The translations under genes were made by a program, and so were the position numbers. Of a stretch of DNA of 64,000 nt, positions 1 through 64,000 are shown one piece after another. The stretch spans positions 1 through 64,000 of the forward strand of contig JAJDYN010000025.1 in the NCBI GenBank assembly GCA_022825135.1, in the 5' to 3' direction. The DNA is from Gemmatimonadota bacterium. Lineage in GTDB: Bacteria > Gemmatimonadota > Gemmatimonadetes > Longimicrobiales > Gaopeijiaceae. Numbering within the stretch: the first letter of the stretch is position 1; the number at the start of each line of letters is the position of its first letter. The notes under the pieces were generated by a model. That model saw only the letters and a list, made by a program, of their open reading frames with translations, was not told the origin of the DNA and did not search any database.

Positions 1-242
1 CCGCAGTGCCGGGACCGCCGAGGCTCTCCGGCGCGCGCGGTGCGCACGCCGCTTCTCTCCCCCGTTGGAGGGTGGAGGAGGAATCAATTCAGACACCATC
101 AACCCCAACAACTAACCGTCCGTGAAAGCGGGGCAGGTCCATTGTAACACAGTGGATTGGCGATCTCTTGCACCAAGTTAGGGGCAGAGAGGGTGAATTT
201 GGGGAAGATTGTATGTAATTCCCATACGAAATGTCGGCGTTT

Positions 243-650
243 TCATGGACGTGTGGGGCCCAGACCGTGAGGTGCCTCAGTCCTCTGCCGGTACTCCACC
301 CCATCCATCCCCTCGAAGTCCGAGTCCTGCGTCCATAGCGTTGCGTCCGCGTCCCGGGCGGTGGCCAGCACCACGCTGTCCGCCAGCGCCAGCCCCGTCT
401 CGGCGCTGAGGGCCGCTGCGGCGACCGCCAACTCGGAATCCAGGTCGACAACGCGGCCGCGCATCATCTGGGCCACGGCGTAGAGGGCTGCCGCGGGATC
501 CCGCTGAACGCGAACGCGCTTGAACACCTCGACGAGCGTGATGCTCGGCACCACCAGGCGCTCGACGTCAGCGATGGCCTCCGCGAACTCGCCCGCGTTG
601 GGGCCGTCCGCGAAGTACTCGAGCCACGCCGAGGAGTCGACGACGTTCAC
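243..650 (-). CDS. PIN-domain toxin (VapC-like)
   Basis: A predicted 135-aa ribonuclease toxin of a type II toxin-antitoxin pair. PIN-fold acidic residues are visible in order: an Asp in VDSSAWLEYF at the N-terminus, a Glu in SITLVEVFKR, an Asp in LALADSVVLATAR and an Asp in LWTQDSDFEG. These normally bind Mg for RNA cleavage. The start is a GTG at 650 whose last two bases overlap the TGA of the AbrB-like gene (GTGA overlap), so the two are probably translationally coupled. The reading frame stays open upstream to 1001, but that extension overlaps the antitoxin and looks non-coding. The target RNA cannot be inferred. The family call is firm; the VapC name is by analogy. Confidence 0.85.
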   Translation of the reverse strand: MNVVDSSAWLEYFADGPNAGEFAEAIADVERLVVPSITLVEVFKRVRVQRDPAAALYAVAQMMRGRVVDLDSELAVAAAALSAETGLALADSVVLATARDADATLWTQDSDFEGMDGVEYRQRTEAPHGLGPTRP

Positions 651-853
651 AGCCGATCCGAATCGCGCGGCACGGTCGTGTCGATTCCGCGCAGAAACCC
701 GCGCGACGCCTCGATGGGCTCGAGGGGGATCAGCTCGATCCGCCCCTTGTATCCGATGGCCTGCAACTTCTGGCCGGGCTCGAGGTCGAGATGCTCGCGC
801 ACATCCTTGGGGATCACAACCTGGAAGCGCGGGGACAGGGTGACGATGGTCAT
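647..853 (-). CDS. AbrB/SpoVT-type antitoxin (VapB-like)
   Basis: A 68-aa protein with the swapped-hairpin AbrB signature: TLSPRFQVVIPKDVREHLDL followed by EPGQKLQAIGY. In this family the N-terminal beta-hairpin dimer binds DNA and the C-terminal tail wraps the cognate toxin, so it is probably both antitoxin and autorepressor. It is the first gene of a two-gene operon with the PIN gene, which it overlaps by 4 nt. Directly upstream lies an array of degenerate 31-bp repeats that could hold its operator. The length is normal for the family. Confidence 0.85.
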   Translation of the reverse strand: MTIVTLSPRFQVVIPKDVREHLDLEPGQKLQAIGYKGRIELIPLEPIEASRGFLRGIDTTVPRDSDRL

Positions 854-902
854 GGAAGTCTGGGGTCGCTGGCGTCTTACGCTTTGGTGTTCGACAGGGG
901 CG

Positions 903-1043
903 GCATAAGACGACTAACGGGTCGATGCGTAAATTGCAAGACAGTATCGCGGTCGATGATCGAATCGCAAGACGATAGGGCGTTTGATGCTCAAAACGCA
1001 AACGATCTGCTTATCGATCACGATTCTGCAAGACGGCAGGGGT
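903..1043. repeat. Degenerate 31-bp tandem repeat array
   Basis: Four to five diverged units start near 903, 934, 965, 996 and 1027. AAGAC recurs at 907, 938 and 969 (exact 31-bp steps); the fourth unit has GCAAAC at 998 and the fifth GCAAGAC at 1028. A second conserved block, TCGATG or TTGATG, lies about 15 bp after AAGAC in the first three units. Similarity spreads over the whole unit, so these are tandem repeats rather than repeats separated by unrelated spacers. The array lies between the antitoxin start and the small coiled-coil gene and overlaps the 3' end of the latter. An operator role is inference. Confidence 0.5.
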
Positions 1044-1253
1044 GCCCGCTTCCCGCCTTCCCCTAAGGGATTCTCCGAACCAGCCCTCGAGCCGGTCCAT
1101 CCGCTCTTCGAGCCGAGTCATGCGGTCACCGAGCCTGCCAATCTCCTGCCGCATCGCACGCTGCCCAGGGACCAGCATCGCTCCGAGAGCGACGGCTGCG
1201 CCGACGATGGCAAGGATGATCGTGGACACTTCGATAATGAAATCAGGACTCAC
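1011..1253 (-). CDS. Small membrane-anchored coiled-coil protein
   Basis: An 80-aa protein of unknown function. Residues about 5-28 (IIEVSTIILAIVGAAVALGA) form one transmembrane helix. Residues about 32-62 are a charged heptad-like coiled coil with repeated R/E/L/M (IGRLGDRMTRLEERMDRLEG), and the tail is basic. The start is a GTG at 1253, preceded by GGAGG with 8-nt spacing, which makes this a credible real gene rather than a chance frame. Its 3' end runs into the 31-bp repeat array. Short proteins of this design are common and have no assigned role; nothing here indicates a partner. Confidence 0.6.
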   Translation of the reverse strand: MSPDFIIEVSTIILAIVGAAVALGAMLVPGQRAMRQEIGRLGDRMTRLEERMDRLEGWFGESLRGRREAGTPAVLQNRDR

Positions 1254-1266
1254 TGCTCACACCTCC

Positions 1267-2052
1267 TCAAACCTCGATCACCATCCCGTCGTCCGCCGCT
1301 TCGAACCCCTCGATGGGCAGTGCGGCCAGCACGTCGTCGCCCATGTGGGTGAGCACGATGCGTTCGCAGTCGATGTCAGCGCGGCGGGCCCGCAGCGTCT
1401 CGATGTCCAGGTGCACAGGGGCACGCGGCCGCAGGCTCCAGGCCTCGCAGATGAAGATATCGGCCCCGGCCGCGGCGTCGATGAGGCGATCATCCCAGGC
1501 CGTGTCGCCGGAGAAGACGATGACCTTGCCTCCCACCTCGATGCGTAGCGCGTGCGGATTGGTGGCGGGGACGTGGGTTACGGGATAGCCGGTGACGGTC
1601 ACGCCGCCGGGCCAGGCCTCGCCCAGGGTCGTGGGGCGGAAGGATGAGTATTCGCGAATCGCGAGGTTGAAGCGATCCGGACGCGGCGATGCGCTCGGGA
1701 AAAGGTGGTTGGCCAGCCGTGGCAGGCGTCCGGCGCTGCCCTGGGGGCCGAGGACCGTGAGGGGTCGCTTCACCCCGGCGGCGGCCCGCTGGAGCGCCAG
1801 CCAGGGGATGCCGGCGTAGTGGTCGCCGTGCATGTGGGTGAGGAGCACGGTGTCGATGGCGTTCGGATCCACGCCGAATCTCCTGAGCCCCACCAGGGCC
1901 GAAGCCCCGCAGTCGACCAGGAAGCGACGGGTGTCCGATTCCACGCACAGGCAGGTCTGCAGGCGTCCGCCGCTCCCGAATGCGTCGCCGCAGCCGATGA
2001 AGCGGATGCGGACGCCGCCGTCCGTCCCGCGTGCCATACCACCTTGGGCCAT
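1267..2052 (-). CDS. MBL-fold metallo-hydrolase (RNase Z/Lactamase_B_2 type)
   Basis: A predicted cytosolic zinc-dependent hydrolase of about 261 aa. The defining motif is TVLLTHMHGDHYAG. Later metal ligands appear as His in YPVTHVPATN, Asp in VIVFSGDTAWDD and His in IVLTHMGDDV near the C-terminus. The fold resembles the RNase Z branch, which cleaves phosphodiesters, but the substrate cannot be told from sequence. ATG at 2052 (MAQGGMARG) is chosen because longer forms run back into the helicase gene; ATG at 2037 is possible and has a better purine stretch. It lies 29 nt downstream of the AddA-like gene on the same strand and may be the last gene of that operon. Confidence 0.8.
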   Translation of the reverse strand: MAQGGMARGTDGGVRIRFIGCGDAFGSGGRLQTCLCVESDTRRFLVDCGASALVGLRRFGVDPNAIDTVLLTHMHGDHYAGIPWLALQRAAAGVKRPLTVLGPQGSAGRLPRLANHLFPSASPRPDRFNLAIREYSSFRPTTLGEAWPGGVTVTGYPVTHVPATNPHALRIEVGGKVIVFSGDTAWDDRLIDAAAGADIFICEAWSLRPRAPVHLDIETLRARRADIDCERIVLTHMGDDVLAALPIEGFEAADDGMVIEV

Positions 2053-2081
2053 CGCCCCCCGGTCCGGACTCCGGTTCCTGG

Positions 2082-5000
2082 CTACCACCGTTCCTCCTCC
2101 TCCATGGTCGTGAACAGGAGCGCCTTCTCCTTGACACGCTCGCCGGTGACCTCTTCCCAGCATTCCGCGTACAGGTCCACCTGGCGGCGATAGGCGCGGC
2201 GGCGGCGGGGGAAGTCGGGGTCGTCGCCCACGTCCGTCTTGTAGTCCACGATCACCCAGCCGTCGGCCTCGCGGAAGGCCAGGTCGATGACGCCTTCCAC
2301 AACGCGGGGGGTGTCCCCGTTGCCCGAGCCCGGGCGCCTGACCGCGAAGGGCACTTCGGGCCGGCGCAGGTCGGCGTGCTCGGCACGGCGCCCGAGCCCG
2401 GATGCGCGCACACGCCCGACCAGCGACATGAGTTCATCCAGCTCGGCGGGCGCGCCGCGTTCGTCGAGGGGACGCTCGTGCTCCACCAGGAGCGCCCGCG
2501 CCACGAACTCGAGCGCCTCGCCTTCGACTCCCTGGGCCGCGGCCGCCAGCGTCCCGTGCACGGTGCTGCCCCACGCGTAGCCGCGAAGGGTCGTGCGATC
2601 CGGCACGGGCGGAGTCACGGGGTCGTCCGGTTGCGGCGGCCCGGCACCGTCGTCCTCGCTCCGAACCTCGGGATCCGCCCTGTGGCCGATCCGCTCCGTT
2701 CGCGCATCGTCCGGCTCGGATCCGCCGCCGCCGTCCGCCGCTCCGCCGGCCTCCCACGCTTCCGCTTCGTCGGCCTTCGCCAGCTCGGTGATGGAGGCGA
2801 ACTCGTACGATGGCCGGGCCCCCGCGGCCATTCCGGCCTCGGCTGCGGTCGTCTCCGCCAGCAGGCCCTCGGCGCTTCGGGCCATGCGCTCCCGCGACTG
2901 CGGCACGTCGGGCGCCAGATGCAGTGTTTCGGCGTGCCGGTCCAGCCACCCGTCGAAGATGTCCCAGCAGGACTTGCCGCTCTTGCGCGCGACGACCAGT
3001 TCCTCCCGCGCCCGCGTGCAGGCTACGTACAGGATGCGCTGTTCCTCGGCTTCCAGGAATCGCACCTCCTCCTGCGCGAGTCGGGACCATTCGAGCGGTT
3101 GAGCGAGCGTCCAGGACCGGTAGGGGCCTGCGGGCGCGGTGACGGCGGCAAACGCTTCCGCCCGGCCTCTCGCGTCGCGGCGGGTGTGGGCATCCAGCCG
3201 CCGTGTGTGAGAGACGGTCTGCACGGGGTTGGCGAGCACGACGACGGTGGCCTGGAGGCCCTTGGCCTTGTGCAGGTTCATGACCCGCACCGCATCGCCG
3301 GGGCCCGGATCGAAGGGTGCCTCCGCGTCCTCCCAGGACAGCGCCGCCTGCAGCGCCTCGACCGCTCCCGCGAGCGATGCGTTGCCCCGCAGGGCCTCCG
3401 CCCGCACCGAATCCAGGGCATAGGCCAGAATCCCGGCCCGCAGCGTGCCCAGGGTGCTGCTCGCGACGAAGGGCATCAGCCCCAGAAGGTCCACTAGGCG
3501 GCCGATGACGATGTCGGCGGGTTCCCGGCGGCTCTCCTTCCACCACTCGTGCAGCACGGCGAGCGCCTCCGCCACCTTCGAGTCGGGCATGCCGCCGCCG
3601 GAACCATCCCCATCCTCATCCCCATCCAGACCCCGGTCCGGGGGCCTGGAGGTGAAATCGAATCTTCCTCCGGCCAGGGCATGCTGCGTCAACTGCTCGT
3701 GGTCGAGGCCGAAGAAGAGCCCGGTGAGCACCGCCACGACGTTCACCGGGTTTCCCGGGTCGATGAGGGTCTCGAGCAGGAGGACGAGTTCGCGCAACTC
3801 CTCCTCGGGCCCGGCCTGGGCCCCCGAGACCTCGATGGTCACGTTGCGCTCCTCGAGCGCGCGGGCGTAGAGGTCCAGGTGGGCTTTCTTCCGGGTCAGC
3901 ACCAGGAAGTCGCCTGCCGCGCGCTCGCCGCTGTCGATCCGCGCCTGGATCCAGCTCGCCAGCATCGCCGCTTCGAGGCGCGCCGCGTCCGCATTGCGCC
4001 GAGCCCTGGGCACGTAGTAGTCGAACACCCCCTCCGGCCCGTTGGGCGCCCGCGGGTAGGGCACCATCGGCGCGAAGCACGCCTGGCGGTCGGTTTCCTC
4101 GCGGGGGAAACGGGCGGGATCGTCGAAAACGTCGTTGACCAGGTCGGCTACGGTCTGGCGCGAGCGGAAGTTGGTGATGAGCCGGAGGACCGCGCCGAAC
4201 TCCCTGAAGCGCGCGCGCACCTGGTTGTAGACGGCGATGTCGGCGCGCCTGAAGCGATAGATGCTCTGCTTCGGATCCCCGACCACGAAGAGCGCGCCGG
4301 GGCGCGGAACCACGGTGTGCCAGTCTGCCGGCCGGGATCCGGCATTGCCCGCCTGCGGCTCGGGCTCGGATGCGAGGAGAAAGAGCAGCTCCGCCTGGAT
4401 GGGGTCGGTGTCCTGAAACTCGTCGATGAGGACGTAGCGGTACCGTTCCCCCAGATCCCCGCGCACCTCCGGATGTTCGCGAAGCAGTTGCGCCGTCAGC
4501 ATCAGGAGGTCGTGGAAGCTGAGCAGCCCGATGCGCAGACGCTCCTCTGCGAACTCGAGAGCCGCCCGCCGCACCAGCCTGACCGCCATCGAATAGCGAT
4601 GCGCCAGCCAGCGGTCGAGATGCTTGCGGATCGGGCCGTCTTCGCTTCCCAGGGCAGCGAGGTCATCCCTCAGCCGCTTGACCTCGGCCGAGCCTGCCGG
4701 GGTCGGCTGTGGCCAGCGGTTGAGCGTGAAGCCTTTTCCCGAGGACATCTTCTCGGCGGCATCGAAGAGGGCCGCGAGGTCGTCCCATCCGCGGAAACGG
4801 CGCGTGTAGCGGAGAGAACGCACCATCTGCTGGGTCGGATCCCATCCGCGTTCGGGCTCATCATCAGGGATGAGAGCCAGGGCCCGGTCGAGCAGTTTCT
4901 CCAACACGCGGCGCACCCCGCGCGCCTCCTCGGGGCCCGGCGCGGCGACGGGGTCGGCAGGATACTCGACATCGAGGTTCTCGACCATCTGGTCGAACGC

Positions 5001-5567
5001 CTTGCGCAGCTGGTCCACCCGGAGCCCCGTGCGCGCCAGCTCCTCGACCAAGGGATCAGAGTCGGAGATGATGCGCTCGACGAAGCTCGTCCAGAAGCGT
5101 TCCTGGAGGAGCTGGGTTTCGGCCTCCTGCGCCTCCTGGAACTCCGGGTCGAGGCCGGCTTCGATGGGGCGCTCGCGGAGCAGGCGCGCACAGAAGGCGT
5201 GAATGGTGCCAAGAAACGCGCGGTCGATGCCGTCGATTGCGTCACGGATCCGGGCCGCCCGCTCGCCCTGGGCCGGATCGGGGCGGGCCTCGCGGTAGCG
5301 CCGCTCGAGCGCCACCTGGAATCGTTCACGCAGCTCCGCCGCCGCCTTGCGCGTGAAGGTGACGGCCGCGATCCGGGCCACTTCCGCTTCACCGCTCTCG
5401 ACCAGCGCCACCATCCGGTCGACGAGGAGCGTGGTCTTGCCGGAGCCGGCGCCGGCTTCGACCAGGAAGCTGGTGCGGAGCTCGGTGCGAACGCGCTTTC
5501 GCTGGTCTTCGTCGACCGGCGCAGGTCGCTGGCCCGGGTCCGCGCGGAGGGCTTTGGGCGTGCTCAC
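2082..5567 (-). CDS. addA: UvrD/RecB-family helicase-nuclease (AddA-like)
   Basis: An 1161-aa ATP-dependent 3'-5' DNA helicase with a C-terminal nuclease, expected to resect double-strand breaks with its neighbour. The N-terminus carries Walker A in VEAGAGSGKTTLLVDRM. SF1A motifs follow: TIHAFCARLLRERP, the DEFQDTDPIQAELL Walker B region, and GDPKQSIYRFRRAD. The last 130 residues form a PD-(D/E)XK nuclease, with VVEGVIDLAFRE and WVIVDYKTD supplying the Asp and the D-x-K. GTG at 5567 is the start because it forms a GTGA overlap with the stop of the upstream AddB-like gene. The N-terminal extension seen if the frame is read further is arginine-rich shadow sequence. The AddA name rests on the pairing and domain order. 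Confidence 0.88.
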   Translation of the reverse strand: MSTPKALRADPGQRPAPVDEDQRKRVRTELRTSFLVEAGAGSGKTTLLVDRMVALVESGEAEVARIAAVTFTRKAAAELRERFQVALERRYREARPDPAQGERAARIRDAIDGIDRAFLGTIHAFCARLLRERPIEAGLDPEFQEAQEAETQLLQERFWTSFVERIISDSDPLVEELARTGLRVDQLRKAFDQMVENLDVEYPADPVAAPGPEEARGVRRVLEKLLDRALALIPDDEPERGWDPTQQMVRSLRYTRRFRGWDDLAALFDAAEKMSSGKGFTLNRWPQPTPAGSAEVKRLRDDLAALGSEDGPIRKHLDRWLAHRYSMAVRLVRRAALEFAEERLRIGLLSFHDLLMLTAQLLREHPEVRGDLGERYRYVLIDEFQDTDPIQAELLFLLASEPEPQAGNAGSRPADWHTVVPRPGALFVVGDPKQSIYRFRRADIAVYNQVRARFREFGAVLRLITNFRSRQTVADLVNDVFDDPARFPREETDRQACFAPMVPYPRAPNGPEGVFDYYVPRARRNADAARLEAAMLASWIQARIDSGERAAGDFLVLTRKKAHLDLYARALEERNVTIEVSGAQAGPEEELRELVLLLETLIDPGNPVNVVAVLTGLFFGLDHEQLTQHALAGGRFDFTSRPPDRGLDGDEDGDGSGGGMPDSKVAEALAVLHEWWKESRREPADIVIGRLVDLLGLMPFVASSTLGTLRAGILAYALDSVRAEALRGNASLAGAVEALQAALSWEDAEAPFDPGPGDAVRVMNLHKAKGLQATVVVLANPVQTVSHTRRLDAHTRRDARGRAEAFAAVTAPAGPYRSWTLAQPLEWSRLAQEEVRFLEAEEQRILYVACTRAREELVVARKSGKSCWDIFDGWLDRHAETLHLAPDVPQSRERMARSAEGLLAETTAAEAGMAAGARPSYEFASITELAKADEAEAWEAGGAADGGGGSEPDDARTERIGHRADPEVRSEDDGAGPPQPDDPVTPPVPDRTTLRGYAWGSTVHGTLAAAAQGVEGEALEFVARALLVEHERPLDERGAPAELDELMSLVGRVRASGLGRRAEHADLRRPEVPFAVRRPGSGNGDTPRVVEGVIDLAFREADGWVIVDYKTDVGDDPDFPRRRRAYRRQVDLYAECWEEVTGERVKEKALLFTTMEEEERW

Positions 5568-8500
5568 GATGGCGCGTTTCCGGGCTTGGCCCGGGCCTCG
5601 AGCGCGTGCAGGAACCCGGCCCCCTCGTGGTCCCAGTTGCGGATCGTGCGCAGTCCTGCCAGTTCGGGGGCGTCGCCGATGCGCTCCTTCGCCCAATCCG
5701 CCAGCTGGGAGGTGGCGCCGAAGTCGGTTTCGCGCACCCGGCAGATCGCCTGGTAGTTGCAGAAGCGGCAGTCACCGGCGTCGTCGGTGGGGAGGAAATG
5801 GCCTCCGGCGATCAGGTCGAGGAGGCGGGCGACGAGTTCGGGCCCGGCGATCAGGTCGTCGGCGGAGTAGGCGCGGGTCTGGTTCTCGCCCTTGCGGGTG
5901 GGGAAGTGGTATTCCATGGCCAGGGTCCGTGCGCCCTGCAGCTGGCTCGCGACCGCCGAGTAGATGACATGCTGCAGCCGCCTGCCGCCGTCCCAGATGC
6001 CCCTCCTGCTGGCGAAGCTGAAGGTGCCGCCGGTCTTGTAGTCCACCACCCGCAACCCGCGCGCCAGCCTGTCGATGCGGTCGATGGCGCCGCGCACCAT
6101 CACGTCGCCCGAGGGCGTCGGGAAGGGAAGCGGGTCCTCGCCCCTGAGCCCGAAGGCGCGCTCGGTGGCGATCCAGGCGGGCGGACTCTGCCGGATCATG
6201 TCGACGAAGGATGCCGCGTCGTCCGCCAGTGCCTCCAGTTCGCGCGCGCGCACGGCATCGCTTGGAGCCGGCACTTCGCGTACCGCGAGGCTCACTTCCT
6301 GGTCCAGGATCGCCGCGACCAAACGCTCGAACGCCGGTTCGTGGTAGCCGATGTCCTCGCTGCGGGCCTCGGTCAGCGCCCGTTCGTACACGCGGTGCAG
6401 GATGCTCCCGCGCCCGAGGGCGTCGAGCCAGCCCTCGGGGTCGTAGGCGGGATCGTCGGGAGGCCAGACCCCCGCCACGTAGCAGTAGAAGTAGCGCTTC
6501 GCGCACGCGCCCAGCGCAGCCAGCGCGCTGGCGGATACCGCGAGCTCGGGATTCCTGCGCGGGTCGAGCTCCGGGCGCGGGGTCGTCTGGCCGTGGAAGG
6601 CGGTCACCACATCGCCGGCCAGGGCGTCGCGCGCCCGCAACCCGGCCCCGAGGAGAGGGAAGGCCTCCCGAACCATCTCCTCGCCGTCCAGCAGGCGGCC
6701 TTGGCTCTCGAGCGACCCAAGCCAGACATCCGTGGCGTCGAGGCGCACCGCGCGGCGAGGGACGAGCCCTGCGCGCTCGCGCACGTGCTTTTCAAGGTCC
6801 TCGAAGGTGGCCGCGGGATCGCTTCGCATGAGCCGGAAGGCCTGCAGGAGTGCCGCGGAGGGCGAGACCGCGCGTGCCTCCGCCGGATCCCAGGCGGCGT
6901 AGCTCAGGCAGACGGCACCACGCAGGCGGGCGAACAGCGCCGCCAGCCGGAAGCGTCGCTCGCGGACGCGGTCGGTGGAGAGTGGCAGGTCGGAGCCGGC
7001 CAGTTGCATGCGGTCGCGGTCGAGCAGGTAGGGATCCTGGGTGGCCGAGCCGCCCAGGCGGTGGGCGTCGAAGCCGACCACGAAAGTGGCGCGCCGACCC
7101 GTCCGGCCACCGTTGCCGATGTCGGTCAGGTAGAGCGCCCCACCCGCCGAACTCCACGGCGCGCTCCCCTCCGCGCGCGGGGCGGGGACGGGAAAGGCAA
7201 TGTGGCGGCGCACGATGGCGGCGGCGGCGCGGTAGTCGGTCCTGCGGACGAGGGCCTCCTCGATGCGCTCGAGGGTGTGGGTCATGCGCTCGAGCGCGGT
7301 GTCGTCAACGGAGGTCCCCGGAGATGTGCGGGCCAGGAAGAGCCGGAGCCCGCGGGCCACCTGCGAGGGCGACACCGGGGCGCCTCCCGTCCCGGAGTCC
7401 ATGGAGACCGGGGGTGTGGCGGCAAGCGCGGGAGTCAGCAGGCCGCGCAATCCCCGGAGTTCGCGGCGGGTTCGCTGCTTGCGGCGTTCCAGTTGCTCGT
7501 CCGATTCGTACTTCCCGGCGCGGTAGTCGTCGACCTCCGCCAAGGCCCGCTCGATGGCCGGCAGGTAGCGGTCGCGTCCCCACCCGATGCGCAGCGAACG
7601 CAGCCGGCGGGCCAGCGTGGCCCCGCGGATCCACTCGTTGGGCCGGGGAGCGGCGAGGTCGCTCGCGTAGAGCAGGGTGCGCACCACCCCGGCGTCGAAG
7701 CCGCCCTCGATCCAGCGGAAATACGCCGCCGCGACCCGGCCGGGCCGGGTCCGTTCCACCGGCAGTCCCGTGGCGAAGGTGACCGGGACGTCCATTCGCT
7801 CCGCGAGCGCGTGCAGCGCGGAGCCGTACACGCCCGGATCCGTGGCCACGATCTCGACCTCGTCCCACCCCAGGCCGCGCTCGCGTGCCCGCCGCATCAC
7901 CTCGCGCAGCTCGGCCTCGACGCTGTTGGCCACGAAGATGTCCAGGGTGTTGCCCGGGTTCGGCGAGTCGGGGGGCGCATCCCCTTCCATGGTGGCCGGG
8001 GCTCCCTCCACGTCATGCAGGTGGGACAGGCGGCCGGCTCCCTCCCGGGCAGCGCGCCACACCAGGGAACCGGGGACCGCGAGCCCCCGCACCGGATCCG
8101 CCTCCAGCACTTCCGCGCCCCGCCGCTGGAGCGCGGCCAGGAACCGGCCGGCCAGCCCGCGGCGTTTGATTCCGGGCGCCAGGTAGACACGCTGGCCCGC
8201 GAGCGCGCCCGTCCGGTCGGCCTCCTCGTCCGACCGCAGCACCCAGGCCGCCGCCTGGTAGACGCCCGCCGTATCCGTGAGCTTGCGTCGCCGCAGCCGC
8301 CCCTCGTAGCCGGCCAGGACACGGGACAGGATGCGCGCCTTGGCCGGATCGGCCAGCGGCGCGCCGGCGAGCTTCCGGGCCCGCAAGCCGGCCAGCCTCA
8401 GCGTGGTGACCGCGCGCGCGAGCGCCCTCCGCATCCCCACCCCCCGGGCCAGCCGGGCGTGTGCGTCCTCCTCGCCCCCGAGCAGCACCTCGTCGATGGC

Positions 8501-8938
8501 CTCGTCGAGCAGCCCCTCCTCGTCGAAGGCGTCCGTGAGCCGGATGGCGCGCGCGGCCAGCGTGGGCCCGGCCACGGCGATCGCGAGCGTGCGGGTGGTG
8601 GTGGCCTCGAACCCCACCCACGAGCCGGCGCGGAGCGCGAGCTGGCGCAGGAGTTCGCGGCCCTCGCCGCCGGTCCGGCACACGATCACCTTGCGGTCGA
8701 GGGGGTGGCGCGCGGAGATGCGGGCGAGCGAGCGCACCAGGGCGGAGGCGCCGGTGACGCCGGTCCGGCGGGCGGGGGAGCGATCGGCCTCGTCAAGGCT
8801 CGGAGCACCTGCGCGCTGGCGGGGCGGGGTTGGCGGCCGGTCGCGGGTCGAGGCGTCCGCCCGGTCGCCGGCCGGCGCCGGAGGCAGCTCCCCTTCCAGA
8901 TCGAACGAGAACTGTCCTTCCTTCCCGTCTGTGGTCAT
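5564..8938 (-). CDS. AddB-like PD-(D/E)XK nuclease subunit
   Basis: A 1124-aa partner of the AddA-like helicase. The C-terminal third has the RecB-type nuclease signature with GSILHRVYERAL, RGAIDRIDRL and LRVVDYKTGG. A four-cysteine arrangement, one Cys in ACAKRYFYC and three in the cluster CRFCNYQAIC, is the pattern of the AddB [4Fe-4S] nuclease. I see no intact Walker A in the N-terminal half, consistent with AddB proteins whose helicase domain recognises Chi-like sites rather than driving unwinding. The ATG at 8938 starts MTTDGKEG, followed by a Pro/Arg-rich low-complexity stretch of about 50 residues. It overlaps addA by 4 nt. Confidence 0.85.
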   Translation of the reverse strand: MTTDGKEGQFSFDLEGELPPAPAGDRADASTRDRPPTPPRQRAGAPSLDEADRSPARRTGVTGASALVRSLARISARHPLDRKVIVCRTGGEGRELLRQLALRAGSWVGFEATTTRTLAIAVAGPTLAARAIRLTDAFDEEGLLDEAIDEVLLGGEEDAHARLARGVGMRRALARAVTTLRLAGLRARKLAGAPLADPAKARILSRVLAGYEGRLRRRKLTDTAGVYQAAAWVLRSDEEADRTGALAGQRVYLAPGIKRRGLAGRFLAALQRRGAEVLEADPVRGLAVPGSLVWRAAREGAGRLSHLHDVEGAPATMEGDAPPDSPNPGNTLDIFVANSVEAELREVMRRARERGLGWDEVEIVATDPGVYGSALHALAERMDVPVTFATGLPVERTRPGRVAAAYFRWIEGGFDAGVVRTLLYASDLAAPRPNEWIRGATLARRLRSLRIGWGRDRYLPAIERALAEVDDYRAGKYESDEQLERRKQRTRRELRGLRGLLTPALAATPPVSMDSGTGGAPVSPSQVARGLRLFLARTSPGTSVDDTALERMTHTLERIEEALVRRTDYRAAAAIVRRHIAFPVPAPRAEGSAPWSSAGGALYLTDIGNGGRTGRRATFVVGFDAHRLGGSATQDPYLLDRDRMQLAGSDLPLSTDRVRERRFRLAALFARLRGAVCLSYAAWDPAEARAVSPSAALLQAFRLMRSDPAATFEDLEKHVRERAGLVPRRAVRLDATDVWLGSLESQGRLLDGEEMVREAFPLLGAGLRARDALAGDVVTAFHGQTTPRPELDPRRNPELAVSASALAALGACAKRYFYCYVAGVWPPDDPAYDPEGWLDALGRGSILHRVYERALTEARSEDIGYHEPAFERLVAAILDQEVSLAVREVPAPSDAVRARELEALADDAASFVDMIRQSPPAWIATERAFGLRGEDPLPFPTPSGDVMVRGAIDRIDRLARGLRVVDYKTGGTFSFASRRGIWDGGRRLQHVIYSAVASQLQGARTLAMEYHFPTRKGENQTRAYSADDLIAGPELVARLLDLIAGGHFLPTDDAGDCRFCNYQAICRVRETDFGATSQLADWAKERIGDAPELAGLRTIRNWDHEGAGFLHALEARAKPGNAPS

Positions 8939-8964
8939 CGGCGGGCGCTACCGTCCGCCGCGCA

Positions 8965-9771
8965 TCAGCGACGCCACTTCACGAACGGATACACCAGCCG
9001 CGCCGCCAGCGAGCGCGGATACGTCTCCTCCATCCCCTCGAAGCCGAGCCGTTCGGGCTGCTCCTGGTCGGCTGGCCAGTAGGCGGTGCGGAAGAGCCAG
9101 TCCCACACGCTCAGCACGATGCCGAAGTTCTGACCGCCCCTTCCGTGCTGCACCACGTCGTGATGCCACACGTGCATCTTCGCCGAGTTGAACAGGTACC
9201 GGAGCGGTCCCCAGTCGATGCGCAGGTTGGAGTGGTTGAGGTCCTGCATCAGCGTGCTCACGATGGCCATCAGCAGGATCACGGTCCCATCCACGCCCAG
9301 CACCACCAGCGGCAGGTACGAGAGCGTCTTGTAGACCACCACCTCGCCCCAGTGGAAGCGGAAGTTCCCGATCCAGTCCAGCTCCTCGATGCTGTGATGC
9401 AGCTTGTGGAACTCCCACAGCCACGGGGTCAGGTGCAGCAGCCGGTGGATGTTCCACTCCACGAAATCCTTCACCACGAAGAACACCACGAACTGGAGCC
9501 AGAGCGGCTGCGACGTGACCAGCGCCAGCGACTCGGGCACCGGCAGGCCCATCTCGAACAGCATGCCGTTGAAGGCCTGCACCAGCCGGCCCGTCACCAT
9601 CGCCAGCAGCACTCCGAGGTAGTGCCCGTTGAACACGAGCCAGAACAAATCCTGCCAGATGCCCCGCCGCAGCGCCCGCTGCTCCCTGCGCCAGGGCCAG
9701 AGCCGCTCGAGCAGGAAGCAGAACAGCGAGACGGCGATCAGCCAGAAGTAGTACTGAAGGTAGACGGGCAT
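8965..9771 (-). CDS. Sterol desaturase / fatty acid hydroxylase family membrane protein
   Basis: A 268-aa integral membrane di-iron enzyme candidate. Three histidine clusters that ligate the iron pair are visible: NIHRLLH, HKLHHS and HVWHHD. They sit between hydrophobic segments, at least four of which span the membrane (residues about 5-22, 45-65, 85-105 and 150-175). Members hydroxylate or desaturate lipids using O2; the substrate here cannot be decided. It lies 26 nt downstream of the AddB-like gene's start side on the same strand and may have its own promoter in the 90 bp behind 9771. Length fits the family. Confidence 0.85.
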   Translation of the reverse strand: MPVYLQYYFWLIAVSLFCFLLERLWPWRREQRALRRGIWQDLFWLVFNGHYLGVLLAMVTGRLVQAFNGMLFEMGLPVPESLALVTSQPLWLQFVVFFVVKDFVEWNIHRLLHLTPWLWEFHKLHHSIEELDWIGNFRFHWGEVVVYKTLSYLPLVVLGVDGTVILLMAIVSTLMQDLNHSNLRIDWGPLRYLFNSAKMHVWHHDVVQHGRGGQNFGIVLSVWDWLFRTAYWPADQEQPERLGFEGMEETYPRSLAARLVYPFVKWRR

Positions 9772-9861
9772 GGGGTTCCGTCCTCAGCGGATGATGGGGA
9801 TGTGGCACACATATTCCGACGAAGTCCGGCGGCACGGCAACCGGTCGTGCCCGTCACTCCC

Positions 9862-10488
9862 TCAGGGCGCCGGCGTGTCGGTCAGGCGCCAGAGCACCCA
9901 GCTCGCCACCGACCGGAGCGGCTTCCACACCTCCGAGCGCTCCAGGACGGCCTTCGGCGCAGGCCGTTCGTCGAGTCCGTCCAGCCGGCGCAGGCCCTCC
10001 CGCACCCCGAGGTCGGTTGCCGGCATCACGTCCAGCCGTCCCAGCTTGAAGAGGAGGAACATCTGCGCGGTCCAGACACCGATGCCGCGCACCTCGGTCA
10101 GCCGCTCGACGATCGCCTCGTCGGGAAGCCGCCCGAGGCCGCGCAGGCGGAGCGAGCGGGACTCCACCCGGCGCGCCAGATCGGTGAGCGCGAGCATCTT
10201 GTTGCGGGACAGCCCCGCGCCCCTGAGCTCCTCTTCCGGCAGGGCCAGCAACTCCGCGGGGGTGGGGAAGTTGCGCCCGGGCGTGAGGGCGCGCACGCGT
10301 CCGTAGATGGTCTTCGCGGCCGCGCCGGCGAGCTGCTGGTAGATGATCGACCGGCACAGGTAGTGGAAGGCGGAGAAGCGGCGGCTGCTGCGGGAGAAGT
10401 CCGGAAACTCGGGGACCCGCGCGATCGCGGCCCCCAGGCGGGGGTCGGCCTCGGCAAGGCGGGCCAGCTGCTCTGAAGTGGGTTGCAT
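9862..10488 (-). CDS. DNA-3-methyladenine glycosylase II-type (AlkA-like)
   Basis: A 208-aa base-excision repair glycosylase of the HhH-GPD superfamily, acting on alkylated bases in DNA. YLCRSIIYQQLAGAAAKTI matches the conserved N-terminal helix. The helix-hairpin-helix is LTEVRGIGVWTAQMFLLF, and the catalytic Asp lies in VMPATDLGVREGL. ATG at 10488 (MQPTSEQLARL) is chosen because it fits the family N-terminus; the open frame to 10638 is Pro/Arg-rich and overlaps the divergent promoter of the VWA gene. No additional AraC-type domain is present, so this is the short form. Confidence 0.85.
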   Translation of the reverse strand: MQPTSEQLARLAEADPRLGAAIARVPEFPDFSRSSRRFSAFHYLCRSIIYQQLAGAAAKTIYGRVRALTPGRNFPTPAELLALPEEELRGAGLSRNKMLALTDLARRVESRSLRLRGLGRLPDEAIVERLTEVRGIGVWTAQMFLLFKLGRLDVMPATDLGVREGLRRLDGLDERPAPKAVLERSEVWKPLRSVASWVLWRLTDTPAP

Positions 10489-10630
10489 GGGTGATGGTCG
10501 GGGAGGAGGGAGCGGCTTGTCGTGCTCCAAGGTAACGCCGGCGCCGCCGGACGCCCGGCGGGGGACCACAATCGGCGCGTCCAGAGTAGGAAACGAACCC
10601 GCAGCCAGCCGTTTCGGACTCGGAGGTGCC

Positions 10631-12580
10631 ATGTCCATTCCAGCCCTCGCCTGGGTTCTCGCCGCGAGCCTGTGGTCCTTCGCTCCCGCAGATGTCGACC
10701 TTGCTCCTTCTCATATCACGCGCGCGACCGTGTCGGGTCGGGTCACCGACGCCGCGACCGGCGACCCCCTGACCGGCGCCCGCGTGTTCATCTCCGGCCA
10801 GACGACCTCGGTCCTCTCCGGTGACGGCGGCGAGTACAGCTTCATCCTGCCGGGGGATGGCTGGGGCGGGCGCGAAGTCCAAGTGCGCGCGGAGATGCCG
10901 GGATACCAGCGCATCGACCGCGCCGTCCGATTGTCGGGCGCGACCACCCGGGTCGATCTGGCGCTTGTCCCGGGCAGCGACAGGGTGATGCATGAGGCGG
11001 TGCTGCGGGCACAGTACGCCAACCCCGCTCCGCCACCTCCCGCGGGCCGGCCACAGGCCGTGCAGGAGGCGGTCGGAATCGACGCCGCGAGACGGGTGTC
11101 CGGGGCTGCGCGCGCACAGGTGTCGGCGCGCGACGCCATCGCCCGTCCCCGGCCCGCCTTCAACACCGAGTCCTACGCCCACATCGAGGAATCCGATTTC
11201 CTCGGCGTCGAAGACAACCCGCTCTCCACCTTCGCGATCGATGTCGACCGGGCGTCGTACTCCAACATGCGGCGCTTCATCGAGAGGGGAATGCGTCCCC
11301 CCATCGACGCCATCCGCGTCGAGGAACTCGTCAACTACTTCACCTACGACTACCCGGCGCCCGCCGGCGCTCATCCCCTCGCCATCACCACCGAAGTCGG
11401 CACGGCGCCGTGGCAGCCGGCGCATCGTCTGCTGCGCATCGGCATCCAGGGCCGGGACATCGCCGCTGCGGAGCTGCCCGCGGGCAACCTGGTCTTCCTG
11501 ATCGACGTGTCCGGCTCCATGCAGCCGTCCGCGAAGCTCCCCCTGCTCAAGTCGTCGCTGCGCCTGCTGGCCGCGCAGATGAGGCCCGCCGACCGGGTCG
11601 CGATCGTGGTGTACGCCGGCCAGGCCGGGCTCGCTCTGCCTCCCACCTCCGGGACGAACAAGAGCGAGATTCTCTTCGCGATCGACAGGCTCGAGGCCGG
11701 CGGCTCCACGGCCGGCGGAGCGGGGCTGCGGCTCGCGTACGAGGTGGCGCGCGAGAACTTCAGCGAAGAGGCGAACAACCGGGTGATTCTAGCCAGCGAC
11801 GGCGACTTCAACGTGGGGCCGTCGAGCGACGCGGAGATGATCCGCCTCATCGAAAAGGAACGCGAATCGGGCGTCTTCCTCTCCGTCCTGGGTTTCGGCA
11901 CCGGAAACCTGCAGGACTCCAAGATGGAACAGCTGGCCAACCACGGGAACGGCAGCTACGCCTACATCGACAGCGAGCGCGAGGCGGCCAAGGTGCTGGT
12001 GAGCGAATTCGCCGGCACGCTGTTCACGATCGCGAAGGACGTGAAGGTGCAGGTCGAGTTCAATCCGCGGGCAGTGCAGGCGTACCGGCTCATCGGCTAC
12101 GAGAACCGTGCGTTGCGCGCGGAGGACTTTGCGGACGATCGCAGGGACGCCGGGGAGCTCGGGGCGGGCCATACCGTCACGGCCCTCTACGAGATCGTGC
12201 CGGCCGGCATCGACGGCCCCCATGTGGCGGAGACGCCCCCGCTTCGCTATCGCGACCGAGCGGACGTCACCGGGCGGGCGGCATCCGGCGAACTCGGATT
12301 CGTCCAGCTTCGCTACAAGCGGCCCGACGATTCGAAGAGCGTTCTCCTGCAACAGGCGTTCGTCGACAGGGGCGGAGATGGCTCCGGCGACATGCGTTTC
12401 GCCGCGTCGGTGGCGGCCTTCGGCATGCTGCTGCGTGAATCGGCACATGCCGGCGACTTTTCGCTGGGCGACGCTCTGGAGCTGGCGCGGGGATCTCTCG
12501 GTGACGACGAGGAAGGCTACCGGCGCGAGTTCGTCCGGCTGGTGCGCGAGACCCGCGTGCAAGGGCTGCTGAAGCGCTGA
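10631..12580 (+). CDS. YfbK-type von Willebrand factor A protein with N-terminal beta-sandwich domain
   Basis: A predicted exported 649-aa protein. Residues 1-25 form a signal-like hydrophobic segment. Residues about 30-115 resemble a carboxypeptidase regulatory-like beta-sandwich (VSGRVTDAATGDPLTGARV). The YfbK signature NPLSTFAIDVDRASYSNMRR with RVEELVNYF follows. The VWA domain has a complete MIDAS start (LIDVSGSMQ, about residue 290), and a DUF3520-like C-terminal region completes the family layout. VWA domains bind proteins through a metal ion; YfbK relatives are envelope proteins of unclear role. ATG at 10631 has GGAGG 4-5 nt upstream. No AAA+ partner gene is adjacent. Confidence 0.85.
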   Translation: MSIPALAWVLAASLWSFAPADVDLAPSHITRATVSGRVTDAATGDPLTGARVFISGQTTSVLSGDGGEYSFILPGDGWGGREVQVRAEMPGYQRIDRAVRLSGATTRVDLALVPGSDRVMHEAVLRAQYANPAPPPPAGRPQAVQEAVGIDAARRVSGAARAQVSARDAIARPRPAFNTESYAHIEESDFLGVEDNPLSTFAIDVDRASYSNMRRFIERGMRPPIDAIRVEELVNYFTYDYPAPAGAHPLAITTEVGTAPWQPAHRLLRIGIQGRDIAAAELPAGNLVFLIDVSGSMQPSAKLPLLKSSLRLLAAQMRPADRVAIVVYAGQAGLALPPTSGTNKSEILFAIDRLEAGGSTAGGAGLRLAYEVARENFSEEANNRVILASDGDFNVGPSSDAEMIRLIEKERESGVFLSVLGFGTGNLQDSKMEQLANHGNGSYAYIDSEREAAKVLVSEFAGTLFTIAKDVKVQVEFNPRAVQAYRLIGYENRALRAEDFADDRRDAGELGAGHTVTALYEIVPAGIDGPHVAETPPLRYRDRADVTGRAASGELGFVQLRYKRPDDSKSVLLQQAFVDRGGDGSGDMRFAASVAAFGMLLRESAHAGDFSLGDALELARGSLGDDEEGYRREFVRLVRETRVQGLLKR

Positions 12581-12705
12581 TCCCGGAGGTCCGCCGCCCG
12601 ACACCGTAGCGTCGCCGGGGAAAACGAACATCCCATCTCCTGCGTAGTATCATTTCTGTTTCGAAGTCCGAGAATCACCCCGGCGCATTTCTGGAGAAGA
12701 GACCG

Positions 12706-15474
12706 ATGAAGCTGAATGTGAGGCGTGTTCCCCATTGGACCGCCGTCGCCGCCGCATTTGTGGGCGCGACGGCCCAGGCCGCGGTGGCGCAGGAGCTGCC
12801 GGAGGGCGTTACGGAGGTGGCGTCCGTCGAGGGCATCACCGAGTACCGCCTGGACAACGGCCTGCGGTTTCTCCTGTTCCCGGACCAGAGCAAGCAGCAG
12901 ATCACGGTCAACGTGACCTACATGGTCGGATCGCGGCACGAGGGGTACGGCGAGACCGGGATGGCGCACCTGCTCGAGCACCTGGTCTTCAAGGGGACGC
13001 CCGACCATCCCAACATCCCCGACGAGCTGACCGAGCGCGGAGCGTTCCCCAACGGCACCACCTGGTTCGACCGCACCAACTACTTCGAGACCTTCCCGGC
13101 CTCGGAGGACAACCTGGCCTGGGCGATCGATCTGGAGGCCGACCGCATGGTCAACTCCTTCATCGCGGCCGAGGATCTCGAGTCCGAGATGACCGTGGTG
13201 CGCAACGAGTGGGAGTCGGGCGAGAACCAGCCCATGGCGGTGCTGCAGAAGCGCGTCATGTCGGCGGCCTACGACTGGCACAACTACGGCAACTCCACCA
13301 TCGGCGCGCGCGCGGACCTCGAGAACGTGCCCATCGAGCGTCTGCAGGCCTTCTACCGCAAGTATTACCAGCCCGACAACGCCCTTGTCGTGATCGCCGG
13401 GCGCTTCGACCCGGAGTACGCCATCCAGCTGGTGGCCGACGAGTTCGGCGCCATTCCGCGCCCGGACCGGAGCGGGGCGAACCGGCTGTTCACCACCTAT
13501 ACCGCGGAGCCCGCGCAGGACGGCGAGCGCACGGTGACCCTGCGGCGGGTGGGCGACGTGCAGCTGGTCATGGCCGCCTACCACGTCCCGCCCGGCTCCC
13601 ACGAGCAGTACGCGGCGGTGGACGTCCTCACCCACGTCCTCGCGACCCGGCCCGCCGGGCGCCTCTACCAGAACCTGGTCGAACCCGGGCTCGCGGCGAA
13701 CGCGTTCGCCTTCGGCTACCAGCTCAACGAGCCGGGCGTGCTGATGGCCGCCGCCCAGGTGCGCCAGGAGGACTCGCTGGAGGAGGCCGCGGCCGCAATG
13801 CTCGCCACCCTCGACGAGATGGTCGAGGCGCCCCCCACCGAGGAGGAGGTCGAACGGGCCCGGACCGACTACCTGTCGAGCATCGAGCTCGCCTTCAACA
13901 ACCCGCAGGGGATCGCGCTGCAGCTGAGCGAATGGGCGTCGATGGGCGACTGGCGCCTCTTCTTCCTGCACCGCGACCGGCTGGAGCAGGTCACGCCCAC
14001 CGCCGTGCACCAGGTGGCGCAGGCCTACCTGAAGCCCTCCAACCGCACCATCGGCTACTTCTACCCGACGGAGGAGACGCCGGCCCGGGCCGAGATCCCC
14101 GCCCCGCCCGACGTGGCGGCGCTGGTCGCCAGCTACACCGGCCGCGAGGCCGTGGCCGAGGGCGAGGCGTTCGACCCGACGCCCGCCAACGTCGACGCCC
14201 GCACGACCACCACGACTCTCTCCAACGGGGTGGAGGTTTCGCTCCTGCCCAAGGAGAACCGCGGCGACGCCGTGAGCGTGCAGTTCTCCTTCCGCCACGG
14301 CACCGAGGCCGCCCTCATGGGCCGGGCCACCGCCGGGTCGCTGGCGGGCTCCATGCTGATGCGCGGCACGACCCGACGGTCGCGCCAGGAGATCAGCGAC
14401 GAACTGGATCGCCTGCGGGCGCAGGGGAGCGTGAGCGGATCGGCCCTGTCGACCGGCGGGTCCTTCACCACCGTCCGCGAAAACCTGGCGCCCGTCCTCC
14501 GGCTGGCCGGAGAGGTGCTGCGCGAGCCCGCCTTCGATCCCGACGAATTCGACTTGCTGCGCGAGGAGAGGCTCGCGGCGATCGAGCAGCAGCAGTCGGA
14601 GCCCCAGGCGCTGGTCTTCCAGGCCTTCAACCGGCACCTGAACCGGTTCCCCGAGGACCATCCGCGCTACTCGACCACCTTCGAGGAGGACATCGAGCGT
14701 CTCAACGCGGCGACGGTCGATGGGGCGAGGGCGTTCTGGTCCGAATTCTACGGAGCCGAGGGCGGCACCGTCGCCGTGGTCGGGGACTTCGATCCCGACG
14801 AGACGCTCGCGGTGCTGGAGGAGGTGTTCGGCGGCTGGGAGGCGCCCGAGCCCTACGAACGCGTCCCGGATCCGTACGTCCAGGTCGAGACGGTCAGCGT
14901 GGACATCGAGACCCCGGACAAGGCCAACGCGTGGATGGTGGCTGTCACCACCTTCCCCATGCGCGACGACGATCCCCGCTATCCGGCACTGCGCATGGCC
15001 GACTTCATGCTGGGCGGCGGGTTCCTGAATTCCCGTCTGCCGACCCGTATCCGCCAGGAAGAGGGGCTCTCCTACGGCGTCGGTTCGCAGCTGGCGGTGC
15101 CCCCGGTCGACGACGGCGGGCTCTTCCTGACCTATGCCATCTTCGCCCCCGAGAACGGCGACAGGGTGGTGGACGCGTTCCGCGACGAGCTGCGCAGGGC
15201 GCTGGAGGAAGGGTTCACCCGGGAGGAGCTGGATGCCGCGAAACGCGGGTTCCTGGACGCGCAGCAGAACGGCCGCTCGAACGACAGCGCGCTCGCCGGC
15301 CAGCTCAGCAACAACCTGTTCACGAACCGGACCATGGAGTTCACCGCCGCCCGGGAAGCGGCCATCGGAGCGCTGACGGTGGAGGAGGTCAACGCCGCGC
15401 TGCGCGACTACGTTTCGCTGGACGACATCTCCATCTTCCGCGCGGGAGACTTCGCCAACAAGCTGATTCCGTAG
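12706..15474 (+). CDS. M16 family zinc protease, two-domain (pitrilysin type), exported
   Basis: A 922-aa secreted or periplasmic metalloprotease. A signal peptide covers residues 1-29 (cleavage near AVAQE). The inverted zinc motif HxxEH is MAHLLEHLVFKG, with His88, Glu91 and His92; the third ligand Glu is in ESEMTVVRNEWESG. A second M16 half starts near residue 500 and lacks the motif, as expected for the structural half of the clamshell. The C-terminal R/Y signature is GGGFLNSRLPTRIRQEEGLSYG. The ATG at 12706 follows GGAGAAGAG. A GC-rich hairpin just after the stop probably ends the transcript. Confidence 0.92.
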   Translation: MKLNVRRVPHWTAVAAAFVGATAQAAVAQELPEGVTEVASVEGITEYRLDNGLRFLLFPDQSKQQITVNVTYMVGSRHEGYGETGMAHLLEHLVFKGTPDHPNIPDELTERGAFPNGTTWFDRTNYFETFPASEDNLAWAIDLEADRMVNSFIAAEDLESEMTVVRNEWESGENQPMAVLQKRVMSAAYDWHNYGNSTIGARADLENVPIERLQAFYRKYYQPDNALVVIAGRFDPEYAIQLVADEFGAIPRPDRSGANRLFTTYTAEPAQDGERTVTLRRVGDVQLVMAAYHVPPGSHEQYAAVDVLTHVLATRPAGRLYQNLVEPGLAANAFAFGYQLNEPGVLMAAAQVRQEDSLEEAAAAMLATLDEMVEAPPTEEEVERARTDYLSSIELAFNNPQGIALQLSEWASMGDWRLFFLHRDRLEQVTPTAVHQVAQAYLKPSNRTIGYFYPTEETPARAEIPAPPDVAALVASYTGREAVAEGEAFDPTPANVDARTTTTTLSNGVEVSLLPKENRGDAVSVQFSFRHGTEAALMGRATAGSLAGSMLMRGTTRRSRQEISDELDRLRAQGSVSGSALSTGGSFTTVRENLAPVLRLAGEVLREPAFDPDEFDLLREERLAAIEQQQSEPQALVFQAFNRHLNRFPEDHPRYSTTFEEDIERLNAATVDGARAFWSEFYGAEGGTVAVVGDFDPDETLAVLEEVFGGWEAPEPYERVPDPYVQVETVSVDIETPDKANAWMVAVTTFPMRDDDPRYPALRMADFMLGGGFLNSRLPTRIRQEEGLSYGVGSQLAVPPVDDGGLFLTYAIFAPENGDRVVDAFRDELRRALEEGFTREELDAAKRGFLDAQQNGRSNDSALAGQLSNNLFTNRTMEFTAAREAAIGALTVEEVNAALRDYVSLDDISIFRAGDFANKLIP

Positions 15475-15499
15475 AGGACGTCCGCGGGGACAGCGCGCC

Positions 15500-15531
15500 G
15501 ACGGGCCGGGGCCGCGAGGCTCCGGCCCGTC
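15500..15531 (+). terminator. GC-rich hairpin terminator after the M16 gene
   Basis: A 14-bp stem with one G-T pair closes on a GCGA tetraloop: GACGGGCCGGGGCC pairs with GGCTCCGGCCCGTC. It lies 25 nt after the M16 stop and is followed by TTCGCGTGT, a weak T tract of the kind usual in high-GC genomes. No other gene end is nearby, so it should terminate the M16 transcript before the aminotransferase gene. Confidence 0.65.
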
Positions 15532-15630
15532 TTCGCGTGTATCCCGGCCGGGCGGATGAATCGCGCGCGGGCCGGGCCGGGCGTACTATTCAGCGGACTC
15601 GGCTGAATCCCCACGACTGCGAGAGTCACC

Positions 15631-16923
15631 ATGCCTGCCTCATCCATGAATCGCCGCGATTTCGCCCGTCTCTTCGCCGCCGGAGGATCTGCGGCCCTCC
15701 TCGGCCATCCCGCGCTCGAAGGCCTGGCGCGGCGGACGCCTTCCGGGCCGCTTGCCCGTCGCACCGGCACCGCGCGTGCCGTCGACTGGGACGAAGTGCG
15801 CGCCCGCTTCCTCATCCCGCCCGAGCTGTCGGTGATGAACGCGGCCAACCTGTGCCCGTCACCGGCGAGCACGCTGCAGGCGGTGCACGACTACACCGAG
15901 CGCATGGACCGCGAGCCGGTGCCCAGCTTTCGCGGCGAGATGGCCCGGGTGAAGGAGCCGACCCGCGACCGCCTGGCCGAATTCCTGGGCGTCACCCCCG
16001 AGGAGATCCTCATCACCCGCAACACCAGCGAGGCCAACAACTGGGTGTCGACCGGCCTGCAACTGGGGCTGGGCGACGAGGTCGTGATCATGCGCGACAA
16101 CCACCCCAGCAACAACCTCGCCTGGAAGGCCAAGGGACAGCGCTTCGGCTACACGGTGCGCGAGATCGAGCCGGCGAGCCCCCACCCCGGCGCCGACTAC
16201 TACGTGCAGGCGTTCCGCGAGGCCATCACGCCGAGCACCCGGGTGATCTCCTTCACCCACCTCACCAACACCGCCGGCGACCTCTTCCCGGCGCGCGAAC
16301 TGTGCGCCCTGGCGCGCGAGCACGGCGTCTTCTCCGTCGTCGACGGCGCCCAGTCGTTCGGACTCTTCGACATCGACCTCTCCGAGGTTCAGCCCGACTT
16401 CTATACCGGAAGCGCCCACAAGTGGCCCTGCGGTCCCAAGGAAACAGGGGTGCTGTACGTGAACGCCCGCGTCCACGACCGCTTCTGGCCCACCATGTAC
16501 AGTGCCTACAGCGGGTCGCGTGGCCTCGCACGCACCCACGAGGGGCTGGGCCAGCGCGACGAGCCCGCCATCCGCGCCTTCGGCGCGCAGATCGAGTTCC
16601 TGCAGGAGATCACGATGGCCGAAGTGGAGGCGCGCAGCCGCGAGCTCGCAACCGCGCTGGTCGAGGAGCTGTCCGCGCTGGACGGCGTGCACATGTGGAC
16701 CTCGCAGGAGCCTTCGCGGCGCGCGGCCGTGGTCACCTTCCGCCCGGGCGAACTGTCACCGGGCGCCGTGGTCGCGGCGCTGGAAAACGACGGCATCGTG
16801 GCCGCCGCTCGCGGGGGCAGCGACCGCACCGGCGTGCGCCTCTCGCCCCACTTCTACAACTCGCACACCGATGTGGAGCGCGCGGTCTCGGCGATCCGGG
16901 GGTATCTGCAGACGGGGCTCTGA
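15631..16923 (+). CDS. Tat-exported class V aminotransferase-fold protein
   Basis: A 430-aa PLP enzyme of the class V (isopenicillin-N-epimerase / cysteine-desulfurase-like) fold. The N-terminus has a twin-arginine signal (MNRRDFARLFAAGGSAALLG), so it is probably folded with its cofactor and exported. The PLP lysine is Lys264 in TGSAHKWPCGPKE. Upstream fold motifs include NTSEANNWVSTG and VVDGAQSFGLFDID. ATG at 15631 is used; a second ATG at residue 6 would also keep the Tat motif. The substrate is unknown: relatives include epimerases, desulfurases and selenocysteine lyases. The Tat signal is the unusual point. Confidence 0.85.
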   Translation: MPASSMNRRDFARLFAAGGSAALLGHPALEGLARRTPSGPLARRTGTARAVDWDEVRARFLIPPELSVMNAANLCPSPASTLQAVHDYTERMDREPVPSFRGEMARVKEPTRDRLAEFLGVTPEEILITRNTSEANNWVSTGLQLGLGDEVVIMRDNHPSNNLAWKAKGQRFGYTVREIEPASPHPGADYYVQAFREAITPSTRVISFTHLTNTAGDLFPARELCALAREHGVFSVVDGAQSFGLFDIDLSEVQPDFYTGSAHKWPCGPKETGVLYVNARVHDRFWPTMYSAYSGSRGLARTHEGLGQRDEPAIRAFGAQIEFLQEITMAEVEARSRELATALVEELSALDGVHMWTSQEPSRRAAVVTFRPGELSPGAVVAALENDGIVAAARGGSDRTGVRLSPHFYNSHTDVERAVSAIRGYLQTGL

Positions 16924-17044
16924 CGCGGCAACGGAGGCGGAGATTCCGCGGCGGCGGAAGCACGGACGCGGGGCGCGAATAGGTGTGTGAACGAAGCGCG
17001 AAAATTCGGATGCGCACTCCGGGTTTTCACGTTACTTTGGGGCC

Positions 17045-18202
17045 ATGATTCCACGCCCCGACTATCTGCGGCGGCTTGAGACCGCGACCGCGCGCGCTCC
17101 CGTCACCGCCCTGCTTGGGCCGCGACAATGCGGCAAGACCACGCTCGCGCGGGAGTTCGCCGCCGGTCGGAACGCCACCCGCTTCGACTTGGAATCGGAA
17201 CCGGATGTTCGCCAGCTGGCCAATCCCGAACTCGTCCTGGGGTCATTGGATGGACTGGTGGTGCTGGACGAGGTGCAGCGGATGCCGAAGCTCTTTTCGG
17301 CTCTGCGGGTGCTGGTGGACCGTCTGGATTCGCAGACGCGGTTTCTGATCCTGGGCAGCGCGGCGCCGGATCTGGTGCGCGGCGTCTCGGAATCATTGGC
17401 CGGGCGGGTGGAGCTCATCGAGATGGGTGGTTTTGGCTTGGCCGAGACCGGGGCGTCGCAGTGGCGCGATCTCTGGCTGCGCGGAGGCTTTCCCCGCTCC
17501 TATCTGGCGGCGTCGGACGATGACAGCCACGCTTGGCGGGATTCGTTCGTGAGCACGTTCCTGGAGCGCGACGTGCCCCAGCTTGGGATTTCCATTCCCG
17601 CCGCGGCGATGCGACGCTTCTGGATCATGCTCGCGCACTCGCACGGCCAGACGTGGAACGCCTCCAATCTGGGACGCGCGCTGTCGCTCTCCGACAAAAC
17701 CGTGCGCCGCTACCTCGACTTGTTGACGGGCACGTTCATGGTCCGGCAACTGCAGCCGTGGTTCCACAACATTGCCAAACGCCAAGTCAAGGCACCCAAA
17801 GTCTACCTGCGCGACTCCGGCCTGCTTCACACCCTGCTGGGCATTCCGAACGACGCGGCGCTGCTGTCGCATCCGCGTGTCGGAGCCTCCTGGGAGGGAT
17901 TCGTGATCGAGCAACTGCTGCGCGTTCTGCGTCCCGCGGATGCCTGGTTCTGGGCCGCGCACGGGGGCGGCGAGCTCAACCTGCTCGCCACCGTCGAGGG
18001 CCGATGGACGGGATTCGAGGTCAAGTTCAGCGAAGCCCCATCGGTTGCGCGCCGGACTCGCGCCTCGGCCGATGCGTTGGAGGTGGATCACCTGTTCGTC
18101 GTGTGTCCCGCGCCGCGGGCATACCCGGTGGGCGAGCGGATCACGGTGATGCCGTTGTGGGAGATTGAAACGCTTCGCGAACGGATCAGGGGGTTGCCTT
18201 GA
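17045..18202 (+). CDS. AAA ATPase with DUF4143 (AAA_14)
   Basis: A 385-aa ATPase. Walker A is LLGPRQCGKTTLAREF (residues 24-38) and Walker B is LDGLVVLDEVQRMP. The C-terminal half matches DUF4143: RRYLDLLTGTFMVRQLQPW, KVYLRDSGLLHTLLGI, and a nuclease-like end with ELNLLATVEGRWTGFEVKFS. Such genes are common singletons in accessory regions, often near toxin-antitoxin genes, and have no settled function. Here the next 120 bp contain the fused remains of a Phd/PIN pair, which fits that company. The C-terminal GFEVKFS resembles the E-x-K of restriction-like nucleases. Confidence 0.85.
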   Translation: MIPRPDYLRRLETATARAPVTALLGPRQCGKTTLAREFAAGRNATRFDLESEPDVRQLANPELVLGSLDGLVVLDEVQRMPKLFSALRVLVDRLDSQTRFLILGSAAPDLVRGVSESLAGRVELIEMGGFGLAETGASQWRDLWLRGGFPRSYLAASDDDSHAWRDSFVSTFLERDVPQLGISIPAAAMRRFWIMLAHSHGQTWNASNLGRALSLSDKTVRRYLDLLTGTFMVRQLQPWFHNIAKRQVKAPKVYLRDSGLLHTLLGIPNDAALLSHPRVGASWEGFVIEQLLRVLRPADAWFWAAHGGGELNLLATVEGRWTGFEVKFSEAPSVARRTRASADALEVDHLFVVCPAPRAYPVGERITVMPLWEIETLRERIRGLP

Positions 18203-18210
18203 CCGCGGTT

Positions 18211-18326
18211 GGGCTTGGATGCAGCGAAGACCCACCTGTCCAGGCTCATCAAGCTGGCGGTGGGATCTGCTGGTCGACACGCACGCGCTGCTCCGGGCGA
18301 TTGATTCGCCGGAGAAGCTGGGTCCT
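18211..18326 (+). pseudogene. Remnant of a Phd antitoxin / PIN toxin pair
   Basis: Two fragments lie end to end in different frames between the ATPase and the S46 gene. In the first (about 18211-18258) the frame reads GLDAAKTHLSRLIKLA, the N-terminus of a Phd/YefM antitoxin. In the second (18264-18326) it reads DLLVDTHALLRAIDSPEKLG, the first 20 or so residues of a PIN toxin. Nothing of the antitoxin C-terminus or the PIN active site remains. This looks like a toxin-antitoxin operon collapsed by internal deletions. It is too short to be functional. Confidence 0.65.
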
Positions 18327-18328
18327 CC

Positions 18329-20584
18329 TCAACTCCCCCCGCTGCGCAGCTCCTCCACGATGCGCTCCGCCAGGTAGACCTCCTCGAGCGCCTCCAGGAT
18401 GCCGCGCACGTCGACCGAAACGGCGCGCGCGCGGTCGGTCAGGAAGATGTACTCGCCCGAGAGGCCCTCGGTGTTGCTGTCGAAGGCGAGCCCCACCAGT
18501 TCCAGGTCCGCGTTGACGAGCGGAGAGCCCGAGTTTCCGCCGATGATGTCGTTGGTGGACACGAAGTTGATCGGCGTGGACAGGTCCGGATCGCCGGGCG
18601 GGTCGAGCCAGCGTTCGGGCAGGTCCCACTCCCCGTCCCCGGTCCCTCCCGAGACGTGGGAGTAGTGCCGGTCGTAGAGCCCGTAGAAGGTGGTCACCAC
18701 GGGGGCGAAGGTGCCGTTGTACTCGTACTCGGACACCACGCCGTCGGAGATGCGGAGCGAGAAGGTGGCGTCGGGCGGAACATCGGTCCCGTAGATCTCG
18801 AAGCGCGCCCGCCCCAGCGCCGCCGCGATCTGCTCCTCCTCGGCGGAAATGGGCCCGAGCGCCTGCTGGAAGGGGCCGATGCCGGAGATGAGGGCGCCGA
18901 GGAGCTGCATGGCCGCGTCGCCCATTCCCACGCCGCCGCCCGGGACGGCCTCGACGGCCCGGGCCGAGTCGGACAGCACGCTCTCGGCCACCACCGAGGC
19001 GGCGACATCCTCCGGGCTCCGTCCGCCGAGCACGCTGGTCGCCAACGGGGAATCGGCTCCGTAGCTCGCTTCGATGTCGCGCAGGCGGGCGGCCAGCAGC
19101 AGCTCCTGCAGAGCCCGCGGCTGATCCGGCACTCCCCTCAGCGATTCCATCACCCCCTCGAGCGCCTCGGCGGGCGCCCCCGCGCGCGATCCGTTGGCGT
19201 ACTGGAAGGCGAAGAGCGCGCGTGACAGCACTGCGCTCTCGTAGTCGGCGCTGGCGAAGGCCAGGAACGACCCGAAGCCGCCAGCCACCTCGGCTTTCCG
19301 GTCCTGCAGTTCGGCCATCTGCGCGATCAGCCCCCCGTACTCCTCCGCCAGCTCGGGATCGGCCTCCAGCGCTTCCTGGAACGCCCGCTCCTGGTCGCGG
19401 CGCTTCGCCAGAATGACCGGGTCGTGCAGCCCGCGCAGGATCCCGCCGTAGGCCTCCTGCGTGTTGATCAGCGAGAAGATGGTGTTGCGCAGGTCCATCG
19501 CTTCGCCCGCCTCCGGGTCCATGTCGTAGAAGGCCTCGAGCGCGTCGATGCGGTTGTTGACGAAGGCGAGCAGTCCCTTGTCGGAGATGTCGCGCCGGAA
19601 TTCGAGTTCCGCGACGGTCTGGATGCGGCTGGTGGAGCCGGGGTTGCCGATCATGAACACGGCATCGCCGCGCTCCACACCGGTTTCGCTCCAGCGGAAG
19701 AAGCTTTCGCTGGTGTCGAGCGGGTCGCCGTCCTCGTAGACGCGCAGGAAGCTGAAGTCGAGGGCGTAGCGCGGGTAGGTGAAGTTGTCGGGGTCCCCGC
19801 CGAAGTAGCCGACCGAGAGCTCGGGCGCCATCACCATGCGCACGTCGGTGTAGCGCCGGAAGACGTACGCCGAGGTGCGTCCGCCGTTGTAGAGCGAGAC
19901 CATCTCTACCTCGAAGCCGGCCTCCTCACCCCCGAACTCCCCGGAGATGCGGGCCGCGATCTCCTCCTCTGCCGCCTCGCGCGCCTGCGAGCGGGCCTGG
20001 GGTTCGTTGATGCCCTCTAGCGCCGCGTCCATCTCCGCCGTCACGTCGCGGATGGCGATGAGCCGGTCGGCCTCGAACTCCTCGATCGCCCGCTCTTCGT
20101 CCAGGCCCTCGGCGTAGAAGCCGTCGTCCAGCAGGCTCTCTCCCTCACGGGATACCGCGGAGATGTGCTCGCGCGCGCAGTGGTGGTTGGTGAGCACCAG
20201 CCCGTCGCCGGAGACGAAGGAGGCCGAGCAGCCGGGGATGCGAAGCGCTCCCAGCCGGGCGCGTCGGAACCAGACCGAGTCCGCATCGATGCCGTAGGTG
20301 TCGCGCAGGTAGTCGGAGGGCGGGTTCTCGAAGGTCCACATGCGCCCGTTGTCGAAGCGTCCGGCGCGTACGGTGTCGAGGCCGGCGACCTGGGGTACCC
20401 GGGGCTGAGCGGGGGCCTCCGCTTCCACGGGAGGCGCCGGGGCCGCGGGGGTGTCGGCATCCAGGACGGGTTCGGGCCGCTCGGGCCCGGGTGGATCGGT
20501 GGCCACCGGAGGCATGGGGGCGGCACCGCCGCCGCACGCGAGCGCGATGAGGCCCAACAGGGCATGGCTGTGTCGTAGTCTCAC
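18329..20584 (-). CDS. S46 family dipeptidyl/aminoacyl peptidase (DPP7/DPP11-like), lipoprotein
   Basis: A 751-aa serine peptidase that removes dipeptides from peptide N-termini in this family. The N-terminus has a lipobox (LLGLIALACGGG), followed by a Pro/Ala-rich linker of about 50 residues, so it is probably membrane-anchored. Triad regions are the His in VLTNHHCAREH (His134/135), the Asp in YALDFSFLRVYEDG, and Ser685 in IIGGNSGSPLVN. GTG at 20584 is the start because it makes a GTGA overlap with the upstream unknown gene and places the lipobox at the right distance. It is the last gene of the molybdenum-hydroxylase operon, an unexpected neighbour for a peptidase. Confidence 0.88.
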   Translation of the reverse strand: MRLRHSHALLGLIALACGGGAAPMPPVATDPPGPERPEPVLDADTPAAPAPPVEAEAPAQPRVPQVAGLDTVRAGRFDNGRMWTFENPPSDYLRDTYGIDADSVWFRRARLGALRIPGCSASFVSGDGLVLTNHHCAREHISAVSREGESLLDDGFYAEGLDEERAIEEFEADRLIAIRDVTAEMDAALEGINEPQARSQAREAAEEEIAARISGEFGGEEAGFEVEMVSLYNGGRTSAYVFRRYTDVRMVMAPELSVGYFGGDPDNFTYPRYALDFSFLRVYEDGDPLDTSESFFRWSETGVERGDAVFMIGNPGSTSRIQTVAELEFRRDISDKGLLAFVNNRIDALEAFYDMDPEAGEAMDLRNTIFSLINTQEAYGGILRGLHDPVILAKRRDQERAFQEALEADPELAEEYGGLIAQMAELQDRKAEVAGGFGSFLAFASADYESAVLSRALFAFQYANGSRAGAPAEALEGVMESLRGVPDQPRALQELLLAARLRDIEASYGADSPLATSVLGGRSPEDVAASVVAESVLSDSARAVEAVPGGGVGMGDAAMQLLGALISGIGPFQQALGPISAEEEQIAAALGRARFEIYGTDVPPDATFSLRISDGVVSEYEYNGTFAPVVTTFYGLYDRHYSHVSGGTGDGEWDLPERWLDPPGDPDLSTPINFVSTNDIIGGNSGSPLVNADLELVGLAFDSNTEGLSGEYIFLTDRARAVSVDVRGILEALEEVYLAERIVEELRSGGS

Positions 20585-21003
20585 GGGTCGTTGCCTCCCC
20601 GGGCGGCGTCCTGGATATCGAGGATCTCGTCGATCAGAAAGAGGTCGGTGAGAAGCGCCCGGAAGTGGATGGAGGCGTTCAGGTTGTCGACGAGCTGCGA
20701 GCTGACCCACTTCTGCGCGGATACCAGTTGTACGGCCGCCAGGGTGCTCTCCGCATCCCGGCCCAGCACCTCGGCCATCCCGCGATACGCCGCAGCAGGG
20801 GTCAGCCCCGCCGCTTCGGCCAGGGCCGCAACCCCCTCGCCCAGTCCCTCGAGGGCTTCCTGGGTCCTGGCCAGGAACTGCCGCACCTGACCGCTGGATG
20901 CACCCGGGCCGGTGCCCGTGGCGCCCTGGGCCGCGTAGGCCAGGAAGAACTCGTAGCTTTCCTCGATCGCCTCGATGCGGGCGCGCAGTTCGCTACGGGT
21001 CAA
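20581..21003 (-). CDS. Unknown helical protein between cytochrome b and S46 peptidase
   Basis: A 140-aa protein I do not recognise. It begins with TTG at 21003, overlapping the cytochrome b stop (TTGA), and ends overlapping the S46 start (GTGA), so it is locked into the operon on both sides. No signal peptide or membrane span is seen. The sequence is amphipathic and helical: SELRARIEAIEESYEFFLAY, a Gly/Thr-rich turn, then QVRQFLARTQEALEGLGEGV and a C-terminus rich in Leu and Asp (LLTDLFLIDEILDIQD). It could be an assembly or scaffold factor for the oxidoreductase, but that is only context. Confidence 0.65.
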   Translation of the reverse strand: MTRSELRARIEAIEESYEFFLAYAAQGATGTGPGASSGQVRQFLARTQEALEGLGEGVAALAEAAGLTPAAAYRGMAEVLGRDAESTLAAVQLVSAQKWVSSQLVDNLNASIHFRALLTDLFLIDEILDIQDAARGGNDP

Positions 21004-21836
21004 GTCTGCTCCGGGAGCTGCCCCTGGGGGCCGTCTCCCGCCCAGCGCTCCGGGTCGTGGTGCTCCAGGTATTCCTTCCGGTTCACGAAGCCGTTGAACA
21101 TCGACATCGTGATCCACCACTTCTCGGGCCGGATCGCGAAGTAGATGTGCGCGATCACCAGCGAGATCAGCGCCACCCCGCTCAATCCGTGCACCACGTA
21201 GACCACGCCCCACATCGCGTCCGAGAGGATGTAGGGGTTGCGCGCCCAGAACCAGGTGTCGACCCGGAACATCATGAGCACGCCCGTCACCACCGCGGCG
21301 AAGGTCACGACCACGATGACGTGGTGGTACATCTTGTGGTCCAGCGGGTACTTGGCCGCCTTGGGGCCCTCGGGCTGCTCCTTGCCGAAGAAGCGCTTGA
21401 CCTCGCGCTTGGCGGTTTCCACGTCCTCCTTCCCGACCCACATCGACCAGAAGTCCTGCCAGAAGGTGGAGTGGATGATGTGGTAGATCACCGTCAGGAT
21501 CAGCAACACCCCGGCCAGCCAGTGGATGGTCACCCACGGAAACTGGATGCCCGCCCACGGGAAGAACGCGGTGACGAGCAGCGCGAACATGGCGATCGCC
21601 ATGAGCCAGTGGAACGCCCGCGCGGAGAAGGTGTGGCGCAGGATGCGCATCGGCAGCCCCGGGGGAGCCGGGGCGTCATCGCCGTGACCGTTGGCGGTCG
21701 CCAGGCGGCGCACCCAGAGGGCGTGCCCGGTCACGAAGACGATGCCCGCGATCAGCGCGGCCCACATCAGGTCGAAGGAGATCCCGATGAGGACCTCCTG
21801 ATTCCATGGATTGGCGGCCCTGCGCCAGAGCTCCAC
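21000..21836 (-). CDS. Cytochrome b (formate dehydrogenase gamma / cyt b561-like) membrane subunit
   Basis: A 278-aa membrane di-heme cytochrome candidate. About five transmembrane helices are visible. Histidines sit inside the membrane in FSARAFHWLMAIAMF, VTIHWLAGVLLIL, IYHIIHSTFW, YHHVIVVVTFAAV and VVHGLSGVALI, the layout of Ni-Fe hydrogenase and formate dehydrogenase b subunits. It begins with GTG at 21836, only 2 nt after the FAD subunit stop. In this operon it would take electrons from the periplasmic molybdenum enzyme to the quinone pool, an inference from context since typical soluble xanthine dehydrogenases lack such a subunit. Confidence 0.85.
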   Translation of the reverse strand: MELWRRAANPWNQEVLIGISFDLMWAALIAGIVFVTGHALWVRRLATANGHGDDAPAPPGLPMRILRHTFSARAFHWLMAIAMFALLVTAFFPWAGIQFPWVTIHWLAGVLLILTVIYHIIHSTFWQDFWSMWVGKEDVETAKREVKRFFGKEQPEGPKAAKYPLDHKMYHHVIVVVTFAAVVTGVLMMFRVDTWFWARNPYILSDAMWGVVYVVHGLSGVALISLVIAHIYFAIRPEKWWITMSMFNGFVNRKEYLEHHDPERWAGDGPQGQLPEQT

Positions 21837-21838
21837 CT

Positions 21839-22837
21839 CTACACCTCCGCGCGCACGGCCCGCCGCACCAGATTCTTCATGAGCGGGAGCTTGTACGCGT
21901 TGTGCCGCAGCGGTTGCGCGCGGCGGATGGCGATGTCCCCGGCCGCGATGCCGGTGTCGTCGCTCGCCGCCTGGCCGATGACGGCCCGCTCGGCCTCGTC
22001 AAGCCGCATCGGGTAGGGTGCGACCCCGTTGACCGAGATGCGCGCGTCCTGGATCGTGCCGCCCGAGGTGCGGATCGCGGAAGCGACGGTCACCAGCGAG
22101 AAGTCCCACGACTGACGGTCGCGGATCTTCTCGAAATGGAAGTCGGCGCCCGCCCAGGTGCCGGGGATGCGGATGGCGGTGAGGAGGTCTCCGGGCTCCA
22201 TGACCGTCATGCGCTCGATGTCGATGCCGGGGCCGATGAAGAAGTCCTCGGCGTCGTACACGGTCTCGCCCGCGGCGTTGGTGACCACCATCTGCGCGTC
22301 CAGGGCGATCATGGCGGGCGCGGTGTCCGAGGGATTGACCGCCACGCAGCGGCTGGCGCCGAAGACGCAGTGCTCGGCGTTCATGGCCTTGGGGGCGGAG
22401 GCGTAACAGATGTTTCCGCCCGCCCGGTAGCAGGGCCATCCGCCGCGGTAGTACCAGCAGCGGGTGTCCTGGGCGAGGTTGCCGCCGAGGGTGCCCTGGT
22501 TGCGGATCTGCGGGGTGGCCACCTCGGCCGCGGCCTGGGCCAGAAGCCCGAAGCGGCCGACGATGTCGGGGTGGGTCGCCACCTCGGTCAGCGAGGTCAT
22601 CGGACCGATGACGAGCCCGTCACCGTCGGCCCGAATGCCCTTGAGTTCCTCGATGCCCCCGAGATCCACGATGGCCTCGGGGCGCTTGATGCGGTCCTTG
22701 AACCAGTCGAAGCTGTCCAGTCCGCCCGCCAGAACCCAGGAGTCTTCCCCGTACTGGTCGAGAAGGTTGAGTGCGTCGCCGATGCTCGCCGGCTGGAAGA
22801 GCTCGCACGGCGGGATCATGTCGCGAATGACGGCCAT
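21839..22837 (-). CDS. FAD-binding subunit of molybdenum hydroxylase with extra Cys cluster (PaoB-like)
   Basis: A 332-aa medium subunit. FAD-binding segments are VLAGGLDSFDWFK (a variant of the usual VAGGTDL) and ATPQIRNQGTLGGNLAQD. A cysteine-rich loop follows: TRCWYYRGGWPC, GGNICYAS and AEHCVFGASRC. This matches the insertion that binds a [4Fe-4S] cluster in PaoB (YagS) and in 4-hydroxybenzoyl-CoA reductase beta, so electrons may pass through FAD and an extra Fe-S centre. It sits between the Mo subunit (15-nt gap) and cytochrome b (2-nt gap). No signal peptide is seen; it would be exported with the Tat-bearing small subunit. Confidence 0.88.
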   Translation of the reverse strand: MAVIRDMIPPCELFQPASIGDALNLLDQYGEDSWVLAGGLDSFDWFKDRIKRPEAIVDLGGIEELKGIRADGDGLVIGPMTSLTEVATHPDIVGRFGLLAQAAAEVATPQIRNQGTLGGNLAQDTRCWYYRGGWPCYRAGGNICYASAPKAMNAEHCVFGASRCVAVNPSDTAPAMIALDAQMVVTNAAGETVYDAEDFFIGPGIDIERMTVMEPGDLLTAIRIPGTWAGADFHFEKIRDRQSWDFSLVTVASAIRTSGGTIQDARISVNGVAPYPMRLDEAERAVIGQAASDDTGIAAGDIAIRRAQPLRHNAYKLPLMKNLVRRAVRAEV

Positions 22838-22852
22838 GGTCGGAGCCTCCGG

Positions 22853-25270
22853 TTACACGTGTGTCTCGAGGGGGCGGTACGGTTGCTCCGTACCTGTAAG
22901 TGCCGCGAGCACCACGTCGGTGGTGAGCGGCGTCCGGCACAGGCACTGGCCGCCGAGGGCGTCGGCTACCGCGGAGGCGACCGCGGCGGCGCCGGCCCCG
23001 ATGGGCGGCTCCCCGATTCCCTTGGCGCCCACCGGCGTCTGCGGGTCGGGAAGGTCGACGGCGGCCCAGTCCATCCGTAGCGGAACGTCCAGAATGCCGG
23101 GAGGACGCGCCGTGTAGAAGCGTTTGGCGAAGGCGACGCCCCACTGCGGATCGAAGACCCACTTCTGGCTGCGCGCCTGGCCGAAGCCCTGTACCGCGCC
23201 GCCGTGGATCTGCGCCGCCAGGCTGCGCGGGTGCAGCACGGTGCCGCAGTCGGTGACGCCCGTATACTCGGTGATGTCGATCTTGCCGGTCTCGACATCC
23301 ACCTCGACCTGGGCGAAGCCCATCACCCAGGACCAGACGCCGCCCTCGCCGCCGTAGTTGTCGCGCGCCACCCCGATCAGGCCTTCGCCGGCGAGGTTGT
23401 TCGCCGATGCCACGGTCATGGGGTTGAGGTCCTCGGGCAGCTCGTGCCCGCTGTACCTGCCGCCCATGTCGATGGCGCGCTGGGCGGCGTCGGCGAAACT
23501 CATGCCGCGGCCGGGGTTGGAAGCCTGGAAGACGCGTCCGTCGCCGCAGTCGTAGGCGTCGGGAGACCCGCCGAGGACGCTCGCCGCGATCTCCTGCAGC
23601 TTCGCCTTGGCGTCCAGCGCCGCGGCGTGGTTGGCGCGTGTGTGGGCGTGCGTGGTCTGGCTCCCGGACTGGCTCGAGCTCCAGGGCAGGTTGCGCGACG
23701 TGTCGCCCCACACCACCTCGCAGTCGTTCCAGTCCATGTCCAGCACGTCGGCGGCCGCGCGTCCGGTGTCGGCGATCGAGTGCGTGCCCAGATTGCCGAT
23801 GCCCTGGTGGATGTAGAGCTTGCCGTCCGGGCGAATCACCAGCAGGCCGTCCATCCCCCGGCTGCCGCCCACGAAGGGGCTCACGCCGATGCCTACGCCG
23901 ATGGCCTTGGTGCCGCGGCGCGTGCCGCTGAGCCGGCTCCGCTCCTCCCAGCCGAAGACCTCGGCGCCGATGTCCAGCGCCTCGCGCGCGAAGCAACTGG
24001 TCAGCGTTCCCCGGTTGGGGCCGAGCCAGGCGTCCTCGCCGGGAGCGTTGAGGCGCCGGATCGCCAGCCGGTCGATCCCCAGCTCGCGCGCGGCCTTGTC
24101 CATGATGGGCTCGAGCATGGCCACGATCTGGGCGCCGCCGGGGGCCCGCTGCGCGGAACGCGGAGGCGTGTTGGTGTACACCGACACCGCCCGGAAGCGC
24201 ATGTGATCGGGCTGGTAGTTGAGCGTCGCCACGGAACCGGCGGTGTTGAAGTCGCCGGAGCTGCCGTAGGAACCGGCGTCCTGCACGATATACAGGTCGA
24301 TTGCGGTGACCCGTCCGTCGTTGCGGAAGCCCATCTTCGCGAAGGCCTGGAAGCCGGGCCGGGCGCGGCCGATGGAGTTCTCCTCGTAGCGCGTGATGCG
24401 CAGCATGACCGGGCGTCCCGTCTTGCGGGACATGATCGCGGCGACGTCGTTGATGGGCGCCCCGGAGATCTTGCTGCCGAAGCCTCCGCCGCAGTACTCC
24501 GTGACCAGCACGACGTCCGACTGGTCCATGCCCAGGCGGTTCGCCAGCGACGCGTGCGTGCGCGCCGTGCTCTGGGTGGAGGTGTGCAGGTAGAGCTTGC
24601 CGTTCTGCCAGTAGGCCATCACGCTGCGCGGTTCCATCGGATGATGGGAGAGCGACTGGTGCAGGATCGTCTCCTCGAGCACCAGGTCCGCGTCCCCGAA
24701 CCCGTCCTCCACGTCACCGATGTTGAACTCGACCTGCGGCTCGCCCATCGGGAGCCGGTCGGGCCCGGCGGCGTCGAAGTCCGCGTCGGTCCACTTGAAC
24801 TCGCGGATCTCGCGGGTCTGGCCCTCGCGCCACTGGATGTTGCCGTCCAGGCGTGCGTTGGGGCCGCCGGGGCGCAGGCTGTCGAGCGGGTCCACCACGA
24901 AGGGCAGGGGCTCGAAGTCGACCCGGATGGCCTCGATGGCGTTCGCCGCCGTGGTCTCGTCCACCGCGGCCACCGCCAGCACCGGTTCGCCCTCGTAGAG
25001 GGGCTCGTTGGTCAGCGCAGCCTCCGCCGCGACCCCGGTGATCTCGGGCATCATCGGGTCGTCGGCGGTCAGGATGTCGACCACCCCCTCCATCGCCAGC
25101 GCCGCGCTCGCGTCGATGCGGCGCACCCGGCAGTGGGGCATGGGGGAGAGCAGCAGTTTGGCGAAGAGCATGCCCTCCGCGCGAAAGTCTTCGGCGTACC
25201 TGGCCCTGCCGGTGATCTTGGCTCGCAGGTCCGGGGGCGCGATGTCTCGTCCAATAGCCTTCTCGGCCAT
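22853..25270 (-). CDS. Molybdopterin-binding large subunit, xanthine dehydrogenase family
   Basis: An 805-aa catalytic subunit binding a molybdopterin (probably cytosine dinucleotide) cofactor. Family signatures include GRARYAEDFRAEGMLFAKLL at the N-terminus, a glycine-rich stretch EYCGGGFGSKISG, and GGAQIVAMLEPIMDKAA. The catalytic glutamate is in VGAKGIGEPPIGAGA near the C-terminus. The start ATG at 25270 has AGGAGGAGG upstream. Such enzymes hydroxylate aldehydes or N-heterocycles with water as oxygen source; the substrate cannot be read from sequence. No signal peptide is present, so export would be as a passenger of the small subunit, as for PaoABC. Confidence 0.9.
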   Translation of the reverse strand: MAEKAIGRDIAPPDLRAKITGRARYAEDFRAEGMLFAKLLLSPMPHCRVRRIDASAALAMEGVVDILTADDPMMPEITGVAAEAALTNEPLYEGEPVLAVAAVDETTAANAIEAIRVDFEPLPFVVDPLDSLRPGGPNARLDGNIQWREGQTREIREFKWTDADFDAAGPDRLPMGEPQVEFNIGDVEDGFGDADLVLEETILHQSLSHHPMEPRSVMAYWQNGKLYLHTSTQSTARTHASLANRLGMDQSDVVLVTEYCGGGFGSKISGAPINDVAAIMSRKTGRPVMLRITRYEENSIGRARPGFQAFAKMGFRNDGRVTAIDLYIVQDAGSYGSSGDFNTAGSVATLNYQPDHMRFRAVSVYTNTPPRSAQRAPGGAQIVAMLEPIMDKAARELGIDRLAIRRLNAPGEDAWLGPNRGTLTSCFAREALDIGAEVFGWEERSRLSGTRRGTKAIGVGIGVSPFVGGSRGMDGLLVIRPDGKLYIHQGIGNLGTHSIADTGRAAADVLDMDWNDCEVVWGDTSRNLPWSSSQSGSQTTHAHTRANHAAALDAKAKLQEIAASVLGGSPDAYDCGDGRVFQASNPGRGMSFADAAQRAIDMGGRYSGHELPEDLNPMTVASANNLAGEGLIGVARDNYGGEGGVWSWVMGFAQVEVDVETGKIDITEYTGVTDCGTVLHPRSLAAQIHGGAVQGFGQARSQKWVFDPQWGVAFAKRFYTARPPGILDVPLRMDWAAVDLPDPQTPVGAKGIGEPPIGAGAAAVASAVADALGGQCLCRTPLTTDVVLAALTGTEQPYRPLETHV

Positions 25271-25298
25271 GTCATCCTCCTCCTTGCAAGGCCGTTCG

Positions 25299-25940
25299 TC
25301 AGGCGCGCTGGCTCATGTACTCCACGGCTCGTTCCGCGGAGTTGAGAATCTTGTTGTAGTCGCCGCAGCGGCAGAGGTTGCCGGAGAGCGCCTGCGCGCA
25401 TTGCTCGCGGGTGGCGCCCGGGTTGTTCTCCGTGAATTCGGCCATGCTCATGATGAAGCCGGGAGCGCAGAAGGCGCACTGGAACCCGCCCTCGTCCATG
25501 ACCGCCTGCTGCACCGGATGCAGCTCCCCGTCGGGACTCTCGAGCCCCTCGATGGTGCGGATGGCGCGGCCCCGGACCTGGTGGGTCAGCATCGAGCACG
25601 CGTAGTGCGAAACCCCGTCGATATGGACGGTGCAGGCACCGCACTCCGCGCGGTCGCACCCCAGCTTGGTCCCGGTAAGACCCAGCTTGTAGCGCAGCGT
25701 CATCGCCAGCGTCTCGTACGGGAGCACGTCCACCCGCCGCTGCTGGCCGTTGACGCTCAGCGTCATAAGGCGTTCGACCCCGCCCCGGGCCTGGCCGGCG
25801 GTCAACACCCCCGGGCCCCGGAACAGGTAGCTGGATGCGGAGACGGTCGCGCCCGCCGCGATCACGCCCTTGATGAACTTGCGGCGGGAGTAGTTGCGGG
25901 GACCGCGGTCGCGGATGATCTCGACTTCGGTCACGGTCAT
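25299..25940 (-). CDS. Tat-exported [2Fe-2S] small subunit of molybdenum hydroxylase (PaoA-like)
   Basis: A 213-aa iron-sulfur subunit. A twin-arginine signal (SRRKFIKGVIAAGATVSASS) covers residues about 15-45, placing the complex in the periplasm. The plant-ferredoxin-type cluster is GCDRAECGACTVHI plus a Cys in YACSML; the second, all-helical cluster has CAFCAPG and LCRCGDYNKI. Strong AAGGAGGTG lies at the start: ATG at 25940 is only 2 nt after it, while GTG at 25934 has 8-nt spacing, so the true start may be two codons later. It is the first gene of the oxidoreductase block, 101 nt after the aldehyde dehydrogenase stop. Confidence 0.9.
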   Translation of the reverse strand: MTVTEVEIIRDRGPRNYSRRKFIKGVIAAGATVSASSYLFRGPGVLTAGQARGGVERLMTLSVNGQQRRVDVLPYETLAMTLRYKLGLTGTKLGCDRAECGACTVHIDGVSHYACSMLTHQVRGRAIRTIEGLESPDGELHPVQQAVMDEGGFQCAFCAPGFIMSMAEFTENNPGATREQCAQALSGNLCRCGDYNKILNSAERAVEYMSQRA

Positions 25941-26041
25941 CACCTCCTTCGTGGCGTCGCTGGCCGGGGAGCCCGGCACGCTTTCACAACGTGCCAAGAT
26001 AGGGGGCATCCAGCGGATATGCGAGACTTTGGGGGACCATC

Positions 26042-27409
26042 TCAACCCACCCACACCGTCTTCACGTTCACGAACTCGTGGATGCCGAAGAGCGAGAGCT
26101 CGCGTCCGTAGCCGCTTTCCTTGACCCCGCCGAAGGGGAGCTGGGGGTCGGAGCGCACGAACGCGTTCACGAAGCAGTTGCCGGCATCGATCTCCTCGGC
26201 CGCGATCCGCCGTCCGCGCTCCAGGTCGCGCGTGAAGACCGAAGCGCCCAGCCCGTAGCGTGTGTCGTTGGCGACCGCGATGGCCTCGCGCTCGTCCGCC
26301 ACCGGCACGATGGAGACGACCGGGCCGAACAGCTCCTCCTCGTAGGCGGGCATGCCCGGGGCGACGTCGGCCAGCACGGTAGGCGGATAGAACCAGCCCG
26401 GCCGGTCCGGCACCTCGCCGCCCACCAGCAGCGACGCACCCCGCTCGACGCTCCCCCGCACCTGATCGTGCAGGCGGTCGCGCAGATCCTCCCGCGCCAG
26501 CGGGCCGATGCGGTTGCCCTCGTCGAAGGGGTCGCCGAAGGTCGCCGCGCCCATCGCTTCGACCACCCGGTCGCGCAGCTCGGCGAGCACGGGCTCGACC
26601 ACGATGCAGCGCTTGGCGGCGATGCAGCTCTGCCCGGCGTTGATGAGGCGGCTGGTCACGCACTGGCGGGTGGCGAGCTCCAGGTCGGCGTCCTCGAGCA
26701 CGATGCAGGGGTCGTTGCCGCCCAGCTCGAGCACGGACTTCTTCACGTGGGCGGCCGCAGTCGCGGCCACCGTCTTCCCGGCGACCGTGCTCCCGGTGAG
26801 CGTCACCGCGCGCACGCGGGAGTCGGCGATCAGCTCGCCGGCGCGGTCGTGGTCGATGAGCAGGGCCCGGAAGAGGTCGTGGGGGAATCCGGCTTCGCGG
26901 AAGATGCCCTCGATGGCCAGCGCGCATCCCGGGACGTTGGGCGCGTGCTTGAGGAGCGTCCCGTTGCCCGCCATCAGGTTTGGTGCGGCGAAGCGGAAGA
27001 CCTGCCAGAAGGGGTAGTTCCAGGGCATGATGGCGAACACGATGCCGATCGGCTGGAAGGTGATGAAGCTCTGGCGGGCTTCGGTCTCGACGGGTTGCGG
27101 AGCCAGGTAGCCGGGGGCGTGCCCGGCGTAGAACTCGCAGACGGTCGCGCACTTCTCGATCTCCGCGCGCGCTTCCCGCACGGGCTTCCCCATTTCGCGG
27201 GTCATGAGTTCGGCGAACTCGTCGCGCCGCTGCCGGAGAATGACCGCCAGGCCTCCCACCAGGCGCGACCGCTCCTCCATGGGGGTGTCGCGCCAGCCCA
27301 GGAAGGCGTTCTGGCAGCCGGCCACGGCGCGGGCGTAGTCTCCGGAGGACATCTCCGGGTAGTCCCTGATGCGCCGGCCGGTCGCGGGATCTATCGCAGT
27401 GAACGACAT
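26042..27409 (-). CDS. NAD(P)-dependent aldehyde dehydrogenase (succinate-semialdehyde DH-like)
   Basis: A 455-aa cytosolic enzyme oxidising aldehydes to acids. The nucleophile is Cys in NAGQSCIAAKRCIV, and the general base is Glu in KKSVLELGGNDPCIV. The cofactor region is VTLTGSTVAGKTVA, and the C-terminus has LPFGGVKESGYGREL. The length and the PWNYPFWQVFRF segment fit the GabD/Sad (succinate-semialdehyde) group, though specificity is not proven. ATG at 27409 (MSFTAIDPATG) is the natural N-terminus; the frame continues upstream across the ThyX promoter and is not coding there. It lies upstream of the molybdenum hydroxylase genes on the same strand and may share their promoter. Confidence 0.88.
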   Translation of the reverse strand: MSFTAIDPATGRRIRDYPEMSSGDYARAVAGCQNAFLGWRDTPMEERSRLVGGLAVILRQRRDEFAELMTREMGKPVREARAEIEKCATVCEFYAGHAPGYLAPQPVETEARQSFITFQPIGIVFAIMPWNYPFWQVFRFAAPNLMAGNGTLLKHAPNVPGCALAIEGIFREAGFPHDLFRALLIDHDRAGELIADSRVRAVTLTGSTVAGKTVAATAAAHVKKSVLELGGNDPCIVLEDADLELATRQCVTSRLINAGQSCIAAKRCIVVEPVLAELRDRVVEAMGAATFGDPFDEGNRIGPLAREDLRDRLHDQVRGSVERGASLLVGGEVPDRPGWFYPPTVLADVAPGMPAYEEELFGPVVSIVPVADEREAIAVANDTRYGLGASVFTRDLERGRRIAAEEIDAGNCFVNAFVRSDPQLPFGGVKESGYGRELSLFGIHEFVNVKTVWVG

Positions 27410-27532
27410 GGGGCGTGGCCTCCGCGCAGGCGAAGCTGATTGTGATTCAGAGAACGAGGGGCCAGCTTTGCAGGTGCCTCCCACCTCCCGCGAAACTCGC
27501 CCATCCTCCAGACAAGGGTAGCCCGAAGGCGC

Positions 27533-29167
27533 ATGGAAACAAGGCGTCCCACCACTCCCGCGGCCGAGGAGATCCTCGGACTCTACTACCCCGTGCTCGA
27601 TCACGGCTTCGTGGCCCTGGTCGACTACATGGGGAGCGACGAGAGCATCGAGCGCGCCGCGCGGGTCAGCTACGGCTACGGCACCCGCAAACGCAGCGCC
27701 ACCCGCGGCCTCATCCGCTACCTGCGGCGCCACCTGCACACCACCCCCAGCGAGATGGTCGAGCTCAAGTTCCACTGCGCCATGCCGATGTTCGTGGCCC
27801 GCCAGTGGGTGCGGCACCGGACGGCGTGCCTGGCGGAGGGCACCGAGGTCTTCTTCGACCTGCCTGGCGCGGAGGCGAGGGGGCGCCGCCAACTCTACAA
27901 GCTGCCCATCGAAGAGATCTGGCGACGCTTTCAACCCACCCGGAATCGAACTCGCCCCGACAAGCAGCGGAACCCGTTTCATCGCCGTGATCGCCTGCGC
28001 CGGATGAAACTCAGGCAAGTGAACGAGGACACTCTGGCGTGCCAGCACACCCGCATTGTGGACGTGTACCGGAACGGCCCGAAGCCGGTGTTCAGGATGG
28101 TTCTGGAGGACGGCAAGTCCATCGAAGCCACATCCGATCACCGATTCCTGTTCGGGACCGGTTGGGACACACTTGGGCGCGCGACCGGGTTGCGGGAAAC
28201 TGGTGAACGCGCGGTATGGCGGCACGGCGACTACTTCGTGTACGTCAACGGTGCAGCCGAGGAACGTCCCGCATTCTACCGCGATCCGATCTGGCTGCAG
28301 CGCGAGTACCGAGGACACCGGCGGTCGCTGACGGGCCTGGCGCAGGCATCCCGCGTCAAGGCCAAGCTCGTGCGGATCAAGCGCATCGAGTTCGTGGGCG
28401 AGCGCGAGACATACGACCTCGAAGTCGAGGGCCCGTACCACAACTTTGTGGCGAACGGCATCGTCACCCACAACTCCATCAATGAATATTCGGGTCGGTA
28501 TAGCCTGATGCCGCTCCTCTTCTACAGCCCCGATCCCGGCAACTTCTCGCTGCAGAGCAGCGTCAACAACCAGGGCAGGGAGGCGGACGCCGCCCCGGAG
28601 CGCCTGTACGGGGATGCCATCCGGCGATGGGAGGAGGTGCGTGCCTCCGCTTCACGCGCGTACGCGTGGATGGTACAGGAGGACGTCGCGCGCGAGCTGG
28701 CCCGGATCGACCTGCCGCTCTCGACCTATACGCAGTGGTACTGGAAGATCGACCTGCACAACCTGCTGCACTTCCTCACGTTGCGCGTGGACGATCACGC
28801 CCAGTGGGAGATCCAGGAGTTCGGGCGGGTGATGGCCGGGATGCTCAAGCGCGTGGCCCCGCTGAGCTTCGAGGCGTGGATCGACTACCAGGTGTGCGGC
28901 GACAAGCTGAGCCGGATGGAGATCGAGGCGCTGGCGAGGCTGTTGGAGCCCGATGCGGATGGCGGGCTGGCGGTACGGGAGCGTGGCGGATCGCTCAGCT
29001 TCGAGGAACTGCGCGGAATGGGGATGGCGCCGCGCGAGGTCCGCGAGCTCGCGGGCAAGATCCGGCGCCGGAGGGTCCCCGACTTCGATCTGGATCTTTC
29101 GCGTTTCCGGAGCGCCGAGGACGTGGCCGCGGAGATGCACGAGGCGGTGCACGGGAACTTCGAGTAG
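27533..29167 (+). CDS. thyX: Flavin-dependent thymidylate synthase ThyX interrupted by an intein
   Basis: A 544-aa precursor that should splice to a 328-aa FAD-dependent thymidylate synthase, which methylates dUMP to dTMP using methylene-tetrahydrofolate and NADPH. The ThyX motif RHRxxSxNExSxRY is split: WVRHRTA ends at residue 98 and SINEYSGRYS begins at residue 315. Joined, they restore the full motif exactly. Other ThyX features are TPSEMVELKFHCAMPMFVAR before the intein and YTQWYWKIDLHNLLHFLTLR after it. A C-terminal extension of roughly 90 residues follows the core. The gene is divergent from the aldehyde dehydrogenase. No thyA was seen in this window. Confidence 0.95.
   Translation: METRRPTTPAAEEILGLYYPVLDHGFVALVDYMGSDESIERAARVSYGYGTRKRSATRGLIRYLRRHLHTTPSEMVELKFHCAMPMFVARQWVRHRTACLAEGTEVFFDLPGAEARGRRQLYKLPIEEIWRRFQPTRNRTRPDKQRNPFHRRDRLRRMKLRQVNEDTLACQHTRIVDVYRNGPKPVFRMVLEDGKSIEATSDHRFLFGTGWDTLGRATGLRETGERAVWRHGDYFVYVNGAAEERPAFYRDPIWLQREYRGHRRSLTGLAQASRVKAKLVRIKRIEFVGERETYDLEVEGPYHNFVANGIVTHNSINEYSGRYSLMPLLFYSPDPGNFSLQSSVNNQGREADAAPERLYGDAIRRWEEVRASASRAYAWMVQEDVARELARIDLPLSTYTQWYWKIDLHNLLHFLTLRVDDHAQWEIQEFGRVMAGMLKRVAPLSFEAWIDYQVCGDKLSRMEIEALARLLEPDADGGLAVRERGGSLSFEELRGMGMAPREVRELAGKIRRRRVPDFDLDLSRFRSAEDVAAEMHEAVHGNFE
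27827..28474 (+). mobile_element. Mini-intein inside ThyX (216 aa, no homing endonuclease)
   Basis: An in-frame Hint element from Cys99 to Asn314 of the precursor. Block A is CLAEGTEVFFDL, block B is EATSDHRFLFG with the conserved Thr and His, block F is ETYDLEVEGPYHNFVANG, and block G is GIVTHN followed by Ser+1. All class 1 splicing residues (Cys1, block-B TxxH, penultimate His, terminal Asn, Ser+1) are present, so it should be active. No LAGLIDADG or HNH motif is visible. About 60 charged residues between A and B (rich in Arg and Pro) enlarge it beyond a minimal intein. Insertion at the ThyX active site is typical of inteins. Confidence 0.93.
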
Positions 29168-29239
29168 GGAGAGGCCGCGCGAGGGATTCGCGTCCGAACG
29201 CTGAATCGTGGAAGCAGGAAGGAGACTAGGAGGAGGAAA

Positions 29240-31351
29240 ATGAACGCACACGACACCCCCCGGATCCGAATGGCGCTTCCTCGTGCCCGCGGCTCGCTCG
29301 CCGCGGGCACGATGTTCCTCCTCCTTGCCCTCACGGGCCCGATCGAGGGCTTGCGGGCGCAGGACGCGGATGCCGCGCCGCGCCCGATGACCATCGTCGA
29401 CCTCATCGAGGTGCCCTCGCTCGGGGACGCGCGCATCTCCCCGGACGGCAGCCGGCTGCTCTTCGTGCGCCGGGACGCCGACTGGGAGGAGAACGGGACC
29501 GTCGCGCACATCTGGAGGGTGGACGCGGACGGCGAGAACCTGATCCAGGTCACCAACGGCGAGAACGGGGAGACGAGCCCGCGCTGGTCACCTGACGGCA
29601 GCCGGATCGCCTTCCTGGCCCGCCGCGGCGAGGACGAGCACACCCAGATTTATCTCCTGAACGCGATGGGCGGCGAGGCGAACGCCCTCACCGGGCACCC
29701 GACCGCGGTGTCGAGCATCACGTGGGCCCCGGACGGAAGCGGCATCTACTTCGTGGCTGGGGACGAACTCTCCGAGGAGGAGAAGGCCCGGCGCGAGGCC
29801 GGCGACGACGTCTACGCCTTCGACGAGAACTACCGGCAGAGCCATATCTGGCAGGTGAGCGTGGAAGACGGCGAGACGAGCCGGGTCACGGAGGGGGACT
29901 TTTCGGTCACCGGGTACTCGCTCTCGCGCGACGGCACCCATATCGCCTTCCACCGGGGCGCGTCGCCGCTCTTCGAGGGCGTGGACCGGCGCGAGGTCTG
30001 GGTGATGCGCGCGGACGGAAGCGACGCCCGCCAGCTGACCCGCAACTCGGTGCCGGAGTACAACGCGCGGCTCTCGCCCGACAATCAGTGGGTGGCCTTC
30101 CACGCGGACTCGAACGAGGACTTCGACTTCTACTACAACGACAACCTCTTCCTCGTCCCGGCATCCGGGGACGGGGAGGCGCGCATGCTGTTGCCGGACA
30201 TGCCGCATGGAGTCGACGCGATCGCCTGGTCGGGGGACGGCGGGGCGATCTTCTTCCGGGCCAACACGGGGGTGCGTGAGGAGCTGATGCGCGTGGACGT
30301 CGGCGATGAGCGCCTGACGCAACTGACCGAGGGCGACCATCAGGTCATCAACTGGCACTATGCCCCGGCGCTGGACACCCACGTCTTCGGGCTCAACCGG
30401 GCCGACAACCGGGGCGACCTGTGGATGATGCGCGGCGGCGGCTCGCCCGAGCGCGTGACCCGCGTCTTCGACTACCTCACCGAGGACTTCGTGCAGCCTC
30501 GCCAGGAGGCGGTGCAGTGGCAGGGGGAGGACGGCGTCGAGGTCGAGGGGCTGCTCTTCTATCCGCTGGGTTATGAGGAGGGGACCCGCCATCCCCTGGT
30601 GGTGCAGACCCACGGCGGACCGGCCGCGTCCGACAAGTTTCAGTTCTCCACCGCGGGCAACTTCGTCCAGGTGCTGAACGGAATGGGGTATTTCGTCTTC
30701 AAGCCCAACTACCGGGGCAGCACCGGGTACGGGGACGACTTCCTGCGCAACATGGTCGGCAACTACTTCGACCAGGCCCACCTGGACGTGATGACCGGGG
30801 TGGACCATCTGATCGAGCTCGGCCTGGTCGACGGCGAGCGCATGGCCAAGATGGGCTGGAGCGCGGGCGGGCACATGACCAACAAGATCATCACCCACAC
30901 CGGCCGCTTCCAGGCCGCCGCCTCGGGAGCGGGCGCCGCCAACTGGGTGTCGATGTACGCACAGAGCGACATCCGCGTCTACCGGACCCCGTGGTTCGGC
31001 GGCACCCCTTGGGAGGAGGATGCGCCCGTCGACCAGTACTGGCAGGACTCGCCGCTGCGCGAGGTGTGGCGGGTGAACACGCCGACGATCTTCCTCGTGG
31101 GCGAGGAGGATGCCCGCGTGCCCATGCCGCAATCGGTGGAGATGTACCGGGGGCTGAAGCACAACGGGGTCCCCACCCATCTGTATGTGGCCCCGCGCGC
31201 CGGGCACGGCTGGACCGAACTCAGGCACCAGCTCTTCAAGGCCAACGTGCACCTCGACTGGTTCGAACGCTGGGTGCACGGCCGCGAGTACGAGTGGGAA
31301 GAGGCGCCGGAGAGCGAGGAGGAGGCGCGGGCGACGGCGGCGATCGATTGA
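29240..31351 (+). CDS. S9 prolyl-oligopeptidase family serine peptidase, exported
   Basis: A 703-aa peptidase with a signal peptide (residues about 12-36, ending near LRAQDAD). The N-terminal half is a TolB/WD40-like beta-propeller with repeated ISPDGSRLLF, SPDGSRIAFL and APDGSGIYFV blades. The C-terminal alpha/beta hydrolase has Ser540 in KMGWSAGGHMTN, Asp in VGEEDARVPMP and His in PRAGHGWTELR. This matches acylaminoacyl-peptidase or dipeptidyl-peptidase type S9C enzymes. The ATG has AGGAGGAGG 5 nt upstream, a very strong ribosome site. It lies 72 nt after thyX, but the strong own site suggests independent expression. Confidence 0.93.
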   Translation: MNAHDTPRIRMALPRARGSLAAGTMFLLLALTGPIEGLRAQDADAAPRPMTIVDLIEVPSLGDARISPDGSRLLFVRRDADWEENGTVAHIWRVDADGENLIQVTNGENGETSPRWSPDGSRIAFLARRGEDEHTQIYLLNAMGGEANALTGHPTAVSSITWAPDGSGIYFVAGDELSEEEKARREAGDDVYAFDENYRQSHIWQVSVEDGETSRVTEGDFSVTGYSLSRDGTHIAFHRGASPLFEGVDRREVWVMRADGSDARQLTRNSVPEYNARLSPDNQWVAFHADSNEDFDFYYNDNLFLVPASGDGEARMLLPDMPHGVDAIAWSGDGGAIFFRANTGVREELMRVDVGDERLTQLTEGDHQVINWHYAPALDTHVFGLNRADNRGDLWMMRGGGSPERVTRVFDYLTEDFVQPRQEAVQWQGEDGVEVEGLLFYPLGYEEGTRHPLVVQTHGGPAASDKFQFSTAGNFVQVLNGMGYFVFKPNYRGSTGYGDDFLRNMVGNYFDQAHLDVMTGVDHLIELGLVDGERMAKMGWSAGGHMTNKIITHTGRFQAAASGAGAANWVSMYAQSDIRVYRTPWFGGTPWEEDAPVDQYWQDSPLREVWRVNTPTIFLVGEEDARVPMPQSVEMYRGLKHNGVPTHLYVAPRAGHGWTELRHQLFKANVHLDWFERWVHGREYEWEEAPESEEEARATAAID

Positions 31352-31358
31352 CGCGTCG

Positions 31359-31378
31359 CCGCCGCACCTGCGCGGCGG
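31359..31378. terminator. Possible bidirectional hairpin between convergent genes
   Basis: CCGCCGC pairs with GCGGCGG around a 6-nt loop. It lies 8 nt after the S9 peptidase stop and about 58 nt from the stop of the convergent sensor kinase gene, the expected place for a shared terminator. There is no T tract and the stem is only 7 bp, so the call is weak. Confidence 0.3.
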
Positions 31379-31435
31379 AAACGCGGAGCACCGCGCGCCA
31401 TCACGAAGCCGGGCGCGGCGATGGTCCCCCTCCGG

Positions 31436-33877
31436 CTACCCCGCCTGCCCGCGTCCGGGCCGCGGGCCACGAGGGGATCCTCTCGATTCCGGGGGCGAGT
31501 CTCGCAGGACGCGGGCAGTCGGCTCCGCGGGGCGGTCGTCCGGCGCGGGCATCAAATAGCCCACTCTTCGCTCGTTGACGATGTAGGCCGGCCGTGCCCC
31601 GTCCTCCCCCAGCTTGTGGCGGAGCCTCTTCACTACGGCATGCACGAGCCTCGGGTTGGCGGAGCCCCGATAGCGAGTGCCCCAGGCGCGGCGCAACAGG
31701 GCGCGGTAGGTCAACACTCGTCCGTGGTTGGTCGAGAGCACGCGCAGCAGCTCGTACTCGGTGGCGGTGAGCTCCAGTGGCCGGCCTCCGAGGGTCACCC
31801 GGCGTCGATCGTAGTCGATGGCCAGCGCCCTCAGCTGGAAGGACGCGGGCTCGGCGCGGCTGCGCAGTGCCGCCCGGATCCTCGCCGTCAACTCCGTCGC
31901 CGAGAACGGCTTGACGATGTAATCGGCGGCTCCGGCCTCGAGAGCCTTCGCGATTGTCTCGTCCCGCCCGTAGGCCGAGACGAAGATGACCGGCACATCG
32001 GTCAGCTCGGGAACCTGCTCCATCAGCTTGATGCCGTCCGTCCCCGGCAACATCAGATCGAGCAGGACCAGGCGGGGTTTCTCCTTGCGAATGAGGCGCG
32101 GCAGTTCCCGAGGCTCGCCCGTCGCCACTACGGCATACCCTGCCGTGGTGAGCGTATCGCGGACATGGAGCAGCGCTTGCGGATCGTCGTCCACCACCAG
32201 GATGCGTGTCACCTCCCGGCCTGAACGCTCGCGTCGCTGTGAGGAGGATTCCGACTCCGTCACGTCGCTGCCGGCCTCCTCGGCGGCAGGGACGGTGAAC
32301 GTGAACCGGGCGCCCCGGCCCTCCCCGTCGCTCCGCGCCCAGATGCGCCCTCCGTGCGCCTCTACCAGTCCCTTGCAGATGGCGAGGCCCAGGCCGGTCG
32401 CCACGCCACGCCTTCCCTCATCCGCACCGGTCCGCTTGGCGAACAGGTGCGCGAGCCGCTCGCGCGCGATGCCTTTGCCGTGGTCGGAGACGGAGATCGC
32501 CACATGGACGCCGTCCCGCCGCGCCCTGATCTCGATGGGGGATGATGCCTCGGAGTATCTCGACGCATTGGCGAGGAGGTTGCTGAGGACCTGCACGATG
32601 CGCTGCCGGTCGACCATCACGTTCGGCAGGTCCGGAGCAAGGTCGACCCGCACGCTGTGTCGGCCGCCGGCGTTCAGGAACGTGTTCCTCGCCCGGTCGA
32701 TCAGCCCTCCGACGTCCGAGGCTTCGGACGAGATCGACAAGGTCCCCGTCGCGATTCGCCCCGCATCCAGCAGGTCGCCCATGAGGACGCTCATGTTGTC
32801 GGCATGCTCGTCGATGATCCGGAAGAACTGCAGCATCTCCGCGTTAGCGAGGCGCCTTGAGGCGGCGAGCACCGTGGCCGACGAGCCTTTTATGGCGGCA
32901 AGAGGCGCGTGCAGCTCGTGGCTCACGATCGCCAGGAACTCGGTCCGCATCCGCTCGAGTTCGTCAAAGGGCGCCAGGTACTGGATGGTGACCACGACGG
33001 AGTCGACGCTACCGTCGGCCTCATGGATCGGCGTCAGGTTGATGAGCGTCTTCACGCTGCGGCCATCCGGAACCGAAAGCTCGATTTCCTCGGCACGCAG
33101 TGTCTCGGCGCTGCTCAGCTCGTGCGCCAGCGCGACTTCCTTCAAGGCGATCTCCCGCCCGTCGCCGAGCCGGCAGGTAACCGATTCCAGCAGTTCCATC
33201 GTGGACCCGCCAGGCATCTGCAGGGCTCGGACGATTCGTTTCGCCTCCCGGTTGATCGACACCGGGTTTCCGGTCCTGGCGTCCACGACCACCACACCGA
33301 CCGGCGATGTATCGACGAGGGTTTCCACCTTCGCCCGCGCACGCTGCTCGCCCCGAAACATGCGGGCGTTGGCGATCGCCGTCGCCGCTTGCGACGCCAA
33401 CAGCACGAGAACCTCTTCGTCCTCGGAGGTGAACTCGCCGCCCCCGTCCTTTCCGGCGAGGAAGAAGCTGCCGACGTAGATGCCCCGATGACGGATCGGC
33501 GTGCCCTGCAGCGTCCTGGATGGAAGCGCGACTGGCGAAAAACCGAGCGACCGGAGCCAGGTCGCCACGTCTCCGACCCGCACGGCACCCGGCAGGTCCC
33601 GGAAGTGCTCGAAGACCCGGAGCCCATCTTCCCACTCCTCAAGCAGCCGCAGCTGCTCCTGTGTCAGGCCGGAGGCGAGGTAGAGCCCGGGGTCGCCCGC
33701 GTCGTCGACGGTAGCGATCAGGCCGTGGCGGGCCCCGGTCAGGGCGCGGGCGCTGTCGACGACATCCTGCAGGACCGTCTCAAGGTCCAGGCTCGCGTTG
33801 ATGCGCAGGAGCGCGGCGCATAGTGCCGAGATGCGCTCCTGCAGCGCTTCAGTTCGCGCGTCCGGGTGCTCTGTCAC
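31436..33877 (-). CDS. Hybrid sensor kinase fused to response regulator and OmpR-type DNA-binding domain
   Basis: An 813-aa single-chain two-component system. In order: a GAF-like domain (about 10-195, starting near LLRINASLDLETVL), a PAS-like domain (about 205-320), HisKA with His320 in AIVSHELHAPLAAIK, HATPase_c (NLLANASRYSE, GKGIARE, GLGLAICKGLVEAHGG), REC with Asp607 in LVLLDLMLPGTDG and Lys in YIVKPF, and an OmpR-type winged helix (LELTATEYELLRVL to YIVNERRVGYLM). No membrane span is seen, so it senses a cytosolic signal. GTG at 33877 is chosen because the domain similarity starts there. Divergent from a LuxR gene. Normal systems split these domains between two proteins. Confidence 0.88.
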   Translation of the reverse strand: MTEHPDARTEALQERISALCAALLRINASLDLETVLQDVVDSARALTGARHGLIATVDDAGDPGLYLASGLTQEQLRLLEEWEDGLRVFEHFRDLPGAVRVGDVATWLRSLGFSPVALPSRTLQGTPIRHRGIYVGSFFLAGKDGGGEFTSEDEEVLVLLASQAATAIANARMFRGEQRARAKVETLVDTSPVGVVVVDARTGNPVSINREAKRIVRALQMPGGSTMELLESVTCRLGDGREIALKEVALAHELSSAETLRAEEIELSVPDGRSVKTLINLTPIHEADGSVDSVVVTIQYLAPFDELERMRTEFLAIVSHELHAPLAAIKGSSATVLAASRRLANAEMLQFFRIIDEHADNMSVLMGDLLDAGRIATGTLSISSEASDVGGLIDRARNTFLNAGGRHSVRVDLAPDLPNVMVDRQRIVQVLSNLLANASRYSEASSPIEIRARRDGVHVAISVSDHGKGIARERLAHLFAKRTGADEGRRGVATGLGLAICKGLVEAHGGRIWARSDGEGRGARFTFTVPAAEEAGSDVTESESSSQRRERSGREVTRILVVDDDPQALLHVRDTLTTAGYAVVATGEPRELPRLIRKEKPRLVLLDLMLPGTDGIKLMEQVPELTDVPVIFVSAYGRDETIAKALEAGAADYIVKPFSATELTARIRAALRSRAEPASFQLRALAIDYDRRRVTLGGRPLELTATEYELLRVLSTNHGRVLTYRALLRRAWGTRYRGSANPRLVHAVVKRLRHKLGEDGARPAYIVNERRVGYLMPAPDDRPAEPTARVLRDSPPESRGSPRGPRPGRGQAG

Positions 33878-34628
33878 CGACTCGCCCTCCCCGAAGCTCG
33901 CCCGGCCTGTCCCAGGTGCGTTTCCCGTCGGCGACCATCGGACCGGGCGTTGCCCAATGCGATACCAGAGCTTTTCGCGATCTTCGCTCGTGGCTTCATC
34001 TAAAGGTAGCTGATGCCGTGTGATCTGTAAGCTATATTTCCCGGCAGATTGGTGATTTCTTGGTGACAACACCGACGCCTGCATGCCGAGGCTCCATCTC
34101 CGCGCGTCCCTGAGTCCCGTACGGCAGTGTGTGTCGCAGGGATTTCAGGCCGGTGATCGAATCCCGGGGACAGGACGACCGGGAAGGGTCCGTGCCTGCG
34201 CGGCATCAACCCCGGAGGGCGGATCGTCGCCCTGAACTCCGGGACGGTGCCGAGCGTGGTCGACCACCGGGCGTCCCCCCAGTCAGGCGTTCTGCAGGCC
34301 GCGGCCGACGCGACCGGCGCGCGTCTCGCGCGCTCGTCGCGCGAGGAGATGCGCCGTGGCGGAGACGGCAGCGGGAGGCGCCTGTGCCTACGCGAGTCCA
34401 ATATCACCAACAGATTGCAATAATGGCACCATCTGTCGCCCGCGGGTCGCAGACGAAGTTGTAAGTTTATTGGAGTAGTTGATTGCTGCATTGGACTCCG
34501 GGCCAGGGCCGCCGCAGATACCGGCATCTTCCGAGCGCAGTTCACGCGCTTGATCTGCCCAACACCGCCGGACGGGGAAGAGCGTGGACCGGAGGCGCGC
34601 GCGCAGGCGACCCGTCAAGACAGGTGCC
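33878..34628. other. 750-bp intergenic region between divergent regulators
   Basis: This gap separates the hybrid kinase (minus) from the LuxR gene (plus). Its two ends (about 34000-34075 and 34395-34485) are AT-richer than the surroundings and should contain the two promoters. An 11-bp direct repeat is annotated separately. The middle (34200-34400) has an open plus-strand frame without a start that reads GINPGGRIVALNSGTVPSVV and looks coding-like; it may be a gene remnant, but I cannot assign it to a family. No RNA gene was seen. Confidence 0.5.
34049..34066. promoter_or_regulatory. 11-bp direct repeat, OmpR/PhoB-type operator candidate
   Basis: TTGGTGA occurs at 34049-34055 and again at 34060-34066, exactly 11 bp apart. 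OmpR/PhoB-family winged helices typically bind tandem half-sites with 11-bp spacing. The site lies about 170 bp upstream of the hybrid kinase whose last domain is of that type, so autoregulation is plausible. A single inverted copy (TCACCAA) sits at 34404-34410 near the LuxR side. Confidence 0.45.
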
Positions 34629-35780
34629 ATGAACCCACAGGATCTGTTCGAGCGCGGGGTGGTGACGCTGCAGGAGGCCGCGCTCGGCAAGGCGCGCTGG
34701 TCGGAGGCGGCGTTGCTGATCAGCGAGATCAGCGGGACGAGGGGCAACGCTCTGGCGTTTGCCGACGGTCGCACCCAGGCTGATGCGCACGTGCTGTTCA
34801 CGCGGCTGTGCCACGATGGCGAGCACCGAGAGGACCTCGAGAGGGAGTACTTCCGGGAGTACTGGGCACGGGACGAGAGCGTCCCCCGCGTCGGTCGTCT
34901 GCCGGATGGAGCGCTGGTGCCCACCGCCGATCTGTACACGAAACGGGAGAGGGCGAGGTCGCCGGCGTACACCGAAGCGAGGCGCAGGACGGCGATGCAG
35001 AACGGCCTCAACGTGCGGTTGGACGGGCCGGGCGGATCGCACATCGTTCTGAGTCTCGCGGACTCCCTGGAACCGGGAGGCTGGACGTCGCCTCAGCTCG
35101 CCGCGGTCCGGTGCCTGCTGCCGCACGTTCGCCAGTTCGTGCGCGTGCGCGCGACGCTCATTGATGCCCGGGCGCCGGGATGCTCGCTCCTCCCCTTGCT
35201 CGAGAACAGCCGTTGCGGCGTCATCCAACTCGACCGGAACGCCCGGATCGTTGCCGCTAACGACCGCGCCTGCGTTCTGCTGCGACAGGGCGAAGAGCTG
35301 TCGGACAGGGACGGCTTGCTGAGCGCCACGACGCCTCGGGACAACGGCGAGTTGCAGCAATTGCTGGCTCAGGCGCTGCCCCGGCTCGGCGGGGCCGGCT
35401 CGTCCGGCTCGATGACGATCGAGCGCCCGTCGTCCCGCACGAACCTGGTGGTGCACGTAACTCCCGTTTCCGTGCGCCAGCGGGAGTTCCGCGCCAGGCA
35501 GGTCGCCGCACTCGTCCTGGTCGCCGACCCGGAAAGCACGCCCACGATCGACGACCGCCTGGTGCAGGCGGCGCTCGACCTGACCCCGGCCGAGAGCCGG
35601 CTGGCGGTAATGGTGGCCGCCGGGCAACACGCGCGCGACATCGCTGCGCACACGGGACGCAGCGAAGCGACGGTGCGCTGGCACATTCAGAACATCTTCC
35701 GCAAACAGGGGATCTCGGCTCAGGCGGACCTGGTGCGGCGCGTATTGTCGCTGGCAGGCTTTCCCGACTTCCGCCCCTGA
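34629..35780 (+). CDS. LuxR-family transcriptional regulator with PAS-like sensor
   Basis: A 383-aa regulator. The C-terminal 60 residues are a LuxR/GerE helix-turn-helix: LTPAESRLAVMVAAGQHARD, then AAHTGRSEATVRWHIQNIF and KQGISAQADLVRRVL. The middle (about 180-290) looks PAS-like, with SRCGVIQLDRNARIVAANDR. The N-terminal 150 residues are helical and not recognised. ATG at 34629 (MNPQDLFERG) is preferred to the longer Arg-rich form from 34584. It is divergent from the hybrid kinase. The ligand or signal is unknown. Confidence 0.8.
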   Translation: MNPQDLFERGVVTLQEAALGKARWSEAALLISEISGTRGNALAFADGRTQADAHVLFTRLCHDGEHREDLEREYFREYWARDESVPRVGRLPDGALVPTADLYTKRERARSPAYTEARRRTAMQNGLNVRLDGPGGSHIVLSLADSLEPGGWTSPQLAAVRCLLPHVRQFVRVRATLIDARAPGCSLLPLLENSRCGVIQLDRNARIVAANDRACVLLRQGEELSDRDGLLSATTPRDNGELQQLLAQALPRLGGAGSSGSMTIERPSSRTNLVVHVTPVSVRQREFRARQVAALVLVADPESTPTIDDRLVQAALDLTPAESRLAVMVAAGQHARDIAAHTGRSEATVRWHIQNIFRKQGISAQADLVRRVLSLAGFPDFRP

Positions 35781-35792
35781 CGCCGGACCCAC

Positions 35793-35823
35793 GCGGGCCT
35801 CGCCGTACCTTCAGTCGGCGGCC
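35793..35823. repeat. 31-bp direct repeat, copy downstream of the TnpB-like gene
   Basis: An exact copy of 35974-36004, beginning GCGGGCCTCGCCGTACC and ending CAGTCGGCGGCC. The two copies are 181 bp apart, in the same orientation. This one lies just after the LuxR stop, outside any gene. The other encodes WHGRRLKVRRG in the TnpB-like protein. It marks a local duplication or a deletion junction at the 3' end of the TnpB-like gene. Confidence 0.85.
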
Positions 35824-35917
35824 CTACGGGGACGGCGCGTTTCTCGCCCCCGCTGATTCGTTCCGACCTTCGCAGACGACTACAGAGCTTTCGGCCTTCG
35901 CGTCCGCGATTCGCGTT

Positions 35918-36925
35918 TCAGCGACCGGCTCCCCGGTCTCCGCGCGCGTTGGGGAATGCCGTCCCCGGTTTCGGCGGGCCTCGCCGTACCTTCAGTCGGC
36001 GGCCGTGCCACTCGGCCTTGTACTCGAGTTGGCGCAGCAGTTCGCTGCTCGCGCCCTCGACTTCGATCTCGCGGGCTTCGTGCACGACGCCGGTCGTCGC
36101 CTTGTGCTGCAGGTCGCCCTTGCGGTTTCTCACCTTGCGCGCCTGGTTGCGCACCAGGGCCAGAGTGCGCTTGCGGCCTTCCGACCCGAATTCACATCGC
36201 GCCAATTGCCGCTCGAGCCTCGCCAGGCGGCGTCTCGCCTTCCGCAGCGCCTTGCTCTCGCGGAACACGCGGACGGGCTCTCCGTCGACGGACACCGTGA
36301 TCTCTTCGGCCCCTTGATGAACCGATGCCTTGTCCGTCCCCGGCTCGACGGGGATAAGCGGCGCGCACTCGAACAGGCACGAGAGCATCCAGCGGTGTCC
36401 CGCATCCAGCCAGACCCGGCCCGAGAGCAGGCCACGTGTCTTGCGTCCGGGGGGCCCGGAGAGCCTGCCGCGGGGGAGACTCCCGCCCTTGCAGCGCATC
36501 CAGCCGTACCTGGGCAGCCGCACCCGGTTGCCTTCGAAGCGGATGCCCTGGTTGCTCAGATAGATGCCGGGCTCCCGGCCGAACGTCTTGATTCGGGGGG
36601 ATCCGCCCTTCCCGCGTCTGCCGGCCTTCCTGAACCAGTTGCGGAACGCCACGTCGAGATCGACAGCCACACGGTAGATGGCGCTGGCGGGGCAGCCCGG
36701 GCCCGCCGCCTGGCCGCGCCAGTCCCGGGTCAGTGCCCGCAGCTCGGCCATGGTCGGCCGCCGTCCGCTCTCACCGTAGCTGAGGTGCGATTTGGCGAGC
36801 AGCGTATTGGAGAGCTCGCGCAGGCCGTACCTGCACCGGAGCAGAGCCGAGTCCTGCGCCGGACTCGGGTAGAGTCTGCAGCGCCAGCCCACGTAGCGCC
36901 GGGCAGCCGATGCGTCCACGGTCAC
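35918..36925 (-). CDS. TnpB-like protein, nuclease-inactivated and shortened
   Basis: A 335-aa protein of the IS200/IS605 TnpB family. The N-terminal part is well kept: YVGWRCRLYPSPAQDSALLR, ASAIYRVAVDLDVAFRNWFR, then GIRFEGNRVRLPRYGWMR. The bridge-like helix SKALRKARRRLARLERQL and LEYKAEWHGRRL are also clear. The RuvC-I motif (normally GIDLG) reads SVHQGAEEITVSVDGEPV, putting His203 where the catalytic Asp should be. The Glu of RuvC-II survives (EIEVEG), but the DLNVKGML segment after it is gone, as are the zinc-finger cysteines and the RuvC-III Asp. GTG at 36925 overlaps the stop of the HTH gene (GTGA). It resembles nuclease-dead TnpB repressors (TldR), or it is a decaying copy. Confidence 0.8.
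   Translation of the reverse strand: MTVDASAARRYVGWRCRLYPSPAQDSALLRCRYGLRELSNTLLAKSHLSYGESGRRPTMAELRALTRDWRGQAAGPGCPASAIYRVAVDLDVAFRNWFRKAGRRGKGGSPRIKTFGREPGIYLSNQGIRFEGNRVRLPRYGWMRCKGGSLPRGRLSGPPGRKTRGLLSGRVWLDAGHRWMLSCLFECAPLIPVEPGTDKASVHQGAEEITVSVDGEPVRVFRESKALRKARRRLARLERQLARCEFGSEGRKRTLALVRNQARKVRNRKGDLQHKATTGVVHEAREIEVEGASSELLRQLEYKAEWHGRRLKVRRGPPKPGTAFPNARGDRGAGR
35974..36004. repeat. 31-bp direct repeat, copy inside the TnpB-like gene
   Basis: An exact match to 35793-35823. It lies in the last 90 nt of the TnpB-like reading frame, where an intact family member would continue into its zinc finger. GGGGACGGC (35828-35836) and GCCGTCCCC (35958-35966) form an inverted pair between the two copies, reminiscent of element-end hairpins. 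Confidence 0.85.
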
Positions 36926-37893
36926 GTGGCCTGCTCCACGGGCGCCCGCGTGGGATCCGGATCGTTCCTCTTCGACCCGTTGGCGGGGCGGGGCTCCCAC
37001 ACGGAATCGACCCACTCACTGAATCGCCCGACGACCCGTTCCGGATCCTCGGCCGCCGCCGCGAGCGTGCAGCCGGCGAACCGCGTGAAGTTGATTTCCA
37101 GCGTGCGCCGCCGCAGGCCCACCTGGTCGGCGATCGCGGCCCAGCCGGCCCCGGCGCGGGCGCGAACGGCCCAGAGGAGGACGGCCCAGTTCATGAGCTC
37201 CTTCAGGCGGCACCGGAGCGGTGCGTCTTCTCTCCAGTACTGCCTCAACGTGGAGCCGGCCAGATTGACCTGGCCCGCCAGCCGGTGAACTGAACTGGCC
37301 GGCACGAACCGGGTCGCGGACGGGTCGTCGTGCAGGCCGCAAACCCGGCTGATCGCCTCCCTGACGGGCGGCCTGAAGGACGGGTCGGAGAGCAGCCTCA
37401 GGCCGAGGCGGCGCATCGGATCCGGGTTCGGCCTCCCGAACTCCTCCAGAACTTCCACGAGGCGGCCCTCCGCCTCGTCCGCCCATACGACCCGCAACCC
37501 GCCGGAGCGGAGCGGTTCCAGGCGCCGCAGGCACTCCGCCGAGATCCGCGCCACGACGACGCAGGGCGGATTGAGAGGCCCGGAGACGGACCGCAGCCAC
37601 TCAAGGTCGGCGTCGGAGCAGGAGGCGAGCCCGTAGACGACCGGGCAGGCGCTCATGGACGGCGCCAGGAGTTCTCTTCTCGAACGTACGCGCTGGATCG
37701 ATGCGCCGGCGAGCGCCCGCAGCAGCAGGTCTCCAAGCTCGCTGTCCTTGCGCAGTACAGCGCGTAGATGAGGCGTTCCGATCTGATCCGTGCCTCCCGG
37801 TGCAGGACGGGCGGTCGCGATGCCATAACCGCTTGCCCGTGTGCGCTCGACTATCGCAATATGGCAGGAGCGCGGTTTCGTCGCGCCTTTCAA
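36922..37893 (-). CDS. AraC-like HTH regulator coupled to the TnpB-like gene
   Basis: A 323-aa protein from a TTG at 37893; the true start is uncertain because no ribosome site is clear. The C-terminal region resembles an AraC double HTH: VHRLAGQVNLAGSTLRQYWR followed by LKELMNWAVLLWAVRARAGA, then AAIADQVGLRRRTLEINFTR. The N-terminal 180 residues have a Rossmann-like pattern (CPVVYGLASCSDADLEWL, CVVVARISAECLRRL) and may be a degenerate receiver or ligand domain. It ends in a GTGA overlap with the TnpB-like start, so both are made from one transcript. An AT-rich region lies upstream. The DNA target is unknown. Confidence 0.65.
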   Translation of the reverse strand: MKGATKPRSCHIAIVERTRASGYGIATARPAPGGTDQIGTPHLRAVLRKDSELGDLLLRALAGASIQRVRSRRELLAPSMSACPVVYGLASCSDADLEWLRSVSGPLNPPCVVVARISAECLRRLEPLRSGGLRVVWADEAEGRLVEVLEEFGRPNPDPMRRLGLRLLSDPSFRPPVREAISRVCGLHDDPSATRFVPASSVHRLAGQVNLAGSTLRQYWREDAPLRCRLKELMNWAVLLWAVRARAGAGWAAIADQVGLRRRTLEINFTRFAGCTLAAAAEDPERVVGRFSEWVDSVWEPRPANGSKRNDPDPTRAPVEQAT

Positions 37894-38232
37894 GACAATA
37901 GGGTCAACCCCATTTTCCTGGATGGTATCATGCCCACCATTTTTTTGGGGGTACCGCCGACCGCCGGATCACTGCCAAAGCACATTGTCCAAGATAGTCG
38001 TCGTTTCTTTCGTATATATCACCGCGTTTTTTTCGTTTCAGAAAACAGTGGCCGGTTTCAATAATCCGAGATTTTTCGTGGATGTCGGGTGCCGTGAAGA
38101 AGGTTGATAGTCCGTAACTGATTGAAAAACAAGAAGCTCTCAAATTTGGCACCACTTTTGCGATTCCCGGGGCACGCGACTCTGCCCAGCCACTTCAGGC
38201 CGGTATTCATTCCCCACCACTCAGGAGGTTCC
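37894..38232. other. AT-rich divergent intergenic region
   Basis: A 339-bp gap between the HTH gene (minus) and the repeat lipoprotein (plus). It is clearly richer in A+T than its flanks, with runs ATTTTTTTG (37938-37948) and GTTTTTTTCG (38026-38035) and TATATA at 38013-38018. It probably contains both promoters. A good ribosome site (AGGAGG at 38223) serves the lipoprotein. I found no convincing gene, RNA or clear -35/-10 pair with normal spacing. The composition shift could mark the edge of acquired DNA. Confidence 0.55.
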
Positions 38233-41200
38233 ATGAACCGACTCAAACTCCTTGCCACAGCGACGCTGATGGCCCTGACCCTCACCGCCTGCGACGAGGG
38301 CACTCCGCCGCCTGTGGAGCCGCCCCCGCCCCCGACTCCCGTGGGAACCATCTCCGGGACGGTGACGATCGAAGGGACGGCCGCCAGCGGCATCACCGCC
38401 ACTCTGTCGTCGGGTGCGACCACGACGACGGGGTCGGGTGGCAGCTTCGCCTTCTCGGGCGTTGAAGCCGGGACCTACACGGTCACCATCAGCGGCTTCC
38501 CCGAGGACGCGACGTTCGCCCAGGTGACGCAGTCCGCGACCATCGCCACCGATGGTCAGAACGTGCAACTCAACTTCGCCGGCGAGTATGTCCGCTCCTC
38601 GGCGGTGGTCGGCAGCGTGGTTGCGGCCGACGCCATGATGAGCGGCGGCGACGGCCAGCCCGAGACGCTGGCAGGCGTAACGGTCACGCTCGATGGCGAG
38701 CACGCCATGGGCGAGACCACGGAGACCGGCATGGACGGCGGCTTCGCCTTCACCGGGCTTCGCGCGGGCACCTACACGGTCACGATCTCGGACTTCCCGG
38801 AGGACGTGTCCTTCGAGACGGTGAGCGTCGAGGTCGAGGTTGAGGTGGGCGAAGTCGGCAGCGCCGACTTCACGGGCCACTTCATCCGCACCTCCGCGGT
38901 CGAGGGCGAAGTGATCATCGACGGCGACGGCCTTGCCGGCGTTACGGTCACCCTGAGCGGCGGTCCGGCCGACGAGAGCTACACGATGCTGACCGATGCC
39001 GACGGCACGTTCCGGTTCGAGGAACTGCGCCCCGGCGACTACACGGTCGAGATCGCGGACTTCGACCCCAGGGACTACGAGTTCGCGGCCACGTCGCGGG
39101 ACGTGAGCGTGGACCTCGACGAGACGGGAACGGTGTCGTTCACCGGGGTGCTGCTCCGCACCTCCGGCATCAGCGGCCGGGTGAGCGTCGAGGGCATGGG
39201 GCTCGACGGCATCGAGGTCACGCTGGCGGATGGTGACGAGAGCCGCACCGCGATGACCGCGAACGGTGGCCAGTACTCCTTCGCGGGCCTGGCGGCGGGC
39301 GACTACACGGTCTCGATCTCGGTCGAGAGCGACGCGTACGTGTTCGAGTCGATGAGCCAGGACGTGACGGTCGGCGACGACGAGTCGGCGATCGTGAGCT
39401 TCGAGGGCGCGCACGCGCGCACCGCGAGCGTCTCGGGCATGGTGTTCATCGACGAGGCGACCAAGAACGACATGTTCGACGAGGGCGAGGCGCCGCTCGC
39501 ACACGCCGGGATTCCGGTGGCGCTGGTGGGCCCGGGCGTCAACGAGCAGCGTTTGGGCGCGACCGACGCGAACGGTCAGTTCTCGTTCACAGGGCTGCGC
39601 TCCGGCCCGTACCAGCTGGTGGTGCTCATCAACGCCGATGTCGCGGCAGCGCTCGCCGCCGCCGACCTCGCGTACGGCGGACCGGGCGAGGGCTACGGGA
39701 TCGACGTCGGCGTCGGCGAAGCCGCGTCGCAGGCCATTCCTTTCGACATCACGCACACGACGGTCAACTTCACGGTCACGCTGAAGGCGGGCGAGATGCG
39801 CGGCATGCCGGTTCCCGGCGCGGCCGTGACGCTCTACTCGGACGCGGCCGGCGAGACCAGGGTTGGCGGCGGTGAGACGGGTGACGACGGCATGGTGGCG
39901 ATCCGGGTCGCGCGCGCCGGCACCAGCGGGAACACAGTCCACGCGGGCGTGAGTGCCGAGGGCTACCACGTGGCCGACGGGATGACGGCGGTGATGTGGG
40001 ATCCGCAGCTCCCGGCGACTGCGGGCGCGAACGACAACGACATCGTCAACCTGAACGTCGACGCGACCGTCGACGGCGCCACGATCACCACCGACTACGG
40101 TGGAGGCGAGGCGCTCGCGGGCTGGGCGATCAGCGTCATGTCCGGCGAGGACGCGGTCGAAGGCGCGCCGGAGATGCTGGACGACGACGGCAACGCGGCG
40201 TTCAGGACCACCGTCGGAGTGGACGACCTGCCCGCGAGCTTCACCGTGGCGGTCGCCGAGGACCAGGACGACGAGCTGGACGGCGGCGAGAACTACGACG
40301 GTGGCTCGGTCGAGTACACGCACACCGGCCTCATGCTGGCGGGCACGCAGGACATCGGCACGCTCGAGGTGGCATTCACGACCCAGACCCTCAAGGTCTA
40401 CGCGCACCACGAGCGTGACCAGGTCACGGGCTTCACCGGCAACGTCCTGGGCGGCGACGTGAGGGACGACGGCAAGATTTCCGTCAGCATCCGCTACATC
40501 GACGACAGCGGACGCTCCCGCTCGTTCGTGAGCGCGGACAGCATCGGCCGCAGCAGCAAGGACGGGGTCACCACCTTCACCAACGTGCCGGCCGACCGGA
40601 ACGTCATCGTGCACGCGGAAGACGGGCAGGACCCGGATGACGACGATTACGTGCCCATCCTGCTCCTCGACGAGGGCGGGCACGCCGATGAGCTGGCGGC
40701 CTTCACGGACACGGACGCCAACGGCATCACCGGCGGCCACTTCGGCGCGCACGGCGGCTACAGCCACACCGTTGAGCTCTGCCCCCTGCAGGCCAGCAAT
40801 CCGCAGGACCACGGCGAGTGCTCGTCGTTCGCCTACGTGAGCACGTACAGCGTGAGCGGACTGGTGTGGAAGAGGGGCGTCGTGAAGGACGGCGACGACT
40901 TCGAGGTGAAGGACGCCGTGTTCGTACCCGGGCAGACCGTCAGCCTGTCGCCGGTCGACGGAGAGAACCTCGCGGGTGAGGAGCAGTCCTACACCACCGC
41001 CGAGAAGGACACCCGGAAAGACAAGACCAAGGGCCTCGACGCGACCCACCAGTTCGAGTTCGAGGACGTCGCTTCGGGCGTGTACGCGCTCGGCATTCCG
41101 GACGGATGGCGGGCGATGGTCGGTGGGATGGGCGCCGAAGACGACAAGTTCGACGACGAGTTGGACCCGCTCGGTGACAACCTCGAGCTGGACGTCACGC

Positions 41201-42810
41201 CGAAGACGGCCACGGTCTACGGCCGCATCACCGGCTCCGACGGCTTCGGTGTCGACAGCGTGAGCGTGAGCGTGGGCGGTCAGACGGGCATGACCGACGC
41301 CCTTGGCCGCTACATCCTGGACGGCATCCCCGCCGGCAAGAAGTTCGTTTTCTCGGCCTCCAGGGGCGGTTCGTCCAGCAAGACGGACAGTCTCGCTTTC
41401 GCCGCCAACACAGTCACGAAGATGGACGACCTCGACTTGTCGGCGGCGTCCCAGACCGCGTCCATCAGCGGCAGGGTAACAGCCTCCGGCAGCGGCGACC
41501 CGATCGCGGGCGTGGAAATCAGGGTGGACGGCAAGGCTCCGCAGAACGCCGCCACGAGCGGTACGAACAAGGGCAAGCTCGTGACAGGCGCCGACGGCAC
41601 CTACACGGCGGTCATCGAGGCCAAGCCGCTGGGCCAGAGCGCCAATGTGACCGCGTCGAAGAGGGGCATGTCCTTCATCCCCAACGAGGCTCAGGGGCAT
41701 GACGTGCCGGCTCACGCCAATGCCGAGATCTCGGGCATCAACTTCACCGGCTTCCTGCACGCCACGATCACCGGCAGAGTGGTCGCGGCGGGTGGCGGGC
41801 CGCAGATGGGCGTTGTCATCGAGGCGAGGCCGGCGGGCGCGGCAGCAGATGCCGATCCTGCAGATGCCGACACCACGGGCGTGACGGGTACCTTCTCGCT
41901 CAGCGTGCCGTTCGGCACCTACACCCTCACGGCGTCGCTGGAGAACCACATCTTCGATCCTCCGTCGCCGACGGCGACCAACCCCTGGAACGCGAACACG
42001 GCTCCCGGCCAGACCGTGAGCTTCGGCAACATCCAGGCGAAGACGGCGATGGCCAGAGGTGTCAGCGCGATTCGTGCGACGACGACCGATTCGACGACCA
42101 CGGAAGGGGTCCACGTCACGACCTACAGCGGCAGCGTCACGGTGAGGTGGACGGGCAGCGCCGAAGACGTGCCGGCAGGGTACGCCAACGCTACGTACAG
42201 CGTTGAGACCAACACCGGTGCCGACGGTGCCTGGGAGAGCGCCAGCGCCACGCTCGCCGGCGGAGATACGACCGGACTCGCCAGATTCCCCGCCGGCACA
42301 AACGACGGCGAGGTCATGGTTCGGGTCGTAGCCACGGCTCAGAACAGCCTCGACGTGGATCCGCAGCATGCCGAAGCGCTGGTCCTCCGATCCGCTGCCA
42401 CGACGCTTGCGGCAGTTGATCCGTCGGTCACCAGTGTCGAGGCGGCACGTGATACCGCAAACGCGGATCTGATCAGGGTCGGCTGGCGCGCCAGGTCGAA
42501 CGGCCGGACGAACCAGCGGGTTGTGGTACGGTTCAGCGATGGCATCTGGTACGTCGCATCCGGCGGTACCCCCGCGACCATCATCTCCGACACCAGGTCG
42601 TGGAGTCTGGATGCGAGCACTGTCGCCACCACCGATTCCTGGACCTCGGTTGACGGTACGGCTACCAGGCAGGCCAACGCCGAGCTCGCGAAGGCGTTCG
42701 ACGTCGCGGTGGAGACGCGGCAGCCGGGTGTCACTCAGAATGAGGACGGCGAGGACATCTGGTTGCGCAGCGCGGTACAGGCTGTCGGTGCGAAGCCGGC
42801 CGGCGGCTAG
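38233..42810 (+). CDS. Large surface lipoprotein with tandem beta-sandwich (CnaB/CarboxypepD_reg-like) repeats
   Basis: A 1525-aa lipoprotein: the signal ends in the lipobox MALTLTACDEG, followed by a Pro-rich linker. At least five repeats of about 80-90 residues follow in the first 450 residues, each with a core like TISGTVTIEG, a GSFAFSGVEAGTYTVTISGF strand pair, and an FEG/FTG ending. Later segments repeat the pattern more loosely (TVYGRITGSDGFGVDSVSVS, ASISGRVTASGSGDPIAGVE, ATITGRVVAAGGGPQMGVVI). The last 250 residues resemble a fibronectin-like tail. Composition is acidic and free of enzyme motifs, so a structural or adhesive surface role is likely. ATG at 38233 follows AGGAGG. Confidence 0.85.
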   Translation: MNRLKLLATATLMALTLTACDEGTPPPVEPPPPPTPVGTISGTVTIEGTAASGITATLSSGATTTTGSGGSFAFSGVEAGTYTVTISGFPEDATFAQVTQSATIATDGQNVQLNFAGEYVRSSAVVGSVVAADAMMSGGDGQPETLAGVTVTLDGEHAMGETTETGMDGGFAFTGLRAGTYTVTISDFPEDVSFETVSVEVEVEVGEVGSADFTGHFIRTSAVEGEVIIDGDGLAGVTVTLSGGPADESYTMLTDADGTFRFEELRPGDYTVEIADFDPRDYEFAATSRDVSVDLDETGTVSFTGVLLRTSGISGRVSVEGMGLDGIEVTLADGDESRTAMTANGGQYSFAGLAAGDYTVSISVESDAYVFESMSQDVTVGDDESAIVSFEGAHARTASVSGMVFIDEATKNDMFDEGEAPLAHAGIPVALVGPGVNEQRLGATDANGQFSFTGLRSGPYQLVVLINADVAAALAAADLAYGGPGEGYGIDVGVGEAASQAIPFDITHTTVNFTVTLKAGEMRGMPVPGAAVTLYSDAAGETRVGGGETGDDGMVAIRVARAGTSGNTVHAGVSAEGYHVADGMTAVMWDPQLPATAGANDNDIVNLNVDATVDGATITTDYGGGEALAGWAISVMSGEDAVEGAPEMLDDDGNAAFRTTVGVDDLPASFTVAVAEDQDDELDGGENYDGGSVEYTHTGLMLAGTQDIGTLEVAFTTQTLKVYAHHERDQVTGFTGNVLGGDVRDDGKISVSIRYIDDSGRSRSFVSADSIGRSSKDGVTTFTNVPADRNVIVHAEDGQDPDDDDYVPILLLDEGGHADELAAFTDTDANGITGGHFGAHGGYSHTVELCPLQASNPQDHGECSSFAYVSTYSVSGLVWKRGVVKDGDDFEVKDAVFVPGQTVSLSPVDGENLAGEEQSYTTAEKDTRKDKTKGLDATHQFEFEDVASGVYALGIPDGWRAMVGGMGAEDDKFDDELDPLGDNLELDVTPKTATVYGRITGSDGFGVDSVSVSVGGQTGMTDALGRYILDGIPAGKKFVFSASRGGSSSKTDSLAFAANTVTKMDDLDLSAASQTASISGRVTASGSGDPIAGVEIRVDGKAPQNAATSGTNKGKLVTGADGTYTAVIEAKPLGQSANVTASKRGMSFIPNEAQGHDVPAHANAEISGINFTGFLHATITGRVVAAGGGPQMGVVIEARPAGAAADADPADADTTGVTGTFSLSVPFGTYTLTASLENHIFDPPSPTATNPWNANTAPGQTVSFGNIQAKTAMARGVSAIRATTTDSTTTEGVHVTTYSGSVTVRWTGSAEDVPAGYANATYSVETNTGADGAWESASATLAGGDTTGLARFPAGTNDGEVMVRVVATAQNSLDVDPQHAEALVLRSAATTLAAVDPSVTSVEAARDTANADLIRVGWRARSNGRTNQRVVVRFSDGIWYVASGGTPATIISDTRSWSLDASTVATTDSWTSVDGTATRQANAELAKAFDVAVETRQPGVTQNEDGEDIWLRSAVQAVGAKPAGG

Positions 42811-42822
42811 CAACCCTTCAAC

Positions 42823-42863
42823 ACCATCAGCCTGGCTGACCTGCCACCGGTCAGGCTGATGGT
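42823..42863 (+). terminator. 12-bp perfect inverted repeat after the repeat lipoprotein
   Basis: ACCATCAGCCTG pairs exactly with CAGGCTGATGGT around a 17-nt loop, 12 nt after the lipoprotein stop. No T tract follows, but the position fits a transcription end. An alternative inner pairing (TGACC/GGTCA) uses part of the loop. It separates the two large surface-protein genes. Confidence 0.5.
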
Positions 42864-42964
42864 CGCGGAACGGCTCACCCCTCGTTCGGGACTCCCGGGC
42901 GGGGGGTGACGCTCGTTCAAGTCACGATTCCACCGCGCGCTGCATCTGACGCGGAGAGGGCACG

Positions 42965-45900
42965 ATGATCCCGAACCAGCCTGGCGTACCCGTCCGTTCC
43001 CTCCTGGCCGCCGCAGTCACATGGGCCTTCCTGGCACCATCGACGGGCGTGCGTGCCGAGGACCCATCTCCGGGCGGTTCGCACGAGGAGGTTCCGTCCC
43101 TTTCGGGAGGCGCTCCCGCAGCGGTCGCCGCCCAGCCCACGACCTCGATTTCATGGAGTTGGATCGGGGCGCCCGCACAGGATTCTGCCCGGCTCACCAT
43201 CCGCTTCTCGGAGAGCGTGACCGGCTTCACGGTCTCCGACCTCAACATCAACTGCGCGCCCCAGCCTGCCGCGGGATGCGCGGAGGCCGTTCCGCTGGCC
43301 AGCGACGCCGGAATGAGCTTTTCCGTCACGTTGAGGATGCCGCAGGACTATGATGGCTTCGTGACGGTCTGGATTCCCTTGAACGTGGTGCCGGAGGGGA
43401 ATCTGCTGTCGAATGTCATCAACCGGGAAGTGGACACCAGAGGTCCTGAAGTCGACGCCGCGCAGGTCAACGGCGACGAAGTCGTCGTCACCTTCGACGA
43501 AGACCTCAATCAGAACTTCGTCCCGCCGTCCAGCGACTTCCAGGTGTCCTTCCTGAGGGGCGGCACGTTCAACGTCGAGACGATATCCCGGGTCGAGTTG
43601 TCGTTGCGCGAGGTGTTCCTGATTCTGGCCAGCCCCGTCGACACGCTGGCCACGGTTCGGGTGTTCTACGACGATCGTGGCGCCAACGCGATCCGGGACC
43701 GGATCGGCAATCGCGCGTCCGGCTTCGACATCGAGGTGGCGAACGTCACGGGAGTGGCGCGCAGCGGGGTTCCCGGCGTACCGGGCGACCTCACGGCGAC
43801 GGCCGACGGCCCCGACGCGATCGAACTGGAGTGGGACGCGCCGACCTCGGATGGCGGCCGCGAAATCACCGGGTACCAGATCGAGGTGTCGGCGGACGGC
43901 GGCGACAACTGGGGCAACCTGGTTCGGAATACCCGGAACACCGACAACTCCTACCGCGACGACGGCCTCTCCGCGGGCGTCACGCGCCACTACCGGGTGT
44001 CGGCGATCAACTTCAACGGGGCGGGAGACCCCTCCAACGTGGCCGGCGCCACCACCGAGGAGGTCGTTCCGGGCGCGCCCCGGTCCTTGACGGCGCTGGC
44101 CCGGGGGACATCGGCCATCGAACTGAGGTGGCGCGCCCCTCCCTCCGGAGGCTCGACGCCGATCACCGGATACCGCATCGAAGTGTCGCGCACCGGCACC
44201 GGCGGGTGGGTGGCGCTCGAAGCCAATACCGAGTCCAGGGCCACATCCTTCAGGCACGACGACCTCAGGCCCAACAGCACCCGCCACTACCGCGTCGCGG
44301 CGATCAACCGGGCCGGCACGAGCCCCTGGTCGGACGTTGCGCGGGCAACCACCGAAGTGGCCGTGCCGGGCGCCCCCACGGGACTACGCGCGACTCCGCG
44401 CGGGATGGGGAGAAGCGACCAGATCCTCCTCACCTGGAATCCCCCGGCCGACGACGGCGGGAGCCCGATCACCGGCTACCGCATCGAGTGGCGTTCCTCC
44501 GGCGCCTCGGACTGGATCATTCTCGTGGCCAGCACCAACAGCACGGTTACCACCTACCTCCACACCGGCCTCCTTCCAGGCACAACCCGCTTCTATCGCG
44601 TGTCCGCCGTTAACAGCCGGGGGACCGGACGCGCCTCCAACGTGGTCGAAGGCACCACCAGCGCAGCGCCTCCCGGACCGCCGCACAACGTGCGTGCGCG
44701 TGGTACCGGGCCGAACAGCGCCCTTCTCGCCTGGGACGCGCCGGAGACCGACGGAGGGGCGCGCGTCACCGGCTATGCCATCCAGCGGATCGGGCCCAGC
44801 GACAACTCGTGGATCACACACCGTTCCAACACGGGGACCACGGCAACCACATTCACGGACACCGGACTGGAGCCGGTGACCCGGTACCAGTACCGGGTTG
44901 CGGCCATCAACGGTGTCGGCCGAGGGGAGTTCTCGCCTTCGCCCCCGTTGCCTCCGGCGGCGGCCATTACGCACGCCGACCTGGCCGGGATCCCGACCGG
45001 GCTGGCGGCCAGGAAGGTCGGCACGTCCCGCATCGACCTGTCGTGGAACGCGCCCCGCTACAGCGGCGGCGTCTCGATCTTCGGCTATCGCATCGAGGCT
45101 TCCGACGACGGGGGCGCGACCTGGAACATCATCCGCCGCAACACCAACTCGACGACGACGACGTTCTCCGATGTGAACCTCCGGCCCGCCACCACGCGGC
45201 ACTACCGCGTGGCCGCGATCAACCTCGCGGGGCTGGGGCCGTTCTCGAACACCGCGCGTGCGACCACCGACGCAACCCTTCCGGGGGTGCCGCGACGTCT
45301 CAACGCCGAGTCGGCGGGCACCTCGCGGATCGACCTCTCCTGGCAGGCGCCCGCGGACGACGGGGGTGCGCGCATCACCGGCTACCGAATCGAGGTCTCG
45401 GCCGACGGGGGCAGGGGTTGGGAGGATCTGGCGGCCAACACGCGCGCCACGACCACCGCCTACACGCACAGCGGGCTCGCGCCGGCCAGTACGCGCCACT
45501 ACCGCGTCTCGGCGGTCAACCGGATCGGGGTGGGCGATGCGTCCCGGGTCGTGGGCTCCACCACCGACGCCACGGCGCCCGACGCGCCCACCGGGCTGGT
45601 GGCAACAGCGGTCACGCCCACGCGGATCGACCTGTTCTGGGTCGCTCCCGCCTACAACGGCGGCGCCCCCATCACCGGCTACCGCATCGAGGTTTCGGAG
45701 AACGCCGCCGCGTGGGCGGACCTGGTGACCAGCACCGAGTCCACGACCACTACGTTCTCGCACGCGGGCCTGCTGCCGGGGAGCACGCGCCACTACCGCG
45801 TCTCGGCGATCAACCGGGCGGGCACCGGCGCGCCATCGGCGAGCGCTTCGGCCGCGACGGACGACCCCGTCCAGCGCGCGGGACGGCTCAACACCCGCGT

Positions 45901-47266
45901 CCTGCCGCATGTGGCGGCCGCGATGACCTCGAGCACCGTCTCGGCGATCGCCCGCCGCGTCGATGCGGTGGCCGGCGGGATGGGCATGGAGCGGCGCGTG
46001 GAGGCGAACGGACTCTCGTCGATGGCCGCGAGCCTCTCGGTGCCGGGTGCCGGCGGCCCCGGCCTCGCGCCAGGCGACCAGCCCGGACTCGCCGCCCTTC
46101 TCGGCGGCACTTCCTTTACCATGCCCTTCGGGGTGTCCGGCGCACCGCGGCAGTCCGCCACGGGCACGCAACTGGCGAGCTGGGGGGCGGGCGAGTACCA
46201 CCACCTTGGCGAACCCGGCCAGAGCGCCCTCGACTGGAAGGGCAACATGGCGAGCGCCCACGCCGGGATTGACGCGCGCGTGGGACCCGGCATCCTGGCG
46301 GGTGTAGCGGGCTCGTACTCCTCGGGCAGCTTCGACTTCACCGACAGGACCGGCGCCACCCCGGTGACCGGCACCTACGGCGCCATCATGACCAGCGTCC
46401 ATCCCTACATGGCCTGGTTCTCGGACGGGGGCGACGCCTCGGTGTGGGGCTCGGCCGGGCTCGGCCGGGGCGAAATCGAGGTCGATGACGCGCGCGAGGG
46501 GCTCCGAACCAGCCACGCCGGCATGTTGACCGGGGCGGGAGGCGCCAGCTACCAGCTGGTCACGCGCGGCCTGGGCGGTGTCCGGGTCAAGGCCGAGGGA
46601 TGGGCCGGCCGGGTCGTGGTCGATGGCGGCGCGCAGATCGAAGAGGTCACGCTGAACATGCGGCGCGGCAAGCTCGCACTGGAGCTGACGCAGGGCTTCC
46701 GTGCCGGCGCGGGTCAGGAGGTGGCGTTGCTGCTCGAGGGCGGGATGCGCTACGACAACGGGGACGGCGTGAACGGCGCCGGCGCGGAAGTCGCCGGCGG
46801 GCTGCGTTACAACAGCTCGAAACTGGGGTTGACCGCCGAGGGCCGCGGCCGGTTCGTCATTCTGGCGCGCGACGGCTACGAGGAGTGGGGCCTCGGGGGC
46901 ATGCTGATGTTCGACCCGGCGACCCGTGGCCAGGGGGTGTCGATCCGGGTGGCGCCGTCATACGGTGACCACCGGAGCGGGGTGAACCAGCTCTGGGAGC
47001 GGGGGATGTACGGCGCGGTGGGCGGCCGCGACCGGGGCATGGGTCCCGGCGTGGACGGCGAGGTCGCCTACGGCATCGCCGGCTTCCAGGGGACGCCCTA
47101 CAGCGCCTTCCAACTGGCCGGGAGCGGCATGCGCGCGTTTACGAGCGGCGTGCGCTACGATCTCGGCGCGGGCGTCGGACTGCGGCTCGAGGGCACCCGG
47201 CGTGTGAGCGGGCTCGGGGGAGCCCGGCACTCGGTGGGCGTCCGTGGAAGGATCAGGTTGCGTTAG
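42965..47266 (+). CDS. Seven-FN3 surface protein with C-terminal autotransporter-like barrel
   Basis: A 1433-aa exported protein. A signal peptide covers residues 1-31. A Cadherin/SbsA-like N-terminal domain (about 45-260, [17 protein letters not shown]) is followed by seven FN3 domains of about 100 residues, each starting [20 protein letters not shown] and similar, and containing ITGYRIEVS and [10 protein letters not shown]. From about residue 975 a helical linker ([20 protein letters not shown]) leads into roughly 330 residues of alternating Gly/aromatic strands ([40 protein letters not shown]) typical of an outer-membrane barrel. The end (RGRIRLR) lacks a terminal aromatic residue. It looks like an adhesin displayed through its own barrel. 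Confidence 0.82.
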
Positions 47267-49428
47267 GGGCGCGAGCGTGCCCGACCCGTCGCCCTGCCCT
47301 CCGAATGCAACTGCAGCACCGGACCCTGGTCCCGCTCCAGCGCGCTGCCCCGCCCGGACAGGCTGGGGTTGTTCATGAAGTAGTCGTGGGCGCTGAAAGC
47401 CCGCTTGCCGTCCGGTACCCGGCTGTAGGAGCCGTCCGCCGCCAGGCGCCAGCTGCTTTCGGTGTCCTTCAGGTTCGCGACCATGATCTCGTCGAGGATC
47501 TGGCGGTGCACCGTCGGGTTGGTGACCGGAACCAGCAGCTCCACGCGCCGGTCCAGGTTGCGCGGCATCCAGTCCGCCGAGGAGATGAACACCCTGGCCC
47601 GGTCCGAAGGCAGCCCTGCCCCGCCGCCCACGCACACGATGCGCGAGTGCTCCAGGAACCGGCCCACGATGCTGGTCACCGTGATGTTCTCGGAGAGTCC
47701 GGGGACCCCGGGGCGCAGGCAGCAGATGCCGCGCACCACGAGATGCACCTTCACTCCCGCGCGCGAGGCGTCGTAGAGCGCGTCGATGACCTCGCTGTCC
47801 AGCAGGGAGTTCATCTTGGCCCAGATGCCCGCGGGCTCTCCCCGGCGCGCGCGTTCGGCCTCGGCGGCGATGAGTTCGAGCAGCGTGCTGCGCAGGGTGA
47901 AGGGCGCGATGGCAAGCTGGTCCAGGCCCTCCGGACGCGCATAGCCGGTCATGAAGTTGAAGGCCCGCGCGGCGTCTCGCGCCAGCGCCGGGTCACACGT
48001 GAAATAGGACAGGTCGGTGTAGATCTTGGCGGTCACCGGGTGGTAGTTGCCCGTCCCGAAGTGGACGTAGGAGCGCAGGGAGCCGCCTTCCCGGCGCACC
48101 ACCAGCGAGATCTTGGCGTGCGTCTTCAGCTCCGCCACCCCGAAGACGACATGCACCCCGGCGCGCTCCATGCCCCGCGCGAAGGCGATGTTGGCGGCCT
48201 CGTCGAAGCGGGCCTTGAGCTCGACCAGCGCGGTCACGTTCTTGCCCGCCTCGGCGGCCTCGATCAGCGCGGTCACGATCGGGGAATCCTGGCTGGTCCG
48301 GTAGAGCGTCTGCTTGATGGCCACCACGGCCGGATCCTCGGCGGCCTGGCGCAGCAACTGCACCACCACGTCGAAGCTCTCGTAGGGATGGTGCACGAGG
48401 ATGTCCTTCATGCGGATGGCCGCGAAGCAGTCCCCGCCGAAGTCGCGAATCCGTTCCGGGAAGCGCGCGTTGTACGGCGGAAACACGAGATCGGGCCGGT
48501 CATCCCCGATGAGTTGCGCGGTGTCGCCCAGCCCCAGCAGGTCGCCCTCGCGGAAGATGTCCCCGGCGCCGACGTCCAGCTCGCGCATCAGGAAGCGCTG
48601 CAAGGCCTCGGACATGCCGCGCGACACCCTCAGGTGAATGACCCGGCCCCGGCGCCTGCGCTTGAGGGCGGACTCGAATTCCAGCAGCAGATCCTCGGCC
48701 TCGTCCTCGATCTCCACATCGCTGTCGCGGATCACGCGAAAATACCCCGTCTCCCTGACCTCGAAGCCCGGGAAGAGGCTGTCGAGGTTCATCGCGAGCA
48801 GCTCCTCGAGGCGAATGAAGCGGTGCGTCTCCCCGGGAATGGCGATGAAGCGGTCGATCTGGGAAGGAAGCGGCAGAAGGGCGTGCATCTCGGTTCCGTC
48901 GCGCGGGCGCGCCAGCGACAGCACCATCGCGTAGCCGGTATTGGGGATGAACGGGAAGGGATGGGCCGGATCCACGGCCAGGGGGGTGAGAACCTGGAAG
49001 ATCTGCTCGTCGAAGTAGGCGTCGAGGGTGGAGCGCGCGGCCCCGCTCAACTCGCGCGGATGCGCGATGACGATGCCGACGCGGCGCAGTTCGTCACGCA
49101 TTTCGCGCCATCTCTTCTGCTGGCGCACCATCAGCGCCCTGGCGCGGCGGTCGATGGCCCTGAGCTGCTGCGCCGGCGTCATGCCCTCGGGGGTCGTGGT
49201 GGTGATGCCGGCGTCCACCTGTGCCCTCAGCCCGGCCACGCGCACCATGTAGAACTCGTCGAGGTTCGTGGCGGAGATGGAGAGGAAGCGAAGCCGCTCC
49301 AGCAGCGGATGGCGGGAGCTCGAGGACTCCGCCAGCACGCGCTCGTTGAACGCCAGCCACGAGAGCTCCCGGTTGATGAAACGCTCGGGGGTCTCGGGCG
49401 TCGGGATCGCGGCTGCTGCCTGGGTCAC
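47263..49428 (-). CDS. ppk1: Polyphosphate kinase 1
   Basis: A 721-aa enzyme that polymerises the ATP gamma-phosphate into polyphosphate reversibly. Family motifs are [19 protein letters not shown] at the N-terminus, [36 protein letters not shown], and the phosphorylated His in [14 protein letters not shown]. The second histidine ([11 protein letters not shown]) and [20 protein letters not shown] are also present. GTG at 49428 ([12 protein letters not shown]) is chosen; a GTG at 49518 would add 30 Pro/Arg residues. Its stop overlaps the convergent FN3-barrel gene stop by 4 nt. It lies downstream of the GH12-like gene and 8 kb from PhoBR, with which it may share a phosphate role. Confidence 0.95.
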
Positions 49429-49567
49429 GCGGATCGGCTCCGGCACCGGGGACACGAAACGCCGCCCCGCCGGTCCCGGCCGGTGCGGCGCATGTCGAAG
49501 ACCGTACCCTTCTTTCACTTCACCGGGCGCGTCAAGGTTCCTGCCGCGGACTTCCGCGGGCAGACCG

Positions 49568-50797
49568 TCAGCGGAGGTGGACCCGGAAGTCCTTTAGCCA
49601 GAGTTCGCCCGCGCCACTGACAGCCTCGTTGCCGAACTCGATCGCGGTCAGGTAGTGGTGGGCCGGCAGGTAACCCCTTTCGATCAGGTAGCGGAAGAGG
49701 GCCAGCAGGTCGACGGAACCGACGAGCAGATCCCTGTGCCGCACCAGAGCCATGTAGTCGGCGACCAGCTCGCGGCCGCCGTCGGCGTCCGGCCAGACCC
49801 TGTCCGGCCAATGGTACAGATCCCACAGCACGCCATCGATCCGGACCGGGCCGACATAGAACTCCTGGCCGGCCGGCCGGAAATCATGATCCAGCCAGAT
49901 CATCACTTCGTGTGAGATGCCGGACACGCTGGGCGGATCGTCGCGGGTGATCCAGAAGTCGAACGCGAGGTTGTACGTGCCCTCGACCTTGAGGTAGGCC
50001 TCGTAGTCGACCTCCAGGGCCTCGATGGCGTCGATTCGTCGAGGCAGTTCCGGCGTGGTCGACCGTGGATGCCACGGTTTGTGCCCGTAGATCAGCTCCG
50101 GATAGGCCTTGACCTGCGCCCTCCTTGTCGGCCAGCGCCACCGCCAGCCGTATTCCACCCTCTCGACCAGCCCGGGCAGGGTCCGCCGCATGATGCACTG
50201 CTCGTAGTCTCGCGTCTCCTGCCGGTTCCAGACGTTGTTGAAGTACGAGAAGTCTCCCACGAACCACTCTTCCCAGCCCCGGCAGGCCATGACCTCCGGC
50301 GCCAGAGGCGTGGGATCCGCGGGCGGAGGCGTGGCGTCGAAGCGTACGGGTCCGGGGATGGTTGCCTGAGCGGTGCCCGATATCGAACCCGTCGTCGCCG
50401 TTATCGCCGCGTGTCCTCCTCCGGCTGCCTCCACGACACCCGCTGCATCGACCGTCGCCACCGACAGGTCGCTGGATTCCCATCTGAACGACACGCCGGC
50501 AACCCCGTTGCCGCTCGCATCCGCGGCCGCCGCCGCCAGCCGCACCGTGTCCCCGATCGCCCGCAGCGTCACCGCGGCGGGGGAGAGGACGATGCTCGCA
50601 GGCCCGACGGACGGCGGCGCAACCGGCGCCTCGTCCGCCCCACAGCCCGCCAGGCAGGGGACGACGATCCACGTGAGCGGGATGCGCGAAGGCGAGCTCG
50701 CGAAACGGCGCACCGCCTGCCCGAACAGGCGGATTCGGGGACGTCGATCCGGACGGCCGTCCGCGCGGGGTGCGCCCGTGGTCAGGTGTGCCGGCAT
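49568..50797 (-). CDS. GH12-like glycoside hydrolase lipoprotein with Ig-like domain
   Basis: A 409-aa lipoprotein (lipobox [10 protein letters not shown] at about residue 50). Residues about 60-140 form a bacterial Ig-like (BIG2) domain: [20 protein letters not shown] and [20 protein letters not shown]. The rest matches family 12 endoglucanases: [47 protein letters not shown], and the catalytic Glu297 in [12 protein letters not shown] second acidic residue near the end ([11 protein letters not shown]) fits the acid/base position. Family 12 enzymes cut beta-1,4-glucans or xyloglucan. ATG at 50797 gives a long n-region; GTG at 50713 would give a normal signal length. Confidence 0.75.
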
Positions 50798-51054
50798 TCG
50801 TGGTGCTCTCTGTCGTAGCTCGTAGCGGAGGCGTGCCGATCCACGCGACGCAAGGTTACACCGTGGGCCATTTTCCCTTGAGGAACAACCGCCGGCCCGT
50901 TGTTGCCCAGGAAGACCCCGACTGGCGCGTGTCTCCGCCGCATGCGCTAGATTCGACGGTCCATGGATGCTTCGCAGTTCGAATGCACGGCCGGAGTTCG
51001 TTCCCGGGGCTGTCGGAGCACGGACAGGGCTTTCCGAAGAGCCGCGGAACACTG

Positions 51055-52026
51055 ATGAAAGACCTCAACATCCTTCCCGGCGCGGCCACCGCGGGCAACG
51101 GTGCGGGCAGAGGCCGGCTCGCGGATCTGCCGCGCGTGGCCGAGTCACCTCCGCAGGTCCCGTTGCGGGCACTGGACCAGCTCTGGTTCCAGGTGAGCGG
51201 CACGGTGTGCAACCTGCGCTGTCGCCACTGCTTCATCTCGTGCAGCCCGGACAACCATTCGTTCTGGTTCATGACCCGCGGCCAGGTCGCCGCGGCTCTC
51301 GCCGAGTCCGTTCCGCTGGGGGTGAAGGAGTACTACTTCACCGGTGGCGAGCCCTTCATGAACCACGAGATGTGCGCCATCCTCGAGGATACGCTGGAGC
51401 TGGGTCCCGCCACGGTGCTGACCAACGCGACGCTCCTGCCGGAGCGAACGGTGCAGGAGCTTGCCCGGCTGGCGGCCGGATCGGCGTATTCGCTGGAACT
51501 GAGGGTGAGCCTGGACGGAGTCACCCCGGAGATGAACGACGCCATCCGCGGAGAGGGGACCTTCGCGCGCTGCATGGAGGGCGTTCAGCGGCTGGTGGGC
51601 GCGGGATTCCTGCCCATCATCACCGCCATGCAGAGCTGGTCCGACGCCGAGACCGGACGCATCCTCGGCGACTTTCGCGAGCTCCTGGCGGACATCGGAT
51701 ACGAGCGCGCGCGGCTGAAGATCATCCCGCCGCTGCTGATCGGCGAGGAAGCCCGGCGCACGCGGGGGTATGCTCCGTCGATGCGCGTCACTCACGAGAT
51801 GCTGCACGGCTTCGATCTCGATCAGCTTCTGTGCACGCGCGCGCGGCTGGTTACGGCCGCCGGGGTCCACGTCTGCCCCATCCTGCTCGATTATCCGGAC
51901 GCGCGCCTGGGCGACACCCTGGGCGAAGCGGTGGCGCGGCCCGCCTCTCTGTCCGAGCAGCCCTGCTACACCTGCTACCTGCACGGGTCCATCTGCGCCA
52001 ACACCGCGGCGAGCAGCGAGTTCTAG
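51055..52026 (+). CDS. Radical SAM protein with C-terminal Cys motif (SPASM/twitch-like)
   Basis: A 323-aa radical SAM enzyme. The [4Fe-4S]-SAM motif is VCNLRCRHC (Cys52, Cys56, Cys59), with another Cys at 63. SAM-binding features are EYYFTGGEPFMN and LELRVSLDG. The C-terminus carries a second Cys set, VCPILLDYP and CYTCYLHGSIC, suggesting an auxiliary cluster as in SPASM or twitch enzymes that modify peptides or small molecules. ATG at 51055 fits the family N-terminus; the longer frame from 50770 crosses the divergent promoter. It is followed 3 nt later by a phosphoesterase-fold gene. The substrate is unknown; no precursor peptide gene was found next to it. Confidence 0.85.
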   Translation: MKDLNILPGAATAGNGAGRGRLADLPRVAESPPQVPLRALDQLWFQVSGTVCNLRCRHCFISCSPDNHSFWFMTRGQVAAALAESVPLGVKEYYFTGGEPFMNHEMCAILEDTLELGPATVLTNATLLPERTVQELARLAAGSAYSLELRVSLDGVTPEMNDAIRGEGTFARCMEGVQRLVGAGFLPIITAMQSWSDAETGRILGDFRELLADIGYERARLKIIPPLLIGEEARRTRGYAPSMRVTHEMLHGFDLDQLLCTRARLVTAAGVHVCPILLDYPDARLGDTLGEAVARPASLSEQPCYTCYLHGSICANTAASSEF

Positions 52027-52029
52027 CGG

Positions 52030-52887
52030 GTGGTTGAATCGGCGCGAGCACCGGGAACGGAGGGTGCCGGGCCGGTCCCGCGGCACGGGGCGGAGCCGGA
52101 CCGGTTCGATCGCGTGGCGGTGTTCGGCGGCGTGTACTCCAACCACCTGGCGCTGGGGGCCGCGGTCGAGGATGCGAGGGCACGCGGCGCGGAGGCGCTC
52201 TTCTGCCTGGGCGATCTGGGGGGGTTCGGGCCCAATCCGGACAAGGTCTTCCCCGTCCTCCGGCGCGAGGGGGTGCGGGTGGTCCAGGGCAACTACGACG
52301 ACTCCATCGGGCGCGGGCTGGACGACTGCCGGTGCGGCTATACCGACCCGCGCGACAACCACTATGCCAGGCTGGCGTACGACTACGCCCTCTCCAACAC
52401 GTCCGGCGCGCATCGCCGCTGGCTGGCCGCGCTCCCGCCCGCCATCCGCTTCCGGCTGGGCAATCTGCGTGTGCTCGCCTGTCACGGCAGCCCCCGTCAG
52501 GTCAACGAGTTCCTGTGGGAAACCACCACGCCCTCGCATTTCCTGGCGAAGCTTGCCGCGGACGCGGGCTGCGACGTGATTCTGGGCGGACATACGGGCA
52601 TCCACTGGGCCCGGCGGTTCGCGCCCCGGGGCTGGTACGTCAACGCGGGGGCGCTGGGGCGGCCGGCGAACGACGGGCGAACCTGCGTCTGGTATGCTAT
52701 GGTAACGGCCGACGGGGACCGGCTGAGCGTCGACTTCGTGCCGGTCCGCTACGATCACGAGGCGCTGGCCCGCGAGATGGCGGGAGAGGGCATCTGTGAG
52801 GAGTTCATCACGACCATTCGCACCGGGTGGTGGACCACCTGCCTGGAGATCCTGCCGGGCAAGGAACGCGCGCGCGGGCGCTACTGA
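52030..52887 (+). CDS. Calcineurin-like phosphoesterase-fold protein with altered metal ligands
   Basis: A 285-aa protein of the YfcE-like phosphoesterase fold. Conserved blocks are CLGDLGGFGPNPDKV, VVQGNYDDSIG with LDDCRCGYTDP, LACHGSPRQVNEFLWE and GGHTGIHWARR. Motif I, normally DIHGN, reads GGVYSN, so the first Asp and His ligands are Gly34 and Tyr36. In the last motif, GHTH, the second His is Gly190. It may be inactive, use a different metal set, or act as a binding protein. GTG at 52030 lies 3 nt after the radical SAM stop, so the two are co-expressed. Confidence 0.8.
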   Translation: MVESARAPGTEGAGPVPRHGAEPDRFDRVAVFGGVYSNHLALGAAVEDARARGAEALFCLGDLGGFGPNPDKVFPVLRREGVRVVQGNYDDSIGRGLDDCRCGYTDPRDNHYARLAYDYALSNTSGAHRRWLAALPPAIRFRLGNLRVLACHGSPRQVNEFLWETTTPSHFLAKLAADAGCDVILGGHTGIHWARRFAPRGWYVNAGALGRPANDGRTCVWYAMVTADGDRLSVDFVPVRYDHEALAREMAGEGICEEFITTIRTGWWTTCLEILPGKERARGRY

Positions 52888-52935
52888 AGCCCGGCCGGCG
52901 GGACCTTCTTCCGGTACGCCGGCCGGGAGACGCCG

Positions 52936-54759
52936 TTGAGCACGCACATCGCCTACCTGGATGGTCCGCGCCTGCGCCGCTCGCTGGTCGCCGCTTGCGA
53001 GTACACCCGCCAGCAGCGCCAGGAACTCAACCGCATCAACGTCTTTCCGGTGCCCGACGGCGATACCGGCACCAATCTGGCGCTCACCGTGGAAGCCATC
53101 GCCGACCGCCTGAGGCGCAACCGGGACCGGGACGTCTCGACCGTGGCCGACGAGGCGGCCGAAGCGGCGCTGCTGGGCGCCCGCGGCAACAGCGGGATGA
53201 TGCTGTCGCACTTCCTCCTGGGCTTCGCGGCCCGGCTGAAGGGGCGCCGGCGCGTGGGTCCGCGCGGGTTTGCGGGCGCGCTCGGCGGCGGCATCGACAA
53301 CCTGTACGATGCTCTCGACAATCCGGTCGAGGGCACCATTCTGACCGTCATCCGCGACACCGCGAACGCCGCCCGCGAGGCGGCCGCCACGGACTTCGTT
53401 CCCTGTGTCGAGGGACTGGTGGACGCGGCCCGCGAGTCCCTCGAGCGCACGCCTTCGCTGCTCCCGGTGCTGAAGGAAGCCGGGGTGGTGGATGCGGGCG
53501 GGCGCGGCTTCGTGCACATGCTGGAGGGCGTGCTCCTGCTCATCAACGGCGACCCCATCGTCGCCGCGGACGAGACCGACTACTCGGATGCCCCGGCCGC
53601 GGTTGCGGAGATCGAGTACCCGGAGGACGAGGAGCAATACCGTTACTGCACGGAGGCGCTGGTCCGGGGCGAGGGGCTGCCGGCGTCGACCATCGTGCGC
53701 GAGGAGCTGCGCCGCCACGGGGACTCCATCATCGTGGTCAGCTCGGACACCCTGCTGAAGGTGCACATCCACACCGACGGCCCCGAGGGCGTCTTTTCGT
53801 ACCTCCGCACCCTGGGGCGGCTGGCGACGAAGAAGGCCGAGGACATGCGCGCGCAGCACGCGGCGGCCCGTCACGGCGGCGGGGGCCACCGGAGCCTGGT
53901 GCGGCGGCCGTTCGCGGTCGTGACCGACAGCGGCAACGACCTTCCCGAGGAAATCATCCGGGCGCACGGCATCCACGTGGTCCCGGCCATCCTGGTGGAC
54001 GGGGGCCGGCCCCTGCGCGACGGCATCGACATCACCGCCGACGACTTCCACGAGAAGATGCGCGACGCCGGCGGCGAACTCCCCACCACCTCCCAGCCTC
54101 CGCCGCAGGCCTTCGTGGACGGGTTCACCCGCGCCGCGGAGGACGGGGACCGCATCCTGGGGGTGCTGCTGGGCAGCGGCGTGTCCGGCACCTTCGGCTC
54201 GGCGGAGGCCGCGGCGCGCACCTTCGACCGTGTGCCGGTGCACCTCTTCGATTCGCGCGGCGTGTCGGTGCTCGAGGGGCTGATGGTGCTCAAGGCGGCC
54301 GAGCTGGCGGAGAGCGGGATGTCCGCCGGGGAGATTCTGGCCGAACTCGCCCGCGTGCGCGATCAGTCGGGCATCTTCGCCACCGTGGACACCTTCGACC
54401 GCCTGCTGCATTCCGGCCGCGTGGGCAAGGGCCAGGCGTGGGTCGGGGGCATGCTGGGCGTGAAGCCCATCCTGTCGCTGACCGATGAAGGGAAGGTCGG
54501 TCCGGTCGGCAAGGTGATCGGCCGGAGAAAGGTCCTTCCGGCGGTGATGGGGCTCCTGGAAGACCGCATCCCGTCCGGCGCGAAGAAGCTGCGCTTCGGC
54601 GTGGTGCACGTCGGGTATCCCGAGATCGTCGAGAGGGTCTCGACCGCGTTGCGGGCGCGTTACGGCGACGTCGACATCCTCAGCGGGCCCGCGACCCCGA
54701 TCTTCGCCACCCACGTGGGGCTGGGCGCCTGGTGCCTGGCCTACATGGTGGAGGACTGA
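52936..54759 (+). CDS. Fatty acid kinase fusion: FakA (DAK-like) plus FakB (DegV)
   Basis: A 607-aa fusion. Residues 1-200 form the DhaL/DAK ATP-binding domain with NVFPVPDGDTGTN and GARGNSGMMLSHFL. Residues about 215-310 are the FakA middle part (EEQYRYCTEALVRGEGLP, LLKVHIHTDGPEGV). From about 325 a DegV domain follows: FAVVTDSGNDLPEE, PTTSQPPPQAFVDGF, LLGSGVSGTFGSAEAAA and the fatty-acid pocket region IFATVDTFDRLLHSGRVGKG. In Firmicutes, FakA phosphorylates a fatty acid bound by a separate FakB; here both are one chain. The start is TTG at 52936. It lies 48 nt after the phosphoesterase gene in the same direction. Confidence 0.9.
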   Translation: MSTHIAYLDGPRLRRSLVAACEYTRQQRQELNRINVFPVPDGDTGTNLALTVEAIADRLRRNRDRDVSTVADEAAEAALLGARGNSGMMLSHFLLGFAARLKGRRRVGPRGFAGALGGGIDNLYDALDNPVEGTILTVIRDTANAAREAAATDFVPCVEGLVDAARESLERTPSLLPVLKEAGVVDAGGRGFVHMLEGVLLLINGDPIVAADETDYSDAPAAVAEIEYPEDEEQYRYCTEALVRGEGLPASTIVREELRRHGDSIIVVSSDTLLKVHIHTDGPEGVFSYLRTLGRLATKKAEDMRAQHAAARHGGGGHRSLVRRPFAVVTDSGNDLPEEIIRAHGIHVVPAILVDGGRPLRDGIDITADDFHEKMRDAGGELPTTSQPPPQAFVDGFTRAAEDGDRILGVLLGSGVSGTFGSAEAAARTFDRVPVHLFDSRGVSVLEGLMVLKAAELAESGMSAGEILAELARVRDQSGIFATVDTFDRLLHSGRVGKGQAWVGGMLGVKPILSLTDEGKVGPVGKVIGRRKVLPAVMGLLEDRIPSGAKKLRFGVVHVGYPEIVERVSTALRARYGDVDILSGPATPIFATHVGLGAWCLAYMVED

Positions 54760-54829
54760 GGCAGCTCCGGCGCCGTCGCGGACAGCAGATCGTCCTTTCG
54801 GAAGCCGCTCTCCCGCCGCGCGAGAATCC

Positions 54830-54906
54830 CCGTTACCCGCGCGTTACGTGCCTTATCCTGGGGCGTTACAGACCCTATCCTGCCGCGTTACACGCTCTCC
54901 TTAGGT
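54830..54906 (+). promoter_or_regulatory. Phased CGTTAC repeat array, PHO-box-like operator
   Basis: CGTTAC occurs at 54831, 54842, 54864 and 54886, i.e. at steps of 11, 22 and 22 bp. The 11-mers between them share a second motif, TTATCCTGGGG (54853) and CTATCCTGCCG (54875), so the array is a run of 11-bp units alternating in type. PhoB-family regulators bind 11-bp direct repeats, and phoB/phoR lie downstream in this locus. The array ends about 120 bp upstream of the TonB receptor start. The PhoB link is inference. Confidence 0.6.
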
Positions 54907-55025
54907 TCCGTGCGGCACCGATGAGACCGGGTCGCCGTGCCCGGCGTTCATCCGCACCTGCAGGCCTGCCCTGCACGAACCTGTCGCCCGCGGGCCGCCT
55001 CGCGGGACCCTCTCTCGGAGATGCG

Positions 55026-57836
55026 ATGTTACGAAGGGCAATCACCATCCTCGCGTGCCTCTCGGCACCGGCCGGACTGGCCGCCCAGGGGCCCGTCAAC
55101 GGAGAATACGGCCGCATCGTCGGCCACGTGTTCAGTAACCAGACCGGCGACGCGCTGCCCAGCGTCCAGGTATTCATCGTCGGGACCGGAATCGGCACGC
55201 TCACCTCGCCCGACGGGCGCTTCGTCCTAAGGGACGTGCCGACCGGCACGCACAGCCTGCAGACCGAGATGATCGGGTACGGTTCAAAGATCATTTCGGA
55301 TGTGCTGGTGGATAACGGCGAGCCGATCGTGGTCGACATCACCCTCGACCCGGAGGCGATCGAGCTCGAGGGCCTCACCGTCTCGGTGGAGGCGGAACGA
55401 GGGAACACCGCGGCCCTGCTCGGCGCACGCCGCCGGGCCGCGGTCGTGGTCGACGCCATCGGACAGGACCAGATCTCGCGCTCCCCGGACGGGGACGCGG
55501 GGGCCGTGCTGAAGCGCGTGCCCGGCGTCTCCCTGGTGGACGGCAAGTACGCCTTCGTACGCGGTCTGGGCGAGCGCTACAGCGCCACCACCCTGAACGG
55601 CACCCGGCTCGCGTCGCCGGTTCCCGACAAGAAGGTCATCCCGCTCGACGTGATTCCTTCGGGGATGCTCGAGAGCATCGTCACGGCCAAGACCTATTCG
55701 CCGGACCAGCCCGGCGACTATTCGGGCGGCCTGGTGCAGATGCGCACCAAGGACTTCCCCACCTCGCGCATCTTCTCGATCAGCGCCAGCAGCGGCTGGA
55801 ACTCGGTGACCACCTTCCGGGACGGCCTGGGCTACGCCGGAGGGTCGCTCGACTTCCTGGGGCTGGACGACGGCAGCCGTGACCTGCCCTCCGCCATTCC
55901 CACGGATGCCGCCGTCCGCTATTCCCGAAACGGCCTGAGCCGAAACGACCTCGCGACCATCGGCCAGAGCTTCGGCGGCGACTGGGGACCAACGCCCGTT
56001 ACGCTGTCGCCCGACCAGAGCTTCAGCGTTTCCCTGGGGGACGAACTCGATCTGTTCGGCCGGTCGTTCGGCTTCCTCGCCTCGGTTTCCCAGTCGCGCA
56101 GCTACTCGCAGCAGGCGGACCTGGTTGAACGCGTCTTCGCGACCGGCGGAGGGGCCGACGAACCCGAGGTGGACTACGCCGGCGACTTCACAACCGCATC
56201 AGCCTCCATCGGCGGGCTGATGAACCTGTCCTACGAACTGGCTCCGGCTCACACGATCCGCGCCAACCTCGTATACAACCGTCTCGCGGACGACGAGTCG
56301 CGGTCGCTGGAGGGCTACAACCTCGACTCCGGCACCGACCAGCTCAACACGCGCATCCGCTACGTCTCGCAGACGCTCACCAACGCCCAGCTGGAGGGCA
56401 CGCACGTACTTCAGGGCCTGGGCGGGTCGTCGTTCAAATGGCGCAGCACCTACACGCGCGCGGAGCGCTACGAGCCCAACACCCGCGAGGTGCTCTATCG
56501 CGCCTCGGGCGGCACCTTCATCTACGACGACTTCATCCAGAGCGGCAGCGTCTTCCACCAGGACATGCTGGACGACGGGCTGAGTGGAGGGGCGGACATG
56601 GAGGTGCCCTTCCAGATGCGTGCCCTGCCCGCCTCCATCCGCTTCGGTGTGAGCAGCGACCGCCGCCAGCGCGACAACTTCTCCCGGCGCTTCCGCTTCC
56701 GCCCGCGGCGCGGGGGTGACATCAACAACAGCGTGCTGGCCCTTCCGCCGAACGAGTTGCTTGCCCCCCGGTACATCTCTCCCACCGGGTTCGAGATCCA
56801 GGAGGCCACCTTCCGCGCCGACAATTACGACGCGGAAGAGACCGTCGACGCCGGCTATCTGCTGATGGACGCGGAGATTCTCCCCCGGCTGAGGCTCGTG
56901 GGCGGGGCGCGCGTCGAGCGGACACGGCAGGTCGTGGCGCCGGTCGACCTCTTCCCGGTCCCCGGGCTGGAGCCGCTGGTGGGTGCGGATGTGAACGAGA
57001 CCCAGTGGCTGCCCGCGCTGAACCTCACCTACGAGGTGAGCGCCGCGACCAACATCCGGGCGAGCGTTTCGCAGACCCTGGCGCGTCCGCAGTTGCGCGA
57101 GCTGGCGCCATTCTCATTTGCGGATTATGCCGGCGGATACCTGGTGGTCGGCAATCCCGAACTCACCGTCTCGCGCATCCGCAACTTCGATCTGCGCTGG
57201 GAGTGGTTCTTCGAGCCCGGCGCGCTGATCGCCGTCAGCGGGTTCTACAAGCAGTTCCACAATCCCATCGAGGCGCTCACCTTCCCTTCCACCGAACTCA
57301 TTCGCAGCTGGGTGAACGCGCCCGACGCCAACAACTACGGCACGGAGATCGAGCTGCGCACCGGTCTGGCCTTCCTGTCCGAATCGCTGGAAAACTTCTC
57401 GCTCAACAGCAACCTGACGCTGGTGAACTCGACGGTGGCGACGGGCGGAACGGCGCGGATCTACCTCCAGGGCGCCGGGGCGACCGATCTCGCGGTCGTC
57501 GATCGCGAGCGCGGCCTTCAGGGACAATCGCCCTACATGATCAACTTCAGCCTCGCCTATGCGTCGAGGTCGGAAGACACCCGCGCCTCGGTCTTCTACA
57601 ATCGCTTCGGCCGTCGCATCGACGCGATCGGCGGGCAGGCCACGCCCGACATCTACGAGGAAGCGCGTGGCACCATGGATGCCGTCCTCGAACAGAGGCT
57701 GCCGGGCGATTTCTCGATAAAGCTCTCTCTCACGCGCCTGCTCGGGAACGTGGTTCGGTACACGCAGGGCGACGGCACCGTCCGCCAGTACGACGGCGGC
57801 CGCAGGGTATCGCTCTCACTGCGTTGGGGAAGCTGA
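55026..57836 (+). CDS. TonB-dependent outer-membrane receptor with CarboxypepD_reg-like domain
   Basis: A 936-aa receptor. A signal peptide (residues 1-21, ending LAAQGP) precedes a regulatory-like beta-sandwich (about 28-115, GRIVGHVFSNQTGDALPSVQ). The plug domain (about 130-250) has AVLKRVPGVSLVDGKYAFVR and GLGERYSATTLNGTRL. The remaining 680 residues form the barrel, with Gly/aromatic strands and a final RVSLSLRWGS. It imports a ligand too large or scarce for porins, using energy from TonB. The phased array upstream, and PhoBR downstream, point to phosphate or a phosphorylated compound. ATG at 55026 follows CGGAG. Confidence 0.9.
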   Translation: MLRRAITILACLSAPAGLAAQGPVNGEYGRIVGHVFSNQTGDALPSVQVFIVGTGIGTLTSPDGRFVLRDVPTGTHSLQTEMIGYGSKIISDVLVDNGEPIVVDITLDPEAIELEGLTVSVEAERGNTAALLGARRRAAVVVDAIGQDQISRSPDGDAGAVLKRVPGVSLVDGKYAFVRGLGERYSATTLNGTRLASPVPDKKVIPLDVIPSGMLESIVTAKTYSPDQPGDYSGGLVQMRTKDFPTSRIFSISASSGWNSVTTFRDGLGYAGGSLDFLGLDDGSRDLPSAIPTDAAVRYSRNGLSRNDLATIGQSFGGDWGPTPVTLSPDQSFSVSLGDELDLFGRSFGFLASVSQSRSYSQQADLVERVFATGGGADEPEVDYAGDFTTASASIGGLMNLSYELAPAHTIRANLVYNRLADDESRSLEGYNLDSGTDQLNTRIRYVSQTLTNAQLEGTHVLQGLGGSSFKWRSTYTRAERYEPNTREVLYRASGGTFIYDDFIQSGSVFHQDMLDDGLSGGADMEVPFQMRALPASIRFGVSSDRRQRDNFSRRFRFRPRRGGDINNSVLALPPNELLAPRYISPTGFEIQEATFRADNYDAEETVDAGYLLMDAEILPRLRLVGGARVERTRQVVAPVDLFPVPGLEPLVGADVNETQWLPALNLTYEVSAATNIRASVSQTLARPQLRELAPFSFADYAGGYLVVGNPELTVSRIRNFDLRWEWFFEPGALIAVSGFYKQFHNPIEALTFPSTELIRSWVNAPDANNYGTEIELRTGLAFLSESLENFSLNSNLTLVNSTVATGGTARIYLQGAGATDLAVVDRERGLQGQSPYMINFSLAYASRSEDTRASVFYNRFGRRIDAIGGQATPDIYEEARGTMDAVLEQRLPGDFSIKLSLTRLLGNVVRYTQGDGTVRQYDGGRRVSLSLRWGS

Positions 57837-57875
57837 GCGCGGCCATCCCGGAGAGACAAAACCCATCACGTACGC

Positions 57876-57891
57876 GCCCGCGCGCGCGGGC
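57876..57891. repeat. 16-bp GC palindrome between TonB receptor and lipoprotein
   Basis: GCCCGCGCGCGCGGGC is a perfect palindrome 40 nt after the TonB receptor stop and about 56 nt before the next start. As RNA it could form a short hairpin that lowers read-through or protects the upstream message. Alternating GC in a high-GC genome can arise by chance. Confidence 0.35.
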
Positions 57892-57947
57892 ACAGAGGGG
57901 GAGGACTGTGCATCCGCCCCATCCAATTCCACAGGAGAAACCCACGG

Positions 57948-59633
57948 ATGTTCGAGAAAAAGAGGCTGTTCCTGCTGATGGCACTACTCGCCGGCCCCGT
58001 TCTGGTCGTCGGATGTGGCGGCGACGACGAGCCGACACCCGTCGCACCGCCGCCGCCCGAGCCACCGCCGGCGCCGGCCGCGCCTTCCACGCCGACCAAC
58101 GTGCAGGCCGCGCTCGACGCGGGAGCCGGGACCGTATCCGTCAGCTGGAACGCTTCGGCGAACGCGAACACCTATGCGGTGCAGAGGACCGTGGGTGACG
58201 ACTCCGCCGAGACGCTGGCGTCGGGAATCGCCGGCACCTCCTATGTTGACGAGAGCGCCGCGTGGGGCATGGCGCGGTACACCGTCACCGCCACCGGGAC
58301 GGGTGGCACCTCCGCCGCCAGCGCGGCGGTCGAAGTCGGATATGGCGAAGAGGCGCTGTTTCTGCAGGAAGCCTGGGCGAATCGCGTCGATGTCGATCCC
58401 ATGCTCGGCAATCCCTTCGACCGGGGGAATCCGGACTTCCGGCCACAGGCCGGGTCTCCCGCCCTGGAGGGTGCGGCAACGTTCGCGGAGATGACTCCCA
58501 TGGTGTTGGCGCTTCCGCCCGAGGTGGCGGCGGGATTTGCTGCAGCGGCGCCGGCCTTCTTCGATGCGACGGCGAATTACGTTGGCGCGGTGGGCCCGGA
58601 CCACGACTGGACCCAGGAGGGCTGGACGACGTTCGGAGAGGGCGACATGGGTGACATGATGGCCTCGGCAACCGCCATCCTGTCGGGCGAGATCAGCGAT
58701 GTGCGCACGCTTTCTGCGGATACCACCTACACAATCAACGGAATCCTGACCGTCGAGAACGGTGGAGAGCTCCACATTCCCGCCGGAACCCACCTCTATG
58801 GCTCCACCGAGATCCAGCCCAGCGCTCTCATCGTCAGGGTGGGGGGCAAGCTGTTCTCGGAGGGAACCGAGGACGCGCCGGTCGTATTCACAAGCGCCAA
58901 CCCCCCCGAGGAGAGGCAGAAGGGCGATTGGGGCGGTGTGGTCCTCAACGGTGCCTCGCTGTGCAACTTCCCCGCTGGCGAGTGCGTTGGCGAAGGGAGT
59001 TCGGGAGAATACGGGGGCGACAACCGCGCGGACGATTCCGGTGTGATCGCCTACACCCGAATCGAGTACGCCGGATACGAGATCAGCTTCGGCAACGAGC
59101 TCAACGCGCTGACCATGAACGGCGTGGGCAACGGCACCACCATCCACCACGTGCAGACGCATGCGGGGTCGGACGACGGCTTCGAGTGGTTCGGCGGGAC
59201 CGTCAACACGAAGTACCTCCTGGCTACTGACATTTCGGACGACTCGTTCGACTATTCCACCGGCTTTCAGGGCATGGGCCAGTTCTGGCTCGCCCAGCAG
59301 GATCCCAACGACGCCGACAACGGCTTTGAAGTGGACGGCAACGAAGACGACTACAACGCCACGCCGTACACCCTTCCGTTGCTGGCCAACATCACACTGG
59401 TCGGCAAGGGCGTCGATGGCGCCGGCGGCACCGAGGGCGAGTCGGTCGACGGGCTCAGGCTGCGTCGTGGGACCGGTGGCATCATCACCAACGCCCTCAT
59501 CATCGGGTTTGGGGATGACGGGCTGGATATCGACAACGCGGAGACGCTGGAGCGAGCCAAGGCGGGTACGTTCGCCGTCACTTTCTCGATAATCGACATG
59601 AATGCGGCCGCCTTCGAAAGCCCTGGCAGCTAA
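57948..59633 (+). CDS. FN3 / right-handed beta-helix lipoprotein paired with the TonB receptor
   Basis: A 561-aa lipoprotein. The lipobox is VLVVGCGGDD at residue 23, followed by a Pro-rich linker and one FN3-like domain (about 45-135). From about residue 235 the sequence has the pattern of a right-handed beta-helix: YTINGILTVENGGELHIPAG, ALIVRVGGKLFSEGTEDAPV, GVIAYTRIEYAGYEIS and TIHHVQTHAGSDDGFEWFG. Such lipoproteins next to a TonB receptor often act as surface ligand-binding partners. ACAGGAGAAAC precedes the ATG. It is probably in one operon with the receptor. Confidence 0.82.
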   Translation: MFEKKRLFLLMALLAGPVLVVGCGGDDEPTPVAPPPPEPPPAPAAPSTPTNVQAALDAGAGTVSVSWNASANANTYAVQRTVGDDSAETLASGIAGTSYVDESAAWGMARYTVTATGTGGTSAASAAVEVGYGEEALFLQEAWANRVDVDPMLGNPFDRGNPDFRPQAGSPALEGAATFAEMTPMVLALPPEVAAGFAAAAPAFFDATANYVGAVGPDHDWTQEGWTTFGEGDMGDMMASATAILSGEISDVRTLSADTTYTINGILTVENGGELHIPAGTHLYGSTEIQPSALIVRVGGKLFSEGTEDAPVVFTSANPPEERQKGDWGGVVLNGASLCNFPAGECVGEGSSGEYGGDNRADDSGVIAYTRIEYAGYEISFGNELNALTMNGVGNGTTIHHVQTHAGSDDGFEWFGGTVNTKYLLATDISDDSFDYSTGFQGMGQFWLAQQDPNDADNGFEVDGNEDDYNATPYTLPLLANITLVGKGVDGAGGTEGESVDGLRLRRGTGGIITNALIIGFGDDGLDIDNAETLERAKAGTFAVTFSIIDMNAAAFESPGS

Positions 59634-59640
59634 CGGCCAC

Positions 59641-60180
59641 ATGATCCCGCGGTTGGTGCCCGTTCGGGCTCTCATGCTCCTGTCCCTGTTCGCCGGGGCC
59701 TGCGAGGGATCGCGGCGCCCCGGCGAACTCGCGTTTCAGGGCTCTGCCCCCTCCGTGGAGGTGCTGGCCCGAAACGCCTTGCGCGGATTGGCCGCAGCGG
59801 ATACCGCACTGGTCAACGCGCTCCGCCTCACCGAATCGGAGCACAACGGCCCGGTGTGGCTCGAGCTGCCCGCTTCAGCTCCGGAGATCGGCTTCCCGGT
59901 GGATCTCGCCTGGAGGAACATCCAACTGCGCAACACTGCTGCGCTGAGCCGAATAGGCGGCTGGTATCAATCGAACCCGGTGCGCTACCACGTTACCGAG
60001 TGCAGGGGCGAGACGCAGGCGTTCGCGACCTTCCGGGTCCACACCGATTGCTGGGTCCTCTTCCTCACTACCCGGGGAGAGCTTCTGGAAGCTCAGCTCT
60101 TCAAGGATGTGCTGGAGCGCGACGGCGGCTACAAGATCTTCCGCTACTACGACGAGCTTCCGAGGCGCGCCCGGCTGTAG
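59641..60180 (+). CDS. Small lipoprotein of unknown function in the TonB-PhoBR locus
   Basis: A 179-aa lipoprotein (lipobox LSLFAGACEG). No family was recognised. It has a helical first half (VLARNALRGLAAADTALVNAL) and a beta-rich second half with two Cys (VTECRGETQAFATFRVHTDC) and an aromatic end (YKIFRYYDELPRRARL). ATG at 59641 lies 7 nt after the beta-helix gene stop, and its stop is 11 nt before phoB, so it links the receptor genes to the regulators in one operon. A sensor or accessory role in the same pathway is inferred from position only. Confidence 0.7.
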   Translation: MIPRLVPVRALMLLSLFAGACEGSRRPGELAFQGSAPSVEVLARNALRGLAAADTALVNALRLTESEHNGPVWLELPASAPEIGFPVDLAWRNIQLRNTAALSRIGGWYQSNPVRYHVTECRGETQAFATFRVHTDCWVLFLTTRGELLEAQLFKDVLERDGGYKIFRYYDELPRRARL

Positions 60181-60191
60181 TAGGATGATGT

Positions 60192-60965
60192 GTGGAACGA
60201 CTTGACGCGGTGAGAAAACAGCCGGAGCGCGAATCCCGCGATGCTTCCGATCCGCCGCCGCGGGTACTCGTGGTCGAGGACGAGGCCGACATCGCGGCGC
60301 TGGTCGCGTACCAGCTGACCCGCGACGGGCTGCGGGTGGAAACGGTGTCGAGGGGGACCTCGGCGCTCTCTTCCATCGACCGCGAGATGCCGGACATCGT
60401 CGTCCTCGACCGCCTGCTTCCGGGGGAGTCTGGCGACGAGGTCCTGCGCACCATTCGCCGCAGGGCCGCGACCCGCCACCTGCCCGTGCTCATGCTCACC
60501 GCCAAGCGCGAGCAGGAGGACCGCATCGAGGGGCTGGAGATGGGCGCGGACGACTACCTCACCAAGCCCTTCAGCCCGCGGGAGCTGATCCTGCGAGTGC
60601 GTTCCATCCTGCGGCGAGCCCGGTCCACCCACACCGGCGGCGCGGGACAGATTCTGCGCGCGGGTCCCCTCGCCATCGACCTGACCGGCCACCAGGTGAC
60701 CCTCGATGGCCGTGAGCTGAACCTCACGCCCACGGAGTTCCGGCTGCTTCGGGTGCTGGTCGAGCGCCGCGGGCGGACCCAGAGCCGTCAGCAGTTGCTC
60801 GAGTCCGCCTGGGAGGTGGGTCCGGGAGTGTCCGGGTACATCCACACGCGCACGGTGGACATGCACATCCGCAGGCTGCGCACCAAGCTCGGGGAGGTAG
60901 GCGACTGGGTCGAGACCGTGCGCGGCTTCGGCTATCAGTTCCGGCTGCCCGACGCGGAGGGATAG
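60192..60965 (+). CDS. phoB: OmpR/PhoB-family response regulator
   Basis: A 257-aa regulator. The receiver (about 24-140) has VLVVEDEADIAAL, the phospho-Asp73 in IVVLDRLLPGESG, Thr in LMLTAKREQ and Lys in DDYLTKPFSP. The winged helix (about 155-250) has LTPTEFRLLRVLVERRGRTQ, SAWEVGPGVSGYIHTRTVDM and VETVRGFGYQF. It matches PhoB over other OmpR types in length and in the paired PhoR. The start is GTG at 60192, with AGGATGAT nearby. The kinase gene follows 13 nt later. The phased CGTTAC array 5 kb upstream is its likely site. Confidence 0.88.
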   Translation: MERLDAVRKQPERESRDASDPPPRVLVVEDEADIAALVAYQLTRDGLRVETVSRGTSALSSIDREMPDIVVLDRLLPGESGDEVLRTIRRRAATRHLPVLMLTAKREQEDRIEGLEMGADDYLTKPFSPRELILRVRSILRRARSTHTGGAGQILRAGPLAIDLTGHQVTLDGRELNLTPTEFRLLRVLVERRGRTQSRQQLLESAWEVGPGVSGYIHTRTVDMHIRRLRTKLGEVGDWVETVRGFGYQFRLPDAEG

Positions 60966-60978
60966 CCCCGAATACGCC

Positions 60979-62811
60979 ATGAGGCTGCGCGCGCACCACG
61001 GTCTGTTCCTGGGCTTCGTGGCGGTGGTGGGCATCCTTGTCGCCGCCATGGTGGTCATCATCGGAACCGGCCTCCGGCGGCAACTGGTGGAATCCTATCA
61101 GAGCGATCTGGCCGGAGACCTGGCGCTGGCACAGCTGCTGCTGGAGGGAAGCGACGGCGGTTTCTCCAATCTGCATGAGCTGGCGGAGCGCATGCGGGAG
61201 CGGGTCGACTATCGGGTTACGCTGGTCGCGCCGGACGGAACGGTGCTGGCCGACTCCGATTCGGACTACCGCACGATGGAGAACCACGGCGACCGCCCGG
61301 AGGTGCGGGGCGCCTTCGCCGGTGCGACCACCTTTGCCGAGCGGCGGAGCGCCACGGTCGGTTCCGCCCTGTTGTATGGTGCGACCGAGCTCTCGTTCGC
61401 GGACGAGCCGGTCGTCCTGCGTCTGGCGGCGTCGCTGGAGGCCATCGACGCCACCGTGATTCAGACCCAGGGCGCCATCGCCGGCGCGGGGGCGGTGGCC
61501 ATCATCCTGGCGCTCGGTCTCTCCTACGTGCTGGCGCGCGCCCTGGCTCATCCCCTCGAACGGGTGGCCGCGCGCGCGCGCCTGATCGCCGCGGGCGCGG
61601 ACGGCATGCAGCCGCTGGCTTCTTCACGCATGACCGAGCTCGCCGAGCTGGTCGAGGCCTTCAACCGCCTCACCTCGGACCTGGATGCGCGCATCCACGA
61701 GCTCGCAGGCGAGCGTGACGAGGTGCGTGACGTGCTCAACGCCATCAACGAGGGCGTCGTGGCCCTGAACGCCGATGCCCGTCTGGTGCGCATCAACGAA
61801 GCCGCGATGCGCATCCTCGGCGTGGAGCCGGTTCCCGCGCTGACGCATGTGAGCCTGTTCGTGCGCTCCGCCGAGCTCCGGCTGCTCATGGAAGCGGCTC
61901 CGTCCCACGCCGTGGGCGCGCGCGAAGTCCACCTGGGCGAGAAGCGGTATCTGGTGTCGGGCCGGCCGCTGGGGGCGGGCGGGGCCGTCATCACCTTCGT
62001 CGACGTGAGTGAGATCCGGCGCCTCGAGGAGGTGCGCAGCGACTTTGTCGCCAACGCATCCCACGAGCTCAAGACGCCGCTTACCGCGGTGCGCGGGTTC
62101 TCGGAGACCCTCCTTGAGGACGATCCGCCCGAGGACCTCCGCCAAAGCTTCCTCGATCTCATCTGGCGCAATACCGTGCGCCTGCAGCAACTGGTCGAGG
62201 ATCTGCTCGACCTGTCACGCCTGGAGTCCGGGGGATGGGTGCCCCAGTCGGAACCGGTCCGGGTGGAGGAGGTCGCCGTCAAGGCCTGGGTCCAGGCCGG
62301 GCCGCGCGTCTCCGAATCGAGCGTGCGGCTGCACGTCGACGGAACCGGCATCGCGACCGCCGACGCCCGCGGGCTCTCGCAGATCTTCCAGAACCTCTTC
62401 GACAACGCGCTCCGGCACACCCCTGCCGGAGGGTCGATCCGGGTGCGGATCGAGTCCGGGGAGGGTGACGACCTCCTCCTCGTATCGGTGAGGGACACGG
62501 GCAGCGGCATACTGCCGGCTCACCTGCCGCGCATCTTCGAACGATTCTACCGGGTGGACCCGGCCCGCTCGAGGGCGGAAGGGGGGACTGGCCTGGGACT
62601 TGCCATCGTACGCCACCTGGTGATCGCAATGGGAGGCGAGGTCCGGGCCGAGAGCGTGATCGAGGAGGGAACCACGATTCGCTTCACGCTCCCGCGCGGC
62701 TCCGCGACTTCGCTCTCTCTAATGGAGCTGGATGAGGAAGACGACGACGATGACGACGACGAACTCGACTACGGAGACTTCGTCGCCGCGTCGTCCCGGA
62801 TTGGGGAGTAG
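60979..62811 (+). CDS. phoR: PhoR-type sensor histidine kinase
   Basis: A 610-aa inner-membrane kinase. Two transmembrane helices (about 8-30 and 163-188) flank a periplasmic sensor domain of about 130 residues ([20 protein letters not shown]). HAMP ([17 protein letters not shown]), PAS ([20 protein letters not shown]), HisKA with His362 in [17 protein letters not shown] and HATPase_c ([43 protein letters not shown]) follow. The tail is unusual: an acidic run of about ten Asp/Glu ([16 protein letters not shown]). The order and lengths fit PhoR. It is co-transcribed with phoB and should phosphorylate it; the signal is assumed to be low phosphate. Confidence 0.88.
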
Positions 62812-62816
62812 AGACC

Positions 62817-63254
62817 ATGGATGGGAAAGGGAAGGCCGGAGGTCGCGTGCGCGACCGTGAATGGAAGCAGCGTCTGACCCGCGAGCAGTTTCGCGTTACC
62901 CGCCGCAAGGGGACGGAGCGGGCCTTCACCGGGGCCTACTGGAACCTGAAGGACGACGGGCTCTATCGCTGCGTGTGCTGTGGGGCCCCGCTGTTCGACT
63001 CGGGAGACAAGTACGATTCGGGGACGGGATGGCCGAGCTTCAGCGACACCGCCGAGGGCGCCGACATCCGCCTCGAGGACGACCGAAGTTTCTTCATGCG
63101 CCGCACCGAGGTGCTGTGCGCGGCGTGCGACGCCCATCTCGGCCATGTGTTCGGGGACGGTCCCGCCCCCACCGGCCAGCGTTACTGCATCAACTCCGCG
63201 GCGCTCACGTTCGACCCCTCCCGCGGCCGGGCAGGTACGCAATCCCGAGAGTGA
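62817..63254 (+). CDS. msrB: Peptide methionine-(R)-S-oxide reductase
   Basis: A 145-aa repair enzyme that reduces methionine-R-sulfoxide in proteins. Zinc-binding pairs are [11 protein letters not shown] and [14 protein letters not shown], and the catalytic Cys124 is in [24 protein letters not shown] and the FFMRRTEV segment are family hallmarks. There is no signal peptide, so it acts in the cytosol, and no fused MsrA. ATG at 62817 lies 5 nt after the phoR stop, so it may belong to the phoBR operon. Its last 50 nt overlap the convergent beta-propeller gene. Confidence 0.95.
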
Positions 63255-64000
63255 GTACGCCGACCTCGCGTCTCCACAGCAACTCGCCCGTGCCGATGCG
63301 GAGCGCCGCCACCCCCCCGGCCTCGCCGATCCCGCCCTCCCAGGTCACGTAGGCGACCTCGCCGGCCGGGTCGAGCGCCACCCCGTGCGGGAACGCCGCG
63401 CCGGCCAGCTCGATGCGGCGCACCTCCGTGAGGGTGGCCGGGTCGAGCACCGACACCGAGCCGCCGCGCCGGTTGGCCACCACCAGCACCCGCCCGTCCG
63501 GCGAGCCCGCGATCTGGGCGGGCATCGCTCCCACCGCGACGGCGCCCTCGGGCTGGCCCGCGCGCGAGTAGGCCCGCACCTCTCCGCTCCCCGCCATGGT
63601 CGCGAAGAAGCGGGCGCCGTCGGGGCTCCAGGCGACGTTCATGGGGGTGTAGCGCGGCGTTCCGGCGGCGGCGGGGTCGGGTCCGGCCGGGACGCGGGCG
63701 AGCGTTTCCGCCGAGGCGGCGTCCATCAGCACGATCTCGTCGGAGAGCGAGCAGGTGACGGCGACCCGCGTCCCGGCCGGGTCCACGGCGGCGTGGTGGG
63801 GGGCGGGGCACACCACCGGCAGCGCCGCCACGGTCAGGTCGTGGACGTCCACCACCGCCACGCGGCTCTCCTCTCCCTGGCCGCCCCGCCAGTAGTCGGG
63901 GATGAAGGCGCGGCGGCCGTCGGGGGTGAGCTCCACCCGCGCCGCACCCGGCATGTCCAGCTGGAGGCGCCCGACCAGCCGGTCGCCGTCGGTCTCGAAC
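63205..64000 (-). CDS. YVTN-type beta-propeller protein, partial (runs off right edge)
   Basis: The 3' part of a gene that is still open at the window end. Repeated propeller blades are visible: [77 protein letters not shown] and [16 protein letters not shown]. These match YVTN/NHL-like surface or periplasmic propellers, which usually bind partners rather than catalyse. The N-terminus and any signal peptide lie outside the window. It is convergent with msrB and overlaps it by 50 nt. No partner can be assigned from here. Confidence 0.75.

What the first reader, a model, noticed from the sequence alone, without database searches (positions are those of the whole stretch)
35918..37893. AraC-like HTH gene coupled to a nuclease-dead TnpB-like protein: possible RNA-guided regulator
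Seen: the TnpB-like frame keeps its N-terminal half and bridge helix, but RuvC-I has His203 in place of Asp (SVHQG for GIDLG), the segment after RuvC-II is deleted, and the zinc finger and RuvC-III are missing. The HTH gene stop and the TnpB-like start share GTGA. Known: TnpB homologues that lost RuvC activity (TldR) act as RNA-guided repressors beside host genes. Inferred: the intact frame and coupling suggest a kept, domesticated protein working with an HTH factor, a pairing I do not know from described TldRs. Decay of an IS element is the main alternative.
Basis: partly seen in the sequence, partly recalled or inferred. Interest (0 to 1): 0.8.

Follow-up and report, generated by a model that had tools for sequence, protein, structure and literature searches.

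The report
Domesticated nuclease-dead TnpB with conserved RNA
A DNA-cutting protein from a jumping gene has lost its scissors but has been kept, together with a guide-RNA-like sequence and often a DNA-binding partner gene, beside giant surface-protein genes in bacteria of the Palauibacter group, which suggests that it was recruited as an RNA-dependent gene regulator.

Summary
The window (a Ca. Palauibacter-type Gemmatimonadota MAG) encodes a TnpB homologue, 35918-36925(-), with His at RuvC-I and no zinc finger or RuvC-III; its start overlaps the stop of an AraC-like gene by GTGA. It is not a lone relic: copies at 71-89% identity occur in 9 of 10 same-genus genomes; 17 of 17 cores tested have no stop; dN/dS is 0.26-0.38 against 14 close copies; no Y1 transposase was found in 11 genomes. 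The last 49 codons and 27 noncoding bases form a near-invariant RNA-like scaffold ending sharply at GAATCAG (difference 0.32 at synonymous sites of the body, 0.07 in scaffold codons, 0.03 after the stop). Of 24 dead copies, 22 lie beside or within 4 kb of giant surface-protein genes, whose lipoprotein gene has a sigma54-type promoter; two are undecided because contigs end. Against: no target was found for the putative guide, its first letters differ between orthologues, and the HTH partner is truncated in six genomes, frameshifted here and absent at some copies. Best reading: a new TldR-like, RNA-dependent regulator; RNA guidance is not shown.

The parts
35918..36925 (-). TnpB-like nuclease-dead protein, 335 aa, GTG start
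36317..36319 (-). His203 codon at the RuvC-I Asp position (Arg in the 16 other reduced copies aligned)
   Evidence: alignment; codon position read by eye
36922..37656 (-). AraC-like HTH gene, part collinear with full-length orthologues; N-terminal part frameshifted in the window; stop overlaps the TnpB-like start by GTGA
35842..36055 (-). omegaRNA/gRNA-like scaffold plus 11 nt, the stretch corresponding to the 215-bp unit found as an orphan in two relatives
35827..35852 (-). putative guide position; predicted hairpin also in G4a and G5a (not better than shuffles in the window, z +0.6)
35974..36004 (-). 31-bp repeat, copy inside the scaffold
35793..35823 (-). 31-bp repeat, second copy after the scaffold (close copies also in G4a and G5a)
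38147..38161 (+). sigma54-type -24/-12 site upstream of the neighbouring lipoprotein gene
38233..42810 (+). giant putative lipoprotein (c4), 1525 aa, CarboxypepD_reg/SdrD_B repeats, divergent from the HTH gene
43217..47266 (+). fibronectin-III repeat protein (c5), 1349 aa
34629..35780 (+). PAS/LuxR-type regulator (c3), convergent with the TnpB-like gene
31436..33877 (-). hybrid histidine kinase-response regulator (c1)

Best explanation
This is a domesticated, nuclease-dead TnpB of TldR-like design, so far seen in one Gemmatimonadota genus. SHOWN: the protein core and a 3' RNA-like scaffold are conserved together, the RuvC centre is broken in the 20 dead copies aligned, and 22 of 24 dead copies lie beside or within 4 kb of genes for giant repeat proteins. 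INFERRED: the protein is translated after the AraC-like HTH protein through overlapping stop and start codons, binds the scaffold cut from the 3' end of its own mRNA, and the complex binds DNA without cutting and alters transcription of the neighbouring surface-protein genes or of their paralogues elsewhere in the genome, with the HTH protein acting at or near the divergent sigma54-type promoter. Whether binding is directed by a short guide after GAATCAG is open.
For: TnpB fold. RuvC-I Asp replaced in 20 of 20 dead copies aligned (Glu in G10e, His or Arg or Ala in the rest); zinc finger and RuvC-III absent in 18 of the 20; the other two (G1d, G3e) keep the finger and have Ala at RuvC-III (the near-duplicates G10a-d were left out there and are printed). 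No stop in 17 of 17 cores; dN/dS 0.257-0.377 against 14 close copies. Scaffold: pS 0.319 in the body, 0.070 in the last 49 codons, 0.028 in the 27 noncoding bases, 78 pairs of 13 copies; mean identity falls from about 0.95 to 0.16 across the boundary; changes on both sides of pairs in two helices. WIN and G4a share a one-base deletion that alters the protein C-terminus while the RNA letters stay. Neighbours. Y1_Tnp in 0 of 11 genomes. A 215-bp orphan copy holds scaffold plus 11 nt.
Against: No guide target: in the own genome 5 non-self sites, all with 3 mismatches, against 1 for the reversed control; a guide shared by four genomes has no site beyond self at up to 3 mismatches; short matches in fetched loci, lipoprotein-gene upstream regions included, are at the level of shuffled guides. 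Orthologues WIN, G4a and G5a differ in the first guide letters. In G4a, G5a, G3d and G9b the guide place is a hairpin (z -2.8, -2.6, -5.3, -3.1; the other 10 of 14 copies folded, WIN included, do not stand out), which looks more like a terminator. The HTH gene is truncated, frameshifted or missing at a number of copies. In 20 further lipoprotein-family stretches no dead TnpB was seen (several are cut by contig ends). Gene conversion could also keep the scaffold alike. The fold of the window scaffold is not unusual (z -1.0).
Confidence: 0.58

Rival explanations
1. Guide-less RNP: the protein still binds its own 3' RNA but targeting has been lost; the complex works through the protein and structured RNA, for example as an autoregulator or attenuator of the HTH-TnpB mRNA or as a partner of the HTH protein.
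For: No guide target found; hairpins at the guide place in two sets of relatives, with different letters in G3d and G9b; guide letters not kept between the orthologues WIN, G4a, G5a.
Against: The sharp scaffold boundary, the place where a TnpB guide begins (recalled), is kept in the 21 copies aligned; an orphan copy shares 11 nt after the boundary; seeds of 6 nt suffice for a known TldR (PMC13418256, passages), which sequence search cannot exclude.
Confidence: 0.22
2. Slowly decaying IS200/IS605-type remnants carried along by duplication of the surface-protein cassette.
For: Loss of RuvC-III and zinc finger; copies with different flanks after the scaffold; altered C-terminus in WIN and G4a; broken HTH N-termini.
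Against: dN/dS 0.26-0.38 and no stop in 17 of 17 cores; scaffold more conserved than synonymous sites; no Y1 transposase in 11 incomplete genomes.
Confidence: 0.13
3. The RNA or DNA element alone is selected (for example as a recombination or insertion site at the cassette edge) and the protein is a passenger.
For: The scaffold is the most conserved stretch; about 2 kb with at least one gene lies between two scaffold copies in G3 and G10; dead TnpBs lie on both sides of the surface genes in G1 and G3.
Against: Protein-level purifying selection along the core.
Confidence: 0.07

Closest known systems
TldR (TnpB-like nuclease-dead repressors), fliC- and csrA-linked clades
   Same: Nuclease-dead TnpB, 3' gRNA scaffold, stable link to non-transposon genes, surface-structure neighbours; csrA-linked TldRs also sit beside another regulator (PMC13418256, passages)
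   Different: Gemmatimonadota host, HTH gene and giant repeat proteins as neighbours, guide target not found; zinc finger and RuvC-III wholly deleted (whether known TldRs share this was not checked: the founding paper is not held)
ISDra2 TnpB (8h1j)
   Same: Fold; RNA taken from the 3' end of its own gene (recalled)
   Different: Catalytic Asp and C-terminal module lost; no Y1 transposase found
dCas12f systems (PDB 9n9c, title seen; partnership with a sigma factor is recalled)
   Same: Nuclease-dead RNA-binding relative possibly paired with a transcription factor
   Different: No CRISPR array at the gene; partner is an HTH protein; TnpB structures rank above Cas12f
AraC/XylS-type regulators
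   Same: Weak HTH_18 matches and mostly AraC-type Foldseek hits for the C-terminal part
   Different: All below curated cut-offs or at E above 0.01; N-terminal domain unidentified; model pLDDT only 58.3

Membership tests
TldR | TnpB homology and fold | tested here: met
TldR | RuvC active site lost | tested here: met
   RuvC-I Asp absent in 20 of 20 dead copies aligned
TldR | Frame kept under purifying selection in several genomes | tested here: met
TldR | Conserved gRNA scaffold at the 3' end with a sharp boundary | tested here: met
   (sequence only, no RNA data)
TldR | Guide complementary to a regulatory target next to a TAM | tested here: inconclusive
   no long match found; 6-11 nt seeds cannot be told from chance and no TAM is known
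TldR | Stable link to a non-transposon gene | tested here: met
   22 of 24 dead copies beside or within 4 kb of c4/c5/c6 genes, 2 undecided because contigs end
TldR | RNA-guided DNA binding and repression | not testable with these tools
   needs RIP-seq, ChIP-seq, reporter assay
IS200/IS605 element | Y1 transposase TnpA in the genome | tested here: not met
   0 of 11 genomes; control rings in 5 of 14; assemblies incomplete
IS200/IS605 element | Catalytically complete TnpB | tested here: not met
Type V CRISPR-Cas | CRISPR array beside the effector | tested here: not met
   (34500-39500): only two copies of a 31-bp repeat, 181 bp apart
AraC family (partner protein) | HTH_18/HTH_AraC match above cut-off | tested here: not met
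   best 18.6 bits against a cut-off of 33.6, so named AraC-like only

The most novel reading that the evidence does not exclude
A dead TnpB-RNA complex and an AraC-like activator form a two-part, RNA-directed switch that chooses which of several sigma54-driven giant surface lipoproteins a Palauibacter-type bacterium displays, with the dead TnpB having lost its whole catalytic C-terminal module and perhaps using a very short guide or none.
Probability: 0.17. Interest if true: 0.92.

Novelty: new variant of a known kind. Interest (0 to 1): 0.7.

Why it matters
It would add a phylum, a new kind of partner (an HTH transcription factor) and a new kind of neighbour (giant surface lipoproteins) to the RNA-guided transcription factors derived from TnpB. 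One genus holds RuvC point mutants with the zinc finger kept as well as copies without the whole C-terminal module, so the question of how little of TnpB is needed for RNA-dependent regulation becomes directly testable.

Tried and rejected
Guide targets: 20-nt and 16-nt scans of fetched loci, lipoprotein-gene upstream regions, shuffled-guide control on 30-149 kb per genome, only a few per cent of each genome, whole own genome, four genomes for a guide shared by four orthologues: nothing beyond chance. The guides of the other copies were not searched in whole genomes. The 17/20 match at window 59012 lies inside a frame at 57948-59633 and is one of five 3-mismatch sites, so it was not used. One search was uninformative (self matches). 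Rfam found nothing above gathering scores. The single-sequence fold of the scaffold was not significant; RNAalifold on close copies had almost no variation (1 of 43 pairs with two-sided change), so distant copies were added. The helix strands were picked by pattern, which favours paired letters; misread helix H1 in 8 of 18 rows. A 7-nt likeness between a G1d guide and its own sigma54-type site, seen by eye, was judged chance. Sources outside the genus: 3 of 87 other genomes have weak TnpB hits, phages 3 records at 22-23% identity, viral contigs at most 28% identity among the best 80 of 153. The HTH model is too poor (pLDDT 58.3) for more than a hint. Two short pieces (G008:C16, G002:C404) and the orphan scaffold pieces were not counted among the 24 dead copies and were not studied as proteins.

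Other wording on counts was tightened.

Full report
SOURCE. The window is contig C37:1-64000 of a 3.54-Mb MAG in 41 contigs, 93% complete. Public records with close relatives of the protein are titled Gemmatimonadetes, BD2-11 clade, 'Candidatus Palauibacter' or Gammaproteobacteria; by kinship the searched relatives are of one genus.

WHAT THE PROTEIN IS. The 35918-36925(-) frame is a TnpB homologue. AlphaFold2 on a 21-row alignment, six rows being canonical TnpBs, gives pLDDT 78.6, pTM 0.53; the best solved structure is ISDra2 TnpB 8h1j, E 1.9e-20. Aligned with six canonical TnpBs, the RuvC-I Asp is His in the window and Arg in 16 other reduced copies; RuvC-II Glu is kept in 15 of these 17; zinc finger and RuvC-III are deleted in all 17. 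Two relatives, G1d and G3e, have Ala at RuvC-I and at RuvC-III but keep the four zinc cysteines; a further dead copy, G10e, lacks the C-terminal module, with Glu at the RuvC-I column. In an unrooted FastTree tree the 17 reduced copies form one group (0.994), G1d and G3e join them with only 0.717, and all 20 dead copies part from the RuvC-complete and canonical sequences with 0.889. Loss in steps is therefore a suggestion, not a result.

CONSERVATION. 9 of 10 same-genus genomes have copies at 71-89% identity, up to several each; the one without is 67% complete (G006). Outside the genus 3 of 87 genomes have weak hits. Seventeen distinct cores have no stop. dN/dS of the window copy against 14 close copies is 0.257-0.377, and 0.455 and 0.573 against two distant ones. 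No Y1 transposase was found in 11 genomes; the assemblies are incomplete.

THE RNA-LIKE SCAFFOLD. Alignment of 21 copies shows near-identical DNA through the end of the gene and 27 noncoding bases to GAATCAG (a different ending, ACTCAATA, in G3d, G10d and G9b), then abrupt divergence between paralogues; mean identity among 14 copies falls from about 0.95 to 0.16. Among 13 copies (78 pairs; WIN and G4a left out because their C-termini are frameshifted, G3d and G9b because distant, G10 copies as near-duplicates) pS is 0.319 in the body and 0.070 in the last 49 codons, and the noncoding stretch differs by 0.028. The window and G4a keep the RNA letters although a one-base deletion changes the protein end. 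Across 18 scaffolds, three of them from one locus, two helices keep pairing with changes on both sides (H1b in 1 row, H3out in 5 rows; strands chosen by pattern). Two genomes that are near-duplicates here (G3, G10) carry an orphan 215-bp copy, scaffold plus 11 nt. The own genome has a second scaffold type at the end of contig C4; by eye its following letters equal those in G9.

THE GUIDE. The 20 bases after GAATCAG in the window (35833-35852) have no convincing target in the own genome; a guide identical in four orthologues has none either; short matches near lipoprotein genes equal shuffled guides. First letters differ among the orthologues WIN, G4a, G5a. Of 14 copies folded, G4a, G5a, G3d and G9b have a hairpin here better than shuffles (z -2.8, -2.6, -5.3, -3.1); the rest, the window included (z +0.6), do not. 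A known TldR needs only a 6-nt seed (PMC13418256, passages read), so sequence search cannot decide.

THE HTH PARTNER. It is AraC-like at best: HTH_18 up to 18.6 bits against a cut-off of 33.6; none for the window frame or for L062; Foldseek hits are mostly AraC-type with E above 0.01 on a poor model. A 4-base stop/start overlap with a start codon in place is kept in 10 of 14 loci examined, and by eye in L067 (copy G10b). Full-length relatives exist; the N-terminal part is lost in six genomes (copies G2a, G3a, G7a, G8a, G9a, G10a), is out of frame in the window, and copy G3b has a TAG in the aligned stretch. No HTH gene was called at G1c, G3d, G1d and G3e. Relatives of the HTH gene also occur without TnpB, often beside a hybrid histidine kinase.

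THE NEIGHBOURS. Of 24 dead copies, 22 lie beside members of a set of giant repeat-protein genes (c4 putative lipoprotein, c6, c5). In G8a only a c6-type piece is seen, and in G1c the nearest, c5, is 3.7 kb away. For G4b and G7b the contig ends within about 0.5 kb of the HTH side (in G7b a c5 gene lies 7.4 kb off on the other side). Four of the 24 (G10a-d) are near-duplicates of copies in G3. In G1 and G3 the set has dead TnpBs on both sides. Three RuvC-complete relatives (G1e, G8b, G1f) are not beside c4 (a c6-cluster gene lies 4 kb from G8b). In 20 further c4-family stretches no dead TnpB was seen, several being cut by contig ends, so the link runs from dead TnpB to c4, not the reverse. c4 starts found by an N-terminal motif have a sigma54-type site TGGCA(C/T)-N5-TTGC upstream in 14 of 14 loci, 78-86 bases before the start in 13 (one of these reckoned from an internal ATG) and further off in L156; the pattern occurs 25 times, these included, in 1.67 million base-strands. 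c4 genes without the motif were not tested. The window site is 38147-38161. That the products lie on the surface and that the genes form an operon are inferences.

MECHANISM AND VERDICT. Shown: co-conservation of a dead TnpB and its RNA-like scaffold, selection on both, recurring neighbours. Inferred: scaffold binding, DNA binding without cutting, control of the surface genes or their paralogues. RNA guidance is possible but unproven; a guide-less RNP is the main rival. Known TldRs were taken from PMC13418256 (passages); the founding Nature 2024 paper is not held and is recalled. Library searches (listings only, capped at 10-20 titles in four of the six; passages of PMC12908284 held only a reference) showed no title or abstract start on a clade of this kind; Palauibacter papers were seen only as a listing. 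That is no proof that none is in print. I file it as a probable new TldR-like clade, novelty 'new variant of a known kind'.

Noticed in passing
L120:8245-8501, L123:1205-1530, L121:9874-9979: Repeats of about 36 nt (GTCGCAACGGCGAGATTACCGGGTCGCGAGTGCCAC) with 33-37 nt between them in L120, less regular in L123 and two partial copies in L121, beside RuvC-complete TnpB/Cas12f-like proteins (PADLOC Cas12u4 E 9e-36 for L121, Cas12f E 8e-35 for L120): looks like a small type V CRISPR system in the same genus.
   Followed up: partly
L100:11730-14119 (same in L099): About 2 kb holding an AbiEi-like gene (name recalled, no call) lies between two 215-bp scaffold copies that share the first 11 letters after GAATCAG.
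   Followed up: partly
L207 (own genome, contig C4 end, 6998-7089): A second scaffold type of the G3d/G9b kind at a contig end in the window's own genome, by eye with the same following letters as in G9; no TnpB frame for it was found in the assembly.
   Followed up: partly
L103:8074-10011: Three scaffold copies around the zinc-finger-bearing dead TnpB G1d, one upstream, one at its 3' end and one further downstream, before the lipoprotein gene.
   Followed up: partly
window 38147-38161 and relatives: Giant lipoprotein genes of the c4 family share a sigma54-type site and long conserved upstream blocks.
   Followed up: partly
L110-L119: HTH relatives without TnpB, in pairs in some loci, often beside a hybrid histidine kinase and a conserved hydrolase-like gene (name by eye).
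   Followed up: no
Genome contigs records VYDD, VXNP, JAPPJO, JAPPHB: Several MAG records titled Gammaproteobacteria carry the same genus-specific genes as Gemmatimonadetes records, so their labels look wrong.
   Followed up: no
window 243-853: Small adjacent genes that look like a PIN-type toxin and AbrB-type antitoxin pair (by eye).
   Followed up: no
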